A stretch of 64,000 bases of DNA from Saccharopolyspora gregorii. Its GTDB lineage: Bacteria > Actinomycetota > Actinomycetes > Mycobacteriales > Pseudonocardiaceae. The stretch spans positions 124,001 through 188,000 of the forward strand of contig NZ_CP059556.1 of the NCBI RefSeq assembly GCF_024734405.1, in the 5' to 3' direction. The notes under the pieces were generated by a model, which was not told where the DNA came from, did no database searches, and was given only the letters and a program-made list of their open reading frames with translations. Shown piece after piece: positions 1 through 64,000 of this stretch (positions are counted from its first letter, which is position 1; each line of letters starts with the position of its first letter). The position numbers and the translations under genes were made by a program.

Positions 1-1115
1 GAACCGCCCACGACCTGCTGCGAGAACGTCCACCGCAGTTCCCGGTCCCCGGTGTTGGGCAGGTACCAGTGCGGCGCGACCAGCACCGCCAGCGCGCACA
101 GCCCCGCGTACATCGCGATCCCGTACCAGCGGTGCCGCCAGGCCATCGCGAACACGAGCACCAGCGCCGGCCCGGCCCACACCCAGTGGTGCGACCAGGA
201 GATCGGCGAGACCAGCAGCACCAGCACCGCGTTGACCACCAGCGCCAGCGGCACGTTCCGGGTGCGCAGCGCGTACCGCATCCCCAGCACCGCGAGCACC
301 AGCAGCACGAGCGACCCGGCGATCCACAGCGAGTCCAGCGCCGTCCCGGTGATGTCCTGCTTGGCGAGCAGGCTGCGCAGCGTCTGGTTCCCGGCGTACA
401 CCGCGCCGATGTCCTCGCCGGTGGAGAACATCTTGTCCAGCCACCAGTCCGCCGAGTCGTCCGGCGCCGCCAGCAGCCCCAGCAGCACCGTCCCGGCGAA
501 CGTCACGGCTGTGACCGACATGGCCCGGAAGTCCTTGCGCAGCAGGAACAGCAGCAGGAAGCCGAGCGGGGTGAGCTTGATTGCGGCGGCGATCCCGACC
601 AGCAGCCCGCGCGGCCACCGGGTGCGCGGCAGCAGGCAGTCGGCGGCGACCAGGCCCATCAGCAGCAGGTTGACCTGCCCGTAGTTCACCGTGTCCCGCG
701 TCGGTTCGATGATCGTCATGATCGGCAGGGCGACCGCGGTGGCCACCGCGACCGAGCCGGCGTTCGGCGCCAGGTACGGCGAGGAGCGCGCGAACGAATA
801 CGCGGTCACCAGGATCGACAGGTGCGAGAGCACCGAGACCACGACGACGGCGGCATCGCCGGACAACCACCACAGCGGGGTGAAGACGATCGCCGCGAAC
901 GGCGGGTAGATGAACGGCAGGGTGGTGCTGTCCGGGGATTCCGGAGTCAGGTCGCCGTAGATCTCGTAACCGTTCAGCCACGCTCGGGCACCGAGCCGGT
1001 AAATCTCGGTGTCCAGGTAGCCGCGGGTGTCGATCCAGTGCACGAACCAGATCGCCAGCGCTTCCAGGACGATCGCCGCCACCAGCAGGTACCGGCCGTC
1101 TCGGACCTTGGTCAC
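1..1115 (-). CDS. GT87-family (polyprenol-phosphate-mannose-dependent) mannosyltransferase-like membrane protein, C-terminus cut by window edge
   Basis: About 371 residues are visible, running off the left edge, so the C-terminus is missing. Translation of the complement gives a polytopic membrane protein with many hydrophobic segments, an acidic DTEIYRLG stretch after the first membrane helix and the sequence NYGQVN in the middle. These features are typical of the GT87/DUF2029 GT-C glycosyltransferases that use polyprenyl-phosphate-mannose outside the membrane. The start chosen is GTG at 1115, preceded by GGAAGG with about 11 bases of spacing; another in-frame GTG lies at 1127. It diverges from glf across about 270 bases. 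By context it probably decorates lipoglycan or arabinogalactan, but the acceptor cannot be told from sequence. Confidence 0.75.
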   Translation of the reverse strand, partial: MTKVRDGRYLLVAAIVLEALAIWFVHWIDTRGYLDTEIYRLGARAWLNGYEIYGDLTPESPDSTTLPFIYPPFAAIVFTPLWWLSGDAAVVVVSVLSHLSILVTAYSFARSSPYLAPNAGSVAVATAVALPIMTIIEPTRDTVNYGQVNLLLMGLVAADCLLPRTRWPRGLLVGIAAAIKLTPLGFLLLFLLRKDFRAMSVTAVTFAGTVLLGLLAAPDDSADWWLDKMFSTGEDIGAVYAGNQTLRSLLAKQDITGTALDSLWIAGSLVLLVLAVLGMRYALRTRNVPLALVVNAVLVLLVSPISWSHHWVWAGPALVLVFAMAWRHRWYGIAMYAGLCALAVLVAPHWYLPNTGDRELRWTFSQQVVGG

Positions 1116-2575
<1,460 letters not shown>

Positions 2576-2576
2576 C

Positions 2577-4556
2577 GTGACCGACCGGACCCCCGACGTG
2601 TCCGCGGCCGCCACCAAGCGCGCCGGGACCGCGACCGCGGCCGAGAGCAAGACCGGTGAGGCGGCCGCCACCCGCTCGAAGAGCCGCAAGGTGGCTCCCG
2701 AGCAGGTGCTGCAACGCGTGGTCTTCCCGCGTGGCGAGGACCCGCTGGACGTGCGCGCGCTTTACATCGACGAGCCGCAGACCGGCACCACCACGGTGGT
2801 GTCCCGGCGCTCGATCAAGGTGCCCGCGCACTCCAAGATCTCGCTGGCGTCCTACTTCAACGCCTTCCCCGCCAGCTACTGGAAGCGGTGGACGAAGGTC
2901 GACGAGGTGGTGCTGCGGCTGAAGGTCAAGGGGGCCGGTCGGCTCGACGTCTACCGCTCGAAGGCCAACGGCGACAGCGTGCACCTGGAAGGTGCGCCGG
3001 TCGCCAGCCCGAAGTCCTGGACGTGGCTGGAGTTCCGGGTCTCGCTGAAGCCGTTCGAGGACGGCGGCTGGATCTGGTTCGACCTGTTCACCAACGACAG
3101 CGCGCTGGAAGTCGACGAGGCGGCCTGGACCACCGACGTCGAGCTGCCGCGGCAGCGGGTCGTCGTGGGCACCACCACGATCCGCCCGGCCGACTGCGTC
3201 GTGGCGCTGCAGACCCTGGGCGAGGACCCCGAGGTCATGGCCGTGGTGGAGAAGGTCGTCGTCGCCGACCAGGGCGGTCAGAAGATCCGCGACACCGAGG
3301 GCTTCGAGCTGGCCGCCGAGCGGCTCGGCGACAAGCTGCAGGTGATCGAGCAGGCCAACATCGGCGGCTCCGGCGGCTTCACCCGCGTCATGTACGAGGG
3401 CGTGCACAACTCGGACGCCGAGCAGGTCCTGCTCATGGACGACGACATCGCGCTGGAGCCGGACGGCGTGCTGCGCGCCAACGCGTTCGCCCGGGCCGCC
3501 TCCCACCCGGTGATCGTCGGCGGCCACATGCTGAACCTGCAGGCCCGCTCGCGGCTGCACAGCATGGGCGAGGTCGTCGACGTCGGCGTCGGCATCTGGC
3601 GCCCCGCGCCGGGCGCGGTCACCGACTACGACTTCGCGAAGACCCCGCTGCGCAAGAGCAAGAAGCTGCACAAGCGGATCGACGCGAACTACAACGGCTG
3701 GTGGATGTGCCTGTTCCCGCGTGAGGTCATCGAGAACTCCGGGCTGCCGCTGCCGCTGTTCATCAAGTTCGACGACTCGGAGTACTCGCTGCGCGCCGGC
3801 GCGCACGGCTACCCGACGGTGACGCTGCCGGGCGCGGCGGTGTGGCACATGCCGTGGACGGACAAGAACGACGCCACGGACTGGACCGCCTACTTCCACA
3901 CCCGCAACCGGCTGGTGATGGCCGCGCTGCACAGCCCGGAAGAGGTGCGGCAGGTCCTGGTCAAGCAGGGCCTGAAGCTGACCTTGCGGCACCTGCTGTC
4001 GATGGAGTACTCCACGGTGGCGGTGCAGCAGAAGGCCATCGAGGACTTCCTGGCCGGACCGGGCGAGCTGTTCGACTCGCTGCGCACGGCCCGCCCGGAC
4101 GTGCTGGAGCTGCGCAAGGACTACGACGACGCGAAGACGCTGCCCTCGGCCCGCGAGTTCCCGCCGCCCTCGGCGGACCCGATCATGGCGGAGGGCCTGC
4201 TGAAGCCGCCGGTGAACCCGGCGGTCATCGCGGCGCGGGCGTCGAAGGCGCTGCTGCACAACCTCAAGGAACCCGACCAGGCGGCGGGCGAGCGGCCGCA
4301 GCTGAACATCCCGGCCGACAGCGCCCGCTGGTTCCTGCTCGGCGCGCTGGACAGCGCGACCGTGTCCAACGCCGACGGCAGCGGGGTGTCGTTCCGGCGC
4401 CGCGACCCGGAGGAGTTCCGCAGGCTCGGGCTCCGCGCCTTGGCGAACTACCGCAAGCTGGCCCGCGAGTGGCCGCGGCTGCGCGAGGTCTACCGCGCGG
4501 CGCTGCCCGAGCTGACCAGCCCGGAGTCCTGGAAACAGGTCTTCGACGAGAAGTGA
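2577..4556 (+). CDS. glfT2: Galactofuranosyltransferase GlfT2-like (GT2/GT78-type)
   Basis: 659 residues, close to mycobacterial GlfT2 (637). It polymerises galactofuranose from UDP-Galf onto the growing galactan at the cytoplasmic membrane face. An N-terminal beta-rich domain (about 45-190) precedes the GT-A domain. The metal-binding MDDDIAL lies near residue 286, a second FDDSEYS motif near 399 and WHMPW near 422, matching the DDD, DD and His catalytic set known in GlfT2. The first 40 residues are Ala/Thr-rich and look disordered. Start is GTG one base after the glf stop. It could cover both GlfT1 and GlfT2 roles, since no second galactofuranosyltransferase is seen here, but that is inference. 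Confidence 0.93.
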   Translation: MTDRTPDVSAAATKRAGTATAAESKTGEAAATRSKSRKVAPEQVLQRVVFPRGEDPLDVRALYIDEPQTGTTTVVSRRSIKVPAHSKISLASYFNAFPASYWKRWTKVDEVVLRLKVKGAGRLDVYRSKANGDSVHLEGAPVASPKSWTWLEFRVSLKPFEDGGWIWFDLFTNDSALEVDEAAWTTDVELPRQRVVVGTTTIRPADCVVALQTLGEDPEVMAVVEKVVVADQGGQKIRDTEGFELAAERLGDKLQVIEQANIGGSGGFTRVMYEGVHNSDAEQVLLMDDDIALEPDGVLRANAFARAASHPVIVGGHMLNLQARSRLHSMGEVVDVGVGIWRPAPGAVTDYDFAKTPLRKSKKLHKRIDANYNGWWMCLFPREVIENSGLPLPLFIKFDDSEYSLRAGAHGYPTVTLPGAAVWHMPWTDKNDATDWTAYFHTRNRLVMAALHSPEEVRQVLVKQGLKLTLRHLLSMEYSTVAVQQKAIEDFLAGPGELFDSLRTARPDVLELRKDYDDAKTLPSAREFPPPSADPIMAEGLLKPPVNPAVIAARASKALLHNLKEPDQAAGERPQLNIPADSARWFLLGALDSATVSNADGSGVSFRRRDPEEFRRLGLRALANYRKLAREWPRLREVYRAALPELTSPESWKQVFDEK

Positions 4557-4595
4557 TCGACCCCGTGACCTGTGTGCCCCGACCCCGGAGACGAA

Positions 4596-5195
4596 GTGGC
4601 TGCTGAACCGACTACGACGACTCCCGGCGCGTCCAGCGCCGCGGAGCGGGAGTTCATCCCCGGCACCGAGGAACCGATGCCGGAAGTCACCACCGAGACG
4701 CTCGTCCTGCGCAAGGTGCAGGGCGCGCTGGCCAAGCCGCCGGTGGTCAAGGCGGCCCGCGCGATGTCGCTGTTCGGCGAGCACGCGGCAGGCTGGCTGG
4801 CGATCGGCGCCGTGGGTGCGCTGGTGGACCGCAAGCGGCGCGGCGAGTGGGTCGCGGCCGCGGCCGGCGTCGCCTTCGCGCACGGGGCGTCCATCGGGGT
4901 GAAGCGGGTCGTGCGGCGCAGCCGGCCCGGTGACCCGCAGGTGAAGGTGCTGGTCGGAACGCCGAGCAAGCTCAGCTTCCCGTCCTCGCACGCGACTTCG
5001 ACGACGACGGCCGCCGTGCTCTACGGCGGTCTGCTGGGCAAGCGGCTGACCCCGGCGCTGGTGCCGCCGATGATGGTCAGCCGGATGGTCCTGGGGGTTC
5101 ATTACCCGAGCGACGTTCTCGCCGGTTCAGCGCTCGGCGGTGCCGTGGCGCTGGGCGTCCGGCGGTTCACGAGACGGCGGAGGAACCGTGGCTGA
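4596..5195 (+). CDS. PAP2-family phosphatase, probable decaprenylphosphoryl-5-phosphoribose phosphatase
   Basis: 199 residues from the GTG at 4596, which has GGAG five bases upstream; the longer GTG at 4572 lacks such a site. The three PAP2 motifs are present in order: K-RVVRRSRPGDP, PSSHATS and SRMVLGVHYPSD. An acidic N-terminal stretch of about 40 residues precedes the membrane domain. Its position between glfT2 and ubiA matches the mycobacterial order around Rv3807c, where the product is the candidate phosphatase that converts DPPR to decaprenylphosphoryl-ribose for the arabinose donor. Its stop overlaps the start of the ubiA gene, indicating one operon. Family is certain; the exact substrate rests on synteny. 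Confidence 0.88.
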   Translation: MAAEPTTTTPGASSAAEREFIPGTEEPMPEVTTETLVLRKVQGALAKPPVVKAARAMSLFGEHAAGWLAIGAVGALVDRKRRGEWVAAAAGVAFAHGASIGVKRVVRRSRPGDPQVKVLVGTPSKLSFPSSHATSTTTAAVLYGGLLGKRLTPALVPPMMVSRMVLGVHYPSDVLAGSALGGAVALGVRRFTRRRRNRG

Positions 5196-6336
5196 CAAGA
5201 ACGAGACCGGCGCGACCGTCAGCGAACCCGAAGGCGGGATCGACGAGGCCGCGGCGAAGACCGAGGACGGCGGGGCCGAGGCGAAGGTCTCCGTCGAGAC
5301 CGACGCCGAGCAGGTGCGCGAGGTCGAGGCCGACGCCGAGGGGTCCATCGGCTCCGAGGCGGGCGGCAGCGCCGCCGCGCTGGAGGAGTCCGCGGCGAAG
5401 GCCGGGGACGAGAAGGACAAGTCCTCCGACGCCTACCACGCGAAGGTGACCGCGAAGGCGGGCACTCCGGCGGGCCTGATCAGCGGCCTGATCAAGGAGC
5501 TGCGCCCGAAGCAGTGGGTCAAGAACGTCCTGGTGCTGGCCGCCCCGTTCACCGCGGGCGCGCTGCTCAACACCGACGTCGTGCTCGACGCCGCCCTGGC
5601 GTTCGTGGTGTTCTCGATGGCCGCATCGGGCATCTACTTCATCAACGACGCCATCGACGTCGAGTCGGACCGCCAGCACCCGACCAAGCGGAACCGGCCG
5701 ATCGCGGCGGGCCTCATCCCGGTGCCGATCGCCTGGGTGGTGGCGGTGCTGCTGCTCGGCGGCTCGCTGGCCATCTCCGGCGTGGTGAGCTTCGGGCTGT
5801 TCACGGTGATGGCCGTGTACATCGCGGTGCAGCTGGGCTACTGCTTCGGCCTGAAGCACCAGCCGGTGATCGACCTGTGCATCGTGGCCTCCGGGTTCCT
5901 GCTGCGCGCGGTCGCCGGTGGCGCCGCGGCCGGGCTGGAGATCACCCAGTGGTTCTACATCGTGGTGGCGTTCGGCTCGCTGTTCATGGTGGCGGGCAAG
6001 CGCTACGCCGAGGTGAAGCTGGCGGCCGAGACCGGTGCGAAGATCCGCAAGTCGCTGAAGGCGTACTCGCCGTCGTACCTGCGGTTCGTGTGGGCCATCG
6101 CGGCCGCGATCACGATCATGACGTACTGCCTGTGGGCGTACGACATCCGCGAGATCGAGCAGTCCCGCTGGGGCATCATCTCGATCATCCCGATGGTGAT
6201 CGCGATCCTGCGGTACGCGGTGGACGTGGACAAGGGCGTCGCGGGCGAGCCGGAGGAGGTGGCGCTGAAGGACAAGGTGCTGCTGGTCCTCGGAGCCGTG
6301 CTCGCGGGCTGCCTGTTCCTCGCGTACTACCTCTGA
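5188..6336 (+). CDS. ubiA: UbiA-family prenyltransferase, decaprenyl-phosphate phosphoribosyltransferase (DPPR synthase)
   Basis: 382 residues from GTG 5188 (GGAGG four bases upstream), overlapping the preceding stop. The enzyme transfers phosphoribose from PRPP to decaprenyl phosphate, the first committed step toward the arabinose donor DPA. The first aspartate motif NDAIDVESDRQHP lies near residue 153 and the second region DVDKGVAGEPEE near 345; eight or nine hydrophobic segments lie between and around them. Mycobacterial DPPR synthase has about 300 residues. The extra length here is an acidic, Ala/Glu/Asp-rich N-terminal tail of roughly 90 residues without hydrophobic segments. A strong terminator follows 14 bases after the stop. 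Confidence 0.93.
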   Translation: MADKNETGATVSEPEGGIDEAAAKTEDGGAEAKVSVETDAEQVREVEADAEGSIGSEAGGSAAALEESAAKAGDEKDKSSDAYHAKVTAKAGTPAGLISGLIKELRPKQWVKNVLVLAAPFTAGALLNTDVVLDAALAFVVFSMAASGIYFINDAIDVESDRQHPTKRNRPIAAGLIPVPIAWVVAVLLLGGSLAISGVVSFGLFTVMAVYIAVQLGYCFGLKHQPVIDLCIVASGFLLRAVAGGAAAGLEITQWFYIVVAFGSLFMVAGKRYAEVKLAAETGAKIRKSLKAYSPSYLRFVWAIAAAITIMTYCLWAYDIREIEQSRWGIISIIPMVIAILRYAVDVDKGVAGEPEEVALKDKVLLVLGAVLAGCLFLAYYL

Positions 6337-6350
6337 TCGAACCCGATCTC

Positions 6351-6382
6351 GGAACGCCCCCGGTGCCCGCCGGGGGCGTTCC
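6351..6382. terminator. Bidirectional intrinsic-type terminator between convergent operons
   Basis: Perfect inverted repeat with 13-base arms beginning GGAACGCCCCCGG and a six-base loop. It sits between the ends of the convergent ubiA and FAD-oxidoreductase genes, so it can serve both strands. Confidence 0.85.
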
Positions 6383-6388
6383 GCCGTT

Positions 6389-7654
6389 CTAGGGCCGGTC
6401 CAGGCCGAGGTCGCGGATGACGTCGTGGGCCATCCGCACCGCGTAGCTCTGGCCGCGGTCCTGCGGGTAGATCTGCGACATGGTGGCCAGCACGACCCCC
6501 GGCATCGAGGTGGCGTGCGGCGGGATCAGGTCCCGGTACTCGGGCGTGACGACCGGTTGCGCGAACCCGGCCTTGGAGAAGTGCCAGTCCCGGATCCACG
6601 ACTCGTCGAACTCCGGGTTCAGCTTCCGCAGCCACGGGACGTAGCGCGCCAGCAGCTCCGAGGGTTCGGTGGTGAACCGCCAGTCGTCCCGCGGCACGTA
6701 GTTGCCGACGTAGACGACGTGCCGCCCGCCGTACTCGGCGCGGTCGACCATGTTGGTGTGCTCGACGACGGCGAGGAACGGGAAATCGGTGTCGTTGATG
6801 TTGAGCCAGTAGTACGGGATGACGCTGCGGTCGCACTCCAGCACGAAGCAGGTGGCGCCCAGGTACTGGTTGCGCCACAGCACGTCGTCGGACTCGATCT
6901 CGGCGGCCTTCGCGAACACCGGTTGCGGGACGGTGACGACGAGCCGGTCGAACTCGTAGGCGGTGCCGTCGGCGGTCTTCACCTCCACCGAGTTCGGCTG
7001 GCGGACGGAGACCACGGGCTTGTCGAACTCGACGCGGCCGCCGCGTTCGGTCACCGCGTCCAGCAGCGCCCGGTACACCTTCTGGAACCCGCCGTGCACG
7101 TAGCCGAGCTCGAAGGTGCGGTAGTGGATCCGCGCCCACAGCCACGCCATCGACACCTGCTCGGCGCGGTCGCCGAACTTGCCGGTCAGCAGCGGTTCCC
7201 AGATGGTCCCGGTGACCCGCGGCCCGGCCCAGCGGCGCATCCAGTCGAGGGCGCGCACCGACCCGAACCGGGAGCCGTCGCGGACCGCTTTGAGCGCGGC
7301 GGAGCTGGCGCCGAACCGCAGCCGGTCGAGCAGCGAGAACTTCGGGAACCGCAGCATCTCCAGCGGGGTGCCGAACGGGTGCAGCTCGCCGTCCAGGTAC
7401 ACGCCGGTGCTGGGGGAGTGGAACCGCAGGTCGTCGGCCAGGCCGAGCTCGGTGATCAGGTCGATCATCGCCCGGTCGGTCTTGAAGCTGTGGTGGTAGA
7501 AGCGCTCCAGCGGGGTGCCGCCGACCTCGATGGAGGCCGCGAGCCCGCCGAGCTCGGCGGAGGCCTCCAGCACGGTGACGTCGTGGCCGGCCTTCACCGC
7601 GTCGAACGCGGCGGTCAGACCGGTGGCCCCGGCGCCCACGACACCCAGCTTCAT
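6389..7654 (-). CDS. FAD-dependent amine-oxidase/protoporphyrinogen-oxidase-like oxidoreductase
   Basis: 421 residues from the ATG at 7654, chosen because it overlaps the gtrA stop as ATGA and has GGAG five bases upstream; an ATG 12 bases earlier is less well placed. The N-terminus is a dinucleotide-binding fold with GVVGAGATGLTAA and VLEAS, and the remainder resembles NAD(P)-binding Rossmann/amino_oxidase proteins. The fold also resembles UDP-galactopyranose mutase, but Glf-specific motifs are absent. It is the last gene of the operon emb, GT2, gtrA, oxidoreductase. That context suggests redox modification of a polyprenyl-linked sugar or lipid in the cell envelope; the substrate is unknown. 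Confidence 0.8.
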   Translation of the reverse strand: MKLGVVGAGATGLTAAFDAVKAGHDVTVLEASAELGGLAASIEVGGTPLERFYHHSFKTDRAMIDLITELGLADDLRFHSPSTGVYLDGELHPFGTPLEMLRFPKFSLLDRLRFGASSAALKAVRDGSRFGSVRALDWMRRWAGPRVTGTIWEPLLTGKFGDRAEQVSMAWLWARIHYRTFELGYVHGGFQKVYRALLDAVTERGGRVEFDKPVVSVRQPNSVEVKTADGTAYEFDRLVVTVPQPVFAKAAEIESDDVLWRNQYLGATCFVLECDRSVIPYYWLNINDTDFPFLAVVEHTNMVDRAEYGGRHVVYVGNYVPRDDWRFTTEPSELLARYVPWLRKLNPEFDESWIRDWHFSKAGFAQPVVTPEYRDLIPPHATSMPGVVLATMSQIYPQDRGQSYAVRMAHDVIRDLGLDRP

Positions 7655-8052
7655 CCGAAACTCCATCTCTTGTTGATCAGGTACTGCAGCAGCACGACCA
7701 GCGGGATCGCGGCCGCCTTCACCAGGTTCGGCGTCACCCCGAGCAGCCCGGAACCCAGGTGCAGCAGCAGGAACGTCACCGCCATGCCCGCCAGGCCGAC
7801 GCTGTAGAACCGGGCGAAGCGGACCAGCAGCCGGTCCCGGGTGCGGAAGTTCAGCCAGGCGTTGAGCGCGAAGTTGTTCGCGATGCCGACGCTGGTGCTG
7901 ATCGCGTTCGCGAGCTGCTCGTGCAGCCCGCAGGTGTTGAACAGCAGCAGGAACACCAGGTAGTCGAGGGTGACGCCGCTGACGCCGATGATCCCGTACA
8001 GCACCAGCGCGCGGCTCGGCCTCGGCAGCCGGCGCTGCTCAACCCCCGTCAT
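7651..8052 (-). CDS. GtrA-family membrane protein (putative polyprenyl-linked sugar flippase)
   Basis: 133 residues with four hydrophobic segments, the normal GtrA size. The family is thought to flip polyprenyl-phosphate-linked sugars made by a GtrB-type glycosyltransferase across the membrane. The start ATG overlaps the end of the GT2 gene by 14 bases and its stop overlaps the start of the FAD oxidoreductase by four, so all three are coupled. Conserved GtrA features such as the N-terminal RFxxVG-like first helix (here VLYGIIGVSGV) and NFxLNxxxxF (NFALNAWLNF) are visible. The charged linker NFRTRDR lies between helices two and three. Confidence 0.88.
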   Translation of the reverse strand: MTGVEQRRLPRPSRALVLYGIIGVSGVTLDYLVFLLLFNTCGLHEQLANAISTSVGIANNFALNAWLNFRTRDRLLVRFARFYSVGLAGMAVTFLLLHLGSGLLGVTPNLVKAAAIPLVVLLQYLINKRWSFG

Positions 8053-9046
8053 GCCGGATCACCTTGCGCACGATGTAGAGCGGGCGCTGGCGCACCTCGT
8101 CGTAGATCCGCCCGATGTAGCTGCCGATCACGCCGAGCGAGAGCATCTGCACCCCGCCGAGGAACAGCATCACCACCATGATCATCGTCCAGCCGGAGAC
8201 GGTGATCTGCGGGAAGAACAGCCGCAGCGCCACCGCGTAGAGGATGCCCAGCGCGGCCAGCCCGAGGCTCAGGAACCCGATGCGGGTGATCAGCTTCAGC
8301 GGTGCGGTGGAGAACCCGGTGACGCCGTCGGCGGCGAGCCGCACCATCTTGCGCAGCGGGTACTTCGTCTCGCCCGCGGCCCGCTCGTCCCGGTCGAACA
8401 GCACCTCGGTCTGCTGGAACCCCATCGAGGCGACCATGCCGCGGATGAACCGGCTGCGCTCCCGGAACCCGCGCAGCTCCTCGGCGGCGCGCCGGTCCAG
8501 CAGCCGGAAGTCGCCGGTGTCCACCGGGATGTCCACTTCGGCCAGGTTGTGCAGCAGCCGGTAGTACGAGTGCGCGGTGAGCCGCTTGAACCGGGTGTCG
8601 CGCCGGGTCCGCCGCCGCGCGGACACGATCTCGGCGCCGCCGCGCCACGCGTCGATCATCTCGATGCTCACCGCGGGCGGGTCCTGCAGGTCGGTGTCCA
8701 TCACGACCACCGCGTCGCCCTCGGCGTGGTCCAGCCCGGCGGTGATGGCGATCTGGTGGCCGAAGTTGCGGGCGAAGTCCAGCACCCGCACCCGCGGGTC
8801 GGCCTCGGCGAGCTCCCGCAGCACCTGCAGCGAACCGTCCCGGGAACCGTCGTTGACGTAGACGAACTCGTACTCCAGGTCGGGCCGGGTCGCGGTGGCG
8901 GCGAGCAGTTCCCGGTGGAACCGGCGCAGGCCGTCCTGCTCGTCGTACACCGGCAGCACGTAGGAGATGAGCGAACCCGTGGCCGCCTCCTCGGTCCGCC
9001 GGTCTGGCGAGGGCACCGGCACTGCTCGGCTGATCGTCTCGGCCAC
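8039..9046 (-). CDS. GT2-family polyprenyl-phosphate glycosyltransferase (GtrB/DPM1-like)
   Basis: About 335 residues from GTG 9046, which follows GGGGGAG by four bases; an upstream GTG at 9064 is possible. The GT-A domain begins with SYVLPVYDEQDG, contains the MDTDLQDPP acidic motif near residue 117 and RDTRFKRL further on, all typical of GtrB and dolichyl-phosphate-mannose synthase-like enzymes. Two hydrophobic helices at the C-terminus anchor it to the membrane. It probably charges a polyprenyl phosphate with a hexose that the adjacent GtrA flips, making a donor for a GT-C transferase such as the nearby GT87 protein or Emb neighbour. The sugar is not deducible. Confidence 0.88.
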   Translation of the reverse strand: MAETISRAVPVPSPDRRTEEAATGSLISYVLPVYDEQDGLRRFHRELLAATATRPDLEYEFVYVNDGSRDGSLQVLRELAEADPRVRVLDFARNFGHQIAITAGLDHAEGDAVVVMDTDLQDPPAVSIEMIDAWRGGAEIVSARRRTRRDTRFKRLTAHSYYRLLHNLAEVDIPVDTGDFRLLDRRAAEELRGFRERSRFIRGMVASMGFQQTEVLFDRDERAAGETKYPLRKMVRLAADGVTGFSTAPLKLITRIGFLSLGLAALGILYAVALRLFFPQITVSGWTMIMVVMLFLGGVQMLSLGVIGSYIGRIYDEVRQRPLYIVRKVIRHDGG

Positions 9047-9248
9047 CTGACTCCCCCTCGTCACCGTCCTCGCTTCGCGTGGACGCCGCGCTCGGCGGAT
9101 CGGTTGCCCGTCGGTCGGGCGATCCGGCGCGGTTCGTCCGGGCGGGGAACGGCTCGGGGTGCCCGGCGCACCCGAGTTTTCCGCATCGGGCCATCGCTGG
9201 GCACCGGCATCGCGTGATCGTTATCCACCGGTCCGGTGATGTTCGCGG

Positions 9249-12200
9249 TCACGGGTGCAGATCGCCTTCCTCGAAGGGGTAGGCGCCGTCGCCGTCCGCG
9301 CCGCCCTGCAACACCCGGCGGGTGCGCTGGTCGTAGGCGTCGCGGTCCAGGTCGTAGCGCACCGACAGCACGTGCCCCCAGGTGAACCCGGGGTCGCCGC
9401 GCAGCCTGCTCGGCGTCTCCAGCCGCCGGGATTGGCCGAGCACACCGGTGAACACCCCGCCGTAGGACGGGTCGAACGCCATCGAGCCCTCCCCGGCGGG
9501 CGGGGTGATGAGCAGGCCGGGGCTGTCCGCGGTGCCGTGCGAGACGCGCGGGTAGTCGAAGTAGCAGGGGAACAGGAAGCTGATCGGCCAGTCGACCAGC
9601 GCCGGGATCCCGCCGTCGAGCACGTCGCGCAGCGGCACCACGTCGCGCACCGCGGGACCGCTGAACGCGAGCCAGCCCTGCTCGTCGGTGGTGGTGTCCA
9701 CGGCGTGCAGCCGGACCCGGTCGGCGCGCGCGGGCAGGTCGGCGGCGGTGACGGTGATCAGCCGCCAGGAGCCGAAGTCCCGCCAGTCGACGGGCCGGCC
9801 CTTCCGCGGGTCCTCGTAGGGCAGCTGCCGGGGCGGGGTGTCGCGCAGCGCGCGGGAACCGAGCTCGCGCACCTCGTCCCCGGCGCGGCCGCCGAACTGG
9901 AGCGCCAGCTCGTTGCCCTGCTCGGGTCGGCCGGCGACCCACACCGACAGCTCCTGCCCGGGGCGCAGCGCGGGCAGCTCGAACCAGCCGGTGGTGACCT
10001 CGCCGGTGGTGGCGGGGCCGTCGCGGAGGCTGTCCCACATCAGCGGGCTCGCGTCGGTGGGTTCGGCTTCGGCGCCGGTGGGGCGCAGCGCGAGCTCGCC
10101 GGGTTCGCGGCGCAGCAGCGGTTCCTGCGGCGGGCGGCCGGGGCGTTCGCGGTTCGCGGCGAAGGCGGTGGCCGGGGGCTCGCCGTCCTCGTCGTCGGTC
10201 GCAGCGGTGCCGGTCTCCGCCTCGGCGCCGGTGTCGTCGAGCGGGCCGTCGACGAGCCGCAGCGCGCCGGCCTCGGCCAGCGGCAGCGTCTCCACCTCGT
10301 TCTCGACGCCGCAGCTGCGGGCCCGCACGCTGTCCCAGCTGGAGCGGCCCACCGAGAACGCGCCCGCCTGCGCCGGTGCCTGCGCGAACGACCCGAGCAG
10401 CACCACCACCATCACCAGCGCCGACAGGGTGAACAGCGCCGAGGCGGGCAGCGTCCACGCCCCGGCGAGCGCCCGCATCCGCACCAGCCCGAACCCGAGC
10501 AGACCGATCACCGCGGCCAGCAGCAGCCACGGCAGCGGACCGTCCAACGGCAGCCCCAGCGGCCGCACCGCGGTGTCCGACCACGCCACCCCGAAGTCCG
10601 AGTACTGCCACCACGAGTTGGGCCCGGTGAACGCCAGCGCCGCCAGCACCGCGCCACCGGCCGCGCCCGCGACGCCGAGCTGCCGGGCTTCGCGCTTCGC
10701 GCCCGGCAACGCCCCCACCCTGGCCAGCAGCACCGCGGTCGCGGCCAGCAGCGCGGGCGCCACCCCGGCGAGCGCGCCGAAGTGGTGCGTCCACTTCGAC
10801 GGCGTCAGCCACAGCGTCGCGAACACCGCCACCACCGCGCCGACCAGCAGCGGCAGCTCCGGCATCCGCACCGCCCGGTGCAGCCGCCGCAGCACCGCCG
10901 CGGATGCCAGCAGCACGGCCGCGATCGCCAGCAGCACCGCCAACCGCTTGCTCGCCGTCCCCCAGGTGGTGGTGCCCAGCAGCTCCGCGTACCGGTCGAT
11001 CTCCTGGTACCAGCCGAGGCTCGGCCCGAACTCCTCGTGGATCTCGGTGGCCCGGCGGAACCCGGTCCAGGTGGAGTCGGCGAACATCGCCACCACCCCG
11101 ACCGAGCCGAGGCAGCACAGCAGCGCGGTCCGCGTCGGCACGGTGATCCAGCGCGGCAGCGCCCCCGGCACGACCAGCACCCGCCGGATCCGCGGTGCGA
11201 ACGCCAGCACGATCAGCAGCGCCGCCACCCCGGTGGGCGTGACGGCGACGGTCAGCCCGGTCAGCAGCGCCGCCGCGCCGAGCGGGCCGAACGGGGCCCG
11301 CGCCGTCGGCGCGGTGGCGCGCAGCAGCAGCGCGACGATCGCGGCGGTGCCGAGCGCGACGAACGCCTCCGGCCGGATGCCGAGGTCGAACGGCAGCCAG
11401 CAGGCGAGGAAGAACACCGCGGCCAGCAGGTGCACCCCGGCCCGCCGGACGCCGCGGCACAGCGGGGCGACGATGCCGTGCGCCAGCACCAGCCAGGTGA
11501 GCATCCCGGCGACGACGCTCGGCACCCGCAGCCACGCGGGCGCGAGGCTGTGCTCGGACACCCAGCGCATCAGGTGCTGCACCAGCGTGAACGGTGCCTC
11601 GGAAGCGTTGAACCAGCGGTAGAAGTTGCCGATGTCCCCGGTCGCCGCGTGGTTGCGGATGGTCAGCATCGCGAAGCCGTCGTCATCGCTGATCGGCCCG
11701 ATGACCAGCCAGCACGCCAGCACCGCCGCTACGATGGCATCAACCAGCAATAATGCTGCCGTGCGGTAGCGGATGCGGGCGAGCGCAGCGCGCCGGATCG
11801 CGGCCCAGGTCGGCGGGGTGTGCGCGACGAGCAGCAGCAGCGAGGCCGCGGCCAGCAGGAGCGCCGTCCCGATCAGCGACAGCTTCAGCGAGCTCGGTGC
11901 GGTCTCGAACCAGGTGTGGGCGCGGGCGGTGACCGACAGCTCGGCCGCCTGCTCGGGGGCGAGGCCGGTGCGGAACGCGAAGATCTCCGGCGCGGGCACG
12001 TCCGGCAGCACCATCGCGGGCAGCCCGCCGACCACGACCTCGGTCCGCTGCGCGTCGGCGCGCACGGTGAGGTCGCAGTCCGCGGGCAGCGGCGGCAGCG
12101 GGACGGCGCGTTCGCCGAGCACCAGGTCCGGGGCGCCGCCCTCGGTGCGCAGCACCAGCCCGTCGCGCTCGCTGCCGGGCGGCGTGGTGGCCAGCAGCAG

Positions 12201-12515
12201 CACCGGCTCCGGCCGGTCCAGCGCGGCCCGCAGCGCGCGGCACGGGACGGTCGCGGTGAACTCGGCGGGGCGGTACGGGGCGAACAGCGCGGTGGTGGAC
12301 ACCGCGGGTTCGTCGGCGGCGGGCCAGCTCACCTCGGTGCGGTCGGCCCACACCGGGGCGAACGGCAGGGCCAGCGCGCAGCACAGCCCGGCGACGCCGA
12401 GCAGCAGCGCCACCACGTGCGCGATCCACCTGGCGCGGCGGGCCGCGGGAGCGGTCAGCTCGTCGAGGGGGCGTCGCGCTTCCCCTGGTGCACGGATCGG
12501 GCTGCTGGGCTCCAC
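9249..12515 (-). CDS. emb: Arabinosyltransferase of the Emb family (EmbA/B/C-like)
   Basis: 1088 residues, close to mycobacterial EmbC (1094). It is a GT-C enzyme that adds arabinofuranose from decaprenylphosphoryl-arabinose to galactan or lipoglycan on the outer membrane face. A first N-terminal helix is followed by an extracytoplasmic jelly-roll domain, a block of about a dozen transmembrane helices (about 225-720) and a C-terminal carbohydrate-binding domain. The GT-C acidic motif GPISDDDGF lies near residue 275, right after a membrane helix. GTG start at 12515 has GAGGA seven bases upstream. Only one emb gene is present here. It heads the operon with GT2, gtrA and the FAD oxidoreductase, across a 202-base gap. 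Confidence 0.92.
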   Translation of the reverse strand: MEPSSPIRAPGEARRPLDELTAPAARRARWIAHVVALLLGVAGLCCALALPFAPVWADRTEVSWPAADEPAVSTTALFAPYRPAEFTATVPCRALRAALDRPEPVLLLATTPPGSERDGLVLRTEGGAPDLVLGERAVPLPPLPADCDLTVRADAQRTEVVVGGLPAMVLPDVPAPEIFAFRTGLAPEQAAELSVTARAHTWFETAPSSLKLSLIGTALLLAAASLLLLVAHTPPTWAAIRRAALARIRYRTAALLLVDAIVAAVLACWLVIGPISDDDGFAMLTIRNHAATGDIGNFYRWFNASEAPFTLVQHLMRWVSEHSLAPAWLRVPSVVAGMLTWLVLAHGIVAPLCRGVRRAGVHLLAAVFFLACWLPFDLGIRPEAFVALGTAAIVALLLRATAPTARAPFGPLGAAALLTGLTVAVTPTGVAALLIVLAFAPRIRRVLVVPGALPRWITVPTRTALLCCLGSVGVVAMFADSTWTGFRRATEIHEEFGPSLGWYQEIDRYAELLGTTTWGTASKRLAVLLAIAAVLLASAAVLRRLHRAVRMPELPLLVGAVVAVFATLWLTPSKWTHHFGALAGVAPALLAATAVLLARVGALPGAKREARQLGVAGAAGGAVLAALAFTGPNSWWQYSDFGVAWSDTAVRPLGLPLDGPLPWLLLAAVIGLLGFGLVRMRALAGAWTLPASALFTLSALVMVVVLLGSFAQAPAQAGAFSVGRSSWDSVRARSCGVENEVETLPLAEAGALRLVDGPLDDTGAEAETGTAATDDEDGEPPATAFAANRERPGRPPQEPLLRREPGELALRPTGAEAEPTDASPLMWDSLRDGPATTGEVTTGWFELPALRPGQELSVWVAGRPEQGNELALQFGGRAGDEVRELGSRALRDTPPRQLPYEDPRKGRPVDWRDFGSWRLITVTAADLPARADRVRLHAVDTTTDEQGWLAFSGPAVRDVVPLRDVLDGGIPALVDWPISFLFPCYFDYPRVSHGTADSPGLLITPPAGEGSMAFDPSYGGVFTGVLGQSRRLETPSRLRGDPGFTWGHVLSVRYDLDRDAYDQRTRRVLQGGADGDGAYPFEEGDLHP

Positions 12516-12612
12516 GACACCGTCCTCAAGAAGATCTTCCCCGTCGCCGCGGGATCATTCTTGCGCACGCGTCGCGGACGGCTCCGGTCGCCGTCGTCGC
12601 CGGACCGCCGGG

Positions 12613-13440
12613 TCAGCGGACTTCGTCGAGCAGGGTGGCGGTGTCGCCGGGGCTCAGCGCCGCCGCCCGGAGCCGGGCGAACGCGGTGTCGTACCACTCG
12701 GTCTGCGCCGGCCCGTCGAGGTAGTCGGCGTTGCTGAGGTGCTCGATGTAGACGAGCCGCCCCGGTGCGGGCTGCTCGTAGTGCAGCAGCTGGAACGAGG
12801 TGCCCATCGCCGCGTGCGCGCCGGCGCCGAACGGCAGCACCTGCACGGTGATGTTCGGCCGCTCGGTGAGGTCGCGCAGGTGCGCGAGCTGCTTGTGCAT
12901 CACGGCGCAGCCGCCGACCTGGCGGCGCAGCACCGTCTCGTTGAGCACCACGGCCACCGCGGGCGGCTCGTCCCCGGCGAGCACCGCCTGCCGGTCGGCG
13001 TTGACGGTGACGAGCCGTTCGAGCTCGTCCGCGTCGCGCCGCGGGTCGAGGGCGAGCGCGACCGCCTTGGCGTACTCGGGGGTGCGGAACAGCGCGGGAA
13101 CGAGTTCGGACTCGTACGCGAAGAGCGTGGCGGCGATGCTTTCCATCGCGACGAATCGCTGTGCCCAGTCCGGAACGCGAATATGATTCCGCTTCCGGGC
13201 TTGGCGGGCGAGTTGCAGAACGGTTTCCGCGCGGTCCCCCGGCACCCCGTAGCAGTCGATGAGCAGCCGCACATCTCCCGGTCCGATGGTGGCCTTGCCC
13301 GTCTCGATCTTGCTGATTTTCGGTTTCGTGCATTCCAGCGCGTTCGCCGCCTGTTCCTGGGTCTTTCCGCAGCTCTCGCGCATGTCCCGCAGCAGCCTGC
13401 CCAGCTGGAGGCGGGCCACGGGAGGGCCGGTGATGCTCAT
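12613..13440 (-). CDS. XRE-family HTH regulator with DUF5753 domain
   Basis: 275 residues from ATG 13440, preceded by GAAAGG six bases upstream. The N-terminal third is a helix-turn-helix (GRLLRDMRESCGKTQEQAANAL region, about residues 12-66) and the rest matches the DUF5753 domain common in Streptomyces and Pseudonocardiaceae regulators, with LVPALFRTPEYAKA near residue 105 and WYDTAFARLR near the end. Such proteins usually pair with a small acidic or DUF397 partner. Here the partner candidates are the small divergent gene at 13760 and the following proline-rich protein. The target is unknown. The start was moved far inside a longer open frame because the upstream part is low-complexity and lacks a ribosome site. 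Confidence 0.88.
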   Translation of the reverse strand: MSITGPPVARLQLGRLLRDMRESCGKTQEQAANALECTKPKISKIETGKATIGPGDVRLLIDCYGVPGDRAETVLQLARQARKRNHIRVPDWAQRFVAMESIAATLFAYESELVPALFRTPEYAKAVALALDPRRDADELERLVTVNADRQAVLAGDEPPAVAVVLNETVLRRQVGGCAVMHKQLAHLRDLTERPNITVQVLPFGAGAHAAMGTSFQLLHYEQPAPGRLVYIEHLSNADYLDGPAQTEWYDTAFARLRAAALSPGDTATLLDEVR

Positions 13441-13631
13441 CGGTGGCCTTTCGATCGAAACGGGGGATCGAGTCCAGTTGTTCCAGTGCGCGGACCTGTG
13501 CGCAATCAAGATCATCCGAATGGGTAGTTCCTCCGGGAATGCACTCTCTTTATCGTTCAGGTAGGCCGGTTCCCGCTGCGCGCCGGACGTGCCGCGGGAG
13601 TCGTGCGGCGGGAGTCGGCGGTGAGAGCCGT

Positions 13632-13668
13632 GCGGCGAGAACTGCGCGGCGAGAACTGCGCGGCGAGA
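13632..13668. repeat. 14-base tandem repeat upstream of the small divergent gene
   Basis: Two exact copies of GCGGCGAGAACTGC followed by a partial third copy, inside the 320-base spacer (13441-13759) between the divergent XRE gene and the small gene at 13760. No other feature is seen in that spacer. The repeats could be regulator-binding sites but that is only an inference from position. Confidence 0.5.
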
Positions 13669-13759
13669 GAACGGTGCGGCGGCCCGGAACGTCCCGGAAT
13701 TCGGCGGCGGACGCGCGCCGCGAAAGCGGTGTCCGCAGCGGAGGACGAGGAGGTTCGCG

Positions 13760-13984
13760 GTGTTCATCAGGTTGGCCGGTCCGGTCGCGTACTGGCGCCC
13801 GGCGAAGGGCGAGCGGCACGCGCTGTCCGCCGAGCAGCGGCCGTACCCCGGGCAGGTGCGGGATGCGCTGTGCGGGTTGCGGTTCACCATCAACGAGCCC
13901 AGCGACTGCGACTGGTTCGCGGAGTCCTGCGCGGACTGCCTGGCCAGGGCGAAGGCGCTGCGCGATGCGAGGGAGCAGGGATGA
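13760..13984 (+). CDS. Small conserved-looking hypothetical protein with three cysteines
   Basis: 74 residues from GTG 13760, which has GAGGAGG about seven bases upstream. The sequence has a hydrophobic N-terminus (FIRLAGPVAYW) and three cysteines, one in DALCGLR and the last two spaced CADC near the C-terminus, suggesting metal binding. Its stop overlaps the ATG of the next gene as ATGA, so the two are translationally coupled. It is divergent from the XRE-DUF5753 regulator and is probably part of its regulatory set. I do not recognise the family and assign no function. Confidence 0.6.
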   Translation: MFIRLAGPVAYWRPAKGERHALSAEQRPYPGQVRDALCGLRFTINEPSDCDWFAESCADCLARAKALRDAREQG

Positions 13985-14904
13985 GCGCCGAGCAGCTCGG
14001 GGCCGTGGTGGCCGGATCGGTCCTGCTGGCCGGGGTGCTGGCACTGGTGCTCCCGTTGCGCGGGGGCCGGGGCGAGCACGGCGGCGCGGGGCCGGGCGCG
14101 GTCACCGTCGACCGGCTGCGGGTGCGCTCCCGCGGTGCTCCGGTGGCTTCCGCCGGACAGCGGCGGGTCCCCGCTGCGGGACCGGCCGCGCGTCCGGGGA
14201 GCCCGGTGCGGGCGGTGGCTCCGGGGCGGCGGGTGACGGACCTGCGGTCGGTGGACCGGCCCGCGCCGGTGGGCCGCCCGACCTGGACGGTGCGGGCCGG
14301 CGTGGCGCCGCCTCGGCCGGCGGCCGGTGCTGCGGCGCCGGCCTCGGTCCGGCCGCGCCCGCGGTTCCCCGCGAACCGGGTGGTCGCCGCGGAACCGACC
14401 CCACCGCGGCCCGCGCCGCCGAAGCCCGGACCGCCGCCGAAGCCCGGACCGCCGAAACCCGGACCGCCGCCGAAGCGGGACTCGCCGAAGCCGGGCTCGT
14501 TCGAACCCGGACCGGCGGAACCGGGTCCCGCGACGTCCGGCCCCCCGGAGCGGGGCCCCCGCTCGGCCCAGCTCCCCGCCCAGCTCTCCGCGGCCCGGGT
14601 TCCCGCGGCCAGGCTCCCCGCCGCCCGGCCCGTTCCGGCCCCGCCCGCTCCCGCCTTCCGGACCGCGTCGGCGGACGTCCTCGCGCCCTCGTCGTCCTGC
14701 GCGGACGTGCCGGACGAGGAGATCGTGTGGCCGGAGCAGGATCCGCAGGAGCACGCCGGCAGGCACCGGCTGCGCACCGACGACTGGTTCTGCCACCGGC
14801 TGGGCACGGCGCTCGCGCTGCTCGCGCACCGGGAGTTCCGCCCGGTGGCCCCGCCCGCGCTGCCGTCGCGCGTCGATATTCGCTTGCCCGGTGCCCTACT
14901 CTGA
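13981..14904 (+). CDS. Proline-rich membrane-anchored hypothetical protein
   Basis: 307 residues. The start ATG overlaps the previous stop by four bases. A single N-terminal hydrophobic segment (about residues 7-26) is followed by a long Pro/Ala/Arg-rich region, including a run of PKPGPP-type repeats around residues 140-175, and a short acidic C-terminal part with DEEIVWPEQDP. The layout suggests a single-pass membrane protein with an extended wall-spanning or cytoplasmic tail. The coding potential is supported by the coupling to the preceding gene and third-position G/C. No family is recognised. Confidence 0.5.
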   Translation: MSAEQLGAVVAGSVLLAGVLALVLPLRGGRGEHGGAGPGAVTVDRLRVRSRGAPVASAGQRRVPAAGPAARPGSPVRAVAPGRRVTDLRSVDRPAPVGRPTWTVRAGVAPPRPAAGAAAPASVRPRPRFPANRVVAAEPTPPRPAPPKPGPPPKPGPPKPGPPPKRDSPKPGSFEPGPAEPGPATSGPPERGPRSAQLPAQLSAARVPAARLPAARPVPAPPAPAFRTASADVLAPSSSCADVPDEEIVWPEQDPQEHAGRHRLRTDDWFCHRLGTALALLAHREFRPVAPPALPSRVDIRLPGALL

Positions 14905-15023
14905 CATCGTGATCAGCTGACGAAGCCGCCCGCTCGCCCTCGCGAGCCGTCCCGTTCCGCGACCGCGGAAGCCGGGCATCCCACGACGTTCCGGCGCGAC
15001 CGCGCCGTCGGAGATGAGGCCCC

Positions 15024-15887
15024 ATGTCAGCGAACCCCACCATCGTGCTGGTCCACGGCGCCGCGAGCACCGCGGGCGTCTGGTCGCCGGTGCAGCGCGA
15101 GCTGGCCCTGCGCGGCTACCGCAGCCTGGCGCCGGACCTGCCCGGGCACGGCCTGAACGCGCACCACCCGGCCGCCTACTACCAGTCCCCGCAGGACGTC
15201 GAGGCGTTCGCCACCACCCCTTCCGCGCTCGCCGGGATCGGGATCGACGACTACGCCGAGCACCTGGAGGGGCTGCTGCGCCGCGTCGCCGAGCACGGTC
15301 CGGTGCTGCTGGCGGGCACCAGCGCGGGCGGCATCCCGATCACCGCGGTCGCCGAGCGGTGCCCGGAGCTGGTGGACCGGCTCGTGTACCTGTCCGCGTG
15401 GTGCGCGGTGCGCTCGGAGTCGGTGGCCGATTCGGCGCGCTGGCCGGAGCACACCGGGAACCTGCTGGACGAGATCGGGTGGCCGGTCCTCGGCGATCCG
15501 GCGGAGCTGGGCGTGCTGCGGTTCAACCTGCGCGACTCCGACCCGGCCCGGTTCCGGGCGGCGAAGGCCGCGATGCTGGCCGAGGGCACCGACGACGAGT
15601 TCCGCGCCCTGGTGGACGTGCTGGAGCCGGACGCGAACGTGCGCATCGGCGCGGAGCGGGTGCCGGCGACGGCGGAGCGCTGGGGCCGGGTGCCGCGCAC
15701 GTTCGTGCGGTTCGCCGCGGATCGCTGCACCCCGCTGCCGGAGCAGGACCGCATGATCGCGGACGCGGACGCGCTGGCGCCCGCGAACCCGTTCGACGTG
15801 CGGACGCTCGACTGCGGGCACGTCGGGTACTTCTGCCGGCCGGTGGAGTTCGCCGAGATCCTGGGCGGGCTCGCCGACGCGCTCTGA
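15024..15887 (+). CDS. Alpha/beta hydrolase (esterase EstC / salicylate-esterase-like)
   Basis: 287 residues. Starts with the strand-turn IVLVHGAAS, the oxyanion HG motif, then the nucleophile elbow GTSAGG near residue 109 and a terminal DCGHVGYF that supplies the catalytic histidine; the acid is probably in FAADRCTPLPEQD. The fold resembles hydroxynitrile-lyase/methylesterase-type hydrolases (pfam alpha/beta hydrolase_6). Substrate unknown. It stands alone, with a strong inverted repeat directly after its stop, so it is likely monocistronic. Start ATG follows GAGATGAGG by about five bases. Confidence 0.85.
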   Translation: MSANPTIVLVHGAASTAGVWSPVQRELALRGYRSLAPDLPGHGLNAHHPAAYYQSPQDVEAFATTPSALAGIGIDDYAEHLEGLLRRVAEHGPVLLAGTSAGGIPITAVAERCPELVDRLVYLSAWCAVRSESVADSARWPEHTGNLLDEIGWPVLGDPAELGVLRFNLRDSDPARFRAAKAAMLAEGTDDEFRALVDVLEPDANVRIGAERVPATAERWGRVPRTFVRFAADRCTPLPEQDRMIADADALAPANPFDVRTLDCGHVGYFCRPVEFAEILGGLADAL

Positions 15888-15890
15888 CCG

Positions 15891-15925
15891 TCCGAAGTGG
15901 ACCGGCCGAATCGGTCCACTTCGGA
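15891..15925. terminator. Terminator hairpin after the alpha/beta hydrolase gene
   Basis: Perfect 14-base arms (TCCGAAGTGGACCG and its complement) around a seven-base loop, starting four bases after the hydrolase stop. It also faces the end of the convergent LGFP gene and may act on both. Confidence 0.8.
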
Positions 15926-15980
15926 TGGTCGGGTGTGCGGGGCCGGACCGCTCCCCGCGGTGGTCCGGCTCGTCAGCGGA

Positions 15981-16952
15981 TCACCACGGTGCGTCGCTGA
16001 TCGCGCCGGTGTCCGGGTTGCGCAGGATGTAGCCGCCCTGGAAGTCCACCTGGACGCCGCCGTCGACCTCGTGCGGGTCCGACGTGGGGTAGCCGAGGTA
16101 GCCGGAGTAGCGGTCCAGGTCGTACCAGTGCCGCAGCACGTCGCCCCGCAGCCAGTGCGCCCCGGATTCCGGGGACCAGTAGACGGCCCCGGTCTCCTGG
16201 CGGCCGGAGAACTCGTTGAAGCGGCCGATGTCGTCGTCGGCGACCTGCTCGTCGGTCGTCGGGTAGCCGAGCTCGCCGGTCTCCCAGCCCTGCGCGGCCC
16301 ATGCTTCGCGGATCGCGCCCTGCACCGAGTGCGCGCCCGTCTCCTCCGACCAGTACACCGAGGCGCCGTCCCCGTTCGGGCCGACGAAGTGGTTGTAGCT
16401 GCCGGATCCGTCGACGGTGGCGGTGGTCGTCTTCGTCGGGTAGCCGAGGTAGCCGACCTCCCAGCCCTTCGCCTCCCAGAAGTCCCGGATCGGGCCCCAC
16501 ACGCCCTGCGCCCCGGTCGCGTCGGTCCAGTAGATCGAGGCGGGCCCGGTCGCGTCGCTGCCCGCGAACTGGTTGTAGCGGCCGACTCCGTCCGGCGCGA
16601 CGCGCTCGTCGGCGTCGGCGGCGCCGAGCACGTCGTAGCCCCCGATGTCGTTGTACCGCGCGGCGATGTCGCCGTGGATCTCGGTGACGCCGGTGGCCTC
16701 GGTGTGGAACAACCAGCCGTACTGGAACCGCTGGTAGCTGGTCTCGCCGTCGGTGTGCTGCGAGTCGACCGGCTCGCCGAGCAGCTGCCGCAGGTCGGCG
16801 TCGTTCCAGTACCGCTCTTCGATCGGCGTGAAGGCCTGCTGCTGGACCTGTCCGGCCGGTTCCGGCGCGGCGGCCGCGGTGGCGGCGGGTCCGGCGAGGG
16901 CGAGCGGCACGGCGGCCGCGGCGAGCACGATTCCCCAGTTCCTGGTGTTCAA
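15981..16952 (-). CDS. Secreted LGFP-repeat protein (shorter)
   Basis: 323 residues from a TTG at 16952 that has GGGGA six bases upstream; an upstream GTG at 16976 has no ribosome site. An N-terminal signal peptide (hydrophobic core LAAAAVPLALAGPA, cleavage near ATAAAA) is followed by an N-terminal block and about four LGFP repeats, each with YLGYPT or ELGYPT, an FNEF or YNHF core and a GA-W-G-I closing motif. LGFP repeats are found in actinobacterial secreted proteins and are thought to bind the arabinogalactan or peptidoglycan layer. It is a paralogue of the next gene. No catalytic domain is visible. Confidence 0.85.
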   Translation of the reverse strand: MNTRNWGIVLAAAAVPLALAGPAATAAAAPEPAGQVQQQAFTPIEERYWNDADLRQLLGEPVDSQHTDGETSYQRFQYGWLFHTEATGVTEIHGDIAARYNDIGGYDVLGAADADERVAPDGVGRYNQFAGSDATGPASIYWTDATGAQGVWGPIRDFWEAKGWEVGYLGYPTKTTTATVDGSGSYNHFVGPNGDGASVYWSEETGAHSVQGAIREAWAAQGWETGELGYPTTDEQVADDDIGRFNEFSGRQETGAVYWSPESGAHWLRGDVLRHWYDLDRYSGYLGYPTSDPHEVDGGVQVDFQGGYILRNPDTGAISDAPW

Positions 16953-17198
16953 GGCACGTCCCCTTTTCGCTTGCACAGCAAGGAATTTCCGTACGACTTG
17001 AGCACGCGGGGCGGGGCCGGCCGGTTGCCCCGGGTTTCGACGTTCACCGGTTCGGCCGCATCGGCCGGATCCACGCCGGAGGCGTCGAGGCCGTGGGGCC
17101 CGAGCGTCCGGGCGAAAACGGGGGCCGCGGGCGAGATCGGGGCCGGCGACCGGAATCGGGGCGGGGCGGGAGTTCCGCGGAAGCGGGTGGAACGGGAA

Positions 17199-17238
17199 GA
17201 GGTGCGCCTGACGGACCCCACTCCGTCAGGCGCACCTC
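17199..17238. terminator. Terminator hairpin after the longer LGFP gene
   Basis: Perfect 17-base inverted repeat (arms beginning GAGGTGCGCCTGACGGA, six-base loop), lying about 50 bases beyond the stop of the minus-strand LGFP gene at 17288. The remaining spacer to 16952 shows nothing else. Confidence 0.85.
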
Positions 17239-17287
17239 AGTTCGTGGCCCGTTTCCCGTTGTACCAGCCGGGATCCGGGCTCGCCCG

Positions 17288-18592
17288 TCAGCGCTTCGGG
17301 AAGTCGGCCACCCGTCCGCCGTCCCGGTGCCAATCCACGTACCCCAGCTCGAACTCGGTGCTGCGGCCCCACGGCACGTCGTGCTCGCCGCGCACCGGGT
17401 AACCGAGGTAGGAGCGTTCCCAGCCGAGCGCGGACCAGCGGGCGCGGATGCCGCCGTACACCTCGACGGCCCCGGTCTGCGGCGACCAGTAGATGGAGGC
17501 GGCACCGGTGTCGCCGCCGGCGAAGTGCGCGTACTTGCCGCGCCCGTCGGGGGCGGTGAGCTCGTCGGTGGTGGGGTAGCCGAGCAGCCCGTTGGGGCCG
17601 CTGAACTGGAGGTACTTGTCGATGATGGCGCCGCGCACCGAGTGCGCCCCGGTCTGCGGGCTCCACGCGATGCCCGCGGCGAACTCGCCGTCACCGTCGA
17701 ACCGGGCGTACTTGCCGCGTCCGTCGGCGGCGGTGATCTCGTCGGTGGTCGGGTAGCCGAGCGGCCCTGCCTCCCAGCCGGATTCGGCCCACTTGTCCCG
17801 GATCGCGCCGAGCACCACGTGCGCCTCGTTGTCCCGGGTCAGGTAGATGGAGGCGCCGCCGGGGCGGGAGAAGTGGTTGTAGGCGCCGAGCTCGTCGGGG
17901 GTCGTGGTGGTGTCGGTGGTGGGGTGGCCGAGTGCGGCACCGCCGCCGTTCTCGGTCCACTTCTCCAGGATCGGGGCGCGCAGCAGGTGCGCGCCGGTGG
18001 CGCTGGTGAAGTAGATCGCCGAGGCGGTCTCCTTGCCGTCGAGGCTGACGAACTCGGTGTAGCGGGCGCCCGCGTCGTCGGTGAGCTCGTCGGTGGTGGG
18101 CACGCCGACGACGTCGTGCGCGCCGAGCGCGACGAACCGGTCGAGGATGCCGCCGAAGACGATGTGCACGCCGGTGTCGGGCGTCCAGTAGAAGCGGGCG
18201 TGCTCGTACTCGCGCCAGCGCAGCGAGTCGTGCTCGACCTCCTCGTCGCCGAGCGGGTTGCCGATGGCGTCCTTCACCGCGCGGGGCAGCGCCGAGTAGC
18301 GCGCTCCGATCTCGCCGTCACCGGGGCGGGTGGGTTCGTCGTGGACGGGCGCGGTGGCGGGGGTACCGCTGGTGCTGGGCGCGGGGCCGGTGGGCGGCGG
18401 GCCGGTCCGTTCGGTCGGGTCGCCGAGCAGCGGGAGTTCGATGGTGCGCTCGGCGCTGGTCTGCGTGGTGCTCGGGCCGCCGAGGAGCCCGCTGATCGGC
18501 TGCGCTTCCGCGTGGGCGGCACCGGGCAGCACGGTCAGGACGCACAGAGCCGCCGCGCTGACGGCGGCTCCGGCGAGTTCGGTGACGGTCAC
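17288..18592 (-). CDS. Secreted LGFP-repeat protein (longer)
   Basis: 434 residues from GTG 18592, with AAAGGGG about six bases upstream. A signal peptide (core AAVSAAALCVLTVL, cleavage after AHA) precedes a Pro/Thr-rich linker of about 60 residues and then about six LGFP repeats with GVPTTDEL, GHPTTD, GYPTTDEI and GYPVRGE cores. Each repeat carries the YxxF or ARF motif and a closing HxVxGxI-like strand. The protein is predicted to be exported and wall-associated. Its neighbour at 15981 is a shorter paralogue, suggesting a tandem duplication. An independent terminator separates them, so they are not obviously one operon. Confidence 0.87.
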   Translation of the reverse strand: MTVTELAGAAVSAAALCVLTVLPGAAHAEAQPISGLLGGPSTTQTSAERTIELPLLGDPTERTGPPPTGPAPSTSGTPATAPVHDEPTRPGDGEIGARYSALPRAVKDAIGNPLGDEEVEHDSLRWREYEHARFYWTPDTGVHIVFGGILDRFVALGAHDVVGVPTTDELTDDAGARYTEFVSLDGKETASAIYFTSATGAHLLRAPILEKWTENGGGAALGHPTTDTTTTPDELGAYNHFSRPGGASIYLTRDNEAHVVLGAIRDKWAESGWEAGPLGYPTTDEITAADGRGKYARFDGDGEFAAGIAWSPQTGAHSVRGAIIDKYLQFSGPNGLLGYPTTDELTAPDGRGKYAHFAGGDTGAASIYWSPQTGAVEVYGGIRARWSALGWERSYLGYPVRGEHDVPWGRSTEFELGYVDWHRDGGRVADFPKR

Positions 18593-18919
18593 TCCTTGCC
18601 CCTTTCGAGTCGTCACCTTGTGATCGCCGGAAGGGGCGGTGGAGTTGCACTCTGTTACCGATTCGAGTCCGAGTTTCCTATCGCAACCGGTTTCGGACTT
18701 TTCCGGCTCGGCGCGCGGCCGAACCGGTACCACTCGGAGTGACCGACGGCAGGGGTGTAGGCGCAGCTCGCGGGGGTTCGGGGGCGGATCGGATCGGGTT
18801 CCGGACGCACAGGGTCAGCAATTTTCGCCGGCAACGTTCCGTGTTCGCCGCAGCGCCGGTGCCCCCGTCCGGCCGCGTGCCCTGCTCCGCCGGCTTGCCC
18901 CCGCGGCGGACCCCGAGAC

Positions 18920-18953
18920 GCGAAGAACCCCCTCCGCGGAGGGGGTTCTTCGC
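18920..18953. terminator. Strong terminator after the DUF4232 gene
   Basis: Inverted repeat with 16-base perfect arms (GCGAAGAACCCCCTCC and complement) and a two-base centre, 14 bases after the minus-strand stop at 18967. The hairpin ends in TTCTTC on the appropriate strand. Confidence 0.85.
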
Positions 18954-18966
18954 GATGGCGGGAGGG

Positions 18967-19476
18967 TCAGCCCTGCGCGACCGGGGTCGCCTGCAGCACG
19001 CCCTTGAGCTGCTCGCCACCGGGCCAGTCGGTGGCGACCCGGTCGTCCTCGAGGGCCGAGGGCAGCGAGAACTCGACGCCGGTGGGCACCGCGGCGTGCG
19101 GCGCGGCGTCGGCGGCCTGGATCAGGTAGGAGTGCGCGGGCGAGGACGCGGTCAGGTTGACCGGCTCGGCGGCGCTGTTCTCGGGGACGACGTCGATGCC
19201 CGGGATCGGCGCGCCGTTCTCGTTGAAGACCAGGCCGCGCGGGCCGCCCTGCAGCTTGCAGTTGACGTCCGGGTTCGTGGCCGCGTAGTCGATGCGGAAC
19301 GCCTCGTGGCCGGCGGCGCCGCCCTGCTCCTTGACGACCGTGACGTTGACGTCGGCGGCGGTGCAGGCGGTGTCGCTCGGGTTGGCGGTCGCGGCCCCGG
19401 CGGAGAGGACGGAGATCCCGGCGACCGCCCCGGTGACGGCGGCGGCAGCGGCGATGCGGCGGATGTTCGCGAACAT
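18967..19476 (-). CDS. Secreted DUF4232-like protein
   Basis: 169 residues. N-terminal signal peptide (RRIAAAAAVTGAVAG core, cleavage near ATAN-PS) followed by a domain starting with a cysteine-containing DTACTAADVNV strand and a second cysteine at NCKLQGGP, the pattern of DUF4232 beta-sandwich proteins of actinobacteria. The two cysteines probably form a disulphide. No catalytic residues are known for the family. It is single-gene, with a strong terminator just downstream and GAGGA upstream of the ATG. Role in the envelope is unknown. Confidence 0.82.
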   Translation of the reverse strand: MFANIRRIAAAAAVTGAVAGISVLSAGAATANPSDTACTAADVNVTVVKEQGGAAGHEAFRIDYAATNPDVNCKLQGGPRGLVFNENGAPIPGIDVVPENSAAEPVNLTASSPAHSYLIQAADAAPHAAVPTGVEFSLPSALEDDRVATDWPGGEQLKGVLQATPVAQG

Positions 19477-19728
19477 GGTGTTTCCTCCTCAGCGGTTCTT
19501 CTGCTCCTGAAGACGTGCCGGGCGCGCCGAGGATGCTCCGGGATGACACTGCTCATGCCGGAGCAACCTCGGTCCCGCCCGAACGTCGTCCGGAGGCGGG
19601 CGGGAGGAATGCCCCGTTCGTCCGCTCGATCCCGGGCGAACGGGACGCAACGGCACCTGGTCCGCCCCCGGGCGCCGACGCACCCGAGGCCGGACGCCTT
19701 CCGCGAGCACGTGCTGCGCTCGCTGTGA

Positions 19729-21618
19729 TCAGGCCGCTTCGCTGCGGCCGCCGAGGTGCGCGGCGAAGAACCGCTCGATGGCCCGGTGCAGCTCGATCTG
19801 GTTCTCCGGGTTGAGGAACCCGTGCCCCTCGTCCTCCTTGACGAGGTACTCGACCTCGACACCGCGTGCCCGCAGCGCGGCGACGATGTTGTCCGATTCG
19901 GCCTGCACCACCCGCGCGTCGTTGGCGCCCTGGGCGACCAGCAGCGGCGTGCGGATCCGGTCGACGCGGGTGATGGGGGAGCGGGCGAGCATGTCGACGC
20001 GCTGCTCGGGCACGTCCGGGTCGCCCGCGTACCGGTACCAGTTGCCGATCAGCCCGCGGCGGGCGAACGGCGGCAGCGTGCGGGTGAAGTTGACCAGGTC
20101 GGAGATGCCCACGTAGTCGACGGCGGCGGCGAACTTGTCGGGCGTGAAGGTGACGCCGACCAGCGCCGCGTACCCGCCGTAGGAGCCGCCGGAGATCGCG
20201 AGGCGCTCGGGGTCGGCGTAGCCCTGCTCGACGGCCCAGTCGGCGGCGTCGATGAGGTCGTCGTGCATGGCCCCGGCGAGCTCGCCGATGGCGGCTTCCA
20301 GGTGCCGCTTGCCGTACCCGGTGGAGCCGCGGAAGTTCACCTGCAGCACCGCGTACCCGCGGTTCGCCAGCAGCTGCACCTCGGGCGAGTAGCCCCACGA
20401 ATCCCGGTACCACGGCCCGCCGTGCACCAGCAGCACCAGCGGCAGCCCGCGCGGTTCCACGCCGACCGGCAAGGTCAGGTACGAGGGCAGCGGGAGCCCG
20501 TCGCGGGCGGGGATCGTCACCGGCGCCATCGGCGCCAGCGATTCGGGGTCGAGGTGCGGGTACGACCGGAACAGCAGCCGGGATTCCCCGGTGGCGTGGT
20601 CGTAGAACCAGGTGGCGCCGGGGTCGCGGTCGTGGGTGAACGACACCACCCAGCGGCGTCCGGTGTCGTCCCGGGAGATCCCGGCCAGGTCACCGTCGGA
20701 GAGCGCGTCCAGCTTCGCCAGCACTTCGGCGAACTCGTCGTCCAGCGCCCGGATCTCCTGCCGCTCGCCGAGGTAGCGCACCCCGAGCAGCCGCCCGCTC
20801 GCCCGGTCCCGGATCAGCGGGGAGGACTGCTGCACGGCGATGCGCCGGTCCCCGTCGAGGTCCAGCTCCGGATGCGAGTCCACTTCGGACTCCTCGCCGG
20901 TGGTCAGGTCGAACCGGGCCAGCAGGGCGCGGTCCCCGTCGCGGTACGAGCCCAGCCACACCCCGGTGCCGTCCGCGTCGAGCTCGAACGGGTTGATGCC
21001 TATCGGGTGGCCGTCGCCGGTGAACGTCGTGATCGGGGTCAGCTCGCCGGTCGCGGGGTCGTGGCGGGACAGCTCCAGGGCGCCGTCCTCGGTGATGCTG
21101 CGGGCGTAGATCTCCGCACCGGGCAGCCAGTCCAGCACGGTGCCGGGGTTCTCGGCGAGCACGGTCGACTCGCCGCTGCTGATGTCGATCTCCACCAGGT
21201 CGAACCGGTCGAGCTCGCGGGCGTTGAGCTGCACCAGCACCTTGCCGGGCCGGCCCGGGCGCTGCTGCCCGATCGAGGTCCGGACCCCGGGCGGGTAGGG
21301 CGTCAGGTCGACCGCGGGCGCGTCCGGGTCGTCCAGGTCCACGCGGAACAGGTGCCAGTCCTCGTTGCCGCCCGCGTCCTGCACGTACAGCAGCCAGCGC
21401 GGGTCGTCGGTCCAGTGGTAGCCGGTGACGCTGCGCGTCTCGTCCGCGGTGACGCACCGCGCCTCGGAGTCGTCCTCGACCCCCCGCACCCACACGTTGA
21501 GCCGGTTCTTCCACGGCGCCAGGTAGGCGATCCGCGTGCCGTCCGGGGAGATCGAGGCGCCGGCGCGCTCGGGCGAGTCGAAGAACGCTTCCACCGGCAG
21601 GATGTCGGGCAGGGCCAT
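19729..21618 (-). CDS. S9-family prolyl oligopeptidase / acylaminoacyl peptidase
   Basis: 629 residues from ATG 21618, chosen over a start 45 bases upstream because AGGAGAG lies about eight bases before it. The N-terminal two thirds form a beta-propeller (repeated ISPDGTRIAYL, GYHWTDDPRWLLY, GEESEVD blocks). The C-terminal third is the alpha/beta hydrolase with the serine elbow GGSYGG near residue 478, the acid at GANDARV near 567 and the histidine at DEGHGF near 600. No signal peptide is seen, so it acts in the cytoplasm on short peptides or acylated amino acids. It is not in an obvious operon. Confidence 0.9.
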   Translation of the reverse strand: MALPDILPVEAFFDSPERAGASISPDGTRIAYLAPWKNRLNVWVRGVEDDSEARCVTADETRSVTGYHWTDDPRWLLYVQDAGGNEDWHLFRVDLDDPDAPAVDLTPYPPGVRTSIGQQRPGRPGKVLVQLNARELDRFDLVEIDISSGESTVLAENPGTVLDWLPGAEIYARSITEDGALELSRHDPATGELTPITTFTGDGHPIGINPFELDADGTGVWLGSYRDGDRALLARFDLTTGEESEVDSHPELDLDGDRRIAVQQSSPLIRDRASGRLLGVRYLGERQEIRALDDEFAEVLAKLDALSDGDLAGISRDDTGRRWVVSFTHDRDPGATWFYDHATGESRLLFRSYPHLDPESLAPMAPVTIPARDGLPLPSYLTLPVGVEPRGLPLVLLVHGGPWYRDSWGYSPEVQLLANRGYAVLQVNFRGSTGYGKRHLEAAIGELAGAMHDDLIDAADWAVEQGYADPERLAISGGSYGGYAALVGVTFTPDKFAAAVDYVGISDLVNFTRTLPPFARRGLIGNWYRYAGDPDVPEQRVDMLARSPITRVDRIRTPLLVAQGANDARVVQAESDNIVAALRARGVEVEYLVKEDEGHGFLNPENQIELHRAIERFFAAHLGGRSEAA

Positions 21619-21786
21619 GTCGGATCTCTCCTCTCCGACGGCCCGGTCGGCCGCCGTGACCACAGTCGACCCCGTGCCGTCGCGGCATGCTCAAGCCGAT
21701 TTCCCGTGACCCGAGCCACTCGTGCCGCCGCGAGGGCGGATCTCCACCCGGATCGCGGCGTCGACGGAGCGCCCGGCCCCGGCCCG

Positions 21787-22113
21787 TCAGAGCGACCGCA
21801 GCCGGTCGCGCACCCGCTCCAGCAAGGGCAGGTCCCGATCCGCCTCGATCCGCCCGCTCCAGGCGAGGCGCCGGTCCAGCGCCGCTCCCGGTTCCCGCCG
21901 GGGCAGCGGTGGCCGGCAGTCCGGACCGCACGAGTGGTCGCGCCCCCAGCTCTCGATCAGCACCGCGACGCAGTCCGCGCACCCCGAGCGCGCCCGGCCG
22001 CCGGTGGCGCGGTCCACACCGACCCCGCAGAACGCGGATCCGCCCCTCGCGTCCCGGACGTGCACCCGCCCGTCCGCGTCGGTCCAGGTCCCGGCGGGCC
22101 GCAGCGGCCTCAT
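21787..22113 (-). CDS. Small cysteine-containing hypothetical protein next to an XRE regulator
   Basis: 108 residues from ATG 22113. It holds five cysteines: FCGVGVDR, a CADC pair, and SCGPDC, giving two CxxC-like pairs, plus a conserved-looking WTDADGRVHVRD at the start, so metal binding is plausible. No strong ribosome site is visible, and the start is therefore tentative. The gene lies about 270 bases downstream of, and on the same strand as, the XRE gene at 22387, an arrangement similar to the regulator plus small protein pair at 13.7 kb. Family not recognised. Nothing else was seen in the spacer 22114-22386. Confidence 0.5.
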   Translation of the reverse strand: MRPLRPAGTWTDADGRVHVRDARGGSAFCGVGVDRATGGRARSGCADCVAVLIESWGRDHSCGPDCRPPLPRREPGAALDRRLAWSGRIEADRDLPLLERVRDRLRSL

Positions 22114-22386
22114 CGGAACGCCGTTCCGGTGAGTCCGGTGGCGGGACCGGTGCTGGTCGGGGAGGGCACCGGTCCCGCCGGAACCCCACCCGGACCGCGG
22201 CCGGGGATCCGCGGTCGTCCTCGGGTGGGGTAGTCGCGGCGCGCACCGAGCACCCGGGTTCCGAGCGCGGAGCGGAACCGGCGGACGAGGTGCGGCGGCA
22301 TTCGCGACATACCCCGACCGTCGGCGCCCGATCGCCGCGGGTTGACGGTTATGCGCCCCATGCGCATGGGACCGCATGGGATCCGG

Positions 22387-23376
22387 TCAGCGGGCGAGCG
22401 CCCGGGCGTGCGCGGTGCGGTACTCGCCGGTCCACGCCGCGTGCCGCTGGTCCTCCGGCAAGCCGTCGAGTCCGCTGCCCAAGTGGTCGGCGGCGACGTC
22501 GTGCAGGCCCATGTCCAGGGTCGCCATGCCGAGGTTGAGCCGGTGGAAGGTCGGGGTCAGCCAGTAGGCGGTGCCGGGGGCCGGCCGCTGCCCGGATTCC
22601 TCCAGCAGCTCGGCGGCGGTGTCCAGGAGCCGTCGTGCACCGTCCCGATCACCGAGGCGGCTCGCCCCGTGCGCGGCTTGAGCGGCGGCACCGATGCGCT
22701 GGTGGACGCTCGCACCGGGGGTGTGGTGCTCGGTGAGGAACCACCGCGCCACTCCGCGCCAGTTCTGCTGCTGGCGGGCGATGTAGCCGCGGAAGTTCGC
22801 CGCCTGCGCGGCGAGCACGCCGTCCCCGATCTCGTCGGCGGCCTGCTCGGCTTCGGACAGCCACCGCAGCGCTTCCCGGTCCTGCCGATCCTCGGCGTAC
22901 AACCACCCGGCGAACTGCACCCACTCGGCGGCGACCGCGGCCAGCGCGGGCCGGTGCGGGCCGGAAGCCTGCCGCACCAGTCCGGTGACCAGCCGCGCGT
23001 GCGCGAGGGTGGGCGCGATGAGCGGTACCGGCCCGAGCACGTCGTCGAGCCTGCGCTGCGCGGCGAGCACTCCGGCGAGGGCGGTGACGGTGCCGCCGTC
23101 GAGGGTGTGCGGCCGGTCCAGCACCCGTTCGATCCGAGTCCGGTCCGCGTCGTCGAGCACGTCGTCGGCACCACCGGTGGCGAGCCTGCGCAGCGCTCCG
23201 GCGGCACCGACCGCGTCGTCGAGCGCGGCGACGGCGCGGACGTCGGGCCGCTGCCAGTCGTGCTCGTACCGGGAGATGTTGCCCTGGTCCACGTGCACGT
23301 GGCGCGCGAGCGCGCTCTGCGTCAGCCCCGCGGTGCGGCGGAGGCGCCGCAGCGCCTGCCCGAAGCTCTCGGCCAT
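22387..23376 (-). CDS. XRE-family HTH regulator with TPR-like C-terminal region
   Basis: 329 residues from ATG 23376 with GAAGGGG six bases upstream. Residues 5-60 are a lambda-repressor-like helix-turn-helix (LRRLRRTAGLTQSALARHV then NISRYE). The rest is an Ala/Leu/Glu-rich all-helical array with WLSEAEQAADEIGD and GVARWFL repeats that look like tetratricopeptide units, as in actinomycete regulators that sense small ligands or peptides. The ligand is unknown. It is followed on the same strand by the cysteine-rich small gene. A decayed VOC gene lies immediately upstream. Confidence 0.85.
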   Translation of the reverse strand: MAESFGQALRRLRRTAGLTQSALARHVHVDQGNISRYEHDWQRPDVRAVAALDDAVGAAGALRRLATGGADDVLDDADRTRIERVLDRPHTLDGGTVTALAGVLAAQRRLDDVLGPVPLIAPTLAHARLVTGLVRQASGPHRPALAAVAAEWVQFAGWLYAEDRQDREALRWLSEAEQAADEIGDGVLAAQAANFRGYIARQQQNWRGVARWFLTEHHTPGASVHQRIGAAAQAAHGASRLGDRDGARRLLDTAAELLEESGQRPAPGTAYWLTPTFHRLNLGMATLDMGLHDVAADHLGSGLDGLPEDQRHAAWTGEYRTAHARALAR

Positions 23377-23480
23377 CGTTCGCCCCTTCCTCGCCGGGCG
23401 GCCCGGCGAGCGGCCCACCTTGCCAGCCGTGCGCCCGATCCTCGGCGGACTCGGCCGGGCGAGATCGACTCCGCAGCCGA

Positions 23481-23640
23481 TCAGTCGACCCCGACCGGCC
23501 CCAGCAGATCCCAGCGGTTCCCCGCGATGTCCCGGAAGACCGCGACGCGGCCGTGGGGTTTGCCGCGCGGGGGAGCCGCATGAATTCGACTCCTTCCCGA
23601 GCGGATCGCCGATCAGCTTCGCGCACGGCACGACCGTTCC
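23481..23640 (-). pseudogene. Remnant of a VOC-family (glyoxalase-like) gene, C-terminal part with a frameshift
   Basis: The complement encodes GVEFMRLPR in one frame and, after a shift, GKPHGRVAVFRDIAGNRWDLLGP up to a stop at 23481. Together these read like the C-terminal metal-binding strand-helix of a vicinal-oxygen-chelate protein (G-E-F-x-x-x-P then G-x-x-x-V-F-x-D-x-x-G-N-x-W-D-L). The N-terminal half is absent and a terminator occupies the sequence just upstream. It is a decayed fragment rather than a working gene. A sequencing error could explain the frameshift but not the missing half. Confidence 0.55.
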
Positions 23641-23659
23641 GCAACGGCCCCGGACAGCA

Positions 23660-23687
23660 GGAAACCCCCTGTGGGGAGGGGGTTTCC
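23660..23687. terminator. Terminator hairpin downstream of the exported protein gene at 23780
   Basis: Arms GGAAACCCCCT and AGGGGGTTTCC with a six-base loop. The leading sequence CGGACAGCA and the arms are nearly identical to the terminator at 25371, so this looks like a repeated terminator cassette. Confidence 0.8.
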
Positions 23688-23779
23688 TTCGGCTCGGCCG
23701 GACCGTCGGCGCACTGGTGCCGAAGCCGTGGATCGGCGCGGACCACGGCACCGGCCCGGCCGGCGCGCGGGGCGGCCGA

Positions 23780-24217
23780 TCAGCCGGCGGGCGTGGTCGT
23801 GCACTCCACCGTCGGCTCGGCCTCGGTGCCGGAGGCGACGCAGTCGACGCCCTCGCCGCCCTCGGGGATCGGGTAGCTGAACACGATCGGCCCGTCCGCC
23901 TCGTCACCGACGGAGAACTTCAGGACGGTCGGCTGCCACGATTCGCTGCCGTGCAGGGTCTTCGAGTAGTACGTGGTGCCGGGCTCGACGGTGGTGCCGA
24001 AGCCTTCACCGTCGTCGGTGAGCTCGCGGACGTGCAGCCGGTAGTCCCCGGCGGTGTACTTGCCCTCGCCCTCGTGTCCCGGTTCGGCGTGGTGCGAGTT
24101 CTGGACCTGGGAGGGGACCTGTTCCAGGTTCACGGCCGCGGCGATACCCCCGCCGACCACCAGCACCGCACCGGCCACGAGGCCGGAGACCACGACGTTC
24201 TTGGCATTGATCCGCAT
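23780..24217 (-). CDS. Exported hypothetical protein
   Basis: 145 residues from ATG 24217 with GAGGAG six bases upstream. An N-terminal hydrophobic segment (VVVSGLVAGAVLVVGGGIAAAV) acts as signal or anchor. The remaining 110 residues contain a His/Glu-rich linker (HHAEPGHEGEGKY), a beta-rich domain with TTYYSKTLHG and WQPTVLKFSVGDEADGP, and two cysteines (VDCVAS, VECTTT) near the C-terminus that could form a disulphide. It resembles no family I can name. It is expected outside the membrane. A terminator follows about 90 bases after the stop. Confidence 0.75.
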   Translation of the reverse strand: MRINAKNVVVSGLVAGAVLVVGGGIAAAVNLEQVPSQVQNSHHAEPGHEGEGKYTAGDYRLHVRELTDDGEGFGTTVEPGTTYYSKTLHGSESWQPTVLKFSVGDEADGPIVFSYPIPEGGEGVDCVASGTEAEPTVECTTTPAG

Positions 24218-24604
24218 TACGGCTCCTCGCATTTCATCCGGCCCGAGCACCGTCGCGGCGGTGCCGGAATTCCGATCACCAAGCCTGGTGCGGCGCGCGA
24301 TCGGCCACCTCGGCCGAGAGGCCGGTTCGAAACGCGGAAGACCAGCCGATCGGCCGGAGTCACTTCCCCCGGAGGCCTTTCCGAAAAGCGGGGAAACCCT
24401 TGCTAGCAGTGGTTTTCCGCTCGCCCGGAAGCGAATCCGGGGAAGCTCCCGCACTTCGATCGTCGGATTCGACCGGAGGAATGCCCGCGCGATCCCGCAA
24501 CGCGCCGGTGGTCCTTTCAGGTGATCCATCCGGTAAACGGAGTAGTGGAGGCTCCGGCTGGCGAAGATCGGACCCTTCCTACATCGATCTGACGAGGAGC
24601 GGGT
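24218..24604. other. Divergent intergenic region, no gene seen
   Basis: About 390 bases between the exported protein gene (minus) and the next gene (plus). I see no plausible coding sequence, no RNA gene and no clear operator. It should hold two divergent promoters. It is less G+C-rich near 24390-24560. Confidence 0.5.
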
Positions 24605-25267
24605 GTGCCGGACGGCTTCTACACGGATTCGCAAGGCCGGATTCGGCCGATCAACGGGAAGAAGGGCCGCGGTGGATTCGTCGCCGCCGCCGGTGCGACC
24701 GCACTCGCGGTCACCGCCGTCGCCGGTGGCGGTGGGGCTACCGGCGGGGTGAGCTCCGTGGCGGGTGAGCAGGTCGCGGTCCGCGTCAGCAACGCGAAGC
24801 AGGCGGCGCGCAACGGGCAGTCCGACAAGGTCTGGCAACGGATGCGGCTGCGGGTCCGCGAGCAGCGATCCCCGGATCATCAGCTGGACTGCATCGTGCA
24901 TTCCTTCGGGCAGGTGCAGGAGTTCTTCGTCGGGCACCGGTGCCGCTCCCTGACGAGGACCGTGATTCCGCTCGCCGACGAACAGGGCGGCACCGCGGTC
25001 GTGTCGATCGCCTGGGTGCGGACCGGCAGCACACGGGATGCGCGCGCGCTGAACCGGCTGGACCGCCGGGACGGGACCGGGGACATCAGGGCGCTGGGCA
25101 GCAGCGTCCTCGCCGCGCGGGGAGTGTCCTTCACCGGCGAGCACTACGAGTCCACCGCGAAGGGCACGCTGTTCGTGCGAGCGGAGGCGGCACCGATGAG
25201 CGGGAACCTCCCGCCGGCGCTCCTGGACGGGATGGCCGAGGTGGCGGTGCTGCTCCCGCGGCCGTAG
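24605..25267 (+). CDS. Hypothetical membrane-associated protein
   Basis: 220 residues from GTG 24605 with GAGGAG five bases upstream. It begins with a polar FYTDSQGRIRPINGKKGR segment, then a single hydrophobic Ala/Val/Gly-rich segment (about residues 24-50) and a C-terminal domain with DCIVHSFGQVQEFFVGHRC, TAVVSIAWVRTG and TLFVRAEA strands. The layout is inside-out: a short cytoplasmic tail, one membrane helix and an external domain of about 165 residues with two cysteines. No family is recognised. A terminator follows at 25371. It is transcribed away from the exported protein gene at 23780. Confidence 0.7.
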   Translation: MPDGFYTDSQGRIRPINGKKGRGGFVAAAGATALAVTAVAGGGGATGGVSSVAGEQVAVRVSNAKQAARNGQSDKVWQRMRLRVREQRSPDHQLDCIVHSFGQVQEFFVGHRCRSLTRTVIPLADEQGGTAVVSIAWVRTGSTRDARALNRLDRRDGTGDIRALGSSVLAARGVSFTGEHYESTAKGTLFVRAEAAPMSGNLPPALLDGMAEVAVLLPRP

Positions 25268-25370
25268 CCGGGACGGGAGTCGGTGCCGACGTGCTCGACG
25301 GTGCGGTCGGTGGCAGCGCGATCAGGTCGGCGGGGAGGCCCGATCGCCGGCACCCGACCCCGGACAGCAA

Positions 25371-25400
25371 GAAACCCCCTGCGACTAAGTAGGGGGTTTC
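25371..25400. terminator. Terminator between the hypothetical gene and tRNA-Arg
   Basis: Inverted repeat GAAACCCCCT / AGGGGGTTTC with a ten-base loop. It serves the plus-strand gene ending at 25267 and the minus-strand tRNA-Arg ending at 25420. Confidence 0.75.
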
Positions 25401-25419
25401 CAGCTGTCTCGACCAGACG

Positions 25420-25492
25420 TGCGCCCGAAGGGATTCGAACCCCTAACCTTCTGATCCGTAGTCAGATGCTCTATCCGTTGAGCTACGGGCGC
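25420..25492 (-). tRNA. tRNA-Arg (anticodon ACG)
   Basis: 73-base cloverleaf on the complement: acceptor GCGCCCG pairs with CGGGCGC, D arm GCTC-GAGC, anticodon stem TCTGA/TCAGA around loop CTACGGA, T arm AGGGGTTCGAATCCCTT. Discriminator A; CCA not encoded. ACG reads CGU/CGC codons after inosine modification. Confidence 0.95.
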
Positions 25493-25531
25493 TTGTTCAG
25501 TTGTGGATCCCCGCCTGGGCGGGAACCCCTG

Positions 25532-25621
25532 CGGAGGCTCCGGGATTTGAACCCGGGAGGGGGCGTGACCCCCAACCGCATTAGCAGTGCGGCGCCATAG
25601 ACCAGACTAGGCGAAGCCTCC
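25532..25621 (-). tRNA. tRNA-Ser (anticodon GCT)
   Basis: 90-base class II tRNA on the complement: acceptor GGAGGCT pairs with AGCCTCC, anticodon loop CTGCTAA, long variable arm GGGGGTCACGCCCCC, T arm CCGGGTTCAAATCCCGG. Discriminator G. Reads AGC/AGU. Confidence 0.95.
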
Positions 25622-25701
25622 CGGCAGTCCCTCTCGGCCACTGGGGAAAAGAGTACACGGCCCGTTCACGCCTTCGCGCAGGGGGGTCGGTCCGCGATCG
25701 A

Positions 25702-27687
25702 TCAGTCGTTCGCACCCGCTGCGAGCTGGACGAACGGGTCGAGGGCCGCCGGATTGCGCAGGGCGTCGCGGCTGACGGCGCGTTCCGGGTCGCCGCCGGC
25801 GAGGATCTTCTTCACCGGAACCTCCAGCTTCTTGCCGTTGAGCGTCTGCGGGACCTCGTCCACGAGCAGGAACCGGTTCGGCACGTGCCGGGGGGACAGC
25901 TCGTCGCGCAGCCGCCGCTTCAGCTCGCCTTCGACGTCCGCCAGCCGGGCACCCTCGGCGAGCACCAGGAAGCACAGCAGCTCCCCTTCGCCGCCCGCGC
26001 CGGAGGTGTCGATGACGAGCGAGTCGGCGACCTCCTCGAAGGCCTCCACGACGCGGTAGAACTCGGCGGTGCCCATCCGGATGCCGCCGCGGTTGAGCGT
26101 GGAGTCGCTGCGGCCGTGGATGATCAGGCTGCCGCGGTCGGTGACCTCGATCCAGTCGCCGTGGCGCCACACGCCGGGGTAGGTGTCGAAGTAGGCCTCG
26201 CGCAGCCGCGACCTGTCGGGGTCGTTCCAGAAGAACACCGGCATCGTCGGCATCGGCTTGGTGAGCACCAGTTCGCCGACCTCGCCGCGCAGTTCCGCAC
26301 CGTCCTCCGAGTACGACCGCACCGCGGCCCCGAGCAGCGCGCAGGAGATCTCGCCGAGCCACACCGGCACGTCCGGCGCCGCACCCACGATCGCGGTGCA
26401 CAGGTCCGTCCCGCCGGAGACGCTGGCGATCTGCACGTCCGCGCCCACGTGCTCGGCGATCCAGCGGAACCCGTCGACGCTCAGCGGGGAACCGGTGGAG
26501 CCGACGGTGCGCAGCGCGCCCAGGTCGTGGTGCTCGGCGGGCCGCAGCTCCTTCTTCAGGCAGCTCTGCACGAACGGCGCCGAGGTGCCGAAGTAGGTGA
26601 CCCGGTGCCGTTCCGCCAGGTCCCACAGCACGTCCAGCGACGGGTGCCCGGGGCTGCCGTCGAACAGCAGCAGCCGGGTGCCGGTGAGCAGGCCGCCGAC
26701 GAGGAAGTTCCACATCATCCAGCCGGTGGTGGTGAACCACAGGAACGTGTCGCCGGGCCCGAGGTCGGCGTGCAGCCCGATCGCCTTGAGCTGCTCCAGC
26801 ACCATGCCGCCGTGCCCGTGCACGATGCCCTTCGGCAGCCCGGTGGTGCCGGAGGAGTACAGCACCCACAGCGGGTGGTCGAACGGCACCGGGTCGAAGG
26901 CGAGCTCGGCGCCGCGGTGCCGGTCCAGCAGGGCGGCGAAGTCCTCGGTGCCGTCGAGCCCGCCGGCGCCGACGTAGTCGACCAGCACCACCGACGCGCC
27001 GGGCAGCAGCCCGCGCAGCTCGTCCACGGTGGCGCGGATGTCGTAGGTGCGGCCGCCGTACGCGTAGCCGTCCACCGCGACCAGCACGGTCGGCTCGATC
27101 TGCACGAACCGGTCCGCGACCGCCCGCACCCCGAAGTCCGGCGAGCACGACGACCAGGTCGCGCCCAGGCTCGCCGCCGCCAGGAACGCGATCAGCGTCT
27201 CCGGGCAGTTCGGCGCCAACGCCGCCACCCGGTCACCGCGGCGCACGCCCAGCTCGACGAACGCGGCGCGCATCGCCGCGACCCGCGCGCGCAGCTCGCC
27301 GAACGTGAGCTGCGAGCCTGCCCCGTCCTCCCGGGCGAACACGACCGCCACGTCCTCGTCGGACTTGCCGGGGCCGCCGCGCAGCGCGTGCTCGGCGTAG
27401 TTCAAGGTCGCGCCGGGGAACCACTTCGCGCCCGGCATCACCTCGGCGTCGAGCACCCGCTCGGCGCGCTCGTGGAAGGCCACGTCGAAGAAGTCCGCGA
27501 TCGCGCCCCAGAAACCTTCGAGGTCCGACACCGACCAGTCCCACAGCGCCGGGTAGTCCGGCAGGTCGAGGCCGCGCTCGGTGCGCAGCCACTCGCGGAA
27601 CTCGGCGAGGCGGGTGCCCGCCACCTGTTCCGCGGTGGGCCGCCACAGGACCTCGGGGTTTCGATCGGCGCCGGTGCTCGATGTCAT
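25702..27687 (-). CDS. Acetoacetate-CoA ligase (acetoacetyl-CoA synthetase)
   Basis: 661 residues, the normal length. It activates acetoacetate to acetoacetyl-CoA through an adenylate, linking ketone bodies and polyhydroxybutyrate breakdown to central metabolism. The AMP-binding loop VLYSSGTTGLPKG lies near residue 277. ATWSSCSPDFG, the region FLWFTTTGWMMWNFLVGG, RSDSTLNRGGIRMGT and the late LNGKKLEVPVKKIL with the catalytic lysine are hallmarks of this subfamily of acyl-CoA synthetases. ATG start has AGGAAG five bases upstream. It is monocistronic, with tRNA genes on one side and an intergenic palindrome on the other. Confidence 0.92.
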   Translation of the reverse strand: MTSSTGADRNPEVLWRPTAEQVAGTRLAEFREWLRTERGLDLPDYPALWDWSVSDLEGFWGAIADFFDVAFHERAERVLDAEVMPGAKWFPGATLNYAEHALRGGPGKSDEDVAVVFAREDGAGSQLTFGELRARVAAMRAAFVELGVRRGDRVAALAPNCPETLIAFLAAASLGATWSSCSPDFGVRAVADRFVQIEPTVLVAVDGYAYGGRTYDIRATVDELRGLLPGASVVLVDYVGAGGLDGTEDFAALLDRHRGAELAFDPVPFDHPLWVLYSSGTTGLPKGIVHGHGGMVLEQLKAIGLHADLGPGDTFLWFTTTGWMMWNFLVGGLLTGTRLLLFDGSPGHPSLDVLWDLAERHRVTYFGTSAPFVQSCLKKELRPAEHHDLGALRTVGSTGSPLSVDGFRWIAEHVGADVQIASVSGGTDLCTAIVGAAPDVPVWLGEISCALLGAAVRSYSEDGAELRGEVGELVLTKPMPTMPVFFWNDPDRSRLREAYFDTYPGVWRHGDWIEVTDRGSLIIHGRSDSTLNRGGIRMGTAEFYRVVEAFEEVADSLVIDTSGAGGEGELLCFLVLAEGARLADVEGELKRRLRDELSPRHVPNRFLLVDEVPQTLNGKKLEVPVKKILAGGDPERAVSRDALRNPAALDPFVQLAAGAND

Positions 27688-27766
27688 GAGTGCTTCCTAA
27701 CCCACGACCGGGCGTCGACGCCACAGCCGAACTGCTCGGTGCGCACCGCGAACAGGTTGTGCACAT

Positions 27767-27791
27767 GCCTGTGGATGAGTTGTCCACAGGC
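27767..27791. repeat. Palindrome of two facing DnaA-box-like sequences
   Basis: GCCTGTGGA and TCCACAGGC form nine-base perfect arms with a seven-base loop. The right half contains TTGTCCACA (27780-27788), and the left half reads TCATCCACA on the complement; both match the actinobacterial DnaA box. It lies between the dienelactone hydrolase stop and the acetoacetyl-CoA synthetase start, and could simply be the hydrolase terminator. Confidence 0.5.
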
Positions 27792-27801
27792 TGTGCGCAA
27801 C

Positions 27802-28506
27802 TCACCGCAGGTGGGTGTCCAGCCAGTTCCGCGCGCGCTGCCACGCCTCCGCGGCCGCGTCCAGGTCCGTGTCGAAGCGGTGCTCGCTGCGGGCGAAGTG
27901 CACCAGGTCCGTCGCCACCGGGGCGGTCGCCGCGGCCTCGCGGAGCTTGTCCACCTCGTCCGCCGGGATGCGCTCGTCCAGCTCGCTGTAGATGCCCAGC
28001 CACGGGCCCGCCAGCTCCCCGGCGATCTCCACCAGCGCGGGCAACCCGTCCGACAGCGGGCTCAGGATCCCGCCCCCGCCGACCGTCACCGCCGCGCCCA
28101 GGCTGCGGCTCGCCGCCACCACCAGCGCGGCCGAACCGCCGATGTCGAACCCGATGACGCCCTGCCGGTCGCCCGGCACGCCCTGGTCGGTCAGCCACAC
28201 GAACGCCGCGTCCGAATCGGCCAGGATCGACTCGCCCGATAGTCGCTGCACGTGGTCCCGCACGTGCTCTTCGGCGTGGTCGTCGGAGAACTCGTCGGTG
28301 CCCTCGCGGTGGTACAGGTGCGGCGCCACGGTCAGCCAGCCTTCGTCGGCGAGGCTGCCCACCAGGGAACGCACCCGGTCGGTGACGCCGCGCGCCTCGT
28401 GCAGCACCACCAGTCCGCCGCGCACGACGTTCTCCGGCTCGGCGACGGTCATCCGGAGCTCGGTGCCGTCCGTGAGCGCGAGCGTCTCGGTCCGGGTTTC
28501 GGTCAT
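27802..28506 (-). CDS. Dienelactone hydrolase family protein
   Basis: 234 residues, the normal size for this alpha/beta-hydrolase family. The oxyanion region GLVVLHEARGVTD, the nucleophile region GVIGFDIGGSAAL and the late SEHRFD with the presumed catalytic histidine follow the family order. The canonical family uses a cysteine in GYCxGG; here the corresponding motif reads GFDIGGS, so the usual nucleophile is replaced by aspartate and the activity may be altered. ATG at 28506 was chosen because the upstream extension is low-complexity; its ribosome site is weak. It lies next to the acetoacetyl-CoA synthetase on the same strand, spaced by 114 bases. Confidence 0.8.
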   Translation of the reverse strand: MTETRTETLALTDGTELRMTVAEPENVVRGGLVVLHEARGVTDRVRSLVGSLADEGWLTVAPHLYHREGTDEFSDDHAEEHVRDHVQRLSGESILADSDAAFVWLTDQGVPGDRQGVIGFDIGGSAALVVAASRSLGAAVTVGGGGILSPLSDGLPALVEIAGELAGPWLGIYSELDERIPADEVDKLREAAATAPVATDLVHFARSEHRFDTDLDAAAEAWQRARNWLDTHLR

Positions 28507-28972
28507 GCCGTTCAGGTAATCAGGGATGGGTGAACAGCAGTCAACGTGATCATCCGGATGGCGGAGCCCGGTTGACACACCGTCGCCGTCGCCGCGTTCC
28601 CGCCGCCGCGCCGCCCGCTGATCTCCGCGCCCTCCCGGGCCGCGACGGGTGAGTGCGCCGCCACGTGCGGCAACGGGCCGGCAGAGCTCCACCGCGGGCC
28701 GCGCGGAACGGCACCACCGCGAGCTCGGACGTCCGCCGGCCCGCGTCGGGGGTGTGTTCGGTGTTACACCCGATCGGCGCCAACCGGTCGCCGGGCGGGG
28801 TGGAGCCCCGCGGCGCCCGCCCTTCCCGCGGTGCCGTACGGGAGCTCCCGCTCGGCCGCACGGATTCTGGGCCTCCCCGTCCAGCTCAGCGCCGCGTCAC
28901 CGGTTCTACAGTGGTCGGGCGGTGCTCCCGGCGGCGAAGCGGGGGACGCCGCCCGAGCAGAGGGAGCCCCGC
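28507..28972. other. Divergent intergenic region upstream of the HisC-like gene
   Basis: About 466 very G+C-rich bases between divergent genes. No convincing gene is seen. TACAGT near 28906 is a candidate -10 box for the plus-strand aminotransferase gene. A few open frames cross the region but have no ribosome site or recognisable product. Confidence 0.4.
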
Positions 28973-30031
28973 ATGACCGTCCGCATCCGCCCCGACCTCG
29001 ACCAGCTGCCCGCCTACGTCGCCGGCCGCACCGTCGCCGGATCGCTCAAGCTCGCCAGCAACGAGGTCTCCGCGGGTCCGCTGCCCGGCGTCGCCGAGGC
29101 CGTCGCCCGCGCCGCCGCCGACGCGCACCGCTACCCCGACATCGGCGCCGCCCGCCTCACCGAAGCGCTCGCCGCCCACCTCGACGTCGATCCGGGCCGC
29201 ATCGCCGTCGGCTGCGGCTCCGTCGCCCTGTGCGAGCAGCTCATCCAGATCACCTGCACCGCCGAGGACACCGTCGTCTACCCCTGGCGGTCCTTCGAGG
29301 CCTACCCGATCCTCAGCCGCATCGTCGGCGCCACCGAGGTGCAGGTGCCGCTGACCGCCGAGCACGCCGTCGACCTCGACGCGATGGCCGCCGCGATCAC
29401 CCCGCGGACCCGGCTGGTGTTCGTCTGCTCCCCGAACAACCCGACCGGACCGGCGCTGCGCCGCGCCGAACTGGAGCGGTTCCTCGACTCGGTGCCCTCC
29501 GACGTGCTCGTTGTCTTCGACGAGGCGTACCGCGAGTTCGTCACCGACCCCGACGTGCCGGACGGCGTCGAACTCACCGCCCGCTACGACAACGTGCTCG
29601 CGCTGCGCACCTTCTCCAAGGCCTACGGGCTCGCCGGGCTCCGCGTCGGCTACGCCATCGGGCCGGCGCACGTCGCCGAAGCGCTGCGCAAGGTGTGCAT
29701 CCCGTTCAGCATCAACGCCCTCGGCCAGGCCGCCGCGATCGCCTCGCTGGCCGCGCAGGACGAGATGCGGGCCCGCTGCGCCGCGATCACCGCCGAACGG
29801 GTGCGGGTGCGCGACGAGCTGATCGCCCTCGGCCACGCCGTCCCCGAGACGCAGGCGAACTTCGTCTGGCTGCCGCTGGGCGACCGGGCCGGCGAGTTCA
29901 ACGAGCACTGCCTCGCCGAACGCGTCGTGGTGCGCGCCTTCGCCGGCTCCGGCGTGCGGATCACCATCGGCGACGCCGCGGAGAACGACCTGCTGCTCGG
30001 CGCCGCGAAGTCCTTCCCGCTGCACGGCTGA
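28973..30031 (+). CDS. pat: Histidinol-phosphate / aromatic aminotransferase-like PLP enzyme
   Basis: 352 residues, class I/II aminotransferase fold. ATG 28973 follows AGGGAG by about five bases; the longer open frame upstream is intergenic. Diagnostic motifs are KLASNE near the start, FVCSPNNPTG, DEAYREF, the PLP lysine in TFSKAYGLAGLRVGY and the late VRIT region. In actinobacteria, stand-alone copies of this kind are often annotated Pat, working on phenylalanine/phenylpyruvate, whereas HisC sits in the his operon; no his genes are nearby. Specificity between HisC and Pat cannot be settled from sequence alone. Confidence 0.88.
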   Translation: MTVRIRPDLDQLPAYVAGRTVAGSLKLASNEVSAGPLPGVAEAVARAAADAHRYPDIGAARLTEALAAHLDVDPGRIAVGCGSVALCEQLIQITCTAEDTVVYPWRSFEAYPILSRIVGATEVQVPLTAEHAVDLDAMAAAITPRTRLVFVCSPNNPTGPALRRAELERFLDSVPSDVLVVFDEAYREFVTDPDVPDGVELTARYDNVLALRTFSKAYGLAGLRVGYAIGPAHVAEALRKVCIPFSINALGQAAAIASLAAQDEMRARCAAITAERVRVRDELIALGHAVPETQANFVWLPLGDRAGEFNEHCLAERVVVRAFAGSGVRITIGDAAENDLLLGAAKSFPLHG

Positions 30032-30098
30032 CGAAGCTCGATCCACCGGCCCCCGCGTTGCTACCGTGCCCGGACAGCGCGCAGATCGGGGGCCGGTG

Positions 30099-30842
30099 AT
30101 GGCGGCGGAACACGTTCCGGGCGGAGTGCGGGCGAGCTGGCTCGTGGTGGACGCCGAGACGGCGGAAGTCCTGCGGCGGCACGAAGAACGACACCGCTTC
30201 CGCTCCGCGTCGCTGGTGAAACCGCTCATCGCGCTCGACCACCTGCGGCGCGGCGGCGAACCGTCCGCGGCCGACCGCGCGCTGCTGGAACCGATGCTGC
30301 GCTCCAGCGACGACGACGCGGCGAGCGAGCTGTGGGACCGCGGCGGCCGGGAGCGGATCGTGCACCGGACCGTCGCCGAGATCGGCCTCACCGGGACCGA
30401 GCCGCCGCGCGATCCGGACATGTGGGGCTACGTGGTGCTCACCGCCGCCGACGTCGTGCTGTCGCTCCGGCACCTGCGGACCGCGGGAGCGGCGGGCGAG
30501 TTCGTGCTGGAGCAGCTGCGGCACTTCACCCGGCACGGCACCGACGGCTTCGACCAGAGCTTCGGGCTCCCCGCGTCGGGAGCCGACGTGGACGCGCTCA
30601 AGCAGGGCTGGTCCGGGTTCGGCCTCGGTCCGAACGAGGAGCCCGCCGAACCGGCGGCCGAGCGCCGCGCCACCCCGGACGAGCGGATCGACCTGGAACG
30701 CCCGGCGATGCACACCAGCGGCCTGGTGCGCCGCGGGGATCGGCTGCTCGTCGTCGCGGTGTGCACGCTGCACCCGGCCGGAACCGGTTGGGACACCGCG
30801 GCGGGAACGATCACCGAGCTGGTCCGCTCGATCCTCGACTGA
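30099..30842 (+). CDS. Class A beta-lactamase-fold serine hydrolase (no signal peptide)
   Basis: 247 residues from ATG 30099, preceded by GGGGG; a TACCGT box near 30062 may be the promoter. The SxxK nucleophile motif appears as SLVK near residue 39. An SDN-like SDDD appears near residue 69 and a KTG-like KQG near residue 168. The order is that of penicillin-recognising serine hydrolases, but the protein lacks a signal peptide and its second and third motifs are degenerate, so it is probably not a secreted beta-lactamase. Such proteins are common hypotheticals in Pseudonocardiaceae. It follows the aminotransferase by about 67 bases and could be co-transcribed. Confidence 0.65.
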   Translation: MAAEHVPGGVRASWLVVDAETAEVLRRHEERHRFRSASLVKPLIALDHLRRGGEPSAADRALLEPMLRSSDDDAASELWDRGGRERIVHRTVAEIGLTGTEPPRDPDMWGYVVLTAADVVLSLRHLRTAGAAGEFVLEQLRHFTRHGTDGFDQSFGLPASGADVDALKQGWSGFGLGPNEEPAEPAAERRATPDERIDLERPAMHTSGLVRRGDRLLVVAVCTLHPAGTGWDTAAGTITELVRSILD

Positions 30843-31075
30843 CCGCTCCGCCCGTCGCACCAGGGGATCGACCGGTCCGCGAGGGCGGTGATGCCCGGCG
30901 GAGAGAGGGGGAGTACTCCGCCGGACATCCCGCGAGGTGTGACCGCCGGTCGGACCGGAACGGCCGCGGCGACCGCGCAGCCGAACCACACCGAGAGCGA
31001 ATCTAGCCGCGCAGCCGGGAAAAACGCCGGGCGCAACAACCAAGATCGCACTTTCGAGTGGAAGATCCCGCCGGT

Positions 31076-31846
31076 TCAGCGCGCGGCCGGCCCGATCTCG
31101 TCCTGGGCGGGCGCGGCGGCCACGGCGCGGGGTTCGGCGCGGTCCTCGGCGGACTTCGCGGCGACCTCCTCCTCGCTGACCCGCTCGCCGCCGCGGCGGC
31201 GGAAGAACTGGAAGCCGGGGATGCCGACGATGGCCCGGCGCACGTCGTGGGTGACTTCGAGCAGCTCGTGGATCTCGGGGCCCACCTTGTCCAAGGTGCG
31301 CAGGATCGGCAGCACGTCGGAGAGCACGTGCTCGGTGAGCACCGGGAGTTCGTCGACCAGGCGGATCGCCGCGTCGACCTCCTTCTGCGAGAGCTCGTCG
31401 ACGAACAGCTGCGCCATCGGGGCCGCTTTGCGCGCGACCGGCTCGTAGGCGGCGAGGAGTTCGTCGGCGACCGCCGCGGTCCGCTGCACGTCGCTGACGG
31501 TGCTCGCGGCGGTGGCGCTGACGGCGCCCGCGGACTCGACGATCGTCTGCGCCTCGGCGGAGATGGCGCCGGCCGCTTCGACGGTCCGTCCCGCCGCGGC
31601 GGCCACGACCTTGGCCTCGCGCAGGACCTCTTCGACTTCGTCGACGGTGCGGCTGGTGCGGGCGAGGATCTCCTCGGCCCCGTCGACGACGGTGTTCACC
31701 CTGGCCAACAGGGCCTCGACGCCGTCCACCAAGCCCAGCACCCGAGCGGGAGCGGCGGCGACGGTGGTCGCGGACTCCACCGCCCGACCGACCGTGGAGC
31801 GGGCCATTCCGAGTACGTCGCCGGGAGTGGGGATGCGGATCAACAT
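31076..31846 (-). CDS. Coiled-coil hypothetical protein
   Basis: 256 residues from ATG 31846. Residues about 10-150 are rich in Ala, Val, Glu and Thr with heptad-like spacing (VDGVEALLARVNTVVDGAEEIL, TVDEVEEVLREAKVV), so a long helical or coiled-coil region is likely. A more compact part with FVDELSQKEVDAAIRLVDELP and IPGFQFFRRRG follows, and the tail is acidic and Ala-rich. There is no signal peptide or membrane segment. Similar actinobacterial proteins carry unreliable names. The function is unknown. A large inverted repeat lies just upstream of its start. Confidence 0.7.
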   Translation of the reverse strand: MLIRIPTPGDVLGMARSTVGRAVESATTVAAAPARVLGLVDGVEALLARVNTVVDGAEEILARTSRTVDEVEEVLREAKVVAAAAGRTVEAAGAISAEAQTIVESAGAVSATAASTVSDVQRTAAVADELLAAYEPVARKAAPMAQLFVDELSQKEVDAAIRLVDELPVLTEHVLSDVLPILRTLDKVGPEIHELLEVTHDVRRAIVGIPGFQFFRRRGGERVSEEEVAAKSAEDRAEPRAVAAAPAQDEIGPAAR

Positions 31847-31860
31847 GTCACCACTGTGCA

Positions 31861-31912
31861 CGTGCCCGCACCTCGTCGACCACGGTGCGGGTCGGAACGA
31901 GGTGCGGGCACG
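31861..31912. terminator. Inverted repeat between two minus-strand genes, likely terminator
   Basis: 16-base perfect arms CGTGCCCGCACCTCGT / ACGAGGTGCGGGCACG with a 20-base loop that contains a further GTGCGGG copy. It lies 23 bases after the stop of the chaplin-like gene and 15 bases before the start of the coiled-coil gene. Terminator is the simplest reading; an operator for the downstream gene is the alternative. Confidence 0.65.
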
Positions 31913-31934
31913 GTGCGAATCGGGACGAAACCGG

Positions 31935-32462
31935 TCAGCCGGTCACGGCGGCGTGGCCGGCCACCGCCACCGGGCTCGGCGCGGCGGGCAGCTCGGCCGG
32001 CGAGACCTGCTCGGGAGCGCTCGGCGCGGGCGCCGGAGCGGGAGCGGGAGCGGGAGCCGGGCCGGGGCCGGGCTCGCCCGGGCCGGGGCCACCGGGGCCG
32101 CCACCGCAGTCGTCGTCGCAGCCGCCGCCGCAGGCGTCGTCGTCGCAGCCGCCGCCGTGGCCGGGCTTCTCCGGCTTCTCGTGCCCAGGCTTCTCGGGCT
32201 TCTCGTGGTCCGGCTTGTGCGACGGGTGGTCCCCGACCGGCGCGTTGGTGCAGTCACCGCTCTGCGGCGACAGGATGTTGACCACCGCACCGACGACCGC
32301 CACGTTGTTGCCGCACAGCTGGATCGGAACGAGGCTCACGTCGTTGTCGTTGCCGACGTTGATCCCGTCGTTGTCCGCGCTGTCGGCGAACGCCGGAGCG
32401 CCTGCGAGCAACAAACCAGCGGTCGCCGTGATGACACCGGCGAAGCGTGCTTTTTTGTGCAC
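31935..32462 (-). CDS. Secreted chaplin-like protein with Cys/Asp cluster and Pro-rich tail
   Basis: 175 residues from GTG 32462 with GAAGGAAG seven bases upstream. A signal peptide (cleavage after AFA) is followed by a chaplin-like block of about 45 residues with VSLVPIQLCGNNVAVVG and a second cysteine at GDCTNAPV, the two cysteines and the hydrophobic strand pattern expected of that domain. Then come a His/Lys/Pro-rich repeat (HEKPEKPG, twice), a CDDDACGGGCDDDC cluster with four cysteines and a Pro/Ala tail. The chaplin block suggests surface activity on aerial hyphae or the cell surface; the Cys/Asp cluster suggests metal binding. No sortase signal is seen. Confidence 0.65.
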   Translation of the reverse strand: MHKKARFAGVITATAGLLLAGAPAFADSADNDGINVGNDNDVSLVPIQLCGNNVAVVGAVVNILSPQSGDCTNAPVGDHPSHKPDHEKPEKPGHEKPEKPGHGGGCDDDACGGGCDDDCGGGPGGPGPGEPGPGPAPAPAPAPAPAPSAPEQVSPAELPAAPSPVAVAGHAAVTG

Positions 32463-32606
32463 TGTCGCACTTCCTTCGTTTCGATTTCCGGGATTTCTGT
32501 GGTGGCCGGCTTTTCCCGTGGTCCGGTTCCGGCCGGCCGGTCGCGCCAGGACCTCGTTCGCCCTGCCGCCTTCCCGCCGCGTTCCGCTCCGCTGTTCGCG
32601 AGTGCT

Positions 32607-33455
32607 CTAGTGCAGCAGCACGAGTGTTCCCAGCGGGAGTGTGCTCAGCAGCCGTAATGCGTCCGGTGGCACTCGCACACACCCGTCGCTGGCTGCCTCG
32701 CCGAACACGGCCGGATCCGGCCAGCCGTGCAGTGCGACCGTTCCCGGTCCGCCTCCGTAGCTGTTGAACGTTTCGGAATGCGTACCGAGCGGAAGGATGA
32801 TGGGGCTGAACTTGGTGACCGTTTCCTCGATCGCGGCCATCAGGTAGGTCCGGCCGCGCGGGGTGGGGGAGTCGGAGGAACCGACGCCGACGGTCCAGCT
32901 GCCGACGTTCCGGTCGCCCTCCCACACCACGAGCCGACGCGCGTCGACGTCCACGTCGACGTGGTACGGCGTGCGGGCCTGCGTGATCGGGGCGCCGTCG
33001 ATGCGGATCCAGCCGGTGCTGCTGTTCGGCCGGGACGGCAGCAGGACCTGCCCCCAGCCGCCCTGCCGGGCGATCAGCGGCACCCAGGTCGGGTTGCCGA
33101 GCTGGGTGGCGGGCAGCCGCGCGAACGGGGCTCCGCCGGGGGCGTCGTGCACGGCCACGTCGTGCTCGACCCGCAGCACGACCCCGTCGGTCCCGACCTG
33201 CGGCGCGGGGTCGGCGGCGGCGCCGTCGAGGTCGCCGAAGGTGCTGGCCTCGGGGAGCCCGGTGAGGTCGACCCGGGCGGCCTGTCCGGTCGGTGCGGGG
33301 GCGGCGTGATCCGCGGCCGGAGCAGGTGGCAGCGCACCGCCCCCGCAACCGGTGAGCAACGCCGCGAGGCCACCGGCGAGCAGCGAGGATCGCGCGCGGC
33401 CGAGCGCCCGGCGGCGTGCCGGGGCGCTCGGGGCGGATCGCGTTCGCGCAGTCAT
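32607..33455 (-). CDS. L,D-transpeptidase lipoprotein (YkuD domain)
   Basis: 282 residues from ATG 33455. A signal peptide ends in the lipobox LLTGC, so the protein is probably lipid-anchored outside the membrane. A Pro/Ala linker and a region resembling a small SH3-like wall domain (VEHDVAVHDAPGG to WIRIDG) precede the YkuD catalytic domain. That domain has YHVDVDVDARRLVVWEG at its start and ALHGWPDP followed by SDGCVRV, with the catalytic cysteine near residue 258. It makes 3-3 cross-links in peptidoglycan. The gene is about 145 bases upstream of the chaplin-like gene on the same strand. Confidence 0.92.
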   Translation of the reverse strand: MTARTRSAPSAPARRRALGRARSSLLAGGLAALLTGCGGGALPPAPAADHAAPAPTGQAARVDLTGLPEASTFGDLDGAAADPAPQVGTDGVVLRVEHDVAVHDAPGGAPFARLPATQLGNPTWVPLIARQGGWGQVLLPSRPNSSTGWIRIDGAPITQARTPYHVDVDVDARRLVVWEGDRNVGSWTVGVGSSDSPTPRGRTYLMAAIEETVTKFSPIILPLGTHSETFNSYGGGPGTVALHGWPDPAVFGEAASDGCVRVPPDALRLLSTLPLGTLVLLH

Positions 33456-34039
33456 GGCTCGTCCTCGGTTCCTGGCCCGGCGATGCCGGGTGCGGCGATG
33501 CGGTGGGCGAATGCCGAAAGGCATTCGGGAGGTTCTTGCCGATCGGGGGAGGCGCCGGATCGCCGGTACCGCCGATCAGGTGCCGGGCGGACGCTAACCC
33601 ACCGCGTGGATCGCTCCAAACGGAAAGGTACGCGCGTGCGTGGCGGTGCCGTCCTGCGGAATTCGTTGCTGAGCAGCGAAAACCGGCGTTTCCGGTGGAT
33701 CTGTCGGAAACGCCGAGAATCGGTTGCCCCACCATCGGGTAGATAAGTTCACTACTTCGAGTGACCCGTTTCGAGGGATTCGCGTGGTGCCGAACTGCCG
33801 CCGGACGAGCTCGAACGGCGAGTACCCGGTCCGGCTCGTGATCAGCGTGCTCCCGTATCCGCCGGACCGCCACCGCACGAGGGCGCGCGGTTCGAATGCC
33901 GAGCTGCCACCGGCCGCGGGATCGCGGTGCGGTGGCGACCACGATCTTCCGCCGGGCCGCCGGGCGCGGTGCGGGCGCGAGTCGGTTCTGCCGGGCCCGT
34001 ACCGCTGTCTCCTCCGGCGCGGAATCGTGGCCGTGGAAC
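33456..34039. other. Intergenic region without recognisable gene
   Basis: Nearly 600 bases between the L,D-transpeptidase start and the terminator at 34040. Several open frames cross it on both strands but none has a ribosome site, a recognisable domain or a plausible composition. It must include the promoter of the transpeptidase gene. No repeat or RNA gene was seen. Confidence 0.45.
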
Positions 34040-34074
34040 GCAACGATCCCCGTCCGGAAGACGGGGATCGTTGC
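34040..34074. terminator. Terminator of the small secreted protein gene
   Basis: 15-base perfect arms (GCAACGATCCCCGTC and complement) with a five-base loop, about 20 bases downstream of the minus-strand stop at 34096. Confidence 0.85.
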
Positions 34075-34095
34075 TGTGCGGCGGGAGGAACGGGG

Positions 34096-34374
34096 TCAGT
34101 CCACCCAGGGGCCGTGCTGGACCTCGACCTGGCTCGGGCCTTCGGGGTCCGACTCGTGGACCGGCTTGCAGTAGATGGCGTAGTAGTCGTCGGGGGTGTT
34201 GGGGTCGTTCTGCATCTGCTTGACCTTGTCCAGGCAGGCGTCCCCGGTGGGATAGACCGTCGGAAGGGTCTCCAGCTGCTCGGGTCCCGCGGATGCCGCG
34301 CCGGTTCCCAGCAGGGAAACGCCTGCACCGGCCACGCAGAGAGCCGCTGTCGCCAGAGCCTTGCCGAATCGCAT
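34096..34374 (-). CDS. Small secreted hypothetical protein
   Basis: 92 residues. A signal peptide (KALATAALCVAGAGVSLLGTG, cleavage near ASA-GP) is followed by a mature part of about 60 residues with two cysteines, GDACLDKVKQM and YAIYCKPVHE, likely disulphide-bonded, and an acidic C-terminus. GAGGAG lies about seven bases before the ATG. Comparable small two-cysteine exported proteins are widespread in Streptomyces and Pseudonocardiaceae, some resembling protease-inhibitor folds, but no assignment can be made. It is a single gene with its own terminator. Confidence 0.78.
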   Translation of the reverse strand: MRFGKALATAALCVAGAGVSLLGTGAASAGPEQLETLPTVYPTGDACLDKVKQMQNDPNTPDDYYAIYCKPVHESDPEGPSQVEVQHGPWVD

Positions 34375-34613
34375 GTGAACTCCTCTTCGAGGTAAGGGTG
34401 GGGAGCGAACGCGTCGCTGGAACCGACGCTATTCGCGGGAGAGCGCGCCGGGACCCGATCAGCCGCGCCGTCCGGGTAACCCCTCGGCGGCCACCCGAGG
34501 CGCCACCGCGGGTGACGGGGAGCACGAGCCGCGCCGAGGCCCGGAGTGCCGCGCACGGGACGGATCCCGGAACGCTGAAAACCTGCCCAGGTGCGGCAGC
34601 GGAGCATTCGAGA

Positions 34614-35222
34614 TCACCGGTCCGCCTCGGACGCGCTCGCATTCGCACCGTCCCGCTCCACGGCCGGAGGTGCCGATTCCGCGGTCCGGCCGGGGAATCG
34701 CGAGATCAGCGTTGCCGCGACCGCGGCGGCCACCGCGGCACCGGCGGAATTGTTGAGGAAGTCCTGCGTCTCGCACACCCCTCGGTTCGTGGCCATTTGC
34801 AGCAACTCGATCGCCGCGCTGAGCCCGATCGCCGAAACGAGCACCACCAGCGGCTTGCGCGTGGCGAGGACGGCGAAGAACACCAGCGGCACGAACAGCA
34901 GCACGTTCGACAACTCGTTGGCGCCGGTCATCGAGAATCCGTTCAGCTGGCAGAACGGTTCCTCGACCACCCGCACTCCGGGCATCGACGCGTAGTCCGG
35001 CCGGGTGCGGGAGAGGGTCGCGCCCAGCACCACGCCGAGGCTGGCCCCGGCGAGCACCGACGGCACCGGACGCCATCCCCACCGGCGCGCCGCCACCAGT
35101 CCCGCGGTGCTCAGCAACGCGAGCCCGACCAGCGTTCCGACGAGGATGAGCAGGTTCGACAACGCGCCCACGACGGACCAGAAAACCGAATTCACTCCGT
35201 ACAGCACAACGGCGTCTCCCAT
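34614..35222 (-). CDS. VanZ-family membrane protein
   Basis: 202 residues with five hydrophobic segments. The VanZ signature is visible: an early LGATLSRTRPDY, NELSNVLLFVPLVFF (the NxxLFxPxG-like motif) near residue 104, and late AIELLQM with RGVCETQDFLNNSAGA, the conserved E-x-x-Q and D-x-x-x-N-x-x-G. VanZ proteins confer low-level teicoplanin resistance in enterococci, but in actinobacteria their role is unknown. It is the last host gene before the integrated element. Start ATG lies at the tail of the region just left of the attachment site. Confidence 0.85.
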   Translation of the reverse strand: MGDAVVLYGVNSVFWSVVGALSNLLILVGTLVGLALLSTAGLVAARRWGWRPVPSVLAGASLGVVLGATLSRTRPDYASMPGVRVVEEPFCQLNGFSMTGANELSNVLLFVPLVFFAVLATRKPLVVLVSAIGLSAAIELLQMATNRGVCETQDFLNNSAGAAVAAAVAATLISRFPGRTAESAPPAVERDGANASASEADR

Positions 35223-35470
35223 TCGTGGTCGATTGCATGCCCGAGCGAAATTAGCGGCGGAATTCGACGATCCGGATCAGCCGCGAAGCCGGTGGTCCCG
35301 GGCCGAACGGCCGATTCAGCGGCACCGCGGCCCGCCGATCGGCCAGTGCGGCAGCGGACGCCGCCGGACCCCGCGGAAGGTGCGAAGGGGACGCGGAGCC
35401 GCGGCGCGGGCGGCGGGACGCGAAAGAGCCCGGCGGGGAATTCCTCGCCGGGCTCCACTGGTTCCCGTTG

Positions 35471-35523
35471 CGGAAGCGGGGGGATTCGAACCCCCGGTCC
35501 CTCTCGGGACGCTCGCTTTCAAG
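35471..35523 (-). tRNA. Displaced 3' half of tRNA-Ser(UGA), left junction of the integrated element
   Basis: On the complement this 53-base segment reads from the anticodon loop (CTTGAAA) through the variable arm GTCCCGAGAGGGAC, T arm CGGGGGTTCGAATCCCCC and acceptor CGCTTCC plus discriminator G. The 5' half is missing; sequence left of the core in the tRNA sense is unrelated. It mirrors the 3' half of the intact tRNA at 59053-59137 but differs in the variable and T stems, with each difference compensated. It is not a functional tRNA. Confidence 0.9.
35508..35523. other. attL core (16 bases identical to attR)
   Basis: GACGCTCGCTTTCAAG occurs here and at 59090-59105 and spans the anticodon stem-loop of tRNA-Ser. 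Flanks diverge on both sides apart from the tRNA-like part. It is the expected crossover region for a tyrosine integrase acting at the anticodon loop. Confidence 0.85.
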
Positions 35524-35613
35524 CTCTGAGAACGTCAGTTCGGCCGTGTTCAGCGCACCCATAACCAGGGATTCCTCAGAAATTCTGAACTTCGATGAAC
35601 CCAGCTGAACCGG

Positions 35614-35638
35614 CGCAACTGCTACCAGGACTGCAACC
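35614..35638 (+). repeat. Putative integrase arm-type sites, left end
   Basis: CGCAACTGCTACCA at 35614-35627 is repeated exactly at 58966-58979, and a degenerate second copy ACTGCAACC (35630-35638) matches the second right-end copy AACTGCTACC at 58981-58990. Paired short repeats within about 110 bases of each core suggest integrase arm binding. Confidence 0.6.
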
Positions 35639-35686
35639 ACGAGGGCGGTCCGACGGGTCTGCCAGCGTCAGGAATAGCCTCTACGC

Positions 35687-36157
35687 ATGGCCAAGCAAGG
35701 CGAGAGCGACTCGTGGGCATCGAGCCCCGGACGTCGTCGCAACATGCAGGCGAATCGCTCGCGTGACACTAAGCCGGAGCTGGCAGTGAGACGGCGGTTG
35801 CATCGGCGCGGCCTGCGGTATCGGGTCGATGCCGCACCGATTCCGGCGCTGCGACGCCGGGCAGACATTGTGTTCGCCAAGGCACGCGTCGCAGTCTTTG
35901 TCGATGGGTGCTTCTGGCACGGCTGTCCTGAGCATGGCCGCAAGAGCTTCAACCACAACACCGCTTATTGGCCTACGAAGATCGCGGCCAACATGGCGCG
36001 CGACCGGGATACGGACGCCCGCCTTCGCGAGGCAGGATGGACCGTGCTGCGCTTCTGGGAGCACCAGGACGCAGACATCATCGCTAAAGACATCATCGAC
36101 GTACTTCAAGCCCTGCAGAGCAGCGCTAAGCTACCGACGAGAAGTACCCCAAGCTAG
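35687..36157 (+). CDS. vsr: Very short patch repair (Vsr-type) DNA mismatch endonuclease
   Basis: 156 residues, normal Vsr length. It nicks next to T:G mismatches that arise when 5-methylcytosine deaminates. Family motifs are plain: NRSRDTKPELAVRR, ADIVF with the catalytic Asp, VAVFVDGCFWHGC with the CxxH/WHxC zinc region, YWPTKI, then RDRDTDARLREAGWTVLRFWEH. ATG follows a TAGCCT -10-like box by about seven bases with no ribosome site, so it is likely leaderless. It is convergent with, and overlaps by 32 bases, the 3' end of the drmB-like gene. Its logical partner is the cytosine methyltransferase at the far end of that operon. Confidence 0.9.
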   Translation: MAKQGESDSWASSPGRRRNMQANRSRDTKPELAVRRRLHRRGLRYRVDAAPIPALRRRADIVFAKARVAVFVDGCFWHGCPEHGRKSFNHNTAYWPTKIAANMARDRDTDARLREAGWTVLRFWEHQDADIIAKDIIDVLQALQSSAKLPTRSTPS

Positions 36158-38087
36158 GTTTGTCGAACCTGCCGATCACAAGCCCCCGGTCGAGGAAGCG
36201 GTTGAACTCCTCGCAGCTGGTTTCAGGCAGGTGGGCACAGCCGTGACAGGCCGCAAGATTGCAAGAGTCTGGTCCCTGCCCTTTCTCTCCTGCGTCCATA
36301 CAGACAGGGTCTGTGGAGCACCAGCGGGCATCCTTTACAGCGTTGGCCATGACCGGCCACAGATTTTCGGGCTTGGCCATTCTCACCAAGCCGCCCATCG
36401 TGCCTTCAGAATCGCCGGTTGCGGTATAGATCAGCAAGCCTGCCATCATCCGGCCCGGCGTCTCGGAGACGTAGAGGCGTTCTCGAAGTGAGGCCGAACT
36501 ATAGCCACAGGTGAAGATTAGCTCGTTGATCAGAAGGTGGGCGAGCGTGTGGATCAGCACGAAGCGCGGGCTGAGGATTCTTGGCGCGATCCCACGCAGG
36601 CGGGCAACTTCGCCGTACTGGTCGGTAATTTTCTTGGCACGGGACATCACCTCCGGTCGCTGTTCCCACATCTGCAAACTTGCAAGGTTGAGTTCCAGGT
36701 AAATTCCTTCACCTTTTACGACGTACGCTGGCAGCCAGTCATGCTCGGGGGAGAGTGTCCGACGGCGCAACAGTGCTTTGCCGACTGAGAGCTTAAGGTC
36801 GTGGTCACGTATGCGTGTGAAGCCGCGCAGTGCTCGCGTCTCGGTCAGCGTTTCGATGCGCCGGACACGCTCGAGCAGCCCAGATAGCTCGGGATGAATG
36901 CCGGGGTTTGACGAGGCTAGAAAATCATCAGTCGGGGTCTCGCGGAGCAGCTGGAACTCCGGGTACCGCCAGACATCGGTACTGGTGAGCGAATCGGCAC
37001 CTTCCTCATCGCTGTTCCCGTCTTCCTCGTCCGTTCCGGCACTTGCTTGGGCTGCGCTGTCAATGCCGAACATGTCGCGGTAGCCCGCCAAGAGCTCTTC
37101 GTCGTTGTTCAGGCGGAACAGCTCGTGCGGCAGCTCGGCTCGGATCTGTTCTGCGGTCACATTTGCCCCATCCAGCCGATTCAGCATGCGGAGGATCGGC
37201 CGGACATCTGCCCGGTTCAGCAAGTCATGGAGCTCGGCGCTCACGGCGCCGACCTGCCTTGGCAAATAGATCGATGACTCGACCTTCGGAAAGTAGACGT
37301 TGCCGGCACCGCGGAGCGCACCGCGGATTGGCTCGCCACACGCCCCGGCCGACTCGGCTAGCCATGGCCGTGCTCCTTTGCAGTAGTACGGCTGGTCGGT
37401 GGAGACGAGTTGGTCGGTCAGGTAGGTGTGTTCGACCTGGTTATTGTCCCAGTGCGAGTTCGTGATTCCTTCAAGCGAGCGCTCCTTGCCACACCCCTTC
37501 GGTTTGCCCTTCGAATCGCAGACCACGACCTGGCCCTCAAGGCCGCCGCCGCCGCGTGACTCAAGTCGCAACGTTCCGCTGCAGTCGGGGCTGAGGCTTC
37601 TATGGACCCACTCTCGGAACGGGAAGTCGTCGAGGTGCCCATGGACGCAGATCGCAACAAAGGGCACCTGGGACATGCGCGGTGGCTTCCGCTTGGCGCC
37701 ATCCGCATCCTGCTTGTGCTTCGGGTCTGGGCATTCGACCGGTTGCGCCATGCTGAGCGGGCTCAGTTCGAGCCGCTTGCAGTACATGCAGAACGACCAT
37801 TGGGGAAACCGGAGCACTGGAACCTTGAGGTTAGTGTTCCGGGGATCGCTTTCGCGCTGACGGATCCGGTAGTCGGGTGGCAGCCGGAATTCACGCACCT
37901 GGAGGCGCTCCTCCAGACGCCAGTCCTGGACTCGGTACTCGTTTAGTTCAAGGAGCTGGGGGGAATCAATCCTGTACCAGTGGTCGAGACCGGCGGTGAT
38001 CACCGAGGTGCCGTTCACCAAGATGCTCATCGCACCGACCCCGAACGGCGACACCAGCTGGGCTCGTCGAATGCTTCCTGAGCTCAT
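36126..38087 (-). CDS. drmB: DrmB-like DUF1998 protein of a DISARM-type defence operon
   Basis: 653 residues. The start RRAQLVSPFGVGAM matches the N-terminus typical of DrmB proteins. A first zinc-like cluster (FCMYCKRLE with ECPDPKH) lies near residue 110. The DUF1998 domain starts near 505 with HTLAHLLINELIF, includes GLLIYTATGDSEGTMGGL and ends in a cysteine cluster (CSTDPVC, CNLAACHGCAHLPETSC) near 590-625. In DISARM, DrmB acts with the helicase DrmA to sense and block entering phage DNA. The ATG overlaps the drmA stop as ATGA. It is the last gene of the operon. Confidence 0.88.
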   Translation of the reverse strand: MSSGSIRRAQLVSPFGVGAMSILVNGTSVITAGLDHWYRIDSPQLLELNEYRVQDWRLEERLQVREFRLPPDYRIRQRESDPRNTNLKVPVLRFPQWSFCMYCKRLELSPLSMAQPVECPDPKHKQDADGAKRKPPRMSQVPFVAICVHGHLDDFPFREWVHRSLSPDCSGTLRLESRGGGGLEGQVVVCDSKGKPKGCGKERSLEGITNSHWDNNQVEHTYLTDQLVSTDQPYYCKGARPWLAESAGACGEPIRGALRGAGNVYFPKVESSIYLPRQVGAVSAELHDLLNRADVRPILRMLNRLDGANVTAEQIRAELPHELFRLNNDEELLAGYRDMFGIDSAAQASAGTDEEDGNSDEEGADSLTSTDVWRYPEFQLLRETPTDDFLASSNPGIHPELSGLLERVRRIETLTETRALRGFTRIRDHDLKLSVGKALLRRRTLSPEHDWLPAYVVKGEGIYLELNLASLQMWEQRPEVMSRAKKITDQYGEVARLRGIAPRILSPRFVLIHTLAHLLINELIFTCGYSSASLRERLYVSETPGRMMAGLLIYTATGDSEGTMGGLVRMAKPENLWPVMANAVKDARWCSTDPVCMDAGEKGQGPDSCNLAACHGCAHLPETSCEEFNRFLDRGLVIGRFDKPSLGYFSSVA

Positions 38088-41000
38088 TGCTCATCCTCCT
38101 CGGCTAGGGCAATTTCTTCCCGGTTGTAATCCAAGGAGATCTCTAGACGGCACTCGGCATCGACGTTACGCATGCTGGTTGGGACGTCCCACATAGTTGC
38201 CTCAGCCGTAAGGTCCGGAAGCGTTCCTGCGTACCGCATCAAGCCCTGTTTCGGATCACCTCCTCTGATGTTCGCGCTCCAATCTGTCCGTTCCCATTTC
38301 GCCCATTCCTTAGCCCGCTTCCGTTGTTCCTGCTCGAGGGTCTGAAGCTCACCGGGATCTGCGATTACTGCCCGCTCTCTGAGGAGGTCCACTGCCGCGT
38401 CATATTCCGACTCAGGAAACGGATAAACGGGCAGGGTGATCTCAGCTGACTGGCGGATGTGCGCCACTGTAGCGGCATGGAGCGCTCGCTTAAGTACGGG
38501 TGCGGCGTACGGCGTTACTGACGTCGGCTCAACTTGGGCATAGAGCTGCTCGTGGTATGTGCGGAAACGCTCGTAGTGGCTACGGTCCCTTGGCTTGGCC
38601 GCACCGTAGATCGTAAGCACCAGGCCCGGGCTTCGGTCTGGTCGACGGCCCACCCGGCCGCTGACCTGGATGTACTGTGCTGTGGTCTTAGGCTGGCCGA
38701 CGATGGTCATCAGGCCGAGCCGGTCAATGTCGACACCGACCTCGATGATGTTCGAGGCCAGGCAGATGTCGACGCAGCCGGGATCGCCATATGCGATCTG
38801 CAATTGTTCGATAGCCTTGGGGATGTCGTCACTACGCCGACGACTGGTGAGTTCCATTGGGATTCTCGGCCACCTCGGCGACTTGAGGTCTTCCCGTCGA
38901 CGCAATCCAGCCAGGTAGTCCGGAATGTCGGACTGGATCAGTGATACCGTATTGCCCAGCTCCCGAAGGCTATTTAGGAAGTTCAAATTGGTCCAGTAGC
39001 CGTCCTTGTCGGCATCAGGGATATCGACTGCACCCTGGAGTGTTGCTGCTGCAACCCGCACTTGGACCGTCTGCGTAGATCCGAGCGAGGCGCTCAAGAT
39101 GCCGAGATAGCGCCTCCCCGGCTCGGGCTCACCGTTCTCCAGCAGAGCAGGTTCGGCAAAGAATGAGTGGCCCTCCGTCAATCCGTGCGGTGGAAAGAGC
39201 GCGACTTGCGCGCGGCCGAACAGTCCACGGACCTGGTCCTCGTAACGCCGAATCGTCGCTGTCGCGGCGATGATCTTCGGTGGAAGGGGTTCTTCGTTCC
39301 GCTTATCAGTACAAAGGTCATCGATAACAGGCTCATAGAGGCCGACCATCGAGCCGAGTGGCCCAGAAATTAGGTGCAGCTCGTCCTGAATGATCAATCC
39401 GGGAGGCGAGAATCGCCGAGAACCGTCGTCGGCCAATCCGAAGATGGCTCTGGCTTCCGGGCGCCATGCCATCATTGCAAACTTGTCGACCGTACCGATC
39501 ACAATCGATGGGCGACTGTCATAGATGTCCTGGTCGACCACATGCACAGGCAACTTACGTCTGCCACCGAATCGGCAGGCGCGATCCGCACAACGGAACT
39601 CGACCTTCTTTCCAACTGGCTCGTAGCCGATAATGTCCTGCCCACGACCGGGCTTCCGCTTGGGCCCCATTTCGGTGCCGCACCACGGACAGCGCAGCAA
39701 CAGAAATTTGTTCTGAGCTGAGTTGTGACTTGCTAGCTGGCGCAGGTTCTCACGGGCTTGGTCCCAGTTGTTGGGGGTCGAAGAACCGCCCAACCAGATG
39801 CCAATACCGAATGGCATCGTACCGAGTTCGTCCTCGTTTCGTGAGCGGATGTCCTCCAGCACGCACACAAGCGCGGCCGCCCGCAGGAACTGCTGCGAGG
39901 TCAGGAGTCTCAGGGTGTACCGCATGAGCGTGTCGGTGCCCGCGTCGTCCTTCTTGCGAAGACGACGGGCGAGCAGGCTGACTGCAGCGGCGCCGAGGTA
40001 CGCCTCGGTCTTACCCCCACCGGTCGGGAAGAAGATGAGGTCGACGATCGAGCGGGTGGACTGTGTCCGATCGATGAGCTCCGGGAGACTGGCCAGCAGG
40101 AAGGCGATCTGGAACGGTCGCCAGTTGCCTTTGCCTGGGACCGGTGTCGGCGTCGGATGGCTCCCTGTGACGACCAGTCGACCGTCCCGATGGCGCTCAA
40201 CTGGGCGCCTTTCGAAACTTGATCGCAACTGCTGGAAGAGCATGGCTTCGTTAGCGAGCCGAAATGCCCGTTTCGCTGTCGGATCGGTCGTCACCAGCTG
40301 CCAACCCGCGCGCATCCGGTCGAGCGCGAGCTGAGCCTGATCCATGTGGCGCAACGCTGCCTGGTGGAACTTCTGAGGCAGATCGTCGATCTCGGCCTTA
40401 CGAGCCTCAATCCATTCGCGGTACAGCCGCAGTACGGTTTCGACTTGCACCCGACCGGCATCGGTTCCGTTCGCCAGTTCCTCCATGCTGACAGTCACCG
40501 GCTGACGGGTGCCATCGGACGCGGTCATATAGACGTTCGGTGTCAGGCTGACAACCTCATGCGCAGGCAGGGGCTCGGCCCAGACCTCAGTTGCGAGGCT
40601 TTGTCCCGAGAGTGTCTTCCAGTCGGCCGCACATCCATGACCGATGGCGTAAGTTAGCCGGTCCCGGTAGAGCAAAGCGATCGATTGTTCTTCGGGGTCC
40701 GGCTCGTGCTGTTCGACATCCGGGTAAGCCGTAATCCGTATCCCTCCGTCTGGTTGTGCTCGGAAGGTCATCTGAAACAGAGCTGAGGAGGGGCCTGACC
40801 CTGGCGTCGTGTTGAGCGCCGCCATGGTGATCAGCCGCTCCGTCGAGTCTGCCGCTCGGCCAGGGAGTCTGCGACTGAAAACCTGCAGCGTCGGGGTGAC
40901 TCGGAGTTCCCCGATCGGCTTAAGCGAAACATTCTTTCGGTTGTTAGTAGCGTCAAGCAGCGTTCGCCCAGGGATTCGGCCGGTCAACTCAAAAGGACGG

Positions 41001-41581
41001 CGGACCCACCAGATGCGCGGGCGGTGAAGCCCTGCCCAGGTGACGGATATGCGGTCGTAGTATGCGCCCTTGATGGTCACAGCGAGCGAGCCCTCCGAGG
41101 GCACCTCGCACTGGAACGAGATGGCCATGGCGGAGGGTTTGAACTTGTTGGCGTCCGTTAGGTCGAAGTCGTCAGAGTCAGCTTCACCGCTTAACGCAAT
41201 GGTGTCCTTAACCTCGAGTTGAGGTCCAAGTTGGGGTAGGAACTCGTCGTTCTCGCTTAGTCCCGTGACGCCGGTTGTCTCGTCGTCGGCCTCTTCGGAC
41301 TGGAGATCTTCATGATTGGCCTGGATAACCGTGCCATGGTCGGCGGCGCCTCCAAAGAGAACTCCAACGCCATAGCGGTGGAGTGGATCGCCTCCGGTCA
41401 AGATCTCTTGCCCAGTGCTGGCATCGTGCCAGAGGCCGTAGCTGTCCTCGCGCTTATCGAAGTGATAGGTGCCCGAGGAGCAGTCAAGCGGCTTGCCACG
41501 AAAAAGCTCATCTGGCGGCGGCCCGAATAGTTCACGCCGAACTGCGGCCTCCATGATGGCGCGGCCCTCGACACCTGTCAT
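38084..41581 (-). CDS. drmA: DrmA-like superfamily 2 helicase of a DISARM-type defence operon
   Basis: 1165 residues. An N-terminal half of about 480 residues without a recognised fold is followed by an SF2 helicase core: Walker A PTGGGKTEAY near 522, DELH near 730, ATATIRRYEDQ near 770, and in the C-terminal RecA domain ASNIIEVGVDIDRLG near 943 and QVSGRVGRRPDRS near 977. The size, domain order and the adjacent DUF1998 gene fit DrmA, the DNA-binding helicase of DISARM. Both ends overlap neighbours by four bases (ATGA), so translation is coupled with the NERD helicase upstream and drmB downstream. Confidence 0.88.
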   Translation of the reverse strand: MTGVEGRAIMEAAVRRELFGPPPDELFRGKPLDCSSGTYHFDKREDSYGLWHDASTGQEILTGGDPLHRYGVGVLFGGAADHGTVIQANHEDLQSEEADDETTGVTGLSENDEFLPQLGPQLEVKDTIALSGEADSDDFDLTDANKFKPSAMAISFQCEVPSEGSLAVTIKGAYYDRISVTWAGLHRPRIWWVRRPFELTGRIPGRTLLDATNNRKNVSLKPIGELRVTPTLQVFSRRLPGRAADSTERLITMAALNTTPGSGPSSALFQMTFRAQPDGGIRITAYPDVEQHEPDPEEQSIALLYRDRLTYAIGHGCAADWKTLSGQSLATEVWAEPLPAHEVVSLTPNVYMTASDGTRQPVTVSMEELANGTDAGRVQVETVLRLYREWIEARKAEIDDLPQKFHQAALRHMDQAQLALDRMRAGWQLVTTDPTAKRAFRLANEAMLFQQLRSSFERRPVERHRDGRLVVTGSHPTPTPVPGKGNWRPFQIAFLLASLPELIDRTQSTRSIVDLIFFPTGGGKTEAYLGAAAVSLLARRLRKKDDAGTDTLMRYTLRLLTSQQFLRAAALVCVLEDIRSRNEDELGTMPFGIGIWLGGSSTPNNWDQARENLRQLASHNSAQNKFLLLRCPWCGTEMGPKRKPGRGQDIIGYEPVGKKVEFRCADRACRFGGRRKLPVHVVDQDIYDSRPSIVIGTVDKFAMMAWRPEARAIFGLADDGSRRFSPPGLIIQDELHLISGPLGSMVGLYEPVIDDLCTDKRNEEPLPPKIIAATATIRRYEDQVRGLFGRAQVALFPPHGLTEGHSFFAEPALLENGEPEPGRRYLGILSASLGSTQTVQVRVAAATLQGAVDIPDADKDGYWTNLNFLNSLRELGNTVSLIQSDIPDYLAGLRRREDLKSPRWPRIPMELTSRRRSDDIPKAIEQLQIAYGDPGCVDICLASNIIEVGVDIDRLGLMTIVGQPKTTAQYIQVSGRVGRRPDRSPGLVLTIYGAAKPRDRSHYERFRTYHEQLYAQVEPTSVTPYAAPVLKRALHAATVAHIRQSAEITLPVYPFPESEYDAAVDLLRERAVIADPGELQTLEQEQRKRAKEWAKWERTDWSANIRGGDPKQGLMRYAGTLPDLTAEATMWDVPTSMRNVDAECRLEISLDYNREEIALAEEDEQ

Positions 41582-43287
41582 GGTTTCCCTCCGTAGGTGG
41601 CGCGAAATGTCTGAGTCTCAATTAGCGCGACCAGGCGGTCTGTTGCGCGGGTCATTCCGACATAAAGCAGTGCCTCGAAATTGAGTCCTGCCCCTTCGTC
41701 AAGATCGGTGATGATAACTGCCGGGGATTCCAATCCCTTGAAAGCGTGGATCGTGCTAAAGCGCAGCTGACTGCTTCTGGGGGCTTGCCCATCGGCTGGT
41801 CGCAGGATCTGGCGCAGCCACTGATCTTTAGTTGTTTCAGCGGTTGAACCGCTTCTAAGCGGGCTGAGAACAATCATCTCGTCCAAGCCAAATCCGTCCT
41901 CGCGTAGAGTCCGCACGGCATCGGCTAGCAAGGTCGACTGATCCTGCCCCCTCTGAACAGGTATGAACTCCGGATCAACGCCATCATCAGGGCGCCGGAA
42001 CCGGCGATAACCAGGGACCATGTGGCTCAGTTTCTTCACCACCGTGCCTATTCGTGGCAAGTTCCTGCAGTTCACATTCAGGGCGAAGGTGGCCAATCCG
42101 TGGATTCGCTCGCTCAGTAACGCGCGGCCGTCGCCGCTCTCATAGATTGCTTGACGCTCAAAGTCGCCGAACAACACCACTCGGCCACCCTTGAGACCGT
42201 CCTTCACCAGCAGGTCGAGTACATCGAGCATCGGATTTCGTGCCAGGTCTTGGACCTCGTCGACAATGAGGAAGTCCGCAGCCTCTGTCTCCCCATGATC
42301 GAGCAGTGCTTCCACTGTGAGGTCTGGCAGTTGGGTTTCCCAGAACTGCGGTCCCGTCTCTATCGGCGTCTGAACACCGCTCAGGCGAAGGGCCTCCTGA
42401 TGGAAGGTGCCGACACGAAGCCCCTCGATATCAGCCATTTCCCGTTTGAGCCGCTGCCCGAGGAGACGATTGAAGCAGATCAGGCGCCCCGTACGTCCGA
42501 GTTCGATCTCACGGCGCGCAGCCTCCATCGCCAGCCAAGTTTTGCCGCACCCGGCCGGACCCGAGAACATTACTGCCCGGTTATGTTGCATGCTGTCAAG
42601 CGCATCATATTGCTCGTCTATGAAGGCCGCGAGCTGGTTTTCTCGTACTCGCCTGATGTCGCCTGGCACAATCGCAGCCTCAAATTTTGGCCGAAGGACA
42701 CTCGCGATCCGGTTGGCTGTGTCCTCATCAAGTCCGACGGCGCCAGGGGTAAAGCCTCGGATGCGACTCCCTAAGTGCTCGGTGCCAGCCGCAAGAGCTC
42801 GGGAAACCGCGCCCGCAGCGTTCGCCTTGAGGTCTTCCGAATCGAGCAGTTGCCAACTGTGCCACTCCGGGTTATGCGGCAGCTTCGCCCGGGCGCGGAC
42901 GTGTGTGAACCACACGGCGTCGAGCACTGGCACAGACCGCAGATTCACATCATGGGACCGGAGGTAGTCCTTGATGCTGTGCATGGCTTCGTTTACCTGT
43001 TGGAATGGCCCGCGACTGGTGGGCGCCTGGGAGCCGAGCTTCCATCGCCCATCGGGCAAGCGCTTAACTGAAGAGTGGGACTTGACCTCGATGACCAGGA
43101 CCCCATGGTTTGGCACGACCACGACGAAGTCGGCTTCACCTTGAACCTGCCGGACGTGCGAGGCGATCGCGAGTGAATGGAGCACAATCCAGTCGCCGGT
43201 CTCCGGGCTGGTAGCGAGAGCTTCGAAGACCGCACTCTCTCCGGGCGGCGCATCCTCTGGGCAGTACGGAGGCATCATTCGAGCCAC
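41578..43287 (-). CDS. NERD-nuclease domain fused to superfamily 1 (UvrD-like) helicase
   Basis: 569 residues. Residues about 18-120 are a NERD (nuclease-related) domain with GEADFVVVVPNHGVLVIEVKS, carrying the D and ExK residues of this nuclease superfamily. An SF1 helicase follows: Walker A GPAGCGKTW near 242, Walker B LIVDEVQD near 342, GDFERQAIY, FSTIHAFKGLESPAVI and VGMTRATDRL near the C-terminus. The start overlaps the preceding gene by 13 bases and the stop overlaps drmA by four. It occupies a place in the operon where canonical DISARM would instead contribute the PLD nuclease DrmC, so it may supply the nuclease. Confidence 0.85.
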   Translation of the reverse strand: MARMMPPYCPEDAPPGESAVFEALATSPETGDWIVLHSLAIASHVRQVQGEADFVVVVPNHGVLVIEVKSHSSVKRLPDGRWKLGSQAPTSRGPFQQVNEAMHSIKDYLRSHDVNLRSVPVLDAVWFTHVRARAKLPHNPEWHSWQLLDSEDLKANAAGAVSRALAAGTEHLGSRIRGFTPGAVGLDEDTANRIASVLRPKFEAAIVPGDIRRVRENQLAAFIDEQYDALDSMQHNRAVMFSGPAGCGKTWLAMEAARREIELGRTGRLICFNRLLGQRLKREMADIEGLRVGTFHQEALRLSGVQTPIETGPQFWETQLPDLTVEALLDHGETEAADFLIVDEVQDLARNPMLDVLDLLVKDGLKGGRVVLFGDFERQAIYESGDGRALLSERIHGLATFALNVNCRNLPRIGTVVKKLSHMVPGYRRFRRPDDGVDPEFIPVQRGQDQSTLLADAVRTLREDGFGLDEMIVLSPLRSGSTAETTKDQWLRQILRPADGQAPRSSQLRFSTIHAFKGLESPAVIITDLDEGAGLNFEALLYVGMTRATDRLVALIETQTFRATYGGKP

Positions 43288-44804
43288 TTGGCACTCCGAT
43301 CCGGATGTAGTACGCGCGCCTCATGGCGGGCGATGACCTCGACGTGTGGTGAGATGCTGAGAACGCGCGTCGCGATGACTCCGCGGAAGCCCGGTGACTT
43401 CAACTCAAGCCGGAGGTGACCGTTGCGTTCAAGAAGTGACATGTCGGCTGCTGCGACCACTTCCTCGAGCTGGTCAGCGATGTCGGCGATGGCCTGTGCT
43501 CGCTTGCGGCGCATAACCGTCGCCAAGTCGTACGCTGGGTGGAAATCGATTCCAAGCCACCGGAGAAGTCTCTCGAAATCTTGGTCGCTGCGGGGGCGCG
43601 CGAGCATCGGTTCGGTCCAAGCCTCGGCACGGTAGGAACTCTTCACACCGGCGTCTGCAAGTTTGCGGACAACGTGGGTTCGACCGTGCTTATTAAGTTG
43701 CTCCCGCAAGGCACCCTTCCACTTTGCTTGCGACTCCTCCACAACCTTTGCCTGCGATCCCATCAGCATCAGTGCAGCTGCGTACAGTGCTTGTCGTTCG
43801 GTTTCACCGTCTCGGAGTAGTAGGTAAGTGCCTGGACGGACGTCTTCAATGTCGACATTCATGATCCGCCCCCCACCGGGCTGGGACGGGTCTACGGTGC
43901 GGATCCAATCGCCATCGTCTTCGAGCCACGTACCGTAGGCCCCGCTCAACAGCACACGCCGGGCAGTGACCTCCTCAGTCCCGGGCTCTCTGCGCGCTTT
44001 CGGCCCCGGGGGAACCCAACTGGCCTGCGGAAGCAATTCAGCTTCGTCGACTGAGTTTGCTGTCGGCGGCGAGCTCGGCTCGGTTGCATGCCCTGTCAGG
44101 AAGGGCCGCCCGGTAACTATAACGGCACCTTCAGCTCGCTCAGCGAGCACCGAACACGGCAGCGAACGGTCGCCAAACCACTCGGGGAAGACGAAGTTCA
44201 ATGCCTCGGTTAAAGGCGCGTTCACTAGCGATGCTGGGAAGAATCGTGGTGGACCAACTGCATACCCGTACTCGACGAACAACTGCTCGCGAATGAGTTG
44301 ACTGACGCTCCTTACCCGGTAGCCGAGCTGACCGAGCCAGCTTTCCAGACCTGCCACAGCCGACCCGCTCACTGCGATAACGACACAGTCTTCAGCATTC
44401 GCTTCTTGGATGAGCTCCAGGAGCACGCCGCCCGTGGCGATATCGGTTGCTGCCACTGACTCAGCGGCAGCAACTAGTTCGTCAAGGGCGTGCTGTGCCT
44501 GAGAACCAAAACCGGACCGCACGCGAACTGCTTCGGCTCTCACTTCAACGACAGCTTGCCGGAGAGCAGCGTTGACTTGAACGGGCGGAGGCTGCGTTAG
44601 TAGCCTCCAACGCAGAGCTTTTGCCGCACCGAGCAAATTATCTAAGAGTCCCGAGCTGTCATCGCGCGCGAGTAACAGTACATTCCGAATAGCATTGTTG
44701 AATCGCGCCCCTAGCGGATCCCTGACTATATCGAGCTCGACGCCGTTCCGAAGGAGCGTAGCCGAGCGTTCATGCCGTGCGGCAACTACTTCAATCCGAT
44801 TCAT
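43275..44804 (-). CDS. Unrecognised protein of the DISARM-like operon (larger of a pair)
   Basis: 509 residues from ATG 44804, which overlaps the preceding stop as ATGA. The first 150 residues are helical with FNNAIRNVLLLARDD. A central alpha/beta part has CVVIAVSGSAVAGLESWLGQLGY and PPRFFPASLVNAPLTEALNFVFPEWFGD, reminiscent of a degenerate RecA or helicase C-terminal fold without Walker residues. The C-terminal half has LLRDGETERQALYAAALMLMG and helical segments ending in a beta domain. I cannot match it to DrmE, the class 2 unknown, or to DrmC, and no PLD HKD motif is present. Its tight coupling shows it belongs to the same system. Confidence 0.75.
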   Translation of the reverse strand: MNRIEVVAARHERSATLLRNGVELDIVRDPLGARFNNAIRNVLLLARDDSSGLLDNLLGAAKALRWRLLTQPPPVQVNAALRQAVVEVRAEAVRVRSGFGSQAQHALDELVAAAESVAATDIATGGVLLELIQEANAEDCVVIAVSGSAVAGLESWLGQLGYRVRSVSQLIREQLFVEYGYAVGPPRFFPASLVNAPLTEALNFVFPEWFGDRSLPCSVLAERAEGAVIVTGRPFLTGHATEPSSPPTANSVDEAELLPQASWVPPGPKARREPGTEEVTARRVLLSGAYGTWLEDDGDWIRTVDPSQPGGGRIMNVDIEDVRPGTYLLLRDGETERQALYAAALMLMGSQAKVVEESQAKWKGALREQLNKHGRTHVVRKLADAGVKSSYRAEAWTEPMLARPRSDQDFERLLRWLGIDFHPAYDLATVMRRKRAQAIADIADQLEEVVAAADMSLLERNGHLRLELKSPGFRGVIATRVLSISPHVEVIARHEARVLHPDRSAKWLE

Positions 44805-45742
44805 AGCGGCACCGCAAATCCGAGCGCCTCGACGCCTGCCGGAGGCTTCCAATTCAGTTCACGCTCGAGCGGGACTGGTTCCCCTCTTGTATTGCGATAG
44901 TTCATCACCCTTTCCGAGGCTGATTCATCTACAACACTGCGGTCCAGAATCGAAATTACAACGTCAGACTCGATCGCGGGTAGGTGTTTCGTCGCCGCCG
45001 CGCCGTCCAGCACCACGGCGCGGACCTCCGAAGGCGGTGGTTCCTCTTCGAGCTGCGACGCTGCCCAAAGTTGCGTTGACCACGTTGCGGCTCGCGGGTA
45101 CTCAGGAAGAAGAAGATTCGCGATCCGCTCACGCTCGTAACCGATACCAAGGAATGCCGTGAGGTCCTCGCGCAGCCACTTTAGCGTCCCGATCAACGCC
45201 AGGTCTTTCGGTGGAGCACACAGCCGCGCTGCCCAACCGCTGTCTAGCCCGGTCAGCCTGCTGATCACCCCCGGCTCGGGTGCAGATTGAGTGCGAGGCA
45301 CCTCCAGCGAGTCGAGCGGGACCAGCGCACGTAGCTTGTCAATCTGCCACTCGCTGCCAAACCGGGCGCGATCCTTGTCGACATTGATGCCGCCGAAGCG
45401 CTCGGTCAGCACCTTGTTCGGGGTGACGACCCGCGCTGGCGCGTGGATCGGCATCGTGGCGATGACCTCACGGACAGGTCGGATACTTGGCGCAGCAGCC
45501 GCCGACATCCATCCACAGCCGGTCAGCACCGCGGCGAAGTCGCGGATCGGCACCGAGAGCGCGACCACTAGCTGGGTCTCTGGATGTTCCCTAGACCAGC
45601 GCGCAGCCATGCGGCCGAGCATTACGAACTTGCCGATCCAATCGGCCGCAAGCACAGGCCCGGTGTCGTCCTGTGCAAGCGTCATGTACGTCGGGACACG
45701 ACGCTGCCCCGTTCCCACCGCTACCACCCCTGCCATGTTCAA
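44801..45742 (-). CDS. Unrecognised protein of the DISARM-like operon (smaller of a pair)
   Basis: 313 residues from ATG 45742, 27 bases after the methyltransferase stop. Its stop overlaps the start of the next gene by four. Sequence blocks include YMTLAQDDTGPVLAADWIGK, TQLVVALSVPIRDFAAVLTGCGW, ARVVTPNKVLTERFGG and VVISILDRSVVDESA, suggesting an alpha/beta fold. No nuclease, ATPase or methylase motif is visible. It might form the N-terminal half of a split larger protein together with the gene at 43275, since the two are translationally coupled. Function unknown; membership in the defence operon is inferred from overlaps and shared strand. Confidence 0.7.
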   Translation of the reverse strand: MNMAGVVAVGTGQRRVPTYMTLAQDDTGPVLAADWIGKFVMLGRMAARWSREHPETQLVVALSVPIRDFAAVLTGCGWMSAAAAPSIRPVREVIATMPIHAPARVVTPNKVLTERFGGINVDKDRARFGSEWQIDKLRALVPLDSLEVPRTQSAPEPGVISRLTGLDSGWAARLCAPPKDLALIGTLKWLREDLTAFLGIGYERERIANLLLPEYPRAATWSTQLWAASQLEEEPPPSEVRAVVLDGAAATKHLPAIESDVVISILDRSVVDESASERVMNYRNTRGEPVPLERELNWKPPAGVEALGFAVPL

Positions 45743-45768
45743 ACCTCGGCAGCTGCAATATCAGGGCA

Positions 45769-46887
45769 TTATGGGATGCTTCCCATGAGATTGACTTCTC
45801 TAGGCGAAATCTCGGATGCCTGCGAACCTTCCACTCCCGTGGATGACCTGGTCATGCGTTCGGGTCGCCACGCGTGTAGTCCCTTCTGTGAGGCGTTAGC
45901 GAGCGCTTCAATAATCGCGTCGGCAAGCGCCCGGGCTAGGGGCGGGGGTACAGCATTCGAGACCTGTTCAACCTGGGCAGAGAGAGTTCCATCAAGTACG
46001 AACTCGTGCGGGAAACCTTGAAGAAGCATGGCTTCGTAGATACTCAGGCGCCGACGCCCCTCGGGGTGAACGTGAATCTCCCGATGCCCGTATGCGACAG
46101 TTGGGCTGGGTTTGTCCCAATCCAAACGACGGAAACTCCTGCCAGCCCGACTGGCCCCGTCAGGCTCTGAGAATCGCTTAGATACAGGACGCATCGTCCA
46201 GTGGTTCTCATGATGAGGAATCTCCGCCGCCGTAATTTGCCGCGAGAAGTAGGCTGGATCCGGAAGGGACCCGATCACACCACGAACGGTAAGGTTTTTG
46301 CCTTCCGTAGTCTTGCGAGGGCGAAAAAGTTCCGCTGCGTCTGAACTCCGAAATCCCGAGATGATCACACGATTTCGCGTTTGCGCAACTCCATAGTCCA
46401 GTGCTGAATACTCGTCAACACTCGCCATCAGGCCGATCTCTTTGAACTTCGACAGGATTCCACTGAAAACGACAGAGTGCTTTGCGTCCTTAATTCCTAG
46501 AACATTCTCGAAAAGGACGAATTCAACTGTGTACTTTTCCTGTAGTGCCTCGACTATATGAAGGTACAGCAGAGGGAGCCGATTCCTTGGATCGTTCGCT
46601 GCACTGCCACTGTTTGAGCGGGAGAATCCTTGACACGGTGGTCCGCCAATGACGCCGATCTTATCGCCCGGTTCCAAGACGCCCTCAAGGTGCTCCAGCA
46701 CCCCCTTGGGGCCGAGTTCCTCGAGGTCGGCCGCGAGCGACATCGTGCCCTTGAAGTTGCGCCTATGGGTCTGGATGGAAGCAAAAGACCTGTCCACTGC
46801 AAACTTGAGCGAGAAGCCTGCTTCACGAAAACCGAGGTCAAGACCGCCGGCGCCAGAGAAGAGACTTACGATCTTAGGCAACGCCAT
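45769..46887 (-). CDS. drmMII: C5-cytosine DNA methyltransferase (DrmMII-like)
   Basis: 372 residues. Motif I LFSGAGGLDLGF is at residues 9-20, the catalytic PCQ motif IV in GGPPCQGFSRSN with cysteine 85, motif VI FENV near 126, QTRNRVIISGFR near 170 (QxRxR), and the late motifs IX-X in TVAYGHREIHVHPEGRRRLSIYEAMLLQGFP and AVPPPLARALADAI. ATG 46887 has GGGAG five bases upstream. It is the first gene of the minus-strand operon and would mark host DNA as self, as DrmMII does in DISARM class 2. The target sequence is unknown. The nearby vsr gene fits with it. Confidence 0.92.
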   Translation of the reverse strand: MALPKIVSLFSGAGGLDLGFREAGFSLKFAVDRSFASIQTHRRNFKGTMSLAADLEELGPKGVLEHLEGVLEPGDKIGVIGGPPCQGFSRSNSGSAANDPRNRLPLLYLHIVEALQEKYTVEFVLFENVLGIKDAKHSVVFSGILSKFKEIGLMASVDEYSALDYGVAQTRNRVIISGFRSSDAAELFRPRKTTEGKNLTVRGVIGSLPDPAYFSRQITAAEIPHHENHWTMRPVSKRFSEPDGASRAGRSFRRLDWDKPSPTVAYGHREIHVHPEGRRRLSIYEAMLLQGFPHEFVLDGTLSAQVEQVSNAVPPPLARALADAIIEALANASQKGLHAWRPERMTRSSTGVEGSQASEISPREVNLMGSIP

Positions 46888-47337
46888 GCTGACTCCCGTC
46901 CACGTGCGCTCGCGCAGCGGTCAGGCTGACGGCGCCTTCTTTCTCCATGCCCCACCATCGCCGCATACTGAACGCGGTCCACGCGCTCACTCTAGTGATC
47001 AACAGCGCTGACTGTAACGGAGGTCGGCGACGTTTTGTGGAGAACACCTGGATTGGCGCGGCAGCTGAGGTCATCTCGATGCGCCCGGTCCGAGGGAAGG
47101 TTGGGCACCTTGTGCATCGTCAACCGCGACGCCGTGCCGCTCACGGCCCCGCCGAGGTCGCTGCTGCGCACGATAGACCGCCCGGTCAGAGCGCTGTAGA
47201 ACTTGCCCTGTTGCTCTGGTCGTCAAAGTCGCGAGGATCACGCGAACTGACGCGACATGCCACTTGTCACCCCAGATGGCCTGGCGACTGACGCCTCGAA
47301 ATGTGTTGGATGTCCTGTGTGGGCGCCCTCGCTGGAG
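46888..47337. other. Upstream region of the DISARM-like operon, no gene seen
   Basis: 450 bases between the methyltransferase start and the GntR stop. No convincing gene, RNA or repeat was found. It must contain the operon promoter, transcribed leftwards. It is less G+C-rich than host DNA and may include remnants of earlier insertions. Confidence 0.4.
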
Positions 47338-47592
47338 TCAGGCTGCAGTGACGTAGGTGCCCATGCCGTTGACGACGGTGAGTAGGCCGGCTTCTTGGAG
47401 GTGGCGGATGGCCTTGGTGGCGGTGACCTTGGTGACGCCGTAGATCTCGGCGAGTTCGGGTCCGGAGGGGAGGCGCTGGCCTGGGGAGAGTTCGCCGGAT
47501 TCGATGTCGGCTCGGAGGTCGTCGGCGATCTGGGACCAGACGTAGACCGGCAGGTCCCGGTTGATCCTGTCTGCGCGGCTCTCCCAGCTCAT
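47338..47592 (-). CDS. Small GntR-family transcriptional regulator
   Basis: 84 residues, essentially only the winged helix-turn-helix: VYVWSQIADDLRADIESGELSPGQRLPSGPELAEIYGVTKVTATKAIRHLQEAGLL. There is no effector domain, as in KorSA-like regulators of actinomycete integrative elements. It is divergent from the small gene at 47674. The spacer contains AGGTACGTGTAGGTA (around 47643), a direct repeat of TAGGTA that may be its operator. It could control the element's transfer genes or the cargo. Confidence 0.85.
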   Translation of the reverse strand: MSWESRADRINRDLPVYVWSQIADDLRADIESGELSPGQRLPSGPELAEIYGVTKVTATKAIRHLQEAGLLTVVNGMGTYVTAA

Positions 47593-47673
47593 AACCCGAC
47601 GCTATGCAGGAGGAGGAAGCTACGCCTGATGAGATGAACCCATAGGTACGTGTAGGTAGCTGCACTTTTGCTT

Positions 47674-47862
47674 ATGGAAGTGACCCAGGCCGAGGAGCCG
47701 AAAGCGGTCTTCGTTGACGGCCGACGCTGGCTCGTGTGCCCGGTCGCCGGTCCTGACTGCTTCCGTGTCGTGGCCGACCTCGGGCGCATCGCTGTCGACG
47801 CGGTCGAGTTCCACGCGGAGAACCATCACTTGGGAAGGCGCTGTTCCTGCTGTGGCCGATGA
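47674..47862 (+). CDS. Small hypothetical protein divergent from the GntR gene
   Basis: 62 residues from ATG 47674. The sequence has AVFVDGRRWLVCPVAGPDCFRVVADLGRIAVDAVEF and a terminal CSCCGR. Four cysteines could bind metal. No ribosome site is seen, so a leaderless transcript or a wrong start is possible. It reads like an accessory protein found with GntR regulators in actinomycete integrative elements, but I do not recognise a family. Third-position bias favours coding. Confidence 0.5.
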   Translation: MEVTQAEEPKAVFVDGRRWLVCPVAGPDCFRVVADLGRIAVDAVEFHAENHHLGRRCSCCGR

Positions 47863-48009
47863 CCGCTTGGCCGTCGAAGGGCGGGGAGTCGCCATTCGAC
47901 GTGCGATAACGCCCCGAGAGGCGATCTCACAGGGCGTTGAGATCGCCACAGCGGCGATGAAAGGCCTTGCCCGGTGTCCAGGCAAGGGCGGAGGTGCGGT
48001 GTGAACTGG

Positions 48010-48942
48010 TCAGCCGGTGCCGTGAAGCAGTCGTTCGAGGTCTTCGGCCGGCGCCGCGCACCGGAAGCCGGTGTCGTCGTCGCACATGGTCTCGTTGGCG
48101 TCGTTGAACTGCGACGGGACCGCGCGGTCGAACTGGCTCGTCCAGGCTCCGCCCTTGAGCTCGCGCCGTCCGGGCGTGGACTGGGTGTCGAGCCATTCCC
48201 AGACGTTGCCGCACATGTCGTAGACGCCGTAGGGGCTGGTCCCGGACTGGTAGCAGTCGACGGCCGTCGTGGTGCCGACGCCGTTCTCGCGGACGTTGCA
48301 CTTGGCCGGCGTCGGCTGGTCGCCCCACGGGTAGGTCGCACCGCGGGTTCCTCTGGCGGCCTTCTCCCACTGCTGCGCGGTTGGGAGCGTCTTGCCCGCC
48401 CACTTCGCGTAGGCGGCGGCGTCCTTCCAGGTCACCCACACCACGGGGTGGTTGGCCAGTTCCTTCGGGAAGGTGCCGTTTTCCCAGTGCTGCGGCGGCT
48501 GGTGCCCAGTGGCGGCGACGAACTGGGCGTAGTCGGCGTTGCTGACCAGGTAGATGTCGATGTAGTACGACGGCACCCACAGGGGCGTGTTGCTCGGGCC
48601 GGACTGGTAGATGCTGCCGTCCACCTTGACCATCGAGCTGCCGGTGAGCGGGTGGCGAACCTGGCTGCTCCCAATCGGTTCGATGGTCTCGGCGCCGGAG
48701 ATCTCCGCACCGCCGGTAAGGCCCTTGAACCGGGCTTTGGTGTCCGGGTCGGACATCCGCAAGGCCGTGTCCAGGATCGCCTGGTTGACCGGGATCGGGG
48801 TGACATCTGAGCCTTTGGCTTCCCACTTCGAGATGTTGCGCTCACTCACGCCCAGGTGGGCAGCGAACTCCCGAAGACTCAGCCGCATCGCGGTGCGGAG
48901 AGCCTTGATCTCGGTCCCCGTCCAAACCTGCACATTCGCCAC
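48010..48942 (-). CDS. XRE helix-turn-helix fused to SUMF1/FGE-type domain
   Basis: 310 residues. Residues about 8-60 are an XRE-type DNA-binding domain (IKALRTAMRLSLREFAAHLGVSERNISKWE). Residues about 95-305 are a formylglycine-generating-enzyme/SUMF1 domain with YYIDIYLVSNADYAQFV, HPVVWVTWKDAAAYAKWAGKTLPTAQQWEKAARG, YPWGD, SPYGVYDMCGNVWEW and TGFRCA. SUMF1 domains in bacteria serve as oxidases on cysteine or as EgtB/PvdO-type nonheme iron enzymes, and some are only binding modules. The fusion suggests a regulator whose sensing part is the SUMF1 domain. It shares the strand of the class IV aminotransferase 58 bases upstream. Confidence 0.85.
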   Translation of the reverse strand: MANVQVWTGTEIKALRTAMRLSLREFAAHLGVSERNISKWEAKGSDVTPIPVNQAILDTALRMSDPDTKARFKGLTGGAEISGAETIEPIGSSQVRHPLTGSSMVKVDGSIYQSGPSNTPLWVPSYYIDIYLVSNADYAQFVAATGHQPPQHWENGTFPKELANHPVVWVTWKDAAAYAKWAGKTLPTAQQWEKAARGTRGATYPWGDQPTPAKCNVRENGVGTTTAVDCYQSGTSPYGVYDMCGNVWEWLDTQSTPGRRELKGGAWTSQFDRAVPSQFNDANETMCDDDTGFRCAAPAEDLERLLHGTG

Positions 48943-48999
48943 TTGCCAGCTCCCCTGTCACGACTTCCGCAGGGAAGCCTAAAGGTCATGCCCGCGTGG

Positions 49000-49779
49000 C
49001 TACACCCTTTCGCCTGGGATGTCTGCGTACAGCCCGCGCAGCTCGTCAAGAACGGGGTGTTCCTTGGGCCATTCGTTGCTCTCAACGGCGGAGACCACCC
49101 GGAGGCCGGTGGCGGCGTTCGTCGCGAAAACGGCGTCCATCTCGTTCAGGTCGGAGAGCGTCACCGGCTCCACAACCACCGACTCGTCGAACTCCTGCTG
49201 AAGCAGGGTCATGGTGACCCCGGACAGGTACTCGGCCTTGGGCCAGATGATCTGTCCATCTCGGACGAAGCCGATGTTCGAGGTCGCGATCTCGCTGATG
49301 GTGCCGTTGGGGTTGAGAAACAGCACGTCATCGAAGCCGTCGCGCTGGGCGATGCGGCGCCGGCGGAGCGCGGCGTACAGGCCGATGTGCTTCACCGGCG
49401 GATCATCGCGAACGTAGGAGATCGCTCGAAGCCGCAGCGGTGACGCGATGCCCGGAGAGGCCTCACGCGTGGTCACGAGAACGTGCGGTTCGGCGTCTTG
49501 GCCGATCGTGCCGAGGCTGAGCGCGGGGTCATAGATCGTCACGCGGGCCGTCGTCAGAGCCGGCGCGTCTTCGAGCGCCAGGCGGACGAAGTGCCGGACG
49601 CGGTCGACGTCCAGGTCGACGTCGAAGAGCTGGCGGCAGTCACGCAAGAGCCGCTGCATGTGGTGGGACAGGCCGCGTACGCGCCCCTCCTCAACCCTCA
49701 TCGACGTGAAGTGGCCGTAGTTCGTCAAGGCCAGGGTCTTGACCTGCTCCATGTCGGGCGGCGTGCCGTTGAGCTGCAT
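49000..49779 (-). CDS. Class IV aminotransferase-family PLP enzyme
   Basis: 259 residues from ATG 49779, a shorter form than the open frame that starts at 49854. The class IV (BCAT/D-amino-acid transaminase/ADC lyase) fold is shown by HFTSMRVEEGRVRGLSHHMQRLL, the probable PLP lysine in PPVKHIGLYAALRRR, and DDVLFLNPNGTISEIATSNIGFV near residue 180. The substrate cannot be told. The gene is inside the mobile element and upstream of the XRE-SUMF1 gene, with which it probably forms a two-gene operon. No ribosome site is clear, so the start is uncertain by some 25 codons. Confidence 0.82.
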   Translation of the reverse strand: MQLNGTPPDMEQVKTLALTNYGHFTSMRVEEGRVRGLSHHMQRLLRDCRQLFDVDLDVDRVRHFVRLALEDAPALTTARVTIYDPALSLGTIGQDAEPHVLVTTREASPGIASPLRLRAISYVRDDPPVKHIGLYAALRRRRIAQRDGFDDVLFLNPNGTISEIATSNIGFVRDGQIIWPKAEYLSGVTMTLLQQEFDESVVVEPVTLSDLNEMDAVFATNAATGLRVVSAVESNEWPKEHPVLDELRGLYADIPGERV

Positions 49780-49810
49780 GGGGACCAGCTTGGCAGCTGA
49801 CCGGCCAATT

Positions 49811-49873
49811 CTGAACTTCAACGGAACCGGAGTGCAGCACGAGTTCAGGGGCACCGGTTCAGCACGGGTTCAG
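49811..49873. repeat. Cluster of GTTCAG repeats between divergent genes
   Basis: Three GTTCAG copies at 49843, 49857 and 49868 on the plus strand and one inverted copy (CTGAAC) at 49811, in the 197-base spacer between the aminotransferase gene (minus) and the small membrane protein gene (plus). TGTAGGGC after the last copy may be part of a promoter. They may be regulator-binding sites. Confidence 0.45.
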
Positions 49874-49976
49874 TGTAGGGCGTTCGAGGACAGTTCTTTG
49901 CAGCTCGCTGAGACCGCAATCTGGATATGTCAGCGGAACGGGCAAGCGAAAAGCCCTCAGCGAGAAGGAGAAAGTC

Positions 49977-50174
49977 ATGGCGAAGCAGGCCTTCCCCGGA
50001 GTCCAGACCGGCGGCATCATGCCCAAGCTCATCGGCGCGGCCGTCACCTTCGCGGTCCTGGTCCTCATCGTGAAGCACCCTGCCGAGTCGGCGGTGTGGG
50101 TCAAGGGCGCGTTCGAGCTCTTCATCGCCCTCGTCAACGGCATGGCCCAGTTCTTCCAGGGACTCATGGCATGA
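49977..50174 (+). CDS. Small membrane protein of the transfer region
   Basis: 65 residues from ATG 49977 with AGAAGGAG eight bases upstream. It has one or two hydrophobic segments (LIGAAVTFAVLVLIV and FELFIALVNGMAQFF). Small membrane proteins of this kind lie near tra genes of actinomycete integrative elements and are often labelled spread (Spd) proteins. No homology can be proven from the sequence. The stop is followed 27 bases later by the end of a convergent GntR gene. Confidence 0.75.
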   Translation: MAKQAFPGVQTGGIMPKLIGAAVTFAVLVLIVKHPAESAVWVKGAFELFIALVNGMAQFFQGLMA

Positions 50175-50200
50175 CGGCGCCGACCACGAAGCGGTCCGCG

Positions 50201-50584
50201 CTACTCGTCCCGGACTCGGCTGATGAGGTCGTCAAGCCGCCCCTCCAGGGCGTTGATAGCGGCGTCCGCCTGCTGAACCGTCTTGCGAAGCTCGGTCAGC
50301 TCCGAGCGTGTGCGGGTGAGTTCCGCAGCCACGTCGACCTGCTCCGAAGGCTCCCGGACGTAGGCGCCGGCGTTGGTCCGGATCGTGACCACGCCGGCGT
50401 CCCGGAGCAGGCGCACGGCAGCCAGCGCGGTGTTGACCGCAACCTCGTACTCCTCCGCGAGCAGGCGATATGTCGGCAGCTGGGCACCCGGGGCGAATTC
50501 GCCGGCGTCGATCCGCCCCTGTAGGGCGTCCGCCACACGCCGACTAGCTGGGCGCTTGTCCTCGTGCGCGTCGTCAGTAGCCAC
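50201..50584 (-). CDS. GntR-family regulator with C-terminal coiled coil
   Basis: 127 residues from GTG 50584. Residues about 10-75 are a GntR winged helix (RRVADALQGRIDAGEFAPGAQLPTYRLLAEEYEV). Residues 85-125 show a heptad pattern (LTRTRSELTELRKTVQQADAAINALEGRLDDL), a likely dimerising coiled coil replacing an effector domain. It is divergent from the operon starting at 50689. The intervening 104 bases contain a near-consensus promoter flanked by AAGACAT palindromes, so it most likely represses the transfer operon and itself, as KorA/KorSA/TraR-type proteins do. Confidence 0.88.
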   Translation of the reverse strand: MATDDAHEDKRPASRRVADALQGRIDAGEFAPGAQLPTYRLLAEEYEVAVNTALAAVRLLRDAGVVTIRTNAGAYVREPSEQVDVAAELTRTRSELTELRKTVQQADAAINALEGRLDDLISRVRDE

Positions 50585-50601
50585 GTGATCAGCGTACTCG
50601 G

Positions 50602-50617
50602 CATGTCTTGAGACATG
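50602..50617. promoter_or_regulatory. Palindromic operator 1 (CATGTCTTGAGACATG)
   Basis: Sixteen-base near-perfect palindrome lying immediately upstream of the -35 box at 50620 and 18 bases upstream of the divergent GntR start. The AGACAT half-site recurs at 50663-50676. It is the likely binding site for the GntR protein at 50201. Confidence 0.7.
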
Positions 50618-50619
50618 GG

Positions 50620-50648
50620 TTGACAGCTCATCCCGCGCGCCCTAATGT
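50620..50648 (+). promoter_or_regulatory. Strong sigma-70-type promoter for the transfer operon
   Basis: TTGACA (50620-50625), 17-base spacer, TAATGT (50643-50648). This is nearly consensus, unusual in such G+C-rich DNA. It drives the genes from 50689 onwards. Confidence 0.75.
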
Positions 50649-50662
50649 TTCGCGACAGATAA

Positions 50663-50676
50663 ATATCTTAAGACAT
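50663..50676. promoter_or_regulatory. Operator 2 (ATATCTTAAGACAT)
   Basis: Contains the central TCTTAAGA palindrome and the AAGACAT half-site shared with operator 1. It lies between the -10 box and the ribosome site of the gene at 50689, where a bound repressor would block transcription. Confidence 0.65.
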
Positions 50677-50688
50677 CAGGAGGTAGCA

Positions 50689-50949
50689 ATGCCTTACCAG
50701 GGCTACGGGTCCCTTGGAGCCGAGCTGGCCAACTGCGAGGCCGAACTGAGCGAGTTCGAGCAGGAGGCGGTGCAGGACTACTGGGCGCAGGTCATCGCCG
50801 ACGAGCTGGGCGAGCTGCCCGTGGCGCCCTTCGTCTGGTCGGAGCTGGGCGCGGGGGAGCGCACGCGGCTGCGGCGCTACGAGCGTCGCGAGGCCGGCGC
50901 GGTGCTGCGGCTGATCACGACCGAGGCGGACTCCGGGGAGGCGGCGTGA
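50689..50949 (+). CDS. Small hypothetical protein, first gene of the transfer operon
   Basis: 86 residues from ATG 50689, with a strong AGGAGGT six bases upstream. The protein is acidic (SLGAELANCEAELSEFEQEAVQDYWAQVIADELGELP) and helical, without membrane segments. Its stop overlaps the GTG of the next gene (GTGA), so the two are coupled. Family unknown. It is the first gene under the divergent GntR-controlled promoter, so it may be an early transfer or replication accessory protein. Confidence 0.75.
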   Translation: MPYQGYGSLGAELANCEAELSEFEQEAVQDYWAQVIADELGELPVAPFVWSELGAGERTRLRRYERREAGAVLRLITTEADSGEAA

Positions 50950-51488
50950 ACGGGTTGCTGAATTGGCTGTTGTCCGGGCGGCGGGTGCCGCGGTTTTCGA
51001 CCGAGGACGGCTCCAGGGGTGCCAGGCGGCGGCGTGAGCTGACCTGCCCGGAGCACAAGCCGAGCAGTGGTGAGCAGGTCAGTGAGGTGTCGGTGCGGTG
51101 GACCTGCGACTGCGGTGCCTATCGCTTCGAGATCGACGCGCCTCCGCCGCACGTCGATGAGGTCCCCACGGCGGCGTATCTGGAGATGGAGCGTAGGGGC
51201 CTTCAAGGGAAGAAGGGGCCGTGGCGTTCCCAGATCACCGGCAAGCCCCTGCTGGTCAAGCGCACCGAACCGGCCGACGAACCGGCGGTCGAGGCGTGCG
51301 CGTCGGAGCGGGCGGAGCGCGAGCTGCGCTGCGACCGCAAGGCCCGGGAGTACGTCAAGCGGTACGGGCCGAATGCGGCGCGGGATGAGGCCTACTGGGC
51401 CGATCAGAACAACGACGCCTGGATGGCTGAGGCCCTGTTCCGGGCTGCCGATCGTGTCGACGGCGGCGAGACCACCTGGCCTTTTTGA
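50946..51488 (+). CDS. Hypothetical protein with a cysteine pair motif
   Basis: 180 residues from GTG 50946. Early residues contain ELTCPEHKPSSGEQ and VRWTCDCGAYRFEIDAPPPH, giving three cysteines in CxxH and CxC patterns that could bind zinc. The C-terminal third is helical and charged (ERAERELRCDRKAREYVKRYG). No recognised domain. It is translationally coupled to the preceding gene. An imperfect terminator-like hairpin follows the stop at 51492. Confidence 0.65.
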   Translation: MNGLLNWLLSGRRVPRFSTEDGSRGARRRRELTCPEHKPSSGEQVSEVSVRWTCDCGAYRFEIDAPPPHVDEVPTAAYLEMERRGLQGKKGPWRSQITGKPLLVKRTEPADEPAVEACASERAERELRCDRKAREYVKRYGPNAARDEAYWADQNNDAWMAEALFRAADRVDGGETTWPF

Positions 51489-51491
51489 TGC

Positions 51492-51536
51492 ACCCGACCC
51501 AGCAGGCCAGTCGCCAAACCAACTGCTGGGCCGGGT
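51492..51536. terminator. Imperfect hairpin after the first transfer genes
   Basis: ACCCGACCCAGCA (51492-51504) pairs with TGCTGGGCCGGGT (51524-51536) with one mismatch. It may terminate or attenuate transcription before the spread gene. Confidence 0.45.
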
Positions 51537-51571
51537 CTCCCACCGATCACGAAACCGTTAGGAGATCTCTG

Positions 51572-51613
51572 ATGCTACGGATCACCGCTAGCCCCCGTGG
51601 GGGTGCGCGATGA
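51572..51613 (+). CDS. 13-codon leader-type open frame coupled to the spread gene
   Basis: ATG 51572 follows AGGAGATCTCTG, an excellent ribosome site, and encodes MLRITASPRGGAR ending in TGA that overlaps the next ATG (ATGA at 51610). The next gene has no good ribosome site of its own, so this mini-frame probably delivers ribosomes to it. It also spans a CCCCCGTGGGGG hairpin at 51592-51603 that could modulate coupling. Too short for family recognition. Confidence 0.55.
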   Translation: MLRITASPRGGAR

Positions 51614-52461
51614 CTACCGCGAACAGCTCGTACCCCGTGCCAGTCGCCGAGCTGCTGCCGCAGGCACGCCACCTGGTCACGCAGTTGGGGCGTACGCCGA
51701 GCCGGAACCAGTTGATGGCTGAGCTGCGGATCGGGGCGCCGAAGGCCCGCGAGATCCTGGAGCGCTTGGCCGCCGAGCAGCCGGTGAAGGCTTCCAACCC
51801 GGCCGGTCTGCACGTGGTCACCGACCCCACCCCGGCCGAAACCGAACCCACCGAGACCCACGACAACGAACCCACCGAGGCCGAGCCTGAGACCGCCGAC
51901 GTGGAACCGGTCGCCGAGTCTGAGCCAGTTTCTGCCGAACAGTCGGAGCCGGTGCGTGAGGTCGAGTCTGAGCCGATCACCACGGCCGCAGACCCGGCTA
52001 AACCCGCCGACGATCAGGCGCCGAGGCCGGTGGCGGTGTGGCCGGTGATGCTGCTGGCTTTGCCCGCGTTCGTGGCGATCTGGTCCGGGTGGGTCGGACT
52101 CGGCCAGCTCACCGGGTTCGGCATCGTGCACCCGCTGCCGGGGATCGCGGACGCGTTCGCCATCAACACGGCGATCACGCTCCCGATCGGAGTGGAGACC
52201 TACGCCGCCTACGCCTTGCGGGTCTGGCTGTCCGGCCAGGTTCCGGCCCGTGCCCGGCGGTTTGCGAAGTACTCCGCGCTCGGCTCGCTCGGGCTGGGGG
52301 CGTTGGGGCAGATCGCGTTCCACCTGATGAAGGCCGCCGGCATGACCTCCGCGCCCTGGCTCATCACCGCCGCCGTGGCGTGCCTGCCCGTCGCCGTGCT
52401 CGGCATGGGCGCCGGCCTGGCCCACCTGATCAAAGACACCCACCGGGAGGTGCAGCGATGA
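51610..52461 (+). CDS. Spread (Spd)-like membrane protein with N-terminal winged-helix-like region
   Basis: 283 residues. The N-terminal 60 residues (LLPQARHLVTQLGRTPSRNQLMAELRIGAPKAREILERL) look like a helix-turn-helix. A Glu/Pro/Thr-rich linker of about 75 residues follows, then four hydrophobic helices (VAVWPVMLLALPAFVAIWSGW, IADAFAINTAITLPIGVETYAAYAL, YSALGSLGLGALGQIAFHL, WLITAAVACLPVAVLGMG). Proteins of this layout lie immediately upstream of traB in actinomycete integrative elements and are thought to aid intramycelial spread. The stop overlaps the next ATG (ATGA). The role is inferred from position. Confidence 0.72.
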   Translation: MTTANSSYPVPVAELLPQARHLVTQLGRTPSRNQLMAELRIGAPKAREILERLAAEQPVKASNPAGLHVVTDPTPAETEPTETHDNEPTEAEPETADVEPVAESEPVSAEQSEPVREVESEPITTAADPAKPADDQAPRPVAVWPVMLLALPAFVAIWSGWVGLGQLTGFGIVHPLPGIADAFAINTAITLPIGVETYAAYALRVWLSGQVPARARRFAKYSALGSLGLGALGQIAFHLMKAAGMTSAPWLITAAVACLPVAVLGMGAGLAHLIKDTHREVQR

Positions 52462-54647
52462 CCGAACAGCCGAACACCCCCAAGCCCGAGGACAACGAGC
52501 ACCAGGCCGACGAGCAGGCCGCGCGGGTGCTGCGCTTCCCCTCCGAACGCCTCTAGTCCGACCAGGCCGAGGCCGACGGCCAGGTGGTCGACGGGGAGTT
52601 GGTCGAGGAGGACCAGGCCCCGCAGGTCGACCAGGCCCAGCCCGCTGGGGATGGGGCGAGTCTGGTTCGCCGTGAGAAGCGCGAACCGGTCCTGCCCCGG
52701 TGGGCGAGCAGCGTTGAGGAGTTCCGGGAGACCGCGAAGTGGGCGGTGGGCTACGCCGGCCACACCCTGGCCTTCCACGCGGTACGCTGCCCGGTCTACA
52801 TCGCCCGCATCCTCATCCGCGTTCCGCAAGGCACGCTGCGGCTGCTCCGCGGGTTCCTGCGGTGGGTGACCGACGCCGAAGGCCGCCCGGTTCGGCACGC
52901 TGCCGCTGACCGCGCCGACGCTGCGGAGTACCTGCGGCTGTCCGGACAGCGTGATAGCCGGGTCCGGGGCCGCATCTACGCCACCGTCGGCCTCGGGGTG
53001 GCTGCGCTTGCGGCGTTCTTCCTCGGCCGCGAGCTGCTGCCCGAGCTGATCCAGTACGCGATCGTGGCCGGCGCGCTCGGTGCGGTGGGGTGGTTGGGTG
53101 CTCCGGCGGATCAGCCGATCGCCTCCCGTGCGGTGGAGGCGACGAAGGTGCCGAAGCTGACCAGCAACGCCGTCGAAACCGCCCTCAACGCCCTGGGCAT
53201 CTCCGGGATCAACCAGGCAATGGCTAAGGGCGGCGAAGGCATCGGGTTCCCCAAGCCGATCTCGCGTGACGGCAAGGGATGGCGGGCCGACATCGACCTG
53301 CCGCACGGTGTGACACCGGGCGACATCATGGACCGCCGCGAAAAACTCGCCTCCGGCCTCCGCAGGCCACTCGGGTGCGTGTGGCCCGAGGCCGACAACG
53401 CCGAGCACGCTGCGCGTCTCATCCTCTGGGTCGGTGATCAGGACATGCGCAAGGCTAAGCAGCCCGCCTGGGCACTGCGCAAGGGCGTGCGCGTGGACCT
53501 CTTCCAGCCCCAACCGTTCGGCACCGACCAGCGCGGCCGGTGGGTGGACCTGCGCCTGATGTTCACCTCGGTGGCCATCGGGGCGATCCCGCGCATGGGC
53601 AAGACCTTCGCCCTCCGCGAGCTCCTGCTCATCGCCGCACTCGACCCGCGCGCGGAGTTGCACACCTACGACCTCAAGGGCACCGGCGACCTCGACCCCC
53701 TGGAAAAGGTCACCCACGCCCACGGCGTCGGAGACGACGACGAAGAGATCGAAAAGGCTATTAGTGACCTGCGGAAACTCCGCGACGAGCTCCGCCGCCG
53801 AGCCAAGCTCATCCGGGACCTCGCCAAACAGGGTCTCGCCCCGGAGAACAAGGTCACCCCAGAGCTCGCGGGCAAGAAGAGCCTTGGGCTGCACCCGATC
53901 GTCATCGGTGTCGACGAGTGCCAAGTGTGGTTCGAGCACCCCGACCACGGCGAGGAGTTCGAAGCCATCTGCACCGACCTCGTCAAACGAGGACCCGCGC
54001 TGGGAATCATCATCATGTTGGCTACCCAGCGCCCGGACGCGAAGAGCCTGCCCACGGGGATCTCGGCGAACGTGTCGACGCGGTTCTGCCTGAAGGTACA
54101 GGGCCAGACCGAAAACGACATGGTCCTGGGCACCTCGAAGTACAAGCAGGGCGTCCGAGCGACGACGTTCGCCTGGGCGGACAAGGGCATCGGCTACCTC
54201 GTCGGCGAAGGCTCGGATGCCCAGATCGTGCGCACGGTGGCCGGTTTGGATGGTCCGGCCTCGGAGAAGGTTGCGGCCTACGCCCGCACCTTGCGCGAGC
54301 AGGCCGGAACGCTGACCGGCCACGCCACCGGCGAGGCGCCGGACGTCGACGAGTCGGTGTCCAAGAAGGACACGTTGCTCGAAGACATCCTGGCCGTGGT
54401 CGGCGAGACCGAGAAGAAGGTCTGGAACGAACGCGTCATCGCCCGCCTCTACGAGCTCAAGCCCGAGGTCTACGGCACCTACACCGAGTCGGCCGACCTC
54501 ACCGCCGCGCTCAAGCGGCATGGCATCCGCACCGCCCAGGTGTGGGGCACCACCGACGACAACAAGGGCGCCAGCCGCATCGGCATCACCCGCGCCGACA
54601 TCGCCCACGAAGTCGCGGAGCGTAACCGCCGTGAGGGGTCCGGCTAG
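52458..54647 (+). pseudogene. traB: TraB/FtsK-type DNA translocase, reading frame interrupted by TAG at 52554 (GTG restart at 52584 possible)
   Basis: A frame opens at ATG 52458, coupled to the spread gene, runs 32 codons to a TAG (52554-52556) and continues in the same frame to 54647. The part after a GTG at 52584 has 687 residues: two hydrophobic segments near residues 135-175, Walker A PRMGKTF near 336, Walker B VIGVDECQVWF near 445, IIMLATQRPDAKSLP near 475 and a C-terminal winged-helix-like domain. This is the double-stranded DNA pump that moves actinomycete elements between mycelia. The acidic sequence is continuous across the TAG, so a CAG or GAG to TAG change is likely. Restart at 52584 would still give a nearly full protein. 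Confidence 0.85.
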
Positions 54648-54655
54648 CCCTCGCC

Positions 54656-54699
54656 GGGTCTCTAGACCTAGACGACCACGCCTCTAGGTCTAGAGACCC
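54656..54699. repeat. 17-base inverted repeat in a CTAG-rich spacer after traB
   Basis: Perfect arms GGGTCTCTAGACCTAGA and complement with a ten-base loop. The surrounding spacer (54643-54745) holds eight CTAG tetranucleotides, a sequence normally rare in actinobacteria. It may be a terminator for traB or a cis-acting transfer locus recognised by TraB. Confidence 0.75.
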
Positions 54700-54788
54700 C
54701 GCTAGACCCCCACTCCCACTCTCACCAGCGCCCTAGTCCCTAGAGGTGCCTGGGCCAGTGCGCCCAAAAACCGCCCAGGAGGCCACCT

Positions 54789-55046
54789 GTGACCCCCACC
54801 GACCCCGCTAGCACCGTCCTGTTCCTCGCGCTCCTATTGGTCACTTTCGGTTACGGCGTGACGTGCTGGTTCTGGCCCTTCAAGGCCTGCCGCACCTGCC
54901 ACGGCACCGGCAAACGCCGCGCCCCCTTCGGCCGCGCCCTCCGTCTCTGCCCGCCCTGCGACGGCACCGGCCTTCGCCTTCGCCCCGGCCGCCGCGTGAT
55001 CAACGCCGCCCGCCGCATCCACCGCGCCAACCACCACCGCAACTGA
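54789..55046 (+). CDS. Small membrane protein with DnaJ-type CxxCxGxG zinc motif
   Basis: 85 residues from GTG 54789. One N-terminal hydrophobic helix (STVLFLALLLVTFGYGVTCWFW) is followed by CRTCHGTGK and CPPCDGTGL, two CxxCxGxG-type repeats as in the DnaJ zinc finger, and a basic tail (RRVINAARRIHRANHH). The ribosome site is GCCCAGGAGGCC, with spacing of about six. Such small proteins are common near replication genes of actinomycete integrative elements. Function unknown; a membrane-tethered zinc module is the description the sequence supports. Confidence 0.75.
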   Translation: MTPTDPASTVLFLALLLVTFGYGVTCWFWPFKACRTCHGTGKRRAPFGRALRLCPPCDGTGLRLRPGRRVINAARRIHRANHHRN

Positions 55047-55057
55047 AAGGGGCAGCC

Positions 55058-56059
55058 ATGACCACGAACCTCACCATCGCCAGCTGGCTCGCTGCCCAGG
55101 GCATGCACGTCTTCCCGCTGCGGCCCGGCAGCAAGCGCCCGTTCGCCAACTGCCCGCACTGCAAGGCCGGCCACACCGCACCGGCCGCCTGCCGGTGCCT
55201 GACCGCCGAGCAGCCCTGCCACGGACTGCTCGCCGCCACCACCGATCACGAGCTGATCCGGCAGTGGTGGACCCGCACACCCCGCGCCGGCGTCGGCATC
55301 GCCACCGGGCCGTCCGGGCTGGTCGTGCTCGACCTCGACCGCAAGCCCAAGACACCGGCCCCGGCCGCGCACGACGTGCCCAGCCCAGTCGGCGACGGGT
55401 TGGAAGCCCTCGACGCCCTGACCATCGCCGCCAGCGTGTCCTGGCCAACCACACTCGCCATCGCCACACCCTCCGGTGGCCGGCACCTGTACTTCCGCGC
55501 CCCGGCTGGCTTGGACGTGCCCAGCGACGCCACCGGCCGAGTGGGGCATCAGATCGACGTCCGTGCTCAAGGCGGCTACGTCGTCGCTCCCGGAACCCGC
55601 ATCACTACACCCCCGGAGGACGTTGCCGGCGCCTACAGCCGGATCTCAGCGACGGCTGAGATCGCCGAGCTGCCCACCTGGCTGCGAGCCCGGGTCATGC
55701 CCCCGGCCACCCCGGCACCAGCAGCTCCCAACCTCGCCGCCGAGCGGCCAGGCGCGCACGCACCGGGCTACTGGCAGCGCATCTGGGAAGGACAGCTGAC
55801 CAAGGTCGAAACGGAGCCGGGGGAGCGCTGGCGCCTGGTCTACGCGGCCGCTCGCCGCCTGGCGAACCTCGCCACCCACGACACCGCCCCTTGGACGGCG
55901 ACCGAGGCGATCGACGCCCTGACCGCCGCCGCCCTCCGTCGCCGGGAGCGCACGGGCAAGCCGCTCGAACCCGCCGCCGCCCGACGCAACGCCCTCCGGG
56001 GTTGGGAGCGCGGAACCCACGACGGCCCGGAATCCCTGCTGGGACGAGGCGCGGCATGA
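55058..56059 (+). CDS. Bifunctional primase/polymerase (Prim-Pol) domain replication protein
   Basis: 333 residues from ATG 55058 with AAAGGGG six bases upstream. The Prim-Pol core is shown by WLAAQGMHVFPLRPGSKRP, GVGIATGPSGLVVLDLDRK (the metal-binding D-x-D), PSGGRHLYFRAP and HQIDVRAQGGYVVAPGT. A cysteine-rich insert (CPHCKAG, CRCLTAEQPCHG) near residue 30 may bind zinc. The C-terminal part is helical. Together with the following ATPase it forms the RepPP-type replication module of actinomycete integrative elements, replicating the excised circle. Start of the next gene overlaps its stop. Confidence 0.9.
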   Translation: MTTNLTIASWLAAQGMHVFPLRPGSKRPFANCPHCKAGHTAPAACRCLTAEQPCHGLLAATTDHELIRQWWTRTPRAGVGIATGPSGLVVLDLDRKPKTPAPAAHDVPSPVGDGLEALDALTIAASVSWPTTLAIATPSGGRHLYFRAPAGLDVPSDATGRVGHQIDVRAQGGYVVAPGTRITTPPEDVAGAYSRISATAEIAELPTWLRARVMPPATPAPAAPNLAAERPGAHAPGYWQRIWEGQLTKVETEPGERWRLVYAAARRLANLATHDTAPWTATEAIDALTAAALRRRERTGKPLEPAAARRNALRGWERGTHDGPESLLGRGAA

Positions 56060-56088
56060 CTACCACCGACATGAAGGGAGGTAGCCCG

Positions 56089-57384
56089 ATGACGGCACCC
56101 ACCACCGGCGCGGAGCTCCTGGACGAGCTCCACCAGGCGGTGACGCGCTACGTGATCCTGCCCAGCCCACAGGCCGTCGACGCCGTGGTCTTGTGGATCG
56201 CCGCGACCCACGCCCAGCCCGCGTGGGCGCATGCCCCGCGCCTGGTCATCCGCGCACCGGAGAAACGCTGCGGCAAGTCCCGGCTTCTCGACGTGGTCGA
56301 GGCTGCCTGCTACGAGCCGCTGATCACCGTCAACGCCTCGCCGTCGGCGGTGTACCGCTCGATCGACGAGGACCCGCCCACGATGCTCGTCGACGAGGCC
56401 GACACGATTTTCGGCGCCGACGCGGGCAACAACGAAGACCTGCGCGGGCTGCTCAACGCCGGACACCAGCGCAACCGTCCTGCGATCCGGTTCGACGCCA
56501 ACACCCGCAAGGTCGAAGCCATCCCGACCTTCGCAATGGCCGCGTTGGCCGGCATCGGCGCCATGCCCGACACGATCGAAGACCGAGCGGTCGTGATCCG
56601 CATGCGCCGACGGGCACCGGGCGAGAAGGTCTCGCCCTTCCGGCACCGCCGCGATCGGCCGGCGCTGACCCGCCTTGCAGACCGGATCAACGGATGGTTG
56701 CGCGCTGACCTGGACAAGCTCGAAGCCGCTGAGCCGGACATGCCGCTGGAAGACCGAGCGGCCGACACCTGGGAACCACTGACCGCGCTGGCCGACCACG
56801 CCGGAGGGACGTGGCCGGAGCGAGCACGGCAAGCCGCGGTTGACCTCCTGGCCGAAGCCAACGACAGCGACCAGGGCTCGATGAAAATTCGACTGCTGGT
56901 CGACATCCGCCGTGCCTTCGCCGATCAGCAGGCCATCTCCACCAGCGACCTGCTAGGCAAGCTCAACGCCGACTTGGAAGCGCCCTGGTGCGAGTACGGA
57001 CCGTTGGGCCTCAACCCCAACAAGCTCTCGAAGCTGCTGGCGGACTTCGAGATCCGCTCCAGCAACGTCCGCTTCCCAGACGGCTCCCAAGCCAAGGGTT
57101 ACCGCCGCGCCGACTTCGTTGACGCCTGGGCTCGGTACTGCCCGCCGGAGTCCCCAGCCGGGGAGGCGTCCCAGCCGTCCCAAGCGTCCCAACCCAGGTC
57201 AGCGCGGGACGGCACCACCGCCCGGGACAGCTCAAGCCGTCCCACCCAGATCACCGGCCCAGTCCCTTGGGACGGCAAAAGCCGTCCCGGTACTGCAAGC
57301 CGTCCCGCGCTGACCTGCATCGGGACGGATGGGACGGCTGGGACGGCTACCCCGCACGCCACGAACAACAGGGGGGTCGCATGA
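56089..57384 (+). CDS. DUF3631 P-loop ATPase of the replication module
   Basis: 431 residues from ATG 56089, chosen because AGGGAGGT lies six bases upstream; an ATG at 56056 overlaps the Prim-Pol stop and is the alternative. Walker A APEKRCGKSRLL lies near residue 59 and Walker B TMLVDEADTIF near 100, followed by LRGLLNAGHQRNRPAIR and the sensor-like DRAVVIRMRRR. The DUF3631 domain occupies about residues 200-365 with LLGKLNADLEAPW and GYRRADFVDAWARYC. It probably is the helicase or initiator partner of the Prim-Pol. The last 65 codons are built from repeated GGGACGG/CCGTCCC sequence and may double as DNA-level binding sites. Confidence 0.87.
   Translation: MTAPTTGAELLDELHQAVTRYVILPSPQAVDAVVLWIAATHAQPAWAHAPRLVIRAPEKRCGKSRLLDVVEAACYEPLITVNASPSAVYRSIDEDPPTMLVDEADTIFGADAGNNEDLRGLLNAGHQRNRPAIRFDANTRKVEAIPTFAMAALAGIGAMPDTIEDRAVVIRMRRRAPGEKVSPFRHRRDRPALTRLADRINGWLRADLDKLEAAEPDMPLEDRAADTWEPLTALADHAGGTWPERARQAAVDLLAEANDSDQGSMKIRLLVDIRRAFADQQAISTSDLLGKLNADLEAPWCEYGPLGLNPNKLSKLLADFEIRSSNVRFPDGSQAKGYRRADFVDAWARYCPPESPAGEASQPSQASQPRSARDGTTARDSSSRPTQITGPVPWDGKSRPGTASRPALTCIGTDGTAGTATPHATNNRGVA
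57176..57347. repeat. Iteron-like GGGACGG/CCGTCCC repeats with a 19-base inverted repeat
   Basis: Within the 3' end of the DUF3631 gene, CCGTCCC or GGGACGG occurs about nine times in both orientations. CAGGTCAGCGCGGGACGGC (57195-57213) is an exact inverted copy of 57299-57317. GGGACGG is spaced about every 10 bases at 57321-57347. The density is far above chance, which suggests a replication origin or an Xis/Int or initiator binding region. Confidence 0.65.
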
Positions 57385-57680
57385 CCGCGAACACCGCACA
57401 GCTCGCCGCCACGCTCGCATCGCTCGCGGCCTTGCTCGCGGATCAGCAGACCGCCGAGCCACCTCAGCCCGAGCAGGCTGCCCGCGTGATGCCGGATCGA
57501 GTGCTGCTGACGGTTGAAGAAGCTGCCCAGTGCCTCGGAATTGGCCGGACGAAGACCTACGCCCTGGTCCGTGATGGCGAGCTCGAATCCGTCCAGATCG
57601 GCCGATTGCGCCGCGTGCCCAAGAACGCGATCGAGGACTACGCAGCCCGACTTGTTCAACGGCGACCGTCGAAGGCCTGA
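57381..57680 (+). CDS. xis: Excisionase-type helix-turn-helix protein (Xis)
   Basis: 99 residues from ATG 57381, overlapping the preceding stop (ATGA). After a Ala/Leu-rich N-terminus the residues 40-95 form a MerR-like excisionase helix-turn-helix (RVLLTVEEAAQCLGIGRTKTYALVRDGELESVQIGRLRRVPKNAIEDYAARL), as in the DNA-binding domain of the excisionase family. It lies 11 bases before the integrase gene, the standard order in actinomycete integrative elements, and would direct Int toward excision. Confidence 0.93.
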   Translation: MTANTAQLAATLASLAALLADQQTAEPPQPEQAARVMPDRVLLTVEEAAQCLGIGRTKTYALVRDGELESVQIGRLRRVPKNAIEDYAARLVQRRPSKA

Positions 57681-57691
57681 GGGAGATACCT

Positions 57692-58960
57692 ATGGCGAAG
57701 AAGAGCAGGAACGCCAACGGCGGTTCGAGCATCCACAAAGGTTCTGACGGCTCGTGGCATGGATGGGTGAGTGTTGGAACCAAGGACAACGGACGGCCGG
57801 ACCGTCGGCACGTGCGTGGCAAGACGAAAACCGAAGTAGCGGCGAAGGTCCGCAAGCTTGAACGCGAACGAGACGAAGGAAAGCTGCGCAAGGCAGGCCA
57901 GACCTGGACGGTTGCCCAGTGGCTCACGCATTGGCTGGAAACCATCGTCGCTCCGCCGGCCATCACGGAGAACGCATGGGATGCCTACGCCAACGCCGTC
58001 CGTGTGCACCTCATCCCCGGAGTCGGCGGGCACAGGCTCGACAAGTTGGAACCGGAACACCTTGAACGCCTTTACCGGAAGATGATCCAGGCCGGGGCGA
58101 AGGCGGGAAATGCGCACCAGGTTCACCGGACCATTCGTGCGGCGCTCAACGAGGCGAAGCGGCGCAAGCACATCACCGAAAACCCGGCGTCGATTGCCCG
58201 CGCGCCAAAGGTGGACGAGACCGAGGTCGAGCCGTACACGGTCGAAGAGATCAAGTGCCTGCTCGAAACCGCACAAGAGCAGCGAAACAGTGCGCGATGG
58301 GCGATCGCGTTGGCCCTTGGTCTGAGGCAGGGGGAGGTGCTTGGCCTGCAATGGTCGGACGTCGACCTTGAGGCCGGGACACTCGTTGTCCGCCGGAATC
58401 GGCTCCGGCCGAAATGGAAGCACGGTTGCGGCGAGAAGTGCGGGCGCAAGCGCGCCGGACACTGCCCGCAGCGGGTCCCGGCCAGGGAGGAGACGGCAGG
58501 GACGAAATCGCGGGCGGGGATGCGTGGCATGGGCCTTCCCGACGAGCTGGTCCAGCTGCTCAAGGAGCATCGCGACCAGCAGGAGAGGGAACGACAGCTG
58601 GCGGCCGGCATGTGGGAGGAGAGCGACTACGTGTTCACCAAGCCCAAGGGCGGCCCGCTCCATCCGCGAACGGACTACGCGCACTGGCTCCGCCTTCTGG
58701 AACGAGCCGGTGTCTCAGAGAGGCGGCTGCACGACGCCAGGCACACTGCCGCAACGGTCTTGCTCTTGCTCGGAGTCCCGGAGCGGACGGTCATGGGCGT
58801 CATGGGGTGGTCCAACACCGCGATGGCGGCCAGGTACCAGCACGTGACCGCTGCGATTCGTCGCGACGTGGCCCACAGCGTTGGGGGCCTGCTGTGGAAG
58901 TCGGCGGCAGGCGAACCCGGCTCGGAGGGCGGGGCGTCCGAGCCGTCGCGGACAGCCTGA
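57692..58960 (+). CDS. int: Tyrosine-family site-specific integrase
   Basis: 422 residues. An N-terminal arm-binding domain (SSIHKGSDGSWHGWVSVG), a SAM-like core-binding domain (about 75-165, TWTVAQWLTHWLETIV) and the catalytic domain follow in order. Catalytic residues are the first Arg in ALGLRQGEVLGL, HDARHTAA (H-x-x-R), a GWSNTAMA block and the nucleophile Tyr in ARYQHV near residue 382. A loop with CGEKCGRKRAGHC in the middle may bind zinc. It recombines the 16-base core in tRNA-Ser(UGA). ATG follows GAGGGAG by about eight bases. The stop lies about 90 bases from the tRNA. Confidence 0.96.
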   Translation: MAKKSRNANGGSSIHKGSDGSWHGWVSVGTKDNGRPDRRHVRGKTKTEVAAKVRKLERERDEGKLRKAGQTWTVAQWLTHWLETIVAPPAITENAWDAYANAVRVHLIPGVGGHRLDKLEPEHLERLYRKMIQAGAKAGNAHQVHRTIRAALNEAKRRKHITENPASIARAPKVDETEVEPYTVEEIKCLLETAQEQRNSARWAIALALGLRQGEVLGLQWSDVDLEAGTLVVRRNRLRPKWKHGCGEKCGRKRAGHCPQRVPAREETAGTKSRAGMRGMGLPDELVQLLKEHRDQQERERQLAAGMWEESDYVFTKPKGGPLHPRTDYAHWLRLLERAGVSERRLHDARHTAATVLLLLGVPERTVMGVMGWSNTAMAARYQHVTAAIRRDVAHSVGGLLWKSAAGEPGSEGGASEPSRTA

Positions 58961-58965
58961 CGGGA

Positions 58966-58990
58966 CGCAACTGCTACCAAAACTGCTACC
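58966..58990 (+). repeat. Putative integrase arm-type sites, right end
   Basis: CGCAACTGCTACCA followed by AACTGCTACC, immediately after the integrase stop. Both copies have counterparts at 35614-35638 near the left end in the same orientation. Confidence 0.6.
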
Positions 58991-59000
58991 GCGACCAAAA

Positions 59001-59031
59001 GGACCCGGTGGGGGAGATCCCCATCGGGTCC
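59001..59031. terminator. Terminator between integrase and tRNA-Ser
   Basis: GGACCCGGTGGGG pairs with CCCCATCGGGTCC (one G-T pair) around GAGAT, followed by TGTTT. It closes the integrase transcript and lies 22 bases from the end of the convergent tRNA gene. Confidence 0.8.
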
Positions 59032-59052
59032 TGTTTGTGCTGGTCAGCTGAG

Positions 59053-59137
59053 CGGAAGCGGCGGGATTCGAACCCGCGGTCGGTCTCCCGACGCTCGCTT
59101 TCAAGGCGAGTGCATTCGGCCGCTCTGCCACGCTTCC
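59053..59137 (-). tRNA. tRNA-Ser (anticodon TGA), integration target
   Basis: 85-base class II tRNA on the complement: acceptor GGAAGCG pairs with CGCTTCC, anticodon loop CTTGAAA, variable arm GTCGGGAGACCGAC, T arm GCGGGTTCGAATCCCGC; discriminator G, CCA not encoded. The 3' part from the anticodon loop onward was supplied by the integrated element. Confidence 0.95.
59090..59105. other. attR core (16 bases identical to attL)
   Basis: GACGCTCGCTTTCAAG covers the anticodon stem-loop of tRNA-Ser and is exactly repeated at 35508-35523. The element between the cores is about 23.6 kb. Confidence 0.85.
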
Positions 59138-59193
59138 AGGGCCGGAGCCTAGCCCGCTGGGACGGTTCGGGGGACAGCGGGGAGGGGCTGCGC

Positions 59194-59676
59194 TCAGGCG
59201 TCCGGGCGGTCGTGCAGGCGGGTGCGGAGGCGTTCGAAGACGGCGGCGAGGACCTGCTTCTCGGCGGGCTCCAGCAGGTCGATGAAGTGCTCGCGGACGC
59301 TGGCGACGTGGGTGGGTGCCGCGGTGCGCAGGACTTCGAGACCGCGGTCGGTGAGGACGGCGAGGACGCCGCGGCCGTCTTCGAGGCAGTCGTTGCGGCG
59401 CACCAGCTCGGCGTTCTCCAGCCTGCGGATCTGGTGCGAGATGCGGCTCTTGGAGTGCGCCACGTCGCGGGCGAGCTCGCTCATCCGCTGCTGCCTGCCG
59501 GGCTGCTCGGAGAGCCGGACGAGGATCTCGTAGTCGGCGATGGACAGGTTGTGCGCGGCCTGCAGCTCCCGGTTCAGCCGGTGCTCCAGCAGGGCGCTGC
59601 CCTCGATGTACGAGCGCCACGCCGCCATCTCGCCGTCGTCGAGCCAGCGGGCCTGTTCTTCGCTCCCATCGATCAC
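59194..59676 (-). CDS. MarR-family transcriptional regulator
   Basis: 160 residues from GTG 59676. A TAACCT -10-like box lies seven bases upstream and no ribosome site is evident, so a leaderless start is likely and supports this codon. The winged helix domain spans about residues 35-125: LSIADYEILVRLSEQPGRQQRMSELARDVAHSKSRISHQIRRLENAELV, then the wing DGRGVLAVLTDRGLEVL. The regulated gene is unknown. The M28 aminopeptidase gene follows upstream on the same strand, about 195 bases away. It is the first host gene beyond the integrated element. Confidence 0.92.
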   Translation of the reverse strand: MIDGSEEQARWLDDGEMAAWRSYIEGSALLEHRLNRELQAAHNLSIADYEILVRLSEQPGRQQRMSELARDVAHSKSRISHQIRRLENAELVRRNDCLEDGRGVLAVLTDRGLEVLRTAAPTHVASVREHFIDLLEPAEKQVLAAVFERLRTRLHDRPDA

Positions 59677-59870
59677 GCCCACCAGGTTAGTCCGCGGTGG
59701 GCGACGGCCGGAGCGGATCGGCGGGACGGGCCGCCGCGCACCGCCTGCGCCGACCGGGACGCTGCGGGCCGCGGGACCGGATCGGCGGGCGAGCGGGCGG
59801 GCCGGGGTCCGCCCGTGCCGGATCGGGCCGAGCGGTCCACCCGGTCCGGGCGGGCCGCTCGGCCACTCGA

Positions 59871-61343
59871 TCAGCGGACCGCGTGCTCCCCGAGCCGGGG
59901 GAGCGGTGCGGCGGCGGTGCGCTGGGCGGTGCGGCCCTGCGCGCCGTTGACGCCCGCGGTGCTCTGCGCGTACCGGCCGATGGTGTCGGCCAGCGCCTTC
60001 GAGTTCCGCTCCAGCGCCACCCGGTCCACGTTGGACAGGTCGTCCTGCGGGGTGTGGTAGTTCGGGTCGAAGGTCTGCCCGGCGGTGCCGCCCCACTTCG
60101 CGGCCTGCTCCTCGGTCTTCGTGCCGTCGCCGCCGGTGAACAGCCCGCCCGCGGGGATGCCGTTCGCGATGAACTCGCCGTAGTCCGAGCGCCCGTCGAA
60201 GTCGGTGCCCTCGGCCTCGACGCCCTGCTCGGCCAGCGCCGCCACCAGGTCCCGCTCGATGGCGCCGGAACCGTGCGGGCCGGGGCCCGCGCCGACGCCG
60301 TCCGAGTCGTCGCCGTCGTAGGCGAAGTACCCGGCGTTCGGGGAGCCGATCATGTCGAAGTTCAGGTACAGCGCGATGTCCAGCTGCTGCTCGAACCCGA
60401 GGCCCTGCACGTACTTCGTCGAGCCGACGAGACCGGATTCCTCCGCGCCCCAGAACGCGAAGCGCACCGCGTTCTCCGCGCCCGGGTTGCCGCCGAGGGC
60501 TTCCGCGGTGGCCAGCAGCCCGGCGGTGCCGCTGCCGTTGTCGTTGATGCCCGCGCCTTCGGGGACGCTGTCCAGGTGCGCCCCGGCGACCACCACGTTG
60601 TCGGTGCGGCCGCTCCGGGTCTGGGCGAGGACGTTGCGAGTGGTGATGTCCTCCAGCCGCGACTGCACGTCCAGGTGCACCTGCGCGCCGGCCTGCTCGG
60701 CGAGCCGCTGCCCGGTGGCGAGGTCGACGCCCGCGCTGGGGATCCGGGCGTCGGCCGGGTCGCCCAGGGTGCCGTTCAGCGGGCCTTCGACGTTGTTGTA
60801 GACGATCGTGCCCGCGGCGCCGAGTTCCGCGGCGACCAGCTGCTTCTCCGCGAACGTGCAGGAACCGCGCTGCACCAGCACCACCGAGCCCGCCACGTCC
60901 GCCGGGTAGTCGGTGGCTTCGCAGCCGGGCGTGTCGTCGATCGCGGCGACGGTCAGCGGTGCGGTGATCCCGCCCTGCGGCGTCGCGGGGGAGTACTCCA
61001 GCGCGCCGCCCTCGACCGGGGCGCCCGCCACGTCCAGCGCGAACGAGTCGAGGAAGAACGCCTGGTAGTCGAATTCCGGTGTGGTGACGTCGAAACCGGC
61101 CGCGCGCAGCTTGCCCGCCACGTAGTCCACGCTGGCCTCGTAGCCGGGCAGCCCGGAGGCGCGGTTCCCGTCGTGCGTGTCGGCGATGCGCTGCAGCGCG
61201 ACCAGGTGCCGGTGCACCGCGTCCACCTCGACCCGGTCGCCCAGGTCGGTGGTGGCGGCGGAAGCGGGAACGGCGGCGAGCAGCATCGCGGCGAAGGTGG
61301 CGAACGCGGCGGTCGCGCGGCGACCGGGTTTCACAGCACTCAT
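59871..61343 (-). CDS. Secreted M28-family zinc aminopeptidase with PA domain
   Basis: 490 residues from ATG 61343. A signal peptide (TAAFATFAAMLLAAVPASAA) is followed by an M28 N-terminal part, a protease-associated insert (about 130-230; GSVVLVQRGSCTFAEKQLVAAELGAAGTIVYNN) and the catalytic domain: VVAGAHLDSV and GINDNGSG with the zinc His and Asp, FWGAEESGLVGS with the catalytic Glu pair, NFDMIGSPN, DYGEF and the last zinc ligand in PNYHTPQDD. It resembles Streptomyces aminopeptidase and Mycobacterium LpqL. It is secreted and releases N-terminal amino acids. GGGGAG precedes the ATG by about ten bases. Confidence 0.93.
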   Translation of the reverse strand: MSAVKPGRRATAAFATFAAMLLAAVPASAATTDLGDRVEVDAVHRHLVALQRIADTHDGNRASGLPGYEASVDYVAGKLRAAGFDVTTPEFDYQAFFLDSFALDVAGAPVEGGALEYSPATPQGGITAPLTVAAIDDTPGCEATDYPADVAGSVVLVQRGSCTFAEKQLVAAELGAAGTIVYNNVEGPLNGTLGDPADARIPSAGVDLATGQRLAEQAGAQVHLDVQSRLEDITTRNVLAQTRSGRTDNVVVAGAHLDSVPEGAGINDNGSGTAGLLATAEALGGNPGAENAVRFAFWGAEESGLVGSTKYVQGLGFEQQLDIALYLNFDMIGSPNAGYFAYDGDDSDGVGAGPGPHGSGAIERDLVAALAEQGVEAEGTDFDGRSDYGEFIANGIPAGGLFTGGDGTKTEEQAAKWGGTAGQTFDPNYHTPQDDLSNVDRVALERNSKALADTIGRYAQSTAGVNGAQGRTAQRTAAAPLPRLGEHAVR

Positions 61344-61485
61344 GTTCTGTTCGGCTCCCCAAGGTGAGTTCGTGACGATCAGCTTCGACAGCTCCCCCGA
61401 CGGAGTCAAGAATGTCCGGATGATGGTCCTGGCGGGCGGTTTTCCCGATATTGCCGGAACGCGTCCAGGTACTACCGTCGGCACC

Positions 61486-62466
61486 ATGCATGCCATCGCG
61501 ATCCGTGAACCCGGGAATCCGGAAGTGCTGGAGTGGACCGAACAGCCCGATCCGCGGCCCGCTCCCGGCGAAGTGCTCGTCGAGGTCGCCGCGGCCGGGG
61601 TGAACCGGGCGGACCTGTCGCAGCGGCAGGGGAACTACCCGCCGCCGAAGGGCGCCAGCGAGGTCCTCGGGCTGGAGTGCTCCGGCACCGTCGCCGAGCT
61701 CGGCGAGGGCGTCACCGGCTGGCAGGTCGGCGACCAGGTGTGCGCGCTGCTGTCCGGCGGCGGCTACGCCGAACGCGTCGCGGTGCCCGCCGCGCAGCTG
61801 CTGCCGGTGCCGGACGGCGTCGACCTCCTCGACGCGGCCGGGCTGGTGGAGGTCGCGTGCACGGTGTGGTCGAACGTGGTCATGGAAGGCGGTCTCGCCG
61901 AGGGGAAGCTGCTGCTGGTGCACGGCGGTTCCGGCGGCATCGGCACCAGCGCCATCCAGATCGGCCGGGCGCTGGGCGCGCGGGTCGCCGCGACCGCGGG
62001 CGCGCCGGAGAGCATCGAGTTCTGCCGGCGGCTCGGCGCCGACCCGGTGATCAGCTACCGGGACGAGGACTTCGTGGAGGTCGTGAAGGGCCTCGGCGGG
62101 GCGGACGTGGTGCTGGACAACATGGGCGCCGCCTACCTGGACCGGAACCTCTCGGCGCTCGCCCCGGACGGGCACCTCGCCGTGATCGGCATGCAGGGCG
62201 GCCGCAAGGCCGAGCTGGACCTGGGCAAGATGCTGGTGAAGCGGCTGCACATCTCGGTGCTGGGGCTGCGCGGGCGGCCGGTGGACGGCCCGACGGGGAA
62301 GGCGGCCATCGTCGCCGACGTGCGGGAGAAGCTGTGGCCGCTGGTCGCCGCCGGGAAGGTGCTGCCGATCGTGCACGACCGCATCCCGCTGCCGGAGGCG
62401 GCGCGCGCGCACGCGCTGCTCGAAGCGGGCGGCGTGCACGGCAAGATCCTGCTCGTCCGCCCCTGA
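61486..62466 (+). CDS. NAD(P)H-quinone oxidoreductase (zinc-independent MDR family, QOR type)
   Basis: 326 residues from ATG 61486. A TACCGT box eight bases upstream suggests a leaderless start. The medium-chain dehydrogenase fold has an N-terminal GroES-like domain (VAAAGVNRADLSQRQGNYPPP) and a Rossmann domain with VHGGSGGIGTSAIQIGRALGARV near residue 145. Zinc-binding residues of alcohol dehydrogenases are absent. The pattern matches PIG3/QOR-like enzymes that reduce quinones with NADPH in the cytoplasm. It is divergent from the M28 aminopeptidase gene over about 140 bases. Confidence 0.92.
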   Translation: MHAIAIREPGNPEVLEWTEQPDPRPAPGEVLVEVAAAGVNRADLSQRQGNYPPPKGASEVLGLECSGTVAELGEGVTGWQVGDQVCALLSGGGYAERVAVPAAQLLPVPDGVDLLDAAGLVEVACTVWSNVVMEGGLAEGKLLLVHGGSGGIGTSAIQIGRALGARVAATAGAPESIEFCRRLGADPVISYRDEDFVEVVKGLGGADVVLDNMGAAYLDRNLSALAPDGHLAVIGMQGGRKAELDLGKMLVKRLHISVLGLRGRPVDGPTGKAAIVADVREKLWPLVAAGKVLPIVHDRIPLPEAARAHALLEAGGVHGKILLVRP

Positions 62467-62575
62467 CCAGGTGAGTGGCCCATTCGCCCAGTCCCGCTGG
62501 GCCGGTGGGCCGTTCAGCAGGCGCTCCCCGCCTGCCCCCGAACCCTGCCCGGCGGGTCCTTCATCGGTTTCCTGT

Positions 62576-62716
62576 CAGCGGCGAAGCCGCTGAGCCGCCG
62601 ACCACGTATGCAGCAGGACCACCCGCGGGTTCTCAGCGGTTCCCTCGCGAGGACAGCTTTTTCCCTCGTGGCGGAGCCACTTGGGAAAAAGATCCCGCAG
62701 CGAGGGGACCGCTGAG
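62576..62716. repeat. Cluster of hairpins including a large nested inverted repeat
   Basis: A small hairpin TCAGCGGCGAAGCCGCTGA (62576-62594) precedes a large nested structure at 62632-62716: outer arms CTCAGCGGTTCCCTCGC and its near-exact complement, with an inner stem CTTTTTCCC / GGGAAAAAG (62657-62691) holding GTGGC/GCCAC. It lies between the convergent ends of the quinone oxidoreductase and the aminotransferase, so it can terminate both. Its size and motif repetition suggest a dispersed palindromic element. Confidence 0.7.
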
Positions 62717-62762
62717 GTTCCGCCACCCCAGTGCTACGCACAAGGAGTGGGAAGACCAGCAC

Positions 62763-63968
62763 TCAAGTGAGAGCGGCGACCGCGCGCAGGAGTTGGTCGA
62801 CCTCGTAGGTGTTCGTGTAGTGGGTGAGCCCGACGCGCACCGCGCCGCCGACCTCGCCGACGCCGAGCACGGCGAACACCCCGTGCGTGCCCGGGTCGGC
62901 GAACGCGCAGACGCCCTGCTCGGCGAGGTGCTCGATCGCGTCGACCGCCTTCACCCCGTTCACGGTGAACGCCATCGACGGCACCCGGCGCATCGCGTCC
63001 CCGATGATCATCACGTTCCGCAGTCTGCGCAGCCCGCCGGTCAGGTTCGCCAGCAGCCCCGCCTGGTAGGCCTTCACCGAGCTCAGCGAGGTCAGCAGCC
63101 GTTCCCGGCGCGGTCCCGCGGCGGCGTCGTCCAGCCCGGCCAGGTAGTCCACGGACGACACCAGACCGGCCAGCAGCGGGTAGGCGTGCGGCCCCAGCTC
63201 CAGCCGGTCCGGGCCGCGCCAGCCGGGTTCCAGGGCCGCCGACGGCAGCTGGTCGATCATCGCCGGGTCGCGGAACACCAGGGCGCCGACCGGCGGCCCG
63301 CCCCACGCGGAGGCGTTCAGCGCGAGCACGTCGGCGCCCATCGCGGTGATGTCCAGCGGCAGGAACGGTGCGGCGGCCGAGGCGTCGACGACCACGAGCG
63401 CGTCGTGCGCGGCGGCGAGCTCGGCGATCTGGCGGACGTCCGGGCGGGTGCCGACGGCGCCGGAGGCGGCGGTGACCGCGACGACCTTGGTGCGCTCGTC
63501 GATCAGGTCCTGGTACTGCCAGGCGGGCAGCTCGCAGGTCTCGATGTCCACCTCGGCCCACCGCACCTGGGTCCCGGAGCGCTGCGCGGCCCGCTGCCAG
63601 CACACCACGTTGGAGGGGTGGTCGAGCCGGGACACCACGACGCCGTCGCCGATCATCCAGCCGTCGCCGAGCCCGTCGGCGAGCCGTTGCAGCAGCACGG
63701 CGGAGTTCGGCCCGAGCACCACCCCTGCGGGGTCGGCACCCACGAGATCGGCCAGTGCGCGACGGGCTGCGTCCACGATGGCCTCGGCGCGCTGCGACGC
63801 GGGGAAGATCCCGCCAGGCCCGGAGACGGGGGCGCGCAGCGCGGTGGACACCGCGGTCGCGACCTGCTCGGGAACCTGCATGCCCGCCGGGGCGTCCAGG
63901 TGCACCCACCCGTCACCGAGCGCGGGGAACAGCCCGCGAACTGCAGCGACGTCGAACGCCATGGTCAT
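62763..63968 (-). CDS. Class V aminotransferase / cysteine-desulfurase-like protein, PLP lysine apparently missing
   Basis: 401 residues. The fold is class V (HLDAPAGMQVPEQV start, VVVSRLDHPSNVVCW, VVAVTAASGAVGTRPDV, VVVDASAAAP with the PLP-pairing Asp). At the position where the family has the Schiff-base lysine (S-x-H-K-x-x-G-P), this protein reads ALNASAWGGPPVG, so the usual His-Lys is Ala-Trp. Unless another lysine substitutes, it is unlikely to be an ordinary aminotransferase or desulfurase. The ATG is at 63968, near the right edge. Upstream context is cut. Confidence 0.8.
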   Translation of the reverse strand: MTMAFDVAAVRGLFPALGDGWVHLDAPAGMQVPEQVATAVSTALRAPVSGPGGIFPASQRAEAIVDAARRALADLVGADPAGVVLGPNSAVLLQRLADGLGDGWMIGDGVVVSRLDHPSNVVCWQRAAQRSGTQVRWAEVDIETCELPAWQYQDLIDERTKVVAVTAASGAVGTRPDVRQIAELAAAHDALVVVDASAAAPFLPLDITAMGADVLALNASAWGGPPVGALVFRDPAMIDQLPSAALEPGWRGPDRLELGPHAYPLLAGLVSSVDYLAGLDDAAAGPRRERLLTSLSSVKAYQAGLLANLTGGLRRLRNVMIIGDAMRRVPSMAFTVNGVKAVDAIEHLAEQGVCAFADPGTHGVFAVLGVGEVGGAVRVGLTHYTNTYEVDQLLRAVAALT

Positions 63969-64000
63969 ACCGTACGGAGCGGGCCGGGCCGCACCGCCGC

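Follow-up and report, generated by a model that had tools for sequence, protein, structure and literature searches.

A DISARM-related operon with a NERD-SF1 helicase and a candidate split DrmE on an integrative element of Saccharopolyspora gregorii

The DNA stretch analyzed here (the window) comprises 64,000 nucleotides of the Saccharopolyspora gregorii genome. Six minus-strand ORFs occupy positions 36126-46887, as originally predicted, in the following order:

45769..46887, minus strand: C5-cytosine DNA methyltransferase (m5C; g6), 372 aa; PF00145, 4.3e-47
44801..45736, minus strand: g5, 311 aa, not assigned to a family; by position and size only, a candidate for the N-terminal half of a split DrmE
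43275..44804, minus strand: g4, 509 aa, apparently distantly related to the C-terminal half of DrmE; weak PF24957 match, profile comparisons
41578..43287, minus strand: g3, 569 aa, NERD nuclease domain (residues about 16-121) fused to an SF1 helicase; PF08378, UvrD_C_2
38084..41581, minus strand: DrmA (g2; short type), SF2 helicase, 1165 aa; NF038325, 833 bits; PDB 7s9v, 2.3e-142
36126..38087, minus strand: DrmB (g1), DUF1998/MZB, 653 aa; NF038324, 425 bits

The genes form a coupled unit, and the four junctions predicted to overlap by 4 to 13 bases do so: g2/g1 and g3/g2 overlap by 4 bp, g4/g3 by 13 bp, and g5/g4 by 4 bp (ATGA), provided that translation of g4 begins at ATG 44804; its mechanically defined ORF begins at an upstream TTG (44852). 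A gap does separate the methyltransferase gene from g5, but its length is 26 bp to TTG 45742 or 32 bp to ATG 45736, not 27 bp. A promoter and terminator scan of the operon gave no excess over shuffled sequences.

As had been suspected, the operon is carried on an integrative element, 23.6 kb long and inserted in a tRNA-Ser gene; there are two att copies, an integrase gene, and an empty insertion site in two congeners. The features of the element are:

35470..35523, no strand assigned: left end of the element, a remnant of the tRNA-Ser 3' half, with the 16-bp att core (35508-35523) at its end
52584..54647, plus strand: FtsK/SpoIIIE-like protein, candidate transfer translocase; PF01580, 2.4e-5, 24.3 bits (cut-off 24)
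55891..57384, plus strand: DUF3631 protein, candidate replication protein of the element; PF12307, 5.2e-69
57692..58960, plus strand: tyrosine integrase of the element; PF00589, 3.4e-22
59052..59137, minus strand: tRNA-Ser (TGA), the insertion target, with an att core copy at 59090-59105

Profile searches agree with the predicted methyltransferase, DrmA and DrmB (PF00145; NF038325 and PADLOC; NF038324). DrmA scores 832.8 bits against NF038325, below the equivalog cut-off of 950, matches the PADLOC DrmA models at 9.9e-206, and is homologous to the DrmA of PDB entry 7s9v. By a hand count along the alignment, its V1140 lies opposite V1296 of Serratia DrmA, and the residue is valine in 15/15 cases. 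DrmB, encoded by a separate gene, is well above the NF038324 cut-off of 240, and all 16 of its cysteines are invariant in 16/16 loci. The methyltransferase carries the FSGAGG, PPCQ, ENV and QTRNR motifs and is the sole PF00145 match in the host genome. A counterpart of DrmMII is present, although it is closer to the DruM2 models of PADLOC, its best match (4.7e-102), than to the DrmMII models (4.7e-39). A close relative of g6 stands at the head of 8 of 16 loci (window included), other C5-methyltransferases lie near 6 more, and a C5-methyltransferase was found in 7/7 genomes tested; the methyltransferase is a variable component of the gene set.

The gene order is not confined to the window: all 16 non-redundant loci retrieved with g4 (window included) contain the five-gene block g5-g4-NERD-DrmA-DrmB, and, among 298 genomes of the order, searches with g4, the close DrmA and the close NERD helicase each selected the same seven. 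Overlaps were measured in 13 of the 15 relatives (L025 and L026, where the DrmA frame is broken, were left out). The g4/g3 overlap is 13 bp in 13/13 and the g5/g4 overlap is 4 bp in 12/13; given the latter, we rejected the possibility that g5 and g4 are one gene split by a sequencing error. The block with the NERD gene comes from Actinomycetota and from a plasmid of Deinococcota; NERD-less kin were seen on one plasmid each from Cyanobacteriota and Bacillota. A Nostoc plasmid carries g5-g4-DrmA-DrmB without a NERD gene, and none was seen in the Priestia and G043 loci. Among viral contigs, 33 pattern matches contained no relatives. This is probably a mobile bacterial gene set directed against viruses. 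As it belongs to an integrative element and neighbours genes with candidate roles in replication and transfer, its location could also mean that the operon serves the element's own DNA processing or stabilization. This is highly improbable, as DrmA and DrmB are defence families, the block on a Rhodococcus plasmid adjoins genes for NaeI restriction, Vsr and a C5-methyltransferase, and the copy on a Deinococcus plasmid has, ∼7 kb beyond DrmB, a PLD-domain gene annotated as anti-phage.

The NERD helicase and two unrecognized proteins had been described as additions to the DISARM set. The helicase is indeed in the operon, but g5 and g4 are probably not additions, as g4 appears remotely similar to DrmE_C. 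Against PF24957 (DrmE_C), the window g4 scores 17.9 bits, below the cut-off of 27; this profile is matched at E ≤ 0.1 by 6 of 11 members of the g4 family, and the Nostoc and Priestia relatives score above the cut-off. Plain alignment of g4 with single DrmE chains gave 4.1% at best. With the widened g4 family, hhalign probabilities were 86.0 for Rubrobacter, 80.9 for an 898-aa protein of G413, 54.4 for G411, 25.0 for Haliscomenobacter and 0.1% for the L. plantarum protein in the DrmE position; the respective shuffle z-scores were 6.8, 17.2, 2.6, 1.0 and 0.2, with controls at 0.1 and 2.5. Thus the L. plantarum protein gave no signal, and G411, the clearest Pfam DrmE among the chains compared, has a z-score (2.6) at the control level (2.5). 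In one genome (L072), a single 898-aa gene replaces g5 and g4; its C-terminal part fits the g4 profile (z of 17), and it has no Pfam DrmE_C match. A search of plasmids with the 898-aa protein matched nothing, and a search of 149 genomes of its class returned only itself. PADLOC models matched neither g5 nor g4; they also miss the Haliscomenobacter protein that passes PF24957.

For g5, profile comparison with the N-terminal parts of four single-chain DrmE proteins gave z-scores of -0.1 to 0.6, and with the first Priestia gene -0.2. All these values are below that of one control part (3.1), and the assignment of g5 to the DrmE N-terminus by sequence is therefore unsupported. The structure models had a mean pLDDT of 83.4 and pTM of 0.83 for g5, and 71.7 and 0.51 for g4, and a Foldseek search of PDB with both models found nothing at E ≤ 0.001; comparison of g5 with viral models was equally negative. 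As hints only, the XPB and Hef helicases were among the five best matches of g4 (E of 0.07-0.16), and the best matches of g5 were ATPases and Sm-like folds. Overall, g4 seems distantly related to the DrmE C-terminal half, and g5 is a candidate for the N-terminal half from its position and size. Since g4 has this resemblance, the gene set (methyltransferase, two-gene DrmE, DrmA, DrmB) appears class-2-like.

The g3 protein matches the NERD profile PF08378 (2.8e-12) and UvrD_C_2 (6.1e-11). Its NERD residues E51, D53, E67 and K69 are invariant in 16/16 loci, as are the Walker A lysine and the DE of motif II. The SF1 part bears a low-score likeness to GajB-type helicases, and the protein could accordingly be a helper, i.e. 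a DNA-end processor or helicase aid with GajB-like end sensing, with DrmAB blocking phage DNA without cutting it. PMC9142583 proposes DrmAB translocation alone as a block to replication, and no NERD gene was seen in the Nostoc and Priestia relatives. Nevertheless, a helper role is quite unlikely in view of the strict conservation of the four NERD residues.

No PLD (HKD) motif had been noticed in the operon, and we found none in ORFs of at least 100 aa of the 64-kb window; DrmC, the PLD nuclease, was not found in the window or its 15 relatives (phmmer with two PLD queries; HKD pattern). Profile search of the six proteins, suggested along with the prediction, turned up no drmC and no class 1 set among the matches listed. 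In the host genome, PLDc_2 matches are confined to two distant frames, at 1.28 and 2.79 Mb. These could act in trans in an ordinary class 2 DISARM that has lost DrmC and has the NERD helicase as an accessory gene; according to PMC9142583, DISARM can do without DrmC and frequently lacks it, and a PLD protein of the host may be recruited instead. We consider this unlikely, as the NERD helicase gene is present in 16/16 loci and coupled by the constant 13-bp overlap, and PLD and NERD/SF1 neighbours did not occur together in 30 DrmA loci. Among these 30 loci, gathered without the use of g4, 13 had a PLD neighbour, nine a NERD/SF1 helicase, none had both (Fisher two-sided p = 0.0033, with loci treated as independent though related), and eight had neither by the models used. 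Neighbours were assigned with two PLD queries and the g3 profile, on the same strand within 4.5 kb; L070, with a g3-profile match just past 4.5 kb, was scored as having none.

In the DrmA tree, the 20-row branch of the window has no PLD loci, and another branch has PLD in 11 of 13 rows. Because the label clusters on the tree, lineage alone could explain part of the exclusion. The DrmA proteins of G411 and Rubrobacter, both with DrmE_C neighbours, lie on a distant 6-row branch away from the window, and that of the Microvirga DISARM (drmD, drmA and drmC annotated) also falls on a different branch. The tree, obtained by a rapid search, has long branches flagged (L079, L069) and does not include the Bacillus paralicheniformis DISARM. 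Labels were altered by hand for L012, L030 and L073, as the NERD gene there had been misplaced or hidden by over-long ORFs or a record break; only L030 switches group. The descriptive label text of five other loci was also edited before the tree was built.

On balance, we favor with reasonable confidence an interpretation in which the operon is a class-2-like anti-phage system related to DISARM and carried by an integrative element of actinomycetes, with a split DrmE; the NERD helicase, rather than DrmC, is the candidate for its effector nuclease. Points against it include the PLD-domain gene on the Deinococcus plasmid, the relatives without a NERD gene, and the distant position of the G411 and Rubrobacter DrmA on the tree. 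We infer a defence function, self-recognition through methylation, the NERD nuclease as effector, and physical interaction among the operon proteins. The C5-methyltransferase would mark host DNA, and DrmA and DrmB, a split SF2 helicase, would load on unmarked or single-stranded phage DNA, with g5 and g4 replacing DrmE as a two-gene unit that serves DrmAB as adaptor or sensor. Invading DNA would be unwound and cut by the NERD-SF1 helicase, which DrmAB would recruit or drive and which would take over the role assigned elsewhere to DrmC. A broader reading, which we hold tentatively and at somewhat less than even chances, is that of a separate DISARM lineage, where the NERD-SF1 helicase replaced DrmC as the missing effector, PLD and NERD/SF1 proteins are interchangeable, mutually exclusive cutters on DrmAB, and DrmE is a two-subunit adaptor.

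The means by which DISARM degrades phage DNA is called a mystery in PMC9142583, which describes DrmC as dispensable. The operon offers a concrete candidate nuclease, a predicted cutting and unwinding enzyme where no DrmC was found. As the nuclease and helicase motifs are intact and the gene is locked by conserved overlaps into this DrmAB operon, the question can be tested with a single-residue mutant. The data also suggest that DrmE-type DISARM is wider than current models, and, as PADLOC matches neither g5 nor g4, such loci would probably be scored as incomplete.

DISARM class 2 consists of drmMII, drmE, drmA, drmB and drmC, the PLD nuclease gene, and class 1 of drmD, drmMI, drmA, drmB and drmC. 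The operon shares with class 2 a C5-methyltransferase, DrmA, DrmB, the apparent remote DrmE_C relative, and the order of the DrmE position, DrmA and DrmB. Unlike class 2, it has the DrmE position in two genes, no PLD DrmC found, the NERD-SF1 helicase between that position and DrmA, and a DrmA that is below the NCBIfam cut-off and apart from the G411 and Rubrobacter DrmA on the tree. With class 1 it shares DrmA and DrmB, but membership was rejected, as no PLD was found, neither DrmD (SNF2-like helicase) nor the adenine methyltransferase DrmMI is among the matches listed for the six genes (for g6, the best 25 of 55 PADLOC matches), and the DrmA branch differs from that of Microvirga. Druantia type II and ARMADA resemble the operon in the YprA-family helicase and in the methyltransferase, which is closest to DruM2; however, the helicase matches DrmA better than DruE, and the six genes include neither a BrxHII-like helicase nor a PglX-like methylase. 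Druantia membership was rejected. TALON (PMC12458937) likewise pairs a NERD-type PD-(D/E)xK nuclease with a helicase of the YprA family. Its YprA protein is ARMADA-like and is accompanied by TPR-CSD and TBP genes, whereas the operon has separate DrmA and DrmB genes and NERD fused to an SF1 helicase; TALON membership was rejected. Pfam found no TPR-CSD or TBP domains in the six genes, and the best helicase matches are DrmA models. Finally, the NERD-helicase systems (RT-associated NERD-Hel; Nhi-like, Mokosh type I) also have NERD (PF08378) in a defence setting (PMC10952713), but with other partners, whereas the operon pairs NERD with DrmAB.

An ORF check of the window (124001-188000 of the source genome, a single contig of 6.34 Mb) bore out the six minus-strand genes of the original prediction at 36126-46887. 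The true starts of g4 (509 aa) and g5 (311 aa) are probably ATG 44804 and ATG 45736, respectively, and with the former the g5/g4 junction is a 4-bp ATGA overlap; overlaps between operon genes are kept across relatives. When the six proteins were compared with DISARM profiles, DrmB was firmly predicted (NF038324, 425 bits, cut-off 240), and the DrmA assignment is clear by profile match, although its NF038325 score of 833 bits stays under the curated equivalog cut-off of 950. No DrmC, the PLD (HKD) nuclease of DISARM, was found among the six. The third gene encodes a NERD and SF1 helicase protein, and the sixth, g6, a C5-methyltransferase.

Using g4 as bait, we searched three collections and found matches in seven of the order's 298 genomes, one of them the source of the window, in one of 72,556 plasmid records, and in 15 stretches of genome contigs, 11 of which encode a g4 relative. 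With duplicates dropped (L020 being the same as L012, L021 the same as L011, and L027 resembling L026), 16 loci remained, the window counted. The genes for g5, g4, the NERD helicase, DrmA, and DrmB have the identical order on a single strand in all 16. The predicted gene order hence recurs elsewhere from g5 to DrmB, while g6 (METHYLTRANSFERASE) has a close relative (at least 64%) at the head of eight loci, the window among them. In a reverse test independent of g4, DrmA and the NERD helicase each served as the query against the 298 genomes; the same seven were picked by DrmA at an identity of at least 66% (next DrmA at most 43%) and by the helicase at 59% or higher (next at most 34%). DrmA is split over two frames in two of the 16 loci, from Curtobacterium sp. 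B18 (L025) and a Dormiibacter MAG (L026), by decay or assembly errors.

Residues that we take to form the NERD (E51, D53, E67, and K69), Walker A (K249), and D-E (D343-E344) motifs of the helicase are invariant in all 16 loci, as are all 16 cysteines of DrmB. The solved Serratia structure 7s9v, itself a DrmA, aligns with the window's DrmA at E 2.3e-142; counted by hand on the pairwise alignment, V1140 of the latter lies opposite Serratia V1296, which contacts a DNA base (PMC9142583, in the sections covered), and with L025 excluded, all 15 rows compared have valine at this position.

Six further loci (L008, L018, L022, L026, G244, and G026) have a different C5-methyltransferase within ~10 kb, in the last two ~3 kb past DrmB. 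In the stretches around the operon in L012 and L017 (two of 16) we found none; the L012 genome has eight C5-methyltransferase matches elsewhere. PF00145 has no match other than g6 in the window's genome. The methyltransferase seems exchangeable, and the five-gene block does not. On Rhodococcus opacus plasmid pROB02 (L008), a NaeI-type restriction gene, a Vsr gene, and a C5-methyltransferase gene lie past the block, at 20803-24976.

The HKD (PLD) motif reported as missing was likewise not found in the window or its 15 relatives by phmmer with two PLD queries and by the HKD pattern; PLDc_2 matches in the window's genome lie at 1.28 and 2.79 Mb. As g4 bait would bias the sample, DrmA loci were collected without it, at E ≤ 1e-20, from 396 genomes of the phylum, 29 of which matched, yielding 30 loci (the window and L011 included). 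Same-strand neighbours up to 4.5 kb away were labelled with our own PLD and NERD/SF1 models: 13 loci had PLD (weak matches in L057, L059, and L083), seven a NERD helicase, two an SF1 helicase without NERD, and eight none. PLD and NERD/SF1 never occurred together (0 of 30; Fisher two-sided p = 0.0033, with the loci treated as unrelated). The whole g5-g4-NERD block is present in three of the 30, namely the window, L011, and L077; the actinobacterial genome with L077, a full five-gene block, also carries a second, PLD-type DrmA locus (L059).

According to the covered sections of PMC9142583, DrmAB loads onto unmethylated DNA with a 5' overhang, DrmC does not co-purify, is dispensable and often missing, and the route of phage DNA degradation by DISARM is unexplained. 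Here, the NERD-SF1 helicase would be the partner that cuts and unwinds DNA.

Of the two proteins originally left unrecognised, g5 is still without a family match, while g4 is likely a remote relative of DrmE, judging from profile comparisons. Its own match to Pfam DrmE_C is weak (17.9 bits, cut-off 27), and six of the 11 members of its alignment match DrmE_C at E ≤ 0.1, with no other family reaching as many. Distant relatives at the same gene position in Nostoc and Priestia, recovered by the g4 profile, pass the cut-off (28.2 and 28.8 bits). By hhalign probability, the widened g4 family matched single DrmE-position chains at 86.0% (Rubrobacter), 54.4% (genome G411), 25.0% (Haliscomenobacter), and 0.1% (L. 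plantarum), with shuffle z of 6.8, 2.6, 1.0, and 0.2, respectively, for g4 (controls 0.1 and 2.5). Against a five-chain alignment, which includes an 898-aa protein that is not a Pfam DrmE, it reached 94.9%; the plain g4 family reached 84.7%, but at most 4.1% against each chain alone. The 898-aa protein, encoded in G413 (L072) by a single gene in place of g5 and g4 ahead of the NERD helicase, matched the widened family at 80.9% when compared as a single chain, and its residues 353-898 matched the g4 profile at z = 17; a Pfam search found no DrmE_C in it. The position and size of g5 fit the N-terminal part of DrmE, for which profile comparisons gave no sequence support. PADLOC matched neither g5 nor g4; as it also misses the Haliscomenobacter protein that passes PF24957 (DrmE_C), this silence is not evidence.

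The predicted carriage on an integrative element holds. A 16-bp core is common to tRNA-Ser(TGA) and 35508-35523, the latter inside a 3'-half remnant of this tRNA gene (35470-35523), and integrase, DUF3631, FtsK-like, and GntR genes lie between the att copies. Of five congeners searched, two were aligned with the joined flanks, and both match unbroken (410 bp at 84.9% and 409 bp at 83.4%) and have an intact tRNA-Ser. The element extends over about 35524-59105 (23.6 kb), and the G+C content is 60.0% in the operon versus 72.2% left of the element. Genes noted in this region are:

47338-47592 and 50201-50584, small GntR-family regulators on the element
48010-48942, gene on the element whose product has a helix-turn-helix at the N terminus plus an FGE-sulfatase (formylglycine-enzyme-like) domain
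49000-49854, aminotransferase class IV gene near the preceding one

The GntR gene at 47338-47592 is directly upstream of the operon and may regulate it.

Outside these genomes, a Deinococcus psychrotolerans plasmid carries the full five-gene block, spanning the record start, with a PLD-domain gene, annotated as anti-phage, ~7 kb past DrmB on the opposite strand. On a Nostoc HK-01 plasmid, the order is g5-g4-DrmA-DrmB, interrupted by a transposase after g5, and the stretch examined showed no NERD gene; a second DrmA-DrmB pair of this strain (L042, 58-4129), its DrmA without the N-terminal part, is at the end of the linear plasmid4 record. In Priestia, three small genes precede DrmA-DrmB, the third being the g4 relative. 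NERD or UvrD helicases adjoin DrmA-DrmB without g5 or g4 on plasmids of D. gobiensis, Azospirillum, and Rhizobium rhizogenes. DISARM-like loci with a UvrD/NERD helicase by DrmA-DrmB (L036, L039, L040, and L031, from Rhizobium, Deinococcus, Azospirillum, and Tsukamurella) have DUF2357, Vsr, and DEAD helicase partners. Lactiplantibacillus plantarum pMK02 (L037, 3754-12835) encodes a C5-methyltransferase, an 801-aa protein, DrmA, and DrmB, with no nuclease annotated in the stretch.

Of the 55 rows in the DrmA tree, 20 form a branch (support 97) that contains the window along with the NERD or split-E loci, and none of these rows has PLD. A larger 29-row branch (support 98), likewise without PLD, unites this one with a 7-row NERD/SF1 branch, L. 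plantarum, and Haliscomenobacter. In a separate branch (support 97), 11 of the 13 rows have PLD. Far from the window, a 6-row branch holds the remaining four PLD rows as well as DrmA from G411 and Rubrobacter, both of which have a DrmE_C neighbour, Rubrobacter also a PLD gene. This branch speaks against a simple story, and with these two DrmA so placed, the window does not stand beside every DrmE-bearing DISARM.

Literature searches on DISARM turned up no account of the gene set, judged from the available parts of PMC9142583, PMC12458937, and PMC10952713 and otherwise from search listings, with few subscription papers covered and Ofir et al. 2018 outside the coverage. In the part of PMC12458937 covered, NERD is named only for ARMADA-like TALON systems and in one reference title; a legend there cites many uncharacterised DISARM-like classes, and this gene set could be listed in its supplements.
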